Below, one piece after another: positions 1-20,275 of a stretch of DNA of 20,275 bases. Source of the DNA: a virus. Where the stretch lies: the IMG/VR virus record IMGVR_UViG_3300005441_000039, positions 1 through 20,275 of that record. One strand, written 5' to 3'. The notes under the pieces were generated by a model. The model saw only the letters and a list, made by a program, of their open reading frames with translations. It had not been told where the DNA came from and did not search any database. How positions within the stretch are numbered: the stretch's first letter is position 1; each line of letters starts with the position of its first letter. The position numbers and the translations under genes were made by a program.

Positions 1-1843
1 GGCCGGACTCGGCGGACGCAAGCGACAGCACGTCGGCGGCGTTGGCCGACAGCGTCGTGGCGCCGGACGATCCACCGACGGCGCCGTAGCCGCCGTTGCC
101 GCCGCCGCCGCCCACGCCCGGCCCGCCGTTCGCGGCGGCCGTGGCAACGGCCACGCCGAACCCGAGTGGTGCGGCCGCCTTATTGAACCCGGCGCCGCCC
201 GCGCTGCCGGCGAAGATCGAGCCCGATTGTCCTGCGACCGGCGGCGGCAGCGTCGCGCCGAAGTCGTACGCGACAATGCCGGGCCAGAAGGTGGCGACCG
301 CGCCGCCAGGGCCGCCGTTACTGTGGATGCGGCCGTTGTTGATCAGCATCGCGTTGAAGTTCTGCGGATACCCAGCGGGATTCCAGCTCACGCCCGCGTT
401 GATCGTCAGGATCACGAACTTGCACTCGCGCGTCGCCTTGTACTCCGATCCGGTGAGCGCGCAGCCCGGCACCGCCGTGACGCCATCCATCACGTGCGTG
501 CCGTCGGAGCCGTCGCGGTAATCGAACGAGATCACGACCGGATCGGGTACGACGCGCACGACCTCGTCGATCGCGAACTCGGCGCCAGTCCACTCCACCT
601 CTAGATCGTCGCGATCGAAGCGCACCTGTTCGAGCAGCGATACCTTGGTGACGATGCCCGACACGACGCCGCTGGTGAACACCAGCGTAAGCGTGCCGTC
701 GAGGTTGTCGGTGCAGGTGTCGATCTCGACGTACTGCCGGGCGCCCGTGGATAGCGTCAGCGCGAGCCGCCGGTGACCCAGCGACTCGAACCAGCTCGCG
801 TAGTCGCCGGCGCCGGCGACCGTCGAGCTCGAGACCTTGATCCCGCCGGCGACCGTCGAGACGTAGAGCAGGTCGGGCCGGTTGGTCGAGAGCAGGAACG
901 CGCCCTGCCGGCCGCGCAGCCGGCGCGTGAACGCCTTGAACCACGCCCAGTCGGCGCGATCGGTACTGTGGAACTTGAGCGAGCGCGCCCAGACGGATGT
1001 GTCCTGCCCGCCGATCCCGAGCGGCAGTCCGCCCAGGTCGACCGTCTCAGCGCCCGACAGCAGCGACTCGTTCGCGGTGCCGTCGATCTCGTTGGGCCGA
1101 TCCCAGATCAAGAGATCGCCGGCGGCCAGGGCGTCGACCGCCGCCAGGCCGGCCGCGAACTGCAGGAGCTCGGCTCCGCGGCCCATCGAGTCGACCCCGG
1201 CCCAGCCGAACGCCGCCGCCTGCGCATGCACGGTCCACAGGTCGACCGCGATCGGATAGCGTGCGAAGCCTTGCTGCGGATCGAGCAGGACTTGCAAGAG
1301 CGGCATGATCCGCCCGCCCTGCCGGCCCGCGGGCCCGGGCGTGATGTCGAGCTCGATGCTAGTCGGCGTCACGCTCTGCACGACGCCGATCGCCACGGCG
1401 CCGTTGCCGGCGACCACGGCCACCCGCTGGCGCGGCACCGCCCAGTCGGCGCGCGCTGTCGACGCCACGAACACGGTGTCGGCCGAGCTGCTCGCGATGA
1501 GCGAGAGCTCCTCGGTCGGCAGCGCGAGCAGGAAGATCGCGCCGCTCGCCGCCGACCGCATCAGCTGACCGCGGGCGTCGCGCGACTGACCGTCGAGCAG
1601 GAATGCCACGCCTTCGAAGCGCCGCTTGGGCTGGCCGAACGGCGAGCTCCGCGTCTCTTTGCCCGAGTAGCTCGTGAGGATATCGGTCGACCAACCGAGC
1701 TGCAGCATGGCGCCCGACTCGAGCGAGAGCACGAACGTGGCGGCGCCGTCCGCGCCGTAGCCCGGGACGAGCCCCACGATCCCGCGCCGGCCGCCCGCGA
1801 TGTGCTCGCCGATGTGCGAGCCGAGATGCTGGCCCAGGTGCAC
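1..1843 (-). CDS. Distal tail protein with glycine-rich C-terminal part (partial, runs off left edge)
   Basis: The reading frame is open from a GTG at 1843-1841 to the left edge, at least 614 codons, with no stop reached. The GTG lies 3 nt after the TAG of the preceding tail gene (1849-1847), so translation is probably coupled. No Shine-Dalgarno sequence is visible. The first part (to about residue 470) is mixed alpha/beta with no motif I can name. It includes a segment at about residues 295-328 (WAWFKAFTRRLRGRQGAFLL) common in large tail-tip or virion proteins. From about residue 475 the protein becomes rich in Gly, Ala, Asn and Ser. It has an LINNGRIHSNGGPGG-like stretch and then a Gly run (GGPGVGGGGGNGGYG), resembling distal fibre and tail-hub C-termini that pack as glycine-rich sheets or polyglycine helices. 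Position after the tape measure and another tail protein supports a tail-tip or fibre role. The family is not recognised and the true C-terminus lies outside the window. Confidence 0.8.
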   Translation of the reverse strand, partial: MHLGQHLGSHIGEHIAGGRRGIVGLVPGYGADGAATFVLSLESGAMLQLGWSTDILTSYSGKETRSSPFGQPKRRFEGVAFLLDGQSRDARGQLMRSAASGAIFLLALPTEELSLIASSSADTVFVASTARADWAVPRQRVAVVAGNGAVAIGVVQSVTPTSIELDITPGPAGRQGGRIMPLLQVLLDPQQGFARYPIAVDLWTVHAQAAAFGWAGVDSMGRGAELLQFAAGLAAVDALAAGDLLIWDRPNEIDGTANESLLSGAETVDLGGLPLGIGGQDTSVWARSLKFHSTDRADWAWFKAFTRRLRGRQGAFLLSTNRPDLLYVSTVAGGIKVSSSTVAGAGDYASWFESLGHRRLALTLSTGARQYVEIDTCTDNLDGTLTLVFTSGVVSGIVTKVSLLEQVRFDRDDLEVEWTGAEFAIDEVVRVVPDPVVISFDYRDGSDGTHVMDGVTAVPGCALTGSEYKATRECKFVILTINAGVSWNPAGYPQNFNAMLINNGRIHSNGGPGGAVATFWPGIVAYDFGATLPPPVAGQSGSIFAGSAGGAGFNKAAAPLGFGVAVATAAANGGPGVGGGGGNGGYGAVGGSSGATTLSANAADVLSLASAESG

Positions 1844-1846
1844 CGG

Positions 1847-4800
1847 CTAGCCTCCGTCGAGCGTGCCCGGGATCCGCGTGCCGTCGAGCGCGAGCGTGAA
1901 CGTCGCCCGGTCCTTGGTGTCCGCGGCGTCGCGGAAGTGCTCGACGCCGGCCGCGGTGATCCCCAGGCCGGACGCCTTGGCCACGAACAGCGACCACTGG
2001 ATCCGTAGCCGCTCGAGAAACGTCCGCGAGCCCACCGGCCCGCCGGCCTCGATCACGAACGAGAACACGGTCGCGACCACGGTGTCGATGACGCCGGTGA
2101 CTATCGACTGGACCGCGGCTTTCATGTTGCCACTGGCGTCGAGCGCGGCCGGGAGCCTGGTCTGGATATCGTCGGTGTCCGCCTGCAGCGTTGCGACCGC
2201 GGCGGCCGAGGCCCGGCTGGTCACTGTCGCGTCGAGGTTGTCGATCGCGGTGGCGCGGCCCGACGTGAGCCGGCCGGTCAAGGTTGTCAGGTCCGTCTGC
2301 GCGGTTGTCAGCGCCGCGGTGGTCGCGATGCCCGACTGGATCTCGGCGACGGCATCGCTGGCGAGTGCGTTGGCGTTGATCGCGTTGGTCGAGAACTTGG
2401 CCGCGGTGATCGCGCCGTCCGCGATCGAGTTGGCGCCGAGCGCGTTCGTGGCGACGAGCGCGACGACGACGCTGGGGAACCCTGCCACGGAGTCGGCGTG
2501 CACGGCGGTGCCGAGCCACGAGCCGACGTCCGCGGCGATCTTCCCGCCGACCAGCGCGGCCGGCAGCCGGGCCTGGATATCGTCGGTGTCAGCCTGCAGT
2601 GTCGTCAGGCGCGTCTGAATGTCGTCGGTGTCCGCCTGCGTCGTCGCCAGTGCGGCCGCCGCGGCGCGCGTGGTGATCGCAGCGTCGAGGTTGTCGACCA
2701 GGCCCGCCCGGGTCGGCGTCCACGTCGCCGACGACAGCGCGGTGCTCGAGGGCGCGCGGCTCGACACGGTGGCGTCAAGGTTGTCGATTGCGGTCGCGCG
2801 ACCGGACGTGAGACGGCCGGTCAGCGTGGTCAAGTCCGTCTGCGCGGTGGTGAGCGCCGTGGCCGCGGCGCGCGTCGAGATCGCGGCGTCGAGATTCGTC
2901 ATGCCCCAGGCTGCCGCATCGTTGCGATCGACGGCGACCACGTCGAACGCAATATCAGCGTTGGTCATGGCGCCCGTACTGGTCACGATGATCGTGGCGA
3001 CGCCGAGCGTGTTGGTGTGCGCCGTCGTGAGCGCCATATTGTACAGCCCGCCGCCGAGGTCGGTGATCGTCGGCGTAATCGTGGCGTGCGAGGTCCCGCC
3101 TTTTTTGCAGAGGCTGACCACGAACACGGTAAGCCCGGCCAGGAGCGCGCCGGTCGTCGAGCTGCGCATCGTGAACCGAACGTCGTCGGCGGTGGACAGC
3201 TTGAGGGTCTGCATGGGGATCCTTCTCCGGGACGCGAACGCGACGCCGACGGTCAGACCGACGGCGATGTCGAACGTCGACGTTCCCGGCGTACCGAACC
3301 CGCTCCAGCCTTTGCTTGTGCCGTCGTTGTAGGTCGCGAAGTAGTTGCGGGTGCTGTCGCAGACCTGCGCGGTGAACGCGCCCGCGCCGCCGGCGATCGT
3401 GACGCTCGTGATGTACTCGGCGCTCACGCCGTCGTCGGCGTAGATCTTGACGGTGCCACCGTCCGCCGCGGCGACGCCGCCGATCGCGACCGCGCCGGCA
3501 ACGGTGAACGCGATGTCGTGGAGCGTGATCCACTGACTTGCGGACCAGTGATGCCCGGTGCCAACGGCGCAGCCTAGTCGCCAGCGTCGGGACACCGGCA
3601 GCTCCATCCCGACACGTCCAAAGGACGATCGCCTGATCCACTGCGCGATCGGTCGCATCGTCTCGCGACGACTCCACTGGGGAGTGCCTGTTATGACGTT
3701 TCCGCCGGAGGCGGGAAATTCATCCTGATACCATCCATCGCCGCAGTCCTCTCCGGTCTGACGCTCGACCCCCAGGGAGTACGATATCCCCGGGTACGAA
3801 TAGGCGCGTATTCCGAGATCACACCAAGCGCTGGATAGCATCCACGGGGTCGAGGGAAAACTGGGGATACGATCTGCCGCGGTGACGTAGGCAGCGTAGT
3901 CTCCGAACGCGGTATGCGATACCAGGCTGTAGCCGCAGGATCGATTGCCGCTGCCAATCCCCTGCGCCGGGATGTCCGCCGTGTAGTTCACGATCGCGTA
4001 CCCACTGAACTCTACGCTTGGCGTGATATTCAGACTCGCTCGCACATTAACCGCTAGCCGGTTGGTTCCACGGACCAGCGCCCACGCCGACGAGTCATGA
4101 TCGCACCGTCGAGTGTAGATCCGCGTTCCAGCGCAGGAGACAGTTCCGAACGATATGTTGGCGATGACCGTGGCGCGCGCGCCCTGCCCCGTTGCGTTCA
4201 CGAACGAACTCAGAGCCACCTGATTTTGATCGAACACGACCACGCCGGACTGCAGCATCGTGATCGTGCCGGGCTCCTGTACCTCAAGTTGTGCGACGTA
4301 CTGATGCCCGTCGGCGGCGAGCACCCCAAACATCATGGCGGTTGTCCCACGATCGTTGGCAACCACCGAGCGGCACGAGTGAAGCTCGCGTGTCGTGCCG
4401 CTCACCGTGAACGTGTAGGTCACCACGAGCACCGCCGACAGATTCGCGAAGCTGTTCGAGGCGAGGTTGGACTTCGCGATCAGTGCATGGACGGCGTTCG
4501 TCGTGATCGAGTACGGCGCGACGGTCAGGTCGACGATGTCCCTGTACTGCGCGCCGACGCCGATCGCGTGCTTGCACACGGCGCGCGCATCGTAGGTGCC
4601 GCCGGAGTCGAGCTTGAGCGAGAGCGTGGTATCGCCGGTTCCGGTGGTGGAATAGTCGTGCGCCGTGACCCGCAGGTAGATCTGCTTGAAGGTCTTGCTG
4701 GCTTCGGGACAAAACGTCGACAGGTTCGGGATCTGGTTGGCTGCCGCGTCGGAAACGCCGCCGGTGGTTCCGATCTCAATATCTGACGTCGTCAGCGTCG

Positions 4801-5299
4801 TGTAGTGCCCCTGGATCGGGATCTCGATCGTCTTGACGTGCGTCGCTGCCGTGTTGTCGTAGTCGTAGGTGACGTGCAACTCGGCCGTGAGGTTGTTCGC
4901 CGACGCTGCCGTGCTGTGCGAGAAGGCCACTCCGACCTGGCAGGTTTGCGAAGCGCCGCTGCCGAAGTTCGTCAGGAAGTACGCGGTAACGTCGCGCTCG
5001 ACGATCAGCGTTTCGTGTCCGATATAGTTCAACGCGAATGGGGCGTAGTCCACGTCGTCGAAGGCCACCGCGCCCAGCTTGATACCCAGTCGCCAACCGA
5101 GAACGCCGTTGAGTGCCGTGTATGTATCGCGGCACGTAACCCGCAGCCTCACCGAGCGGATCGTCCGGGTCAGCTCGGGCATGTCGATCGTGATCGCCGC
5201 GAAGTCATGCCTCGTCGCCGTCGCCAGCGTTGTGTTCGTGGCAAGCGTCGTGATCCGCGTCGCGAACGCCCAGGAAACGGTCTTACTCGCGGTGGCCAC
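1847..5299 (-). CDS. Large tail/fibre-like structural protein, 1150 aa, with internal repeats
   Basis: Starts at GTG 5299-5297, which shares its G with the TAG stop of the upstream 112-residue gene, implying translational coupling. The first about 620 residues are beta-rich and unusually rich in Cys, Tyr and aromatic residues. They look like tandem beta-sandwich domains: two stretches end in similar VTY-type strands (HVTYDYDN and VVTYTFTV). A middle portion resembles the Ig-like or carbohydrate-binding modules seen in tail proteins. The C-terminal third (about residues 790-1060) is low complexity and repetitive: LDAAISTRAA / LDATVSSRAP units, three QADTDDIQ(T/A)RL units, and a 35-residue block present twice. 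Such repeats often form trimeric coiled or beta-helical shafts. Function (fibre shaft, side fibre or tail-tip receptor binding) is inferred from position and composition. GC falls in the middle part (about 3540-4300). Confidence 0.8.
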   Translation of the reverse strand: MATASKTVSWAFATRITTLATNTTLATATRHDFAAITIDMPELTRTIRSVRLRVTCRDTYTALNGVLGWRLGIKLGAVAFDDVDYAPFALNYIGHETLIVERDVTAYFLTNFGSGASQTCQVGVAFSHSTAASANNLTAELHVTYDYDNTAATHVKTIEIPIQGHYTTLTTSDIEIGTTGGVSDAAANQIPNLSTFCPEASKTFKQIYLRVTAHDYSTTGTGDTTLSLKLDSGGTYDARAVCKHAIGVGAQYRDIVDLTVAPYSITTNAVHALIAKSNLASNSFANLSAVLVVTYTFTVSGTTRELHSCRSVVANDRGTTAMMFGVLAADGHQYVAQLEVQEPGTITMLQSGVVVFDQNQVALSSFVNATGQGARATVIANISFGTVSCAGTRIYTRRCDHDSSAWALVRGTNRLAVNVRASLNITPSVEFSGYAIVNYTADIPAQGIGSGNRSCGYSLVSHTAFGDYAAYVTAADRIPSFPSTPWMLSSAWCDLGIRAYSYPGISYSLGVERQTGEDCGDGWYQDEFPASGGNVITGTPQWSRRETMRPIAQWIRRSSFGRVGMELPVSRRWRLGCAVGTGHHWSASQWITLHDIAFTVAGAVAIGGVAAADGGTVKIYADDGVSAEYITSVTIAGGAGAFTAQVCDSTRNYFATYNDGTSKGWSGFGTPGTSTFDIAVGLTVGVAFASRRRIPMQTLKLSTADDVRFTMRSSTTGALLAGLTVFVVSLCKKGGTSHATITPTITDLGGGLYNMALTTAHTNTLGVATIIVTSTGAMTNADIAFDVVAVDRNDAAAWGMTNLDAAISTRAAATALTTAQTDLTTLTGRLTSGRATAIDNLDATVSSRAPSSTALSSATWTPTRAGLVDNLDAAITTRAAAAALATTQADTDDIQTRLTTLQADTDDIQARLPAALVGGKIAADVGSWLGTAVHADSVAGFPSVVVALVATNALGANSIADGAITAAKFSTNAINANALASDAVAEIQSGIATTAALTTAQTDLTTLTGRLTSGRATAIDNLDATVTSRASAAAVATLQADTDDIQTRLPAALDASGNMKAAVQSIVTGVIDTVVATVFSFVIEAGGPVGSRTFLERLRIQWSLFVAKASGLGITAAGVEHFRDAADTKDRATFTLALDGTRIPGTLDGG
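2227..2320 (-). repeat. Direct repeat copy 2 within the large tail gene
   Basis: Encodes the block TAQTDLTTLTGRLTSGRATA plus IDNLDATV at about residues 994-1025 of the 1150-residue tail protein. It matches the block at 2769-2861 almost perfectly in protein, while the DNA differs at about 14 positions, all of which I read as synonymous. Confidence 0.85.
2769..2861 (-). repeat. Direct repeat copy 1 within the large tail gene
   Basis: First copy in translation order (about residues 813-844) of the block repeated at 2227-2320, about 540 bp away in the same orientation. The flanking codons differ (following TVSSRA here, TVTSRA in the other copy). Confidence 0.85.
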
Positions 5300-5637
5300 T
5301 ACGGCACCTCGGGCTGTGGCATCGCGGCCCGCTCGCGCGCCGTGCTCTGCGTGTCGTCGACGATATCCTCGAAGTCCTCGGCGAGCGTGGCGTCGAGGTC
5401 ATCCTTCGTCGCCGAGCGCGTGACGGTGTTGACCACGGCCCCGGCGGCGTTGCGGACCTCGAGTTGCACGGTCAGGGTCCACGGCGGCACGTTGACGATC
5501 TCCACCCGGACCGAGACGCGGGGGTCGGTCCACAGCGCCGCGATCCGCGCGCGCAGGACGTCGACCCGATGGGGCTTGCCCTGGCGCCACCACGTGCGGG
5601 CGATTGCCGCGACGGCGGCCAGTGCTGGTGCTGCCAC
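5299..5637 (-). CDS. Unrecognised 112-aa tail-region protein
   Basis: Starts at GTG 5637-5635 and ends in TAG 5301-5299, overlapping the next start by one base. The N-terminus is Ala-rich (AAPALAAVAAIARTWWRQG) but contains Arg and two Trp. It is too polar to be a convincing membrane segment and no signal peptidase site is evident. The middle (residues about 40-75) alternates Val/Leu/Glu like a beta-sheet (VSVRVEIVNVPPWTLTVQLEVRN cut short here). The C-terminus is acidic. I do not recognise the family. Its place between tape measure and the large tail protein suggests a small tail-tip component or assembly factor. It is preceded by the shared two-block element rather than a Shine-Dalgarno sequence, and this supports the GTG start. 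Confidence 0.7.
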   Translation of the reverse strand: MAAPALAAVAAIARTWWRQGKPHRVDVLRARIAALWTDPRVSVRVEIVNVPPWTLTVQLEVRNAAGAVVNTVTRSATKDDLDATLAEDFEDIVDDTQSTARERAAMPQPEVP

Positions 5638-5674
5638 GGCCCAAGGCTCGCGCGGGCGGGCGCGTGGGTCGATA
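5638..5674 (-). promoter_or_regulatory. Two-block start-proximal element upstream of the 112-aa gene
   Basis: In the sense direction: TATCGACCC (5674-5666), 14 nt, GCGAGCCTTG (5651-5642), then GGCC and GTG. Block 1 differs by one base from the consensus TTTCGACCC. Distance from block 1 to start is 28 nt. The gap (5638-5696) holds no other gene. Confidence 0.6.
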
Positions 5675-5696
5675 CGCCGCCGCCGTCAGCGCAGCG

Positions 5697-8612
5697 TCAG
5701 CGCCGGCTGCGCACGGCGCCCTGGTTGGCCCGCAGCGTGTTGAGCACGGCCGAGGCACCGTCGCGGCTCTTGATCGCCGCCACGCCCACCGACTTGTCGA
5801 AATGATTGTGGATGTGCACCGCCGGCGCAGCCTGCCGCGCCGGGGCGCCGCCGCGCTGCTGCTCGGGCGTCTGGATCGTCACGCGCTCGCCCGGCGTGGC
5901 CTTGAACGCGACCACCTGCGAGTCGGTGCCGCCGGAGCCGCCGACGATCCCGGAGCCGCCGGTGGCCGCGCCGAAAATCGTGCCGGCGAGCGCGTCGAGC
6001 GCGTTGCCCTCCGACGGTTTGAACAGGCCCATGAACGCCATCACGGCCTGCATCGCAAGCTGCTTCACGATCAGCTTCTCGATGTCGGAGATCATCGAGC
6101 CCACCATGTCGCCCCACGCCACCTTGCCACCGCTGGCCGCGGTAGCGATCGCGTCGGCGAACGTGTTGACGTCGTCGACCAGCGTGCCAGCCAGGGCTTT
6201 GCCGAAGCCTTCGGTCTGCTGGCTCATCTGCGTGGTCATGTCCGCGAGCACAGCCGCGAGGCCCTGAGCTGCAGGCTTCGTCGCGTCGTACAGCCGCTTC
6301 GCCTCGAGCAGCTCCTTGTTGGCGCGTTGACGGTCGATCACGCCAGCATGCAGCGCGCTGTTGACCGATCGGATCGCCGCCTCATAGGCGTTGATCGGTC
6401 CCTTGATCCTGTCGAAGATCTCCCCGTAGCCGCCGAGCGCCGCCTTGGCCTTGTCGTACGTGCTCGTGGCCTCCCTGGTCAGCGTGCTTAGCTGGCCCTC
6501 TGTGAGCGCGTGCTCGACCTCTGCGCCGTGGATCGCGTCGAGCCGTTCCTTGTACACCCGCTGCGCCTCGCCCAGGCTCAGGACGAGCTCGCGCGACTTG
6601 GCGAGCTCGTCGTTGTACTCGCGCGTCGAGGGCGCCAACTCGCCGGCAGCCTTGCGCTGGGTCTCCACGAGCGCAGCCAGCTTCCCGCCGTCGTCCTGTG
6701 CGAGCTTCGTCGCTGCCGTGTCGACGCCCACGCTGACCGCGATCCCCTTGAACGTTCGCGGCCCGAGCATCGCAGCCTGGCGCGCCGTCAGGGCCGGAGC
6801 TCCGGCGGTCGCGATCCCCATGCCTTTGAGCAGCGCCGCGTTGTACTGCTGCGCGTCGAGATAGCCCGAGCGAAATAGCGCGTTCAGCCCGGCGACCCGC
6901 TCGGACGCCTCCCGGATCGGATCTTCGAACTCGTGCCACAGCTTGATTGCGGCGGGCAGCCGGCCACCGTTGATCGTCGTGATCAGCCCCTCGTACGCCT
7001 TCTGGTACTCGTCGGCGGTGAGCTGGCCCTTGACCTGTTCAGCCTTCAGGTTCGCGAGCTGCTTGCGTGCGTCTTCGACGGGCTCCTTGATCGAACGCAG
7101 CAGCTTGAACTGTGCACCGAGTCCCGTTTTGTCCGATCCCCACGGGTCGGCGAAGATGCCGGCGACGATGCCGGCCGTCTGGCCGAATTCCTTGAGCCTG
7201 TCGATCGCCAGCGGCAGCGCGTCGACTGCATCCTTCAGATCTTTGACGAAGCTATTGACGATCGCGTCGCCGGCGCGGATCGACGCGGCGCGCGCGTCCT
7301 CGGCCTTGGCGACGAACTCGGTCATGACGTCGGCCCACGTTTTCCGTAGCCCACGCATCTGGTCCATCATGCCCTGGATGCCTTCGTAGTCGACGGGCGT
7401 GAGGTTGTGAGCGACGTCGATCGCCTTGCGGATCGCGTCGCCACGCGAGTCGCCCTTACTGACAAACAGATCGACGGTACGCGAAAAGGCTTCGGTCTCT
7501 TGCTGCGCGGTCCGCTGGATCTTGCCGAACGCGACATGGATACCGTCGGCGGAGGTGATGAGCGAATCGAGTAACTCGCCGACCTTGATCTTCCCGGAGT
7601 CAACGAGCGCGGTCAGTCCCTGTCGCGTCGTCTTGAAGTGCGCCATCCAGTTCGTCGCGATCTCCGGCACCTCACGCATGATCATGTTGAGCTCGCGCTG
7701 TTCGATGTGGCCGCGCGCAGCCGCATAGGTGAGCCGCGAGACCAGGCTGCCGACGCTCTCGAGCGGCTTGCCTGCAACCTGCGCTGCCTCGCCGAGCGTC
7801 TTCAGAAGCTGGATCTGCTCGCCGTGTGAATAGTTGAGCTCGTCGGTGCCATCTCGAACAGCGTCGTACAGGTCGATCGTCGTCCGGTAGTTCGAGTGCA
7901 GATCGTGCGCGAGGACGATCTGTTCGGACACGATCTGGTTCACGTCGTGCGACGAGTCGACGAACTTGACCGCTGTGTTGTTGGCTTCGATGTACGCGTC
8001 CCGGAGGTACAAGAAGTGCTCGGCGAGCTCCTTGACCTTGGAGATTCCTTCGGTGATGCCCAGGGCTGCCGCGCCGCCGAGCGCGCCCTGAATCCCGGCG
8101 CCGATACCTGGTCCCGACGGCGCGACCGGTGCGCCCGAGCCGGCACCGCCGAGCCCGATCGTCGACGTCGCCTGCGCGGTCTGCGCCGACGCGCTGTCGC
8201 GATGCGCTTTGGTCAGGTGCTCCATCTCCGCAGCGAACTCGGCGGTCGACAGCGCGCCGCGTCTGTGGAGCTTGTCGAGCGCCACAAGCTCGAGGTTGTA
8301 CTCTCGCAACGGCCCGCGGATCCGCTCGACGATCCCGGCCTCGCGCTCGAACTGCGCGTTGAGCGCCGCGAACGGGTTGGCGTAGCGCGCGAGCTTCGAG
8401 AGCGTGTCCTCCTGCGCCCTGGCGGCGGCGGTTGCCTTGGCCAGCGCAGCGGCCGCGGCTACAGCGCCCGCAGCCACCTTGGCGCCTGCCTCGGCCCCCG
8501 CCGCGCCCGTGTGCTTGGCCGCCACGGTAGCCTTCCCGAGCCCTTGTTCGACGCGGGCGACAGCGGCTTCGGCGGCCTGGGTCTGGATCTGGACCATCAA
8601 CTGGAAGCTCAT
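5697..8612 (-). CDS. Tail tape measure protein, 971 aa
   Basis: Sets tail length and is carried inside the tail tube. The ATG at 8612 lies 16 nt after the stop of the frameshift product. The N-terminal 70 residues are Ala-rich helix. Residues about 200-390 match the tape-measure N-terminal domain common in phages and prophages (NNTAVKFVDSSHDVNQIV, then LNMIMREVPEIATNWMAHFK and LLDSLITSADGIHVAFGKIQ). Residues 850-930 have the usual hydrophobic, Gly-rich end with ATPGERVTIQTPEQQ, followed by AVHIHNHFDKS. At least four degenerate copies of a 40-residue helical unit lie at about 98-137, 506-545, 562-600 and 735-775. At roughly 0.15 nm per helical residue the predicted tail is about 145 nm, an inference. 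It follows the chaperone genes directly, the standard order. Confidence 0.93.
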   Translation of the reverse strand: MSFQLMVQIQTQAAEAAVARVEQGLGKATVAAKHTGAAGAEAGAKVAAGAVAAAAALAKATAAARAQEDTLSKLARYANPFAALNAQFEREAGIVERIRGPLREYNLELVALDKLHRRGALSTAEFAAEMEHLTKAHRDSASAQTAQATSTIGLGGAGSGAPVAPSGPGIGAGIQGALGGAAALGITEGISKVKELAEHFLYLRDAYIEANNTAVKFVDSSHDVNQIVSEQIVLAHDLHSNYRTTIDLYDAVRDGTDELNYSHGEQIQLLKTLGEAAQVAGKPLESVGSLVSRLTYAAARGHIEQRELNMIMREVPEIATNWMAHFKTTRQGLTALVDSGKIKVGELLDSLITSADGIHVAFGKIQRTAQQETEAFSRTVDLFVSKGDSRGDAIRKAIDVAHNLTPVDYEGIQGMMDQMRGLRKTWADVMTEFVAKAEDARAASIRAGDAIVNSFVKDLKDAVDALPLAIDRLKEFGQTAGIVAGIFADPWGSDKTGLGAQFKLLRSIKEPVEDARKQLANLKAEQVKGQLTADEYQKAYEGLITTINGGRLPAAIKLWHEFEDPIREASERVAGLNALFRSGYLDAQQYNAALLKGMGIATAGAPALTARQAAMLGPRTFKGIAVSVGVDTAATKLAQDDGGKLAALVETQRKAAGELAPSTREYNDELAKSRELVLSLGEAQRVYKERLDAIHGAEVEHALTEGQLSTLTREATSTYDKAKAALGGYGEIFDRIKGPINAYEAAIRSVNSALHAGVIDRQRANKELLEAKRLYDATKPAAQGLAAVLADMTTQMSQQTEGFGKALAGTLVDDVNTFADAIATAASGGKVAWGDMVGSMISDIEKLIVKQLAMQAVMAFMGLFKPSEGNALDALAGTIFGAATGGSGIVGGSGGTDSQVVAFKATPGERVTIQTPEQQRGGAPARQAAPAVHIHNHFDKSVGVAAIKSRDGASAVLNTLRANQGAVRSRR

Positions 8613-8628
8613 AGGCGCGCCCCTGGGC

Positions 8629-9467
8629 TCACTGGGCCCCTCGTGCGGTGGTGAGTCGCTGCCGGGCCGCCTCGGCCTCGGCGCGCTCGTGATCGAGCTG
8701 CCGGATGACCTGGACGAGCGTCACACTGGCCTCCCGGTCGAGCTCGTGGAACTCGCACCAAGCCACGATCGCCGTCCACGGGATCGGCCCAAGCGCCATA
8801 CCGATCGCACGGCACGTGCCCAGATCGCTCCATGCGTGGATACACATCCCGATCGCCGCGTCGCGCTCGGGCTCGTCGACCAAGGCCGCGTCGAGCTGCT
8901 GCTCGGCCTGCGTTCGACGCGCGGGGCTGGTCGCCGCGTCGTCGAGCTCGGCGCGTAGATCGCGAGCCGTCGCCGCGTTGGCTTCGCTCCACTCCAGCCA
9001 CGCGGCTACCTTTTTCCCAGCTCGGCGGCGTCCCCCAGCGGCGCCGGCCGGAAGGTGTCGGCGTCCTGCGCCCAGGCGCGAAACGCCACGTACGTCCCGA
9101 TCCCCTCGTCGGACTCGATGATCGCGGTCAGGAACTCGTGCACCTTGGCCGGCGTGCACGGCGCCGGCGTGCCGTCGTCCTCGATCACGTGGTCCCAGCT
9201 CACGACGCAGTGGTCGGCGATGAGCTTGGCTTCCTCGATGCAGCGGGCCTTCGTCTTGGCTTCGCTGATCGAGTTGTTGCCACCGCGAGCGCGGAGCGCG
9301 TTGGCCGCGTTCCAGCTCGCTGTCTTGAACCCGCGCGTGCCATCACCCGCGTGGCGTACGAGCAGCGCCGGCGGGCCGGCAGCGCACAGCCGGATGCCGT
9401 GGAACACGTAGACCGCCGTGGCCCCGTCGGGAATCGCGAGGTCCTTGACGATCTTGGTGAAGGCCAT
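8629..9467 (-). CDS. Tail assembly chaperone, -1 frameshift fusion product (G-T type)
   Basis: Predicted extended product. Ribosomes read the chaperone frame from 9467 to 9012, slip back one base on GGGAAAA, and continue in the -1 frame from 9012 to the TGA at 8631-8629. This gives 152 + 127 = about 279 residues. The second part (KVAAWLEWSEANAATARDL at its start, then a helical segment ending ARQRLTTARGAQ) has no start codon of its own near the junction and no Shine-Dalgarno sequence. It nevertheless has the residue make-up of a real protein (GPIPWTAIVAWCEFHELDR). In lambda and many siphophages the G and G-T proteins wrap the tape measure before tube assembly. The overlap geometry and the downstream tape measure gene fit that arrangement. 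Confidence 0.8.
8972..9018 (-). promoter_or_regulatory. Programmed -1 ribosomal frameshift signal
   Basis: Sense reading: slippery heptamer G GGA AAA at 9018-9012, in the phase required for tandem slippage, then AGGTA, then a stem-loop. The stem pairs GCCGCGT (9006-9000) with ACGCGGC (8978-8972). An inner GGCT (8999-8996) pairs with AGCC (8983-8980), with a single unpaired base at 8979 and a 12-nt loop. The zero-frame stop TAG (9008-9006) lies just after the heptamer. Lambda uses G GGA AAG at the equivalent site. Confidence 0.82.
9006..9467 (-). CDS. Tail assembly chaperone (G-type, unshifted product), 153 aa
   Basis: ATG at 9467, TAG at 9008-9006, ending AELGKR. The protein is mixed helical with the DW-type pattern of tail assembly chaperones (HCVVSWDHVIEDDGTPAPCT, then VHEFLTAIIESDEGI) and lies between the tail tube and tape measure genes. 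That is the conserved position for the pair of chaperones that keep the tape measure soluble during tail assembly. No Shine-Dalgarno sequence is visible. The start is preceded by the two-block element with CGACGATGGC two bases before the ATG. An out-of-frame ATG inside that block (9474-9472) is not the start, because its frame gives an Arg-rich translation. Confidence 0.85.
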   Translation of the reverse strand: MAFTKIVKDLAIPDGATAVYVFHGIRLCAAGPPALLVRHAGDGTRGFKTASWNAANALRARGGNNSISEAKTKARCIEEAKLIADHCVVSWDHVIEDDGTPAPCTPAKVHEFLTAIIESDEGIGTYVAFRAWAQDADTFRPAPLGDAAELGKR

Positions 9468-9503
9468 GCGCCATCGTCGGCGGCGTGGCGGGACGGGTCG
9501 AAA
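9468..9503 (-). promoter_or_regulatory. Two-block start-proximal element upstream of the chaperone gene
   Basis: Sense: TTTCGACCC (9503-9495), 15 nt, CGACGATGGC (9479-9470), then GC and ATG. Block 1 ends 27 nt before the start. The preceding gene stops at 9509-9507, so the element fills the whole gap. Confidence 0.62.
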
Positions 9504-9506
9504 CCG

Positions 9507-11021
9507 CTACGACGCTGGCAGGTACGCGAACATCGAGACGCCCAGCGTGTAGTTGGTGACCGGATCGCGAAACCCGCCAGCCTTGGGCGAGAGCATGATC
9601 GGCCCGTTGCCCGGGAAGGTCAGCGCGGCATCGCTGAACTTGAGCGCCGGGACCTCGAAGAAGATCCCGCCGTCGCCGTTGCGAAAGCCCGAGCCGAACG
9701 TGAGCGTGGTGTTGTTCGGCGCGGCACGGATGCCGGCGTCGCCGTTGACGTAGCACTCGGCGTCGACGCCCACCTCGGCCTTGCCCATCACGTTCTCGGC
9801 CGTGCCGTACGTGCCCTGCTGCTTGAGCGGCGAGACGCCGTTCTTGTGGGTCAGCTTCCACGAGCTGATCTTGTTGCTGACGATCTCGCCGGTCGTGGCG
9901 TCGGTGAATCGCAGGTAGGGCTGCTTGGTCATCGCGTTGAACCGCTGGACCGCGAACGACGCCTGCGCCGTGGCTGCGCCGGTCGCGCGGGTCACCGTCG
10001 GCAGCGTGACGAACGTCCCCGAGAACGTGAGCTCGAGCTTGATCAGCGCCTTCATCGCCGAGGTCACGACGAACTGGTCGACGGTCTGGCCCTGCGCATA
10101 GCAGTAGTCGGTGGCGTTGGCCGTACCGATGCCCGGCAGCGAGAGCTCGAGCTGGTAGCTCGGCTCGAGGTAGTCGGCGGCGTCGTAGGCGACCTCGCGA
10201 AGCCAGCTGCCCCAGTACAGGTCGATCGTCTTGGTCGCGCCAGCGTCGAGCGCGACCTGGGTCCAGCTGCGCACGGCAGCGTTGGTCGTGATGAGATGCG
10301 CCGCGACGGTGGTGACCTTGACGAAGCCCCCGTAGCCGGCGGTCGCGAACGCGAACGCGGTGCCCGGCACGCCGCCGACGTAGATGACCTGGCCGGGCCA
10401 GATCCCCATCGTCGTGAAGTCGGCGATCGTCGACGTGATGTTGCCGTTGACGTCGATCCCGATGTCGCCCGCCGCGCCGCGGAACCCCGCGACCTCGAGC
10501 GTGGCCGCGTAGCCCGCGATCGTCTCGGCCACGCCGCCGGCCACCGTGATCGACGTCGCCGTCGAGCCGGCGCCGACGACGAGCAGCGTGCCGTTCTGCG
10601 CGACGTTGGTACCGGTGATGAGGCCGCGAGGCACCACGAGCGTCCCGGCCTGCAGCGCGCCACCGGCGGCCACCGTGAACGCCGTGGTGGTCCGCGCCGT
10701 CGGCAGAAACCGCGACACGCCCGTGCCGCCCGAGTGCTTGATCGCCGCGAGCATCATGCCCTCGCGGAACGCGTAGGCGTGATCGAGCGTGAGATCCATC
10801 GTCAGCTTGGGCGCGGCATCGCCGTCGACGATCTCGGGCGCCTCGAGCTGGCGCAGCACCGAGAGCGGCGATGGGCTCACCGTCGACGTCTTGAGGTAGA
10901 ACTCGCTGATGCCGCCCTGGTCGGGCTGAAGCCTGAGCCAGCCCGTCGTGGGCTGGACGCCGAGCCCGCCGGTCTCGCGCGCCGAGAGCAGCCCAACCAT
11001 TTCCGACTTGCCGGTGGTCAT
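9507..11021 (-). CDS. Major tail tube protein (large form), 504 aa
   Basis: Forms the tail tube around the tape measure. Starts at ATG 11021 and ends in TAG 9509-9507. The pattern is beta-rich, with tube-protein landmarks: an N-terminal region naming the subunit fold (GGISEFYLKTSTVSPSPLSV), a central Gly/Val-rich part containing FTTMGIWPGQVIYVGG, and a conserved C-terminal part (SSWKLTHKNGVSPLKQQGT, then VPALKFSDAALTFPGNGPI and MFAYLPAS). It resembles the Phage_tube_2-like tail tube group. At 504 residues it is larger than typical siphovirus tube proteins of about 150-300. Residues about 105-190 look like an inserted Ala/Gly/Thr/Val-rich beta domain that could decorate the outer tube surface (inference). 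It lies between the tail terminator and the chaperones, the standard position. Confidence 0.85.
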   Translation of the reverse strand: MTTGKSEMVGLLSARETGGLGVQPTTGWLRLQPDQGGISEFYLKTSTVSPSPLSVLRQLEAPEIVDGDAAPKLTMDLTLDHAYAFREGMMLAAIKHSGGTGVSRFLPTARTTTAFTVAAGGALQAGTLVVPRGLITGTNVAQNGTLLVVGAGSTATSITVAGGVAETIAGYAATLEVAGFRGAAGDIGIDVNGNITSTIADFTTMGIWPGQVIYVGGVPGTAFAFATAGYGGFVKVTTVAAHLITTNAAVRSWTQVALDAGATKTIDLYWGSWLREVAYDAADYLEPSYQLELSLPGIGTANATDYCYAQGQTVDQFVVTSAMKALIKLELTFSGTFVTLPTVTRATGAATAQASFAVQRFNAMTKQPYLRFTDATTGEIVSNKISSWKLTHKNGVSPLKQQGTYGTAENVMGKAEVGVDAECYVNGDAGIRAAPNNTTLTFGSGFRNGDGGIFFEVPALKFSDAALTFPGNGPIMLSPKAGGFRDPVTNYTLGVSMFAYLPAS

Positions 11022-11058
11022 GCAGCCATCGTCGAGCCGACGCCCGAGCGGGTCGAAA
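11022..11058 (-). promoter_or_regulatory. Two-block start-proximal element upstream of the tail tube gene
   Basis: Sense: TTTCGACCC (11058-11050), 15 nt, CGACGATGGC (11034-11025), then TGC and ATG. Block 1 ends 28 nt before the start. The ATG in block 2 opens a three-codon frame (ATG GCT GCA TGA) whose stop overlaps the real start. The preceding gene stops at 11069-11067. Confidence 0.62.
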
Positions 11059-11066
11059 CCGCCCGG

Positions 11067-11495
11067 CTACTTGGTCTCGTAGTATGAGAACGGCGTGCGG
11101 ACCATCAGCGTAAACCACCGCGTGTCGGTGCCGATCTCCTGGGTCACCGATGCGCCTGTGGTGAGCGGCTCGCCGCCGTCTGGCGCCGGCAGATTCACCA
11201 TCTCGAAGATCGCCCGCACGGCGCCGACGAGCTGGGCCAGGCCGTAGCGCCCGGCGCCCGCCGCGCCCCACAGCTTGACGGTGATCCACCCGTTGCGATC
11301 GACGAACCGCGAGCCGGCCGCGCCCGAGGTGAGCTGTGCCGCGGTCGTGTGCGTAATCGTCAGCGCGGCGAAGCTCGCGGTCGGCGGCAGCTCGATCGCG
11401 CGGTTGTCGAGCGCGTACGGCACGTTGCTCGAGGCCGCCGGCCAGGCCGCCGCGAACGTCGCCGAGATGAGCTCGATGGCCTGGGCCTCGGTCAT
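11067..11495 (-). CDS. Tail terminator / tail completion protein, 142 aa
   Basis: The protein has the alpha/beta make-up of phage tail terminators. It starts with a helix (EAQAIELISATFAAAWPA), has NVPYALDN and a strand with ALTITHTTAAQLT, then a WITVKLWGAAGAGR segment, and ends in a strand (WFTLMVRTPFSYYE). This resembles the DUF4128/terminator group, which caps the finished tube and provides the head-binding face. The ATG at 11495 lies 2 nt after the TAG of the upstream gp10-like gene (11500-11498), so translation is probably coupled. Its position directly before the tail tube gene is the usual one. The assignment rests on composition and synteny and not on a diagnostic residue. Confidence 0.72.
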   Translation of the reverse strand: MTEAQAIELISATFAAAWPAASSNVPYALDNRAIELPPTASFAALTITHTTAAQLTSGAAGSRFVDRNGWITVKLWGAAGAGRYGLAQLVGAVRAIFEMVNLPAPDGGEPLTTGASVTQEIGTDTRWFTLMVRTPFSYYETK

Positions 11496-11497
11496 GT

Positions 11498-11980
11498 CTA
11501 GTCGTCGCCGAACGGCGAGTACGCGCCCGCCATGTTGCCGGCCGCGTCGCCACCGCGATCGGCGATCGCCCCCGCGATCACCGGCGACAGGTCAATCGCG
11601 ACGCCGTCGTACTGGGACTGGATCTTTTGCACGGCCTGTTCGATCGCGATGAGGTCCCAGCCGGCCGCGGCCTGCGTGCTCGCGCCGCCGATCAGCCGGC
11701 CGATGTACGGCACGTTGTTGGCCTCGAACAGGTCGCCGTCGCCGAGCTTGAACCGCATGACCTGCGCCACGCCATCGGCGTGCGCGGTCTCGCCGTTGCC
11801 GTCGACCTCGACCACGAACGCGGCGCCCACCGCGGGTACCCAGTTGGCGTGCGCGTGGCCCGTCTTGACCGGCGTGGCCTCGCGCAGGTTGGCGTCGATC
11901 TCGAGGATGAGCGCCTTGCAGACGTTGGCGAGCTCAGCGCGGAACTTGCCGCTGACCGCGACGACCTGCGGATCGGACAT
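11498..11980 (-). CDS. HK97 gp10-like neck / head-tail joining protein, 160 aa
   Basis: Residues about 30-50 carry the family signature TPVKTGHAHANWVPAVG, the TPV-TG-N-W pattern of HK97 gp10-like and lambda Z-like tail completion proteins. Residues 85-115 carry NNVPYIGRLIGGASTQAA followed by a helix, which is the NN-PYA-LE-type segment of the same family. These proteins act at the head-tail junction. The ATG at 11980 lies 3 nt after the TAG of the proline-rich gene (11986-11984). Only a weak purine run precedes it, so coupling is likely. Lying just before the tail terminator supports the call. Confidence 0.8.
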   Translation of the reverse strand: MSDPQVVAVSGKFRAELANVCKALILEIDANLREATPVKTGHAHANWVPAVGAAFVVEVDGNGETAHADGVAQVMRFKLGDGDLFEANNVPYIGRLIGGASTQAAAGWDLIAIEQAVQKIQSQYDGVAIDLSPVIAGAIADRGGDAAGNMAGAYSPFGDD

Positions 11981-11983
11981 CGG

Positions 11984-12295
11984 CTACCGCTTCGAGCTGC
12001 GCTGCTGCGGCGGCGCAGGCGCGCGCCTGGGCAGCTCGGTCTCCGGGACCGGCAGCGGCGCAGGCCGGGGCTCCGGCACGGGCTCGGGCTCGGGCGCTGG
12101 CGTCGGGTGAGCGACCTCGATCATCGCCGAGCGCCAGAAGTTCCACGCCGCGTCCTGGGTCATGTCGAGGTCCGCGTACGGGAACGGATCGCCGGCCGCG
12201 AACGCCCGATCGCCGTAGGTGAACGGGATGCGCGCGACGAACGAACAGCCCGGCGTCGGGGCCATCCGCGGACAGTGGTCGGTGGAGCCCTGCAT
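11984..12295 (-). CDS. Small proline-rich protein following the capsid gene, 103 aa
   Basis: ATG at 12295 (an alternative ATG at 12265 would remove ten residues), TAG at 11986-11984. Residues 20-62 contain a motif shared by many small phage head-region proteins (TYGDRAFAAGDPFPYADLD), followed by a helix. Residues 64-98 are a Pro/Glu-rich linker with repeating PAPEPEPVPEP. The C-terminus is basic (PPQQRSSKR). The order small conserved head, extended linker, basic tail suggests a flexible accessory protein at the capsid or neck, but I cannot name the family. It lies 11 nt after the capsid stop and has no clear Shine-Dalgarno sequence, so coupling with capsid translation is likely. Confidence 0.68.
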   Translation of the reverse strand: MQGSTDHCPRMAPTPGCSFVARIPFTYGDRAFAAGDPFPYADLDMTQDAAWNFWRSAMIEVAHPTPAPEPEPVPEPRPAPLPVPETELPRRAPAPPQQRSSKR

Positions 12296-12306
12296 CGCGC
12301 CGTGCG

Positions 12307-13338
12307 CTACTGGACGATGCCGGAGAAGAACACGCCGCACTTGGGTGACACGATCTGGAACGTATCGTCGACGGCGCCCTCGATCCAGAACGAGCGGATG
12401 TCCTGGTCCCAGTAGCGCCAGTTGCGGAAGCCCTCGCTGTTGCCCGTCAGGCCCTGCCAGGTGAAGCGCAGGCCGGCCGTGGTCTGCAGCTTGCTCGGCG
12501 ACGGGTTGACGTAGCCGAGCCACGCGGACTTGCTCGACATGATGAAGGCGGGCGTGTTGACCTGCGCCGTGCCCGCGTTGGTCGTCGTCTCGTTCGCGGT
12601 GTTGTAGACCGCGCCAGCGACGAGGACCCTGTCGACCTTGAAGAGGTTCGCGATGTCGTCGAGCGTGGCCTGCGCCGACATACCGGGGCGCTGGCCGTTG
12701 ACCACGCGGGCCAGGACCTGCGCGTTGGTGAGTAGCGGCGCGACGACGTCGGCGCCCAGGATCAGGGTGTTGTACTTGCGGCGGGAGGCGAGCTTGCCGA
12801 TCGGGTGCTCCGCGAGCACGTTCGAGATCGGCACGCCGGTCGACGCGTTCCAGTAGATCGCCTGCACGCCGCTCGGCGCGGACGCGACGCCGGTGACGTC
12901 GCGCCCCCAGACGCCGGTCTTCCACGCGATGGAGGCGACCCGGACCTCGTCGGAGATCGCCATGACCTCGGCGACACTCTTGGTCGCGACCTCTTCGGCG
13001 TCGATCGCCGACGTCGCGATCATCTCCTCGGTCAGCTTCTCGCGATAGCCGAACTGCTGGGTCTTGGCCGGCGTGGACGACGCGTTCCAGCCGCCCTCTT
13101 CGGCCTTGGTCCCAGGCGCGCGCGGCTGCGCCTTGTTCTGGCCGATCGACGCCATGTCGATCGTGTAGTACGTGAACGCCTGCTCGGGCTCGCCGATGGT
13201 CGGGAACCACTGGCGCGCGATGAAGTCGCCCGCGTCCTCCTGGAAGGCCGCGATCGAGATGTTCTCGAGGATGAGGTTGCGAGCGAGGTCGCCCGGTGTG
13301 GCGGCCTTCTGAACGCGCGTGTGGATGTGGTCGGGCAT
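12307..13338 (-). CDS. Major capsid protein, 343 aa
   Basis: Builds the icosahedral shell. ATG at 13338, TAG at 12309-12307. Length is typical for an HK97-fold capsid. Features fitting the fold: an N-terminal helical arm (HTRVQKAATPGDLARNLILE), a strand region with ARQWFPTIGEPEQAFTYY, a spine-helix segment (EEVATKSVAEVMAISDEVR), and a C-terminal axial part ending in VDDTFQIVSPKCGVFFSGIVQ. It lies directly after the protease/scaffold and decoration genes, the usual assembly order. A strong Shine-Dalgarno (TAAGGAA, 5 nt from the ATG) fused to the upstream stop fits a highly expressed gene. I do not see a catalytic crosslinking residue pattern and do not claim one. Confidence 0.88.
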   Translation of the reverse strand: MPDHIHTRVQKAATPGDLARNLILENISIAAFQEDAGDFIARQWFPTIGEPEQAFTYYTIDMASIGQNKAQPRAPGTKAEEGGWNASSTPAKTQQFGYREKLTEEMIATSAIDAEEVATKSVAEVMAISDEVRVASIAWKTGVWGRDVTGVASAPSGVQAIYWNASTGVPISNVLAEHPIGKLASRRKYNTLILGADVVAPLLTNAQVLARVVNGQRPGMSAQATLDDIANLFKVDRVLVAGAVYNTANETTTNAGTAQVNTPAFIMSSKSAWLGYVNPSPSKLQTTAGLRFTWQGLTGNSEGFRNWRYWDQDIRSFWIEGAVDDTFQIVSPKCGVFFSGIVQ

Positions 13339-13343
13339 GGCGG

Positions 13344-13350
13344 TTCCTTA
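13344..13350 (-). promoter_or_regulatory. Shine-Dalgarno of the capsid gene fused to the upstream stop
   Basis: TAAGGAA in the sense direction. TAA is the stop of the decoration gene and AAGGAA is the ribosome binding site, 5 nt before the capsid ATG. It fixes the start at 13338. Confidence 0.85.
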
Positions 13351-13719
13351 GGTGGCGAGCAGCGCGCCGGGTTCCCAGGTTGCGGCGACGATGTCGCCGA
13401 TGGCGCCGCCCTCGACGATCTGGCCGAGGACGTTGTGCGTGGCCACCGCGACGATCGCGTTGCCAACGGCGTCGGTCGAATACTTCTGGCCGGCCGTCAT
13501 GATCGCGCCGAGCACGACCTTGACCTTGGGGCCGACAAGCAGTTCGACCGCCTCGCCGGCGAGCGGCTTGTTCGCGATGATGCCGACGCCGAGCGCGCCC
13601 GCGGTGCCCGCGAAGGTCACCGTGCGATTGCCATTGATTACCGCGACGCAGAACTGCTTCGCGGCCAGGCTCACGCTGGCGGTGTAGCCGCTGTCGCGCT
13701 CCGAGTTGATCGTTCCCAT
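13348..13719 (-). CDS. Capsid decoration / cement protein (DUF2190-like), 123 aa
   Basis: Starts at ATG 13719 with a strong Shine-Dalgarno and ends in TAA 13350-13348. The sequence is almost entirely short beta strands and Gly turns: NGNRTVTFAGTAGALGVGI, LAGEAVELLVGPKVKVVLG, and HNVLGQIVEGGAIGDIV. This is the pattern of DUF2190-type decoration proteins, which bind the expanded capsid surface and stabilise it. Length (about 110-125 residues) and position between protease and major capsid genes match that family. It is co-translated with its neighbours through stop/Shine-Dalgarno overlaps on both sides, as expected for a protein needed in amounts close to the capsid protein. Confidence 0.82.
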   Translation of the reverse strand: MGTINSERDSGYTASVSLAAKQFCVAVINGNRTVTFAGTAGALGVGIIANKPLAGEAVELLVGPKVKVVLGAIMTAGQKYSTDAVGNAIVAVATHNVLGQIVEGGAIGDIVAATWEPGALLAT

Positions 13720-13727
13720 GGGATGAG

Positions 13728-13734
13728 CTCCTTA
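13728..13734 (-). promoter_or_regulatory. Shine-Dalgarno of the decoration gene fused to the protease stop
   Basis: TAAGGAG in the sense direction. TAA ends the protease-scaffold gene, and AAGGAG lies 8 nt before ATG 13719. It decides that start. Confidence 0.87.
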
Positions 13735-14451
13735 TGCCTGCACGCGGGGATAGGCTTCGGCGTAGAGGTCCGAACCCTCGGCGGTCTTGAGGAAGTCAGC
13801 GGTCGCCGCCGCGAGCTGCTTCGTCGTCGGCGCGTCGACCTTGAACCTGGCCTTGGCGAACCCGACGAGGCCGGCGTCGAAGGCGGCCTTGGGCGAGTCC
13901 GGTGCTGGCGCGGTGCCGGGGTTGACGCCGTGCGCCTTGGTGAGCGAGAGCATGGCGGCATCGGCCGCCTTGATCGCTTCGTGCGCCTCCTTGCGAATGG
14001 CCTCGTCGGGGATGCCGTCGATCGCGCGGACGATCGCGACGTGCACCGGGAGCGCCTTGGCGAAGTGCGCCAGGTCGGCGGTGGCGCGCTTCTCGATCGC
14101 CGCGGTCTCGGTGGCGGCCTGCGCCTTGGCCAGGAGCTCGGTGGTGACTGCCTGCGCCTTGGCTGCGAGGTCGGCCTGCTTGGCGAGCTCGAGCGCGACC
14201 GGGCCGTCGGACTTGCGGATCTCGATCCCGCTCGCGGTCTTGTAGACCGGCGCGTCCGCATCGGCCAGCGCCTTGAGCACGGTCTCGCGATCGAGGTGCG
14301 ACTTGGCGAGGAACGCCTCGGCGTCGCCGCCGCGGAGCTGCGCGTGGTGCGCGCGCTGGCTGTCGGTCAGCGTGTTGAGCTGCTCGAGCCGCGCCACCTG
14401 CTTGGTGAGCTCGGCGATCCTTGTCTCTTCGGCGGTGGGCACGGTGGGCAT
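13732..14451 (-). CDS. Possible nested scaffold protein from an internal in-frame start, 239 aa
   Basis: An in-frame ATG at 14451 (Met311 of the protease-scaffold gene) would give a separate 239-residue protein. It would be nearly all helix: EETRIAELTKQVARLEQLNT at the start, long Ala/Glu/Lys-rich helices, then PKAAFDAGLVGFAKARFKVD near the end. Many phages make scaffold this way from inside the protease gene (lambda C/Nu3, Mu I/Z), and this is the basis of the proposal. Supporting DNA signals: AAGGAG directly abuts the ATG (closer than ideal) and TTTCGACCC, the first block of the repeated element, lies 35 nt upstream. Without this start, scaffold would come only from proteolysis of the fusion protein. 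Mass spectrometry would decide. Confidence 0.5.
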   Translation of the reverse strand: MPTVPTAEETRIAELTKQVARLEQLNTLTDSQRAHHAQLRGGDAEAFLAKSHLDRETVLKALADADAPVYKTASGIEIRKSDGPVALELAKQADLAAKAQAVTTELLAKAQAATETAAIEKRATADLAHFAKALPVHVAIVRAIDGIPDEAIRKEAHEAIKAADAAMLSLTKAHGVNPGTAPAPDSPKAAFDAGLVGFAKARFKVDAPTTKQLAAATADFLKTAEGSDLYAEAYPRVQA

Positions 14452-15381
14452 CTCCTTGGGAACGACGGTAGGGTCCGCGCCAGGACGGGTCGAAACACCC
14501 GCGGGCGCACGCGCGACGACGACGGAAATCGTGGGGCCGTCGACGGCCGGATCGCAGGCGGGCTCGCAGGTTGGCGGCTCGGCCTCTTCGACGAGCGCGG
14601 CGGCGAGGACCTCGGCCGGCACGGGTTCGGCGACCGCGTGATCGTGGCCCGAGTCGAGCGCGATCGTGACCACGCCCGTCGCGGCGTCGTAGACCCACGC
14701 GTGGCAGTGGCCTTCGGTGGCGCCTTCGGCGACCTGGTAGCTGGTCGACAGCCGGTCGCGATAGTAGCTCGCCGGCTCGTCGAGATCGATCGAGTGCTGG
14801 TGGCCCTCGACGATCGACGTCAGGACGGTGCGCTTGCGGAACTGACGCACTGGCGCGTTCTTGACGAGTTCGCGCTCACCCGTCCCCGCGATCGAAAACG
14901 CGTTCAGCTCGCCGCTCTCGTAGCGCTTGAATGCTTCCGTGCTCGGCTTCATGCCGATCGCCAGCCCCTCGACGTCCCCGCGCACCTTCAGCGCTGCCTT
15001 GACGTCAGCGGTGAGCGGCAGCATGAAGATCACGCGACCGTCAGACCCGGTGCTCTCACCTTCGTGCATGACGTCCGAGTAGGCGCCTGCCTCGGCGAAG
15101 TCCGCCGCGATCTTGATCAGCTCGTCGCCACCGACAACGGCGTCGTTTTGCATGTCGACATGCGGCGTCCTGCCGCCGTCAACCGTCGAGGCGAGTGCGT
15201 AGCCGAACACGATCCCGAGCCGCGGAACCGTCGTCGCGACCTTCGCGACCAAGGTGAAGTCCTCGGCGCCCGACCGTGCGCGCTTCGCGAGGACCACATT
15301 GGAGATTTCGCCCTGTGCTCCGCGGTCCACGAGGCTGATGAACTTCAGACTCTTGATTCGCAGGCGGTTGTATGGGGCCAC
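13732..15381 (-). CDS. XkdF-like prohead protease fused to a scaffold-like coiled coil, 549 aa
   Basis: Starts at GTG 15381-15379 and ends in TAA 13734-13732. Residues 1-175 resemble the XkdF-type putative phage serine protease domain: an opening LRIKSLKFISLVDRGAQGE, then DMQNDAVVGGDELIKIAADF, VMHEGES (His106) and FSIAGTGERE (Ser163). His106 and Ser163 are the likely catalytic pair by comparison with prohead proteases. Residues 190-250 contain three GHxH motifs (GHQH 193, GHCH 224, GHDH 245). Residues 255-310 are an acidic Pro/Ala linker. Residues 311-549 are a helical, Ala-rich scaffold-like region. The protein should process the prohead and, through its C-terminal part, shape it. It sits just before decoration and capsid genes as expected. 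The protease call is family-based, and the catalytic residues are inferred. Confidence 0.83.
   Translation of the reverse strand: MAPYNRLRIKSLKFISLVDRGAQGEISNVVLAKRARSGAEDFTLVAKVATTVPRLGIVFGYALASTVDGGRTPHVDMQNDAVVGGDELIKIAADFAEAGAYSDVMHEGESTGSDGRVIFMLPLTADVKAALKVRGDVEGLAIGMKPSTEAFKRYESGELNAFSIAGTGERELVKNAPVRQFRKRTVLTSIVEGHQHSIDLDEPASYYRDRLSTSYQVAEGATEGHCHAWVYDAATGVVTIALDSGHDHAVAEPVPAEVLAAALVEEAEPPTCEPACDPAVDGPTISVVVARAPAGVSTRPGADPTVVPKEMPTVPTAEETRIAELTKQVARLEQLNTLTDSQRAHHAQLRGGDAEAFLAKSHLDRETVLKALADADAPVYKTASGIEIRKSDGPVALELAKQADLAAKAQAVTTELLAKAQAATETAAIEKRATADLAHFAKALPVHVAIVRAIDGIPDEAIRKEAHEAIKAADAAMLSLTKAHGVNPGTAPAPDSPKAAFDAGLVGFAKARFKVDAPTTKQLAAATADFLKTAEGSDLYAEAYPRVQA
14452..14495 (-). promoter_or_regulatory. 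Block-1 copy inside the protease gene before the internal scaffold start
   Basis: Sense TTTCGACCCGTCC begins at 14495. With the base before it, the 14 bases are identical to those upstream of the chaperone gene. It is followed by 35 nt from the end of the 9-base block to ATG 14451. Block 2 is not recognisable here, and AAGGAG abuts the ATG. It is coding in the long gene (VSTRPG). Confidence 0.4.
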
Positions 15382-15419
15382 GAGCGCAAGGCTCGCAGCC
15401 GCTACGCGGCGGGGCGAAA
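15382..15419 (-). promoter_or_regulatory. Two-block start-proximal element upstream of the protease-scaffold gene
   Basis: Sense: TTTCGCCCC (15419-15411), 14 nt, GCGAGCCTTG (15396-15387), then CGCTC and GTG. Block 1 ends 29 nt before the start. The spacer contains a perfect short inverted repeat GCCGC-GTA-GCGGC (15410-15398). Confidence 0.62.
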
Positions 15420-15433
15420 CGGCTCAGCGCAGC

Positions 15434-15745
15434 TCAGCGCTTGGACGGCGCGGGGGCGTGCGCGGCCGCGTGCGGCGCTGCGTGCGTTGAGGCTGCAGCG
15501 GCGGCGACAGCGGCCTTGTGCTCGGCGGCGGCCTGCTCGGCTTTGTGCTGGTCCTCGGCGTCTTCTTCGGCGTTGCGCCGCTTGAGCTCGACGAGCGCAG
15601 CTTCGGCGAGCTCGACCTCGGCCTTGCGCGCCGCGGTCCGGCTCTCGAGCCGTTCCTTCTCGGTTCGCTTGGCCAGCTCGGCAAGCTGGACGGTGCGGGC
15701 CTCGGCGGCCTTGAGCTCTCGTTCGCGTTCCAGTTCTGTCGGCAT
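15434..15745 (-). CDS. Small coiled-coil protein, 103 aa
   Basis: ATG at 15745, TGA at 15436-15434. Residues 1-80 are an uninterrupted charged helix (ELERERELKAAEARTVQLAE, then KRTEKERLESRTAARKAEVE and QHKAEQAAAEH) with heptad-like spacing. Residues 81-103 are an Ala/His/Pro tail ending PAPSKR. No known domain is evident. Lying between the minor head and protease/scaffold genes, it may be an auxiliary scaffold or internal head protein, but this is only positional. It has no Shine-Dalgarno sequence. The two-block element ends 4 nt before the ATG and supports this start. Confidence 0.7.
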   Translation of the reverse strand: MPTELERERELKAAEARTVQLAELAKRTEKERLESRTAARKAEVELAEAALVELKRRNAEEDAEDQHKAEQAAAEHKAAVAAAAASTHAAPHAAAHAPAPSKR

Positions 15746-15782
15746 GCGCCAAGGCTCGCAAGCAGCCCAGGCGGGGTCGAAA
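15746..15782 (-). promoter_or_regulatory. Two-block start-proximal element upstream of the coiled-coil gene
   Basis: Sense: TTTCGACCC (15782-15774), 14 nt, GCGAGCCTTG (15759-15750), then GCGC and ATG. Block 1 begins directly after the TGA of the minor head gene and ends 28 nt before the start. Confidence 0.62.
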
Positions 15783-17552
15783 TCAAAGGCCGATTCCGCG
15801 AATCTCGGGCCACACGCTTCGGAAGATGCGCCCCAGTAGCCCCTTCTTTTTGGCCTCGGGCGGGTGAGCGAGGAACTCCTCGTACACCGCGGCTTCGCCG
15901 TTCGCGAGCATCTCGGCGGTGTAGGTCGTGCCGCTCACGCGACTGCGATACCGGATCTCGCCGAGGGGCATCTTCGGCGTCTTGACCTCGAGCGTCTCGT
16001 AGCCGTCGATCTTGACGTTGGGGCCGGTCAGCTCGATCGCGTAGTTCGGCCGGGCGCGCTCGGTCATCGCCGCAGCGTCGTACGAACGACCGTTGATCAC
16101 ATGCCGATAGTAGGTCTTGCCGGCGTGCTCGATCGCCTCGAAGCCCGCCGGTGCCGGCTTCCGGCTCGGAGCAACCGGCGGCGGGGGCGTCGGCGTTCGA
16201 TAGGGCTCCTCGGCGGCCGCAGTCCGCAGCGCGAGCTCGTCCGCCGTGGCCCAGGGCGCTCGGTTCGGGATCGCCGCCGTCGGCTCCACGGCGTCGGCGT
16301 CGTCCGCCCCGCCTCCGATCTCGCTGATGCCGATCCGGAACCCGCCGCCGTCGTCCACCCGCGCCGCGGCTTCCTGCTGTGCCGCGCGCTCGGCAGCCGC
16401 GAGCTCGTCGGCGATCCGCCGCTGCTCGGCCTCGAGCTCGGCGCGCGCTGCCTGAGCCGCAGCCTGGTGCGCTGCAGCCTCGCGCGCCGCAGCGCCGTCA
16501 GACGGGCCCGCCGGCCTGGGCGGCGGCGGTGCCGGCGCAACAGGGCCGCCCTGCGCCGTCGCGGTGCGCCCTGGCGGCAGGAGCCGCGTCGACACCACGC
16601 ACCGGCAGTGCAGCGTTTCCTCAGGCCCGGCGGTCGGGTCGCCGGGATACATGAGCGCGTGACCCAACCCGCTCGTGAACGGCACGCCATGGGGCCGGAC
16701 CTGGTTGTGCATCGAGACGTGGAAGGTGCGCTCGTCTTTCTTGTTTTTCGCGCGGTGCGAGTGAATCCACTTGCGCTCGATCTGTCCGGGCTCGATGTCG
16801 CCGCCGGTGACGGCCTGGCGGATTGCCTCGTCGTTGCCCTGGTGCGCGACTCGCAGCCCTTCGGTCCGCGCGATCGCTTCGGCCCGATAGCCGACCCAGT
16901 TGGCGCGGTAGCGCTCGACCATGGTGTCGATCTGCGGCGCGGTCAGGCGGGTGCCGGTCCGCGCGGCCGCAGCAATCGCCCGGTCTGAATGCCCGCTCGA
17001 CAGCTCGCGCGCGAGCGCTGCCGCGTACTGGCCTGCCTCGAGCTCGCGGCGGTAGTTCTCGACGATCGCCGTCTGGTGCGCGGTCAGGCCGATCGAGCCG
17101 CGAATCTGGCGCGCCATGTCGGCGGGCCCCACGCCGCTGCGTGCGCCGGCCACCAGGATCTCGCGGATCGCGTCGCGCTGGTCGGTCGAGATCTCGCGGA
17201 TCTTGTCGAGCGCGTTCTGCGCCGCCCACTTCACCGCGCGCGGCTCGGCGACGTCGAACGCGATAACCTTTTTCTCGACGGTCACGCTCGGCGTCGCGCT
17301 CTTGGTGACCTGTTCGCTGAGCCAGCGCGCCACGCCCTGGCCCGATACGATATAGGCCGCGTGGACCGCCGCCGCGAACGCGCCGGCCGCGCGCTCGACG
17401 CCCACCAGCGGCTCGTGGCTACCGAGCGTCAGGCGCGCGGCGATCGACTTGACGCTGTTGAGCTCGCGGACGTGCTCGAGCATCGCGAGCCATGCGCGGG
17501 TCAGCCGCGCCTGTACCATCGTGACCAACCTGTCCATGCGGTCGGCTTGCAC
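15783..17552 (-). CDS. MuF-type minor head protein with long C-terminal extension, 589 aa
   Basis: Residues about 100-325 form a head-morphogenesis (Mu gpF-like) domain: RTEGLRVAHQGNDEAIRQ (229-246), MYPGDPTAGPEETLHCRC (301-318) with the family's His-Cys-x-Cys end and the following VVSTRLLPPG. Such proteins sit on or near the portal and aid capsid assembly. After residue 330 come a Pro-rich linker, an Ala/Glu/Arg coiled coil (355-397), a second linker, and a separate folded-looking region at 470-566 (GKTYYRHVINGRSYDAAA, then IRYRSRVSGTTYTAEMLANG). The end is a short basic amphipathic tail (KKKGLLGRIFRSVWPEIRG). Start is GTG 17552, because AGGAAAG lies about 10 nt upstream. An ATG at 17537 lacks such a site. 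The extension has no recognised function. In related proteins C-terminal domains can be toxins or ejected proteins, but I see no such signature. Confidence 0.85.
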   Translation of the reverse strand: MQADRMDRLVTMVQARLTRAWLAMLEHVRELNSVKSIAARLTLGSHEPLVGVERAAGAFAAAVHAAYIVSGQGVARWLSEQVTKSATPSVTVEKKVIAFDVAEPRAVKWAAQNALDKIREISTDQRDAIREILVAGARSGVGPADMARQIRGSIGLTAHQTAIVENYRRELEAGQYAAALARELSSGHSDRAIAAAARTGTRLTAPQIDTMVERYRANWVGYRAEAIARTEGLRVAHQGNDEAIRQAVTGGDIEPGQIERKWIHSHRAKNKKDERTFHVSMHNQVRPHGVPFTSGLGHALMYPGDPTAGPEETLHCRCVVSTRLLPPGRTATAQGGPVAPAPPPPRPAGPSDGAAAREAAAHQAAAQAARAELEAEQRRIADELAAAERAAQQEAAARVDDGGGFRIGISEIGGGADDADAVEPTAAIPNRAPWATADELALRTAAAEEPYRTPTPPPPVAPSRKPAPAGFEAIEHAGKTYYRHVINGRSYDAAAMTERARPNYAIELTGPNVKIDGYETLEVKTPKMPLGEIRYRSRVSGTTYTAEMLANGEAAVYEEFLAHPPEAKKKGLLGRIFRSVWPEIRGIGL

Positions 17553-17560
17553 CGCGCGGC

Positions 17561-17570
17561 GTCTTTCCTA
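17561..17570 (-). promoter_or_regulatory. Shine-Dalgarno of the minor head gene overlapping the upstream stop
   Basis: TAGGAAAGAC in the sense direction. TAG is the stop of the 124-residue gene and AGGAAAG is the ribosome binding site. It selects GTG 17552 over ATG 17537. Confidence 0.75.
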
Positions 17571-17942
17571 TGCCCGGCACTGGGCCGTGTAGACAGCTCC
17601 CGCTGCGTCCCTGTCCACGCCGCCGTCAACGATCGTGTACGTCTGGCCCTGGATCGTGATCCGGTCGCCGGGCGCCGGGACCTGTGCGCCCGCGATCGTC
17701 GTCGCGAACAGCTTGATCGCGATCTGAACGCCCGGGATCAGCGTGCCCGCGAGCTGCAAGGCGCCGAGCGACGCCTCGATGCCCTGGGCCGCGAAGCTCG
17801 TCAGTACCGGGTTCGACCCACCGCTCACCTGTCCCGGCGTCGGCGTGCCCTCGGTGATCTTGATCAGCACCGCCGGCCGCGTGAGCCCGGCCGCCGGGAT
17901 CTCGGTGCCGATGATCGTCGCGATGTCGTCGAGTAGCGACAT
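17568..17942 (-). CDS. Probable head-closure / head-tail joining protein, 124 aa
   Basis: ATG at 17942 overlaps the TGA of the upstream adaptor gene (TGATG), and the gene ends in TAG 17570-17568. Residues 20-45 carry a phrase common in these phage proteins (AVLIKITEGTPTPGQVSGGS). Residues 88-124 contain PGDRITIQGQTYTIVDGG followed by a closing strand, VYTAQC. The GD-I-G-TY-IV ending is typical of small beta-barrel head-closure/stopper proteins that seat below the adaptor ring. It is the partner expected next to the DnaT-like adaptor. The call rests on this ending and on synteny. Confidence 0.7.
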   Translation of the reverse strand: MSLLDDIATIIGTEIPAAGLTRPAVLIKITEGTPTPGQVSGGSNPVLTSFAAQGIEASLGALQLAGTLIPGVQIAIKLFATTIAGAQVPAPGDRITIQGQTYTIVDGGVDRDAAGAVYTAQCRA

Positions 17943-18574
17943 CAGAACGGGTCCGTGCGGTCGAGCTCGTGGCAGGCCGCGAAGTCGCTGTGGCCCTTGC
18001 TGCCCGAGCCGAAGCAGCCGGCATAAGCGCCGCCGAGCGCGGCGTCGCCGGCGAGGAACTTGGCCACGTAGCGCATCACGCGCTCGGGCATCGGCGTCGC
18101 CGTGCCCGCGGCCACCGAGGTCGGCGCGAAGAACTCGACGCCGACGCCGCCGCCCGCGTTGGCGGCCTTGATGTTCGAGCTGGTGTCGGCCTTGTCGATG
18201 AGCGCCGGCGTGGCCGCGATCAAGACCGCGAGCTCGAACGTAGCCCACGTGATCTCGGGCGGCACGCGCTCGCCGTCGATCTCGGTCTCGTCGGCGAGCG
18301 TCAAGACGTCGGCGTCCTCGTCGTCGACGCGCGGCCAGGCCAGCGTGGTGTCATCGCCCTCGGCGAGCTCGGTCGCCACGCCGCGCCACGCCTGCTGGTC
18401 GAGGTAGCGCGTTGCGTTGACCAGCGACTTGCCCTGGTCGTTGGCCGTACGCAAAAGCCACGCCTCGGGCGCTGGCCCGAGCAGAGTCGAGACGTACTCG
18501 ATCGCGGCAGGCAGGCCGCCGTAGACCTCGACGCCCGCCGCCACGCCCGTGATCGCTACCGTGTAGATCGCCAT
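17942..18574 (-). CDS. DnaT-like / head-tail adaptor protein, 210 aa
   Basis: Start ATG 18574 with Shine-Dalgarno GGGAGG 7 nt upstream. Further upstream the frame is Arg-rich and not protein-like. Residues 20-75 contain a helix then ATRYLDQQAWRGVATELAEG, and LAWPRVDDED. Residues 95-115 contain IDGERVPPEITWATFELA. This is the pattern of the phage family annotated as DnaT-like ssDNA-binding or head-tail adaptor proteins: W-G, LAWPR, then IP-I-A-ELA. Position after portal supports a connector role over DNA binding. The C-terminal third, residues 140-210, contains Gly-rich turns and a CFGSGSKGHSDFAACHELD tail with two Cys and two His that I cannot assign. This end is an extension relative to the shorter family members. 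Confidence 0.76.
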   Translation of the reverse strand: MAIYTVAITGVAAGVEVYGGLPAAIEYVSTLLGPAPEAWLLRTANDQGKSLVNATRYLDQQAWRGVATELAEGDDTTLAWPRVDDEDADVLTLADETEIDGERVPPEITWATFELAVLIAATPALIDKADTSSNIKAANAGGGVGVEFFAPTSVAAGTATPMPERVMRYVAKFLAGDAALGGAYAGCFGSGSKGHSDFAACHELDRTDPF

Positions 18575-18732
18575 CGTCTCGCCTCCCGGGTTGCCGCCAA
18601 GCCAACGAGCCACAGCGCGCCTGCGCGCGCCCAGCGCACGGATCGCCGATGTCCGATCGCAGGGCCACTCGCGAGCACCAGCCGCACCCAGACGCGGGCG
18701 AGCCATACGCGGTGCGTGTACGCGGGCGTCAC
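18556..18732 (-). CDS. Possible small Trp/Arg-rich protein, 58 aa
   Basis: Fills the only gap over 100 nt in the cluster. GTG at 18732 overlaps the portal stop (GTGA), a short GAGGG lies 4 nt upstream, and TAG is at 18558-18556, 19 nt into the adaptor gene. The sequence has two hydrophobic stretches with Trp (RVWLARVWVRLVLASG and AGALWLVGLAATRE) among many Arg, which could be membrane-associated or simply a frame artefact of GC-rich DNA. I do not recognise it. The coupled start and overlapping end argue for it. High Arg content argues against it. Confidence 0.33.
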   Translation of the reverse strand: MTPAYTHRVWLARVWVRLVLASGPAIGHRRSVRWARAGALWLVGLAATREARRWRSTR

Positions 18733-20228
18733 GCTGCCCTCGGCGCGCTGGCCGCGTCGTCGGTCGTGCCGAGGTCGTCGACCGGCACGTCGCCTTCACC
18801 CGCGTCCGGATCGGGCGGGCCACCCGGCGAACCGCGACGACCGCCGAATCCGAGCACGCCGGCCATCGCCGCCGAGAGCTCATTGGGCGGCGGCAGCCGG
18901 AGCTGCTTGCGGATGACCGGGATCGCTGGATCGTCGGGCGCCAGGCCGGCCTGCGCGAGCGCGGCGAGCGAGCGGCACACCATCTCGACCGCGTCGGTGG
19001 AGATCGGCTGCGCGACGAGCTTGGGCGTACAGGTCTCGGGGTCGAGGCCGTTGAGCGCGACGAGCGGCCGCGCCAGATCGTTGGTCGCGAACGCGGCGAT
19101 CTCGGTGAGCGTGTTCTGCAAATTCGTCGCGAAAATGCTCGTCTTGTTCTCGTGCATCCCGTACGTGCCGGCAGTGTCGCCGCCGCCGACCATCGCGAAC
19201 TCGATCCCGAGCACGCGCGCGATCTCGAGCTGCAGCCGGGTGATGAGCGTGTTGGCGTCGCCGAGCGCGCCGGTGTCGCCGCGCAGAAGCTCGAAGCTCC
19301 ACCGCATGACGCCGGTGAATACGTTCGGGTCCGAGCCCTTGAACGGCTCGGAGTCGAACAGGATGTATGGGATCTTGTCGGGCGTCTTGGCCGAATTCGC
19401 CAGGACGTCGCGGATGGTCTGCGTCGCGCTCGAGACGAACGCGCGGACCTCGTCGTCGGTCTTGCAGCCCTTGGCGATCGCGAGCTCCTTGAGCTCGTTG
19501 AGCGGCGCGCGGCCCATCGGCATGCCGCGGAGGTCGGTCTGAAACGCGTGACCCTCGAGCGCCTCGAGCACCTCGAGTCGGCGGACCAGCTCGACGATAT
19601 GCCGGCAGCGGCCGACGCCGTCGGGGCTATCGGTCAGCGTATCGTCGACGCAATAGAACAGCCGGCCGCGCGGAATGACCCAGCGCGCGCCCGCGGCTGT
19701 CGACTGCGCGACCGCGTACCACGGCTCCTGTTCGGACGGCTTGTCCCAGCCGCTGATCGTGTGCTGCGGCCGGTGCTGGATGTCCGCGAACACCATCATG
19801 CCGTCGGACCGGCGCTTGACGATCCACTCGGAGAGCGCGAAGCCGACGAGCTTGTACATCGCCATCTTGCGCACGACCGCCGACCACGGCCGCGGCATCT
19901 GGGCCTCGAGCAGACCCTGCTCGACGATCTCGACCGCGCGCTCGGCATCGCCGCCGCCGAGCTCGTTGGGCTCGACGTGCCACTCGGTGCCGGCGAGAAG
20001 CCCGGTGAAGTAGTGCGTGCCGGTGGCGACGATCGGATAGTTGAGCGCGTTGGTGTACGTGACCCAGCGCGAGGGGCCTTGCATCTTGGCCGAGCGCTCG
20101 CCGTTCTGCAGGACGCCGCCCCAGGCGTAGACGCCGTCGCCGCCGCTCGGCTTGGTCACCGGCGCAGGCTTGGCGCCCGACGCGAACGCGTTCGAGATCG
20201 CAGCGCCGACGCGTCCGAGAAGGCCCAT
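18729..20228 (-). CDS. Portal protein, 499 aa
   Basis: Forms the DNA entry/exit ring at one capsid vertex. Features of this portal family (DUF935-like): ALNYPIVATGTHYFTGLLAG (about 62-81) then a W-V-P-E segment, PWSAVVRKMAMYKLVGFALS (113-132) followed by EWIVKRRSDG, FADIQHRPQHTISGWDKP, IPRGRLFYCVDDTLTDSPDG, then GRCRHIVELVRRL and TDLRGMPMGRAPLNEL. The C-terminal part carries a long helical region, TYGMHENKTSIFATNLQNTL, and an acidic end. Length is normal. ATG at 20228 directly follows an out-of-frame TAG, and the gene ends in TGA 18731-18729. It is the first full gene of the morphogenesis block and is followed by connector genes. Confidence 0.9.
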   Translation of the reverse strand: MGLLGRVGAAISNAFASGAKPAPVTKPSGGDGVYAWGGVLQNGERSAKMQGPSRWVTYTNALNYPIVATGTHYFTGLLAGTEWHVEPNELGGGDAERAVEIVEQGLLEAQMPRPWSAVVRKMAMYKLVGFALSEWIVKRRSDGMMVFADIQHRPQHTISGWDKPSEQEPWYAVAQSTAAGARWVIPRGRLFYCVDDTLTDSPDGVGRCRHIVELVRRLEVLEALEGHAFQTDLRGMPMGRAPLNELKELAIAKGCKTDDEVRAFVSSATQTIRDVLANSAKTPDKIPYILFDSEPFKGSDPNVFTGVMRWSFELLRGDTGALGDANTLITRLQLEIARVLGIEFAMVGGGDTAGTYGMHENKTSIFATNLQNTLTEIAAFATNDLARPLVALNGLDPETCTPKLVAQPISTDAVEMVCRSLAALAQAGLAPDDPAIPVIRKQLRLPPPNELSAAMAGVLGFGGRRGSPGGPPDPDAGEGDVPVDDLGTTDDAASAPRAA

Positions 20229-20275
20229 CTACAGGCACGACGCTACAAGTCGAAGTCGTGGCGGGGCGAATCCCC
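20229..20275 (-). other. Gap upstream of portal: end of a preceding gene and a block-1-like sequence
   Basis: In the sense direction the frame from the right edge reads GDSPRHDFDL then TAG (20245-20243), with nine of ten third positions G or C. It may be the last residues of the upstream gene, by synteny the terminase large subunit. ATTCGCCCC (20271-20263) is a weak block-1 match 34 nt before the portal ATG. No block 2 is recognisable. The window ends too soon to decide. Confidence 0.3.

Follow-up and report, generated by a model that had tools for sequence, protein, structure and literature searches.

The middle promoters of phage T4 pair a MotA box with a -10 element, a phage-specific block replacing the -35 element by sigma appropriation. 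In P2, Ogr and Delta are small cysteine-rich late activators of the zinc-finger kind, and the Ogr binding site is near -55, not -35. Phage lambda C/Nu3 is a nested protease/scaffold arrangement, and the middle and late transcripts of the Thermus phage P23-45 are leaderless. The P23-45 middle and late promoters are of the extended -10 type (PMC7403470), while leaderless genes of bacteria carry the signature TANNNT ~12 bp before the start codon (Zheng et al. 2011, PMC3160421). The jumbo phage AR9 has its own multisubunit polymerase, which is associated with the motif AACA-N6-TA/G and leaders of 26-491 nt (PMC5312081). Cluster K mycobacteriophages carry start-associated sequences (SAS; GGGATAGGAGCCC), which form one block beside the start codon, have an SD-like core and are often accompanied by 17-bp inverted repeats (PMC3203893).

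Read as a promoter, the element described here would share features with several of these systems. Like the T4 middle promoters, it would have a phage-specific block in place of the -35 element upstream of a -10 box, but its sequence differs. It would resemble the P23-45 promoters as a phage promoter class used with the host polymerase in a host group rich in leaderless genes, but would depend on a conserved block in the -35 region. With AR9 it would have in common many single-gene late promoters, some lying within an ORF and giving N-terminally truncated products; the motif, polymerase and leader lengths are features of AR9 that set it apart from this element. The SAS are likewise repeated, oriented and directly upstream of start codons; the present element has another sequence, two blocks, no Shine-Dalgarno (SD) sequence and no fold or inverted repeat, and does not belong with them.

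The stretch of DNA analysed (the window) is a 20,275-base IMG/VR record with a GC content of 69%. Its minus strand is a siphophage morphogenesis cluster encoding portal, adaptor and head morphogenesis proteins, a protease/scaffold ORF, the major capsid protein, neck, tail terminator and tail proteins, a chaperone and the tape measure. Its capsid and portal are only ~30-38% identical to those of cultured phages (RDJL, KPP23 and Rhizobium phages), and the nearer relatives are all uncultured: G001 (62 kb), G002 (76 kb), G003, L002, L004 (91% identical to the window), G007:C124, G011 and G015. G007:C124, a contig in a Thermoleophilaceae MAG, was the one MAG contig matched in a portal scan, and an MCP pattern scan of genome contigs gave no match. 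G011 was retrieved via the motif alone, its portal homolog being shown afterwards. An integrase gene in both G001 and G002, together with a gene for a Cro/CI-type regulator in G001, makes this a temperate lineage, at least in part.

The first-pass annotation had described five copies of a two-block element on the minus strand, and all five lie where it had placed them (Table 1), with 36-38 nt between the first base of block 1 and the start codon and with the copies filling gaps of 37, 52, 45, 39 and 59 nt. The five starts indeed have no SD sequence, their anti-SD energy (-2.1 to -2.2 kcal/mol) being weaker than that of shuffled upstream regions (-4.0 to -4.7). A sixth full copy, inside the 13732-15381 ORF, had been missed, and what had been taken for two distinct second blocks are variants of one element, as CGAGCCT and CGACGAT share positions 25-31, including A27 and T31. 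On the plus strand, a 16-bit match at 15306 has no conserved counterpart in L004 and probably arose by chance. Gene 11021-9507 falls in PHROG 290 and is called a minor tail protein, its homologs being annotated as major tail protein. The element precedes only some of the late genes; those without it would rely on read-through.

Table 1. Element copies and associated features in the window; on the minus strand, block 1 begins at its higher coordinate.
Feature	Position	Strand	Remark
Block 1 (-35-like) TTTCGACCC, gene 15745-15434	15774..15782	-	matrix match
Block 2 (-10-like) CGAGCCT	15752..15758	-	RNA predicted to start at or beside ATG 15745
Block 1 TTTCGCCCC, gene 15381-13732 (protease/scaffold ORF)	15411..15419	-	matrix match
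Block 2 CGAGCCT	15389..15395	-	RNA predicted to start at or beside GTG 15381
Block 1 TTTCGACCC, internal sixth copy	14487..14495	-	matrix match
Block 2 CTACCGT, internal copy, fits TAnnnT	14465..14471	-	predicted 5' end ~14458
Shine-Dalgarno AAGGAG for internal start GTG 14442	14452..14457	-	
Nested in-frame product, 236 aa, PHROG 24785, proposed scaffold	13732..14442	-	kept in five genomes
Block 1 TTTCGACCC, gene 11021-9507	11050..11058	-	matrix match
Block 2 CGACGAT	11028..11034	-	RNA predicted to start at or beside ATG 11021
Block 1 TTTCGACCC, gene 9467-9006 (tail assembly chaperone)	9495..9503	-	matrix match
Block 2 CGACGAT	9473..9479	-	RNA predicted to start at or beside ATG 9467
Block 1 TATCGACCC, gene 5637-5299	5666..5674	-	matrix match
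Block 2 CGAGCCT	5644..5650	-	RNA predicted to start at or beside GTG 5637

Aligned on the first base of block 1, the 16 copies found first constitute a single element, in which position 0 is mostly G, positions 1-9 read TTTCG[A/C]CCC, the next 15 bases are unconserved, and positions 25-31 read C[G/T]A[C/G][C/G]NT. A27 and T31 each occur in 15 of the 16 copies, the one exception having a spacer 1 nt longer, and they supply the A-11 and T-7 pattern of a -10 box. The two blocks are 15 nt apart at nearly all sites and 16 nt apart at one. In the relatives, block 1 usually opens with two A/T bases and has either A or C at position 6. The full element reads WWTCG[A/C]CCC-N15-C[G/T]ASSnT, followed usually by 6-7 nt and then the start codon.

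We scored sites with a 16-position weight matrix that contains no start codon and was built from other phage genomes only, the window's own group being excluded. The five sites noted earlier scored 21.9-22.0 bits and all six scored 20.2-22.0 bits. The motif is commoner than in shuffled sequence: 300 Markov shuffles of the window produced no match above 20 bits and 0.06 matches per window above 16. A leave-one-genome-out scan of the window and ~20 relatives' sequences, some of which overlap one another, returned 53 matches above 13 bits, compared with one for the mirrored matrix. Since G011, G012, G013 and G014 had been fetched with a motif pattern that included the start codon, the first matches in these four are not independent; the extra matches in G011 and G012 are. 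The window, G001, G002, G007:C124, G011 and G015 together have, by our own count, 31 matches scoring more than 15 bits, of which ~30 lie on the late strand. Exact-pattern scans for the two 10-mers returned mostly chance matches, plus real relatives, and many single motif matches in low-GC or unrelated contigs were excluded from use.

Homologous phages keep the motif, their failure to do so having been named beforehand as grounds for rejecting it. At orthologous sites (27 pairs, four genes), identity is 84% in block 1 and 88% in block 2, compared with 40% in the spacer, 43% in the 15 nt upstream and 50% in the first 60 coding bases. Conserved blocks around a drifting spacer are, as far as sequence can tell, the footprint of two protein-DNA contacts.

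The position of the start codon suggests where such transcripts would begin. Counted from block 1 at 39 curated sites, starts lie at +36 (4), +37 (18), +38 (7), +40 (3) and +50 to +59 (7); with 29 of the 39 at +36 to +38 and three at +40, T31 stands 5-9 nt (mostly 6-7) before the start at these sites. All seven sites with starts at +50 to +59 carry an SD sequence (mean anti-SD energy -7.3, compared with -3.9 when shuffled), whereas the 32 leaderless-type sites do not (-3.2, compared with -4.4 for shuffles). The window site at 14495 was entered at +50 in this analysis; the conserved GTG is at +53, and the result is unchanged. In the SD-bearing genes the start codon is thus 13-22 nt further on, and the element stands farther back, leaving room for a short leader, so that the predicted RNA 5' end precedes the SD sequence.

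Ordinary -10 boxes of the same phages show the same placement. In five relatives, TAnnnT hexamers ahead of 428 genes called within this analysis are most frequent at 6 and 7 nt from the start (12 and 8 cases), compared with typically 0-5 per position elsewhere upstream, which places block 2 like these boxes. Some of the TAnnnT boxes have TTGACA-like -35s at normal spacing, and two promoters of this type flank the G001 repressor region. In the window there are no matches to the TTGACA/TATAAT consensus and hence no canonical sigma-70 promoter. The 32 leaderless-type sites resemble bacterial leaderless promoters of the TANNNT type (Zheng et al. 2011, PMC3160421) in having a -10-type box ~12 bp before the start, no SD sequence and a transcription start predicted at the start codon. 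They differ in that the phage box is mostly CGA..nT, that a strong, conserved, non-canonical 9-base -35 block is present, and that the element is restricted to late genes. Only the internal, scaffold-type copy has TAnnnT in block 2, the other copies being mostly CGA.

Six genomes, the window and five relatives, keep this internal element, which falls within or between the protease and scaffold portions of a single frame; its block 2 is CTACCGT, CTAGCGT or GTAGCGT, followed by AGGAG and then ATG or GTG. The protein encoded there is a poorly conserved linker, whereas the bases of the element are kept. We place the internal start of the window at GTG 14442 because L004 is without the alternative ATG at 14451. 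The N-terminal part of the protease/scaffold ORF (549 aa) is weakly like an XkdF-type protease (E 0.008, 0.002); the nested product would, from gene order, be the scaffold protein, and by the same token the ORF looks like lambda C/Nu3. The element inside the ORF probably drives production of a separate scaffold protein, and its TA-bearing -10 could perhaps, as a speculation, let it drive the scaffold, decoration and capsid genes more strongly.

We interpret the element as a class of phage late promoter whose mRNAs would be mostly leaderless, a reading to which we assign a probability of roughly 0.87. It is favoured by the -10-like placement of block 2, the displacement at SD-led genes, the lack of an SD sequence and of any RNA fold at leaderless-type sites, the near-confinement of strong sites to the late strand and the conservation of the blocks in homologs. 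In these temperate siphophages, RNA polymerase would be directed by the -35-region block WWTCG[A/C]CCC together with a degenerate -10, C[G/T]ASSnT, in which A-11 and T-7 are kept. Transcription is predicted, from the positions of start codons and SD sequences, to begin ~7 nt past T-7, which for most genes would be the start codon itself. The internal copy would instead yield a short SD-led mRNA for the nested scaffold and the following capsid genes. Of the proposal in the first-pass annotation of a phage-specific promoter, the promoter and leaderless-mRNA parts are supported; phage specificity we only infer.

The same blocks might act in RNA, as a protein or ribosome site that replaces the SD sequence (a translational operator or start-associated sequence), and their position directly before SD-less start codons is what such a site would have. 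The first-pass annotation had offered a translational regulator as its alternative, which we now regard as very unlikely: seven copies stand before SD genes with the start 13-22 nt on, as if the RNA begins past the element; one conserved copy lies within an ORF; sites and gaps show no RNA fold (mean fold z 0.09); and block 2 stands as far from the start as the DNA -10 boxes of these phages do. Being asymmetric, oriented with transcription and placed in short gaps, in a lineage whose relatives carry an integrase and a Cro/CI-type regulator, the sites also recall stoperators, at which a bound repressor would silence late transcription. L5-type stoperators are repressor-bound without a fixed distance to the start, whereas this element keeps one, and a roadblock needs neither that nor two blocks at fixed spacing; the early strand is nearly free of strong sites, and the A-11/T-7 pattern and the SD-led displacement would be left unexplained, which makes a repressor operator highly improbable. 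Chance, or an origin of the repeats in duplicated genes or neutrally shared flanking sequence, has next to no likelihood. The compared phages are related, but the genes that follow the copies are not homologous, the kept blocks enclose spacers that are almost random, and none of the 300 shuffles reached 20 bits.

The promoter may be read by a host alternative sigma of the ECF type, a sub-case compatible with the late-promoter reading, which we take seriously without favouring it. We found no region-2 sigma factor in these phages, and ECF promoters are compatible with a -35/-10 geometry and a CGA-type -10. In the chromosome of the MAG that carries one relative (an unproven host), however, the 20 exact-pattern matches examined, out of 26, are not before starts and are mostly without A/T at positions 1-2. 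Block 2 departs widely from TATAAT, having CGA in most copies where that box has TA, so that a known sigma factor is at most a putative reader of it. A sigma-region-4-like protein was dropped as a general factor, as it occurs only in G001 and the phage contigs of the other relatives are without it.

Late-promoter specificity may, speculatively, come from a phage zinc-type protein encoded near the terminase. The five large element-bearing relatives encode this protein, which has seven invariant cysteines and a conserved RTRYxGQ motif. In G007:C124, G011, G002 and G015 its gene precedes the terminase region by 0.04-2.1 kb, and the arrangement in G001 was deduced via joined contig ends. The G004 record (63 kb), with a distant capsid, is without the zinc-type protein, and the 21 kb of it that were matrix-scanned contain no element; as the phages are related, such co-occurrence is weak evidence. 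The protein matched neither Pfam nor PHROG, its AlphaFold model (pLDDT 75.5, pTM 0.36) had no PDB match at E <0.001, and neither it nor the sigma-region-4-like protein had a match among GenBank phages. Its position and co-occurrence, and these only, make the zinc-type protein a candidate late activator; as a small cysteine-rich protein it is reminiscent of Ogr/Delta, with no detectable family match. A rather doubtful extension of this idea is that, as a protein with two zinc sites, it replaces the sigma region 4 contact at WWTCGMCCC and redirects host polymerase to the degenerate -10, setting up a leaderless late programme with an internal scaffold promoter.

There are precedents for repeated late promoters, for leaderless transcripts in phages and for leaderless promoters of the TANNNT type. 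In the literature that could be searched, with most subscription papers outside it, we found neither a description of this lineage nor this consensus with its split between leaderless and SD-led genes. The element provides a late-promoter consensus that is testable and exact to the base, for an uncultured lineage of phages without an isolate, and it marks genes directly, the motif pattern having found a new relative that protein search had missed. Separate transcription of the nested scaffold would be a simple route to more scaffold and capsid than protease, and the virion genes of these phages would, by implication, be expressed largely from leaderless mRNAs.

A match to the two-block element (16 bits) lies antisense within the protease/scaffold ORF at 13732-15381, at window position 15306 (+); it is not conserved in L004, the 91%-identical relative. 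An element-like site of 17 bits was found in the late region of the 62-kb relative G001 (L014:16025, -), where no clear gene start was found at the expected distance. Two contigs without a portal homolog each carry one strong match with a start at +37 (L063:8860, -; L036:5374, +), and the two have a stretch of spacer in common (gacgaacggt). This may reflect chance, homology of coding DNA or a motif that is used more widely.

The 549-aa protease/scaffold ORF also contains an internal in-frame start (GTG 14442, within 14495-13732, -), preceded inside the ORF by its own promoter-like element and a Shine-Dalgarno sequence. In G001 the protease part has an ORF of its own.

Three adjoining G001 ORFs (38719-39899, -) are alike in sequence, constituting tandem paralogs; all match parts of protein 8450-8812 of the 76-kb relative G002, whose 626-aa protein (6561-8441) is matched by two of them as well. 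A conserved protein with seven invariant cysteines and RTRYxGQ is encoded near terminase, and no family match was found for it.

Coordinates of conserved and paralogous ORFs in relatives
Feature	Location	Strand
Seven-Cys/RTRYxGQ protein	L013:958-1560	-
Seven-Cys/RTRYxGQ protein	L019:14885-15559	+
Seven-Cys/RTRYxGQ protein	L062:5062-5697	-
Seven-Cys/RTRYxGQ protein	L059:6323-6988	+
Seven-Cys/RTRYxGQ protein	L071:12755-13405	+
Tandem-paralog ORF 1	G001 38719-39075	-
Tandem-paralog ORF 2	G001 39077-39430	-
Tandem-paralog ORF 3	G001 39432-39899	-

Of the sigma-70 regions, another G001 protein (L013:8282-8722, -) shows just the region 4 motif (PF04545, E 2.6e-7); it also carries an RPCPWxSC motif. 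Proteins of this type are present in genomes of Myxococcota, which may hint at the host.

Many gene starts in five uncultured relatives (G001, G002, G007:C124, G011 and G015) have a TAnnnT box, the ordinary -10 type, 6-7 nt upstream; leaderless initiation seems widespread in these phages and not confined to late genes.

Follow-up and report, generated by a model that had tools for sequence, protein, structure and literature searches.

Sequence evidence for a probable programmed -1 frameshift of the lambda G/GT type in the tail assembly chaperone gene of an uncultured phage

The question raised by this locus is whether a phage tail assembly chaperone gene is read in two ways, once to its own stop codon and once, by a -1 slip of the ribosome, into an open frame that ends just before the tape measure gene. 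The window, i.e., the whole stretch of 20,275 nucleotides that was analysed (IMG/VR record IMGVR_UViG_3300005441_000039), carries the locus on its minus strand with the following features.

9507..11021, minus strand: adjacent upstream gene for a tail protein, at the major tail protein place (phrog_290 'minor tail protein', E 7.2e-12)
9006..9467, minus strand: G-like tail assembly chaperone gene in the zero frame, 153 aa (ATG at 9467, TAG at 9008-9006)
9012..9018, minus strand: slippery heptamer G GGA AAA, read directly from the sequence (an in-phase heptamer occurs in 37/37 loci)
9006..9008, minus strand: zero-frame stop TAG, read from the sequence
8972..9006, minus strand: stem-loop, candidate stimulator, 7 + 4 bp plus a bulged A, beginning 5 nt past the heptamer
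8629..9012, minus strand: T-like extension in the -1 frame, 127 residues and a stop, joining the chaperone at residue 152
5697..8612, minus strand: tape measure protein gene, next downstream (PF20155 TMP_3, E 2.8e-20; phrog_3336)

The chaperone gene sits downstream of the tail protein gene and upstream of the tape measure gene, as in the lambda G/GT type, and several related records annotate the gene at the place of 9507..11021 as tail tube or major tail protein. Three further frames were observed in the window. An ORF of 1150 codons lying past the tape measure gene (1847-5299, minus strand) had no PHROG match and only a sub-threshold Pfam match, and a 408-codon ORF at roughly the major capsid protein place (11984-13210, minus strand) had no match in Pfam, PHROG, or NCBIfam. 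A 751-codon open frame (8832-11087, plus strand) runs opposite the chaperone and tail protein genes and is probably an effect of the 69% G+C content. Rfam and tRNA scans gave no matches, and no near match to window DNA 5001-20275 was found among 50,697 phage records.

On the minus strand the G gene ends in GAG CTG GGA AAA AGG TAG. The GGGAAAA at 9018-9012 is in phase with the gene (9467-9006), and only the single codon AGG separates it from the TAG. Read one base back, the same stretch becomes GGG AAA AAG GTA GCC and remains open until a TGA that ends at 8629, giving 127 residues past the slip (KVAAWLEW...) and a fusion of 279 aa whose two parts join after residue 152. Next comes the tape measure ATG, at 8612. 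A preliminary description had placed the heptamer in the correct phase 3 nt before the zero-frame stop and had let the -1 frame run for 127 codons to 8629, just short of the tape measure gene; the sequence bears out both statements, and all positions given there hold. Ten window genes offer 4869 in-phase positions, and 9018-9012 is the sole heptamer of the form [A/G]3-AAA-N there; the five other in-phase heptamers in these genes are of CCC/GGG types. Both codons are infrequent in the same ten genes, with GGA accounting for 7% of Gly and AAA for 11% of Lys codons. The heptamer is more than chance would give in the window genes.

The upstream product is, on sequence and modelled fold, a predicted tail assembly chaperone. 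A match to phrog_313 'Tail assembly chaperone' (E 5.7e-6) was obtained for the zero-frame protein, whose AlphaFold2 model, built with 14 aligned sequences, reached a pLDDT of 84.9. Searched against BFVD, a collection of predicted viral structures, the model gave 12 matches at E <= 0.001, the named ones being two tail assembly chaperones and two tail proteins. Foldseek against the PDB returned nothing at E <= 1e-3. Upon later re-alignment of 110 PDB chains, by which alone it was listed, the HK97 tail assembly chaperone 2ob9 came first with a Z of 5.6, followed by 2.4 in the next row; 103 of 107 residues were aligned with an rmsd of 6.2 and only 11% identity, and since this Z is middling the match is a lead rather than proof. 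A gene with 58% identity lies at the corresponding place in G002/L009. Relatives of the G protein were found neither by a pattern scan of viral contigs nor by tblastn in the 50,697 phage records, the window G has no Pfam or NCBIfam match and no convincing match among PDB sequences, and one of its 14 aligned relatives matches Phage_TAC_4 (E 7.2e-4).

The -1 frame extension belongs to a known tail chaperone family. It matches Pfam Phage_TAC_18 (PF23812) with an E of 2.1e-9 and 37.8 bits against a Pfam cut-off of 27, as well as phrog_3817 'tail chaperonin' (E 3e-17), and phrog_8233 is matched by residues 80-270 of the fusion, a stretch that spans the junction (E 9.6e-10). The codon-position G+C of the extension in the -1 phase, 0.74/0.53/0.84, is like that of the coding sequence of the window. 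No match was obtained for T among PDB sequences or for the T model in BFVD at E 1e-3 or below. Single long BFVD proteins match the models of both halves, namely Loki A0A0P1KKK4 (262 aa), CcrColossus K4K660, and Sansa A0A0K1LLW3, with weak E-values for the T model of 0.014, 0.036, and 1.4, respectively.

We consider it very likely, judging from the sequence, that the locus is a programmed -1 ribosomal frameshift of the lambda G/GT type. The reading is strongly supported because of the domain content, the missing start codon of the extension, and the in-phase heptamer in 37/37 loci, and the same evidence upholds the earlier proposal of a lambda-type slip joining the tail chaperone to its extension. 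Most ribosomes would make the 153-aa chaperone that ends at the TAG at 9008. A minority would slip back by one base, as their tRNA-Gly (on GGA) and tRNA-Lys (on AAA) shift to GGG AAA, and would then read 127 more codons to produce the 279-aa fusion. On the lambda model, the shorter product may bind along the length of the tape measure protein, and the extension carried by the longer one may recruit the tail tube subunit. The occurrence of the slippage, its rate, and the roles of both proteins are what we infer for this phage.

Relatives were gathered by homology to the extension and not by the heptamer. The comparison comprised 37 loci, i.e., the window and 36 others in which the end of G could be read. 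IMG/VR supplied 15 of these, a soil Deltaproteobacteria MAG one, another genome one, and phage records 19, which were opened out of 168 with a T match. A genome scan in the phylum of G001 matched 2 of 377 genomes and yielded only the genome of L025 and L034. Left out were L016, whose contig begins inside T so that G is absent, the loci on contigs shared with counted loci (L001-L006, L026-L033, and L035), and L036, whose weak phrog_3817 match (E 2.9e-4) was regarded as false because its frame reads like a homocysteine methyltransferase. The G stop of L048 was placed by string search for this count.

All 37 loci carry an in-phase GGGAAA[A/C/G] or AAAAAA[C/G] 0-39 nt before the upstream stop. GGGAAAC was the most common type with 15 loci, followed by AAAAAAC, GGGAAAA, AAAAAAG, and GGGAAAG with 12, 5, 4, and 1, respectively. 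The distance to the G stop was 0 nt in 21 loci, in which the heptamer directly abuts the zero-frame stop, 3 nt in eight, 12 nt in three, and 39 nt in five. When the loci were grouped into 27 clusters at 90% T identity, the heptamer was present in every cluster, where 0.48 of 27 would be expected after shuffling the last 100 codons of each gene; the clusters are not independent trials because the loci share ancestry. The preliminary description had named loss of the heptamer in relatives that keep both frames as the observation that would speak against a slip, and such a loss was seen in none of the 37 loci.

The window and its nearest loci L009, L010, and L025 all read GGGAAAA-NNN-TAG with a spacing of 3 nt. 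The heptamer switches type between close relatives yet stays slippery. In the Septimatrevirus records, for instance, one position holds AAAAAAC in KP1 (L046) and GGGAAAC in AUS260 (L051). L017 (AAAAAAG) and L019 (GGGAAAG) have extensions in one 90% T cluster and differing G ends, which resembles a recombination joint close to the slip site that preserved its slipperiness. Phase-wise divergence beside the slip site was noisy. In the Yuavirus/Vojvodinavirus group (L043 YuA, L038, L044, L045, and L052), the heptamer was found 39 nt before the stop. Heptamers ending in C, in which the A-site codon encodes Asn, were observed in 27/37 loci (L007, L011, L014, L020-L024, L037, L039-L042, and others). 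Such an A-site codon is usually regarded as eukaryotic in type. It is termed mammalian-like in PMC5009743.

The best-surviving alternative, that the extension is a separate gene with its own start or is reached by re-initiation after the G stop, is nonetheless very improbable. It is how 14 of the 17 annotated phage records opened present the extension (BAPIC_0004 and AUS260 of the 19 carry no annotation and were left out), and some relatives do have a TTG, GTG, or ATG shortly past the G stop. In the window, however, the first in-frame ATG, GTG, or TTG past the site is the TTG at 8883, 125 nt beyond the stop and within the TAC_18 match, and the extension frame lacks any of these codons until +167 in L009 and until +209 in L010. 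A separate gene would also leave the in-phase heptamer of 37/37 loci unexplained. Two further records carry a joined gene and one, that of YuA, leaves the extension without annotation. The expectation that standard gene callers would miss the extension and leave it looking intergenic therefore fits YuA, 1 of 17 records, but not the other 16, which annotate it separately or joined.

Against a slip stands the announcement of the Stenotrophomonas phage Salva, in which its two chaperone genes are said not to be linked by a programmed frameshift (PMC7953286). In the Salva record (NC_071017.1, L049, 1405-1731), however, a GGGAAAC lies in phase and abuts the TGA, the -1 frame is open through the extension, and the G protein shares its C-terminus with that of Siara. 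The sequence argues, contrary to the published statement, that Salva would use the same slip.

Transcriptional slippage on the run of five A at 9015-9011 could in principle give the -1 product and is exceedingly improbable. Bacterial transcriptional slippage usually needs runs longer than five A, so the run in the window is short, and in the 15 of 37 loci with GGGAAAC the process is implausible because only three A follow the GGG. That a sequencing error split one real frame into two, conceivable for a single environmental viral record, is refuted by the relatives, since 36 other loci, cultured phages included, share the split at the same place, and its probability is negligible.

Returning to ribosomal frameshifting as the preferred reading, the role of the hairpin past the heptamer was considered. 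A spacer of 5 nt (9011-9007) leads to an 11-nt 5' arm (9006-8996) and a 3' arm at 8983-8972, which form 7 + 4 pairs, leave a single A bulged, and fold at -22.3 kcal/mol. Compared with dinucleotide shuffles the z-score was -0.73 for 52 nt and -0.47 for 55 nt, and 12.6% of the 50-nt stretches on the minus strand fold as well or better; such stems are common because the sequence has 69% G+C. An alignment of five sequences kept 72.7% of the pair cells, and two pairs were changed on both sides, which was equalled by 132 of 500 shuffles. The stem of the window is not intact in L009, L025, and L034, three of the four nearest relatives, while L010 forms a long stem in that position, with changed pairs. 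Across 32 loci, the 55 nt past the heptamer had a mean z of -1.15, with 13 of 32 below -1, and relatives differed, with good stems in some and none in others. As a conserved element the hairpin was therefore not accepted, on these z-scores and on pairs only partly kept in relatives. The stem-loop and its 5-nt spacing are present as previously described, but the attribute 'strong stimulatory' is the weaker part of that description, resting on one sequence whose stability is what the composition leads one to expect and whose pairs are partly kept in relatives; the candidate hairpin may help slippage in the window phage.

A tentative and rather unlikely proposal is that within this chaperone family selection keeps the slip site itself with no shared stimulatory structure, and that the adjacent stop or host tRNA modification may set the rate, as suggested by heptamers that mostly end in AAC and often lie against a stop. 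The window belongs to the smaller branch with GGGAAAA and 3-nt spacing, whereas most members use heptamers ending in AAC.

The closest described system is the lambda G/GT slip, with G and GT products at about 30:1 and wide conservation in long-tailed phages (PMC5009743, citing Xu et al. 2004). Lambda (G GGA AAG) and the window have in common the place before the tape measure gene, the -1 direction, the first six heptamer bases, and a G-like chaperone with a T-like extension, while the lambda heptamer ends in G and that of the window in A (PMC5009743). The protein families of the window (phrog_313 and TAC_18) differ from those of lambda, and its slippage is predicted from sequence. PRFect treats the same frameshift class (PMC10885494). 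For Acinetobacter phage vB_AbaS_Loki, a -1 fusion of the two tail chaperone genes gp12/gp13 has been predicted (PMC5313236), and it is the 262-aa product of this phage that matches the models of both window halves; the Loki heptamer is AAAAAAC directly at the stop, compared with GGGAAAA 3 nt before it in the window. Homologous extensions, with 29.7 and 35.7% identity to the window over the matched part, occur in the Stenotrophomonas phage Siara (CPT_Siara_043/044) and the Rhodobacter phage RcSimone-Hastad (78/79), respectively. Both records carry a joined gene, which that of Siara names a frameshift product, and in both a GGGAAAC abuts the stop, unlike in the window.

Only the window phage is new, because the mechanism, the position, and the use of the protein family are already on record. 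The locus is a well-supported, ordinary, and unsurprising addition to the lambda G/GT class in an uncultured phage, and by itself the frameshift opens no new biology. What it gives is a gene model for an uncultured G+C-rich phage, with a 279-aa fusion besides the 153-aa chaperone, and a rule for the family: in the gene that precedes phrog_3817/TAC_18, an in-phase GGGAAA or AAAAAA should be sought ahead of the stop codon. Applied to phages of Pseudomonas, Stenotrophomonas, Xanthomonas, and Bordetella, this rule would mend annotations that present the extension as a separate gene.
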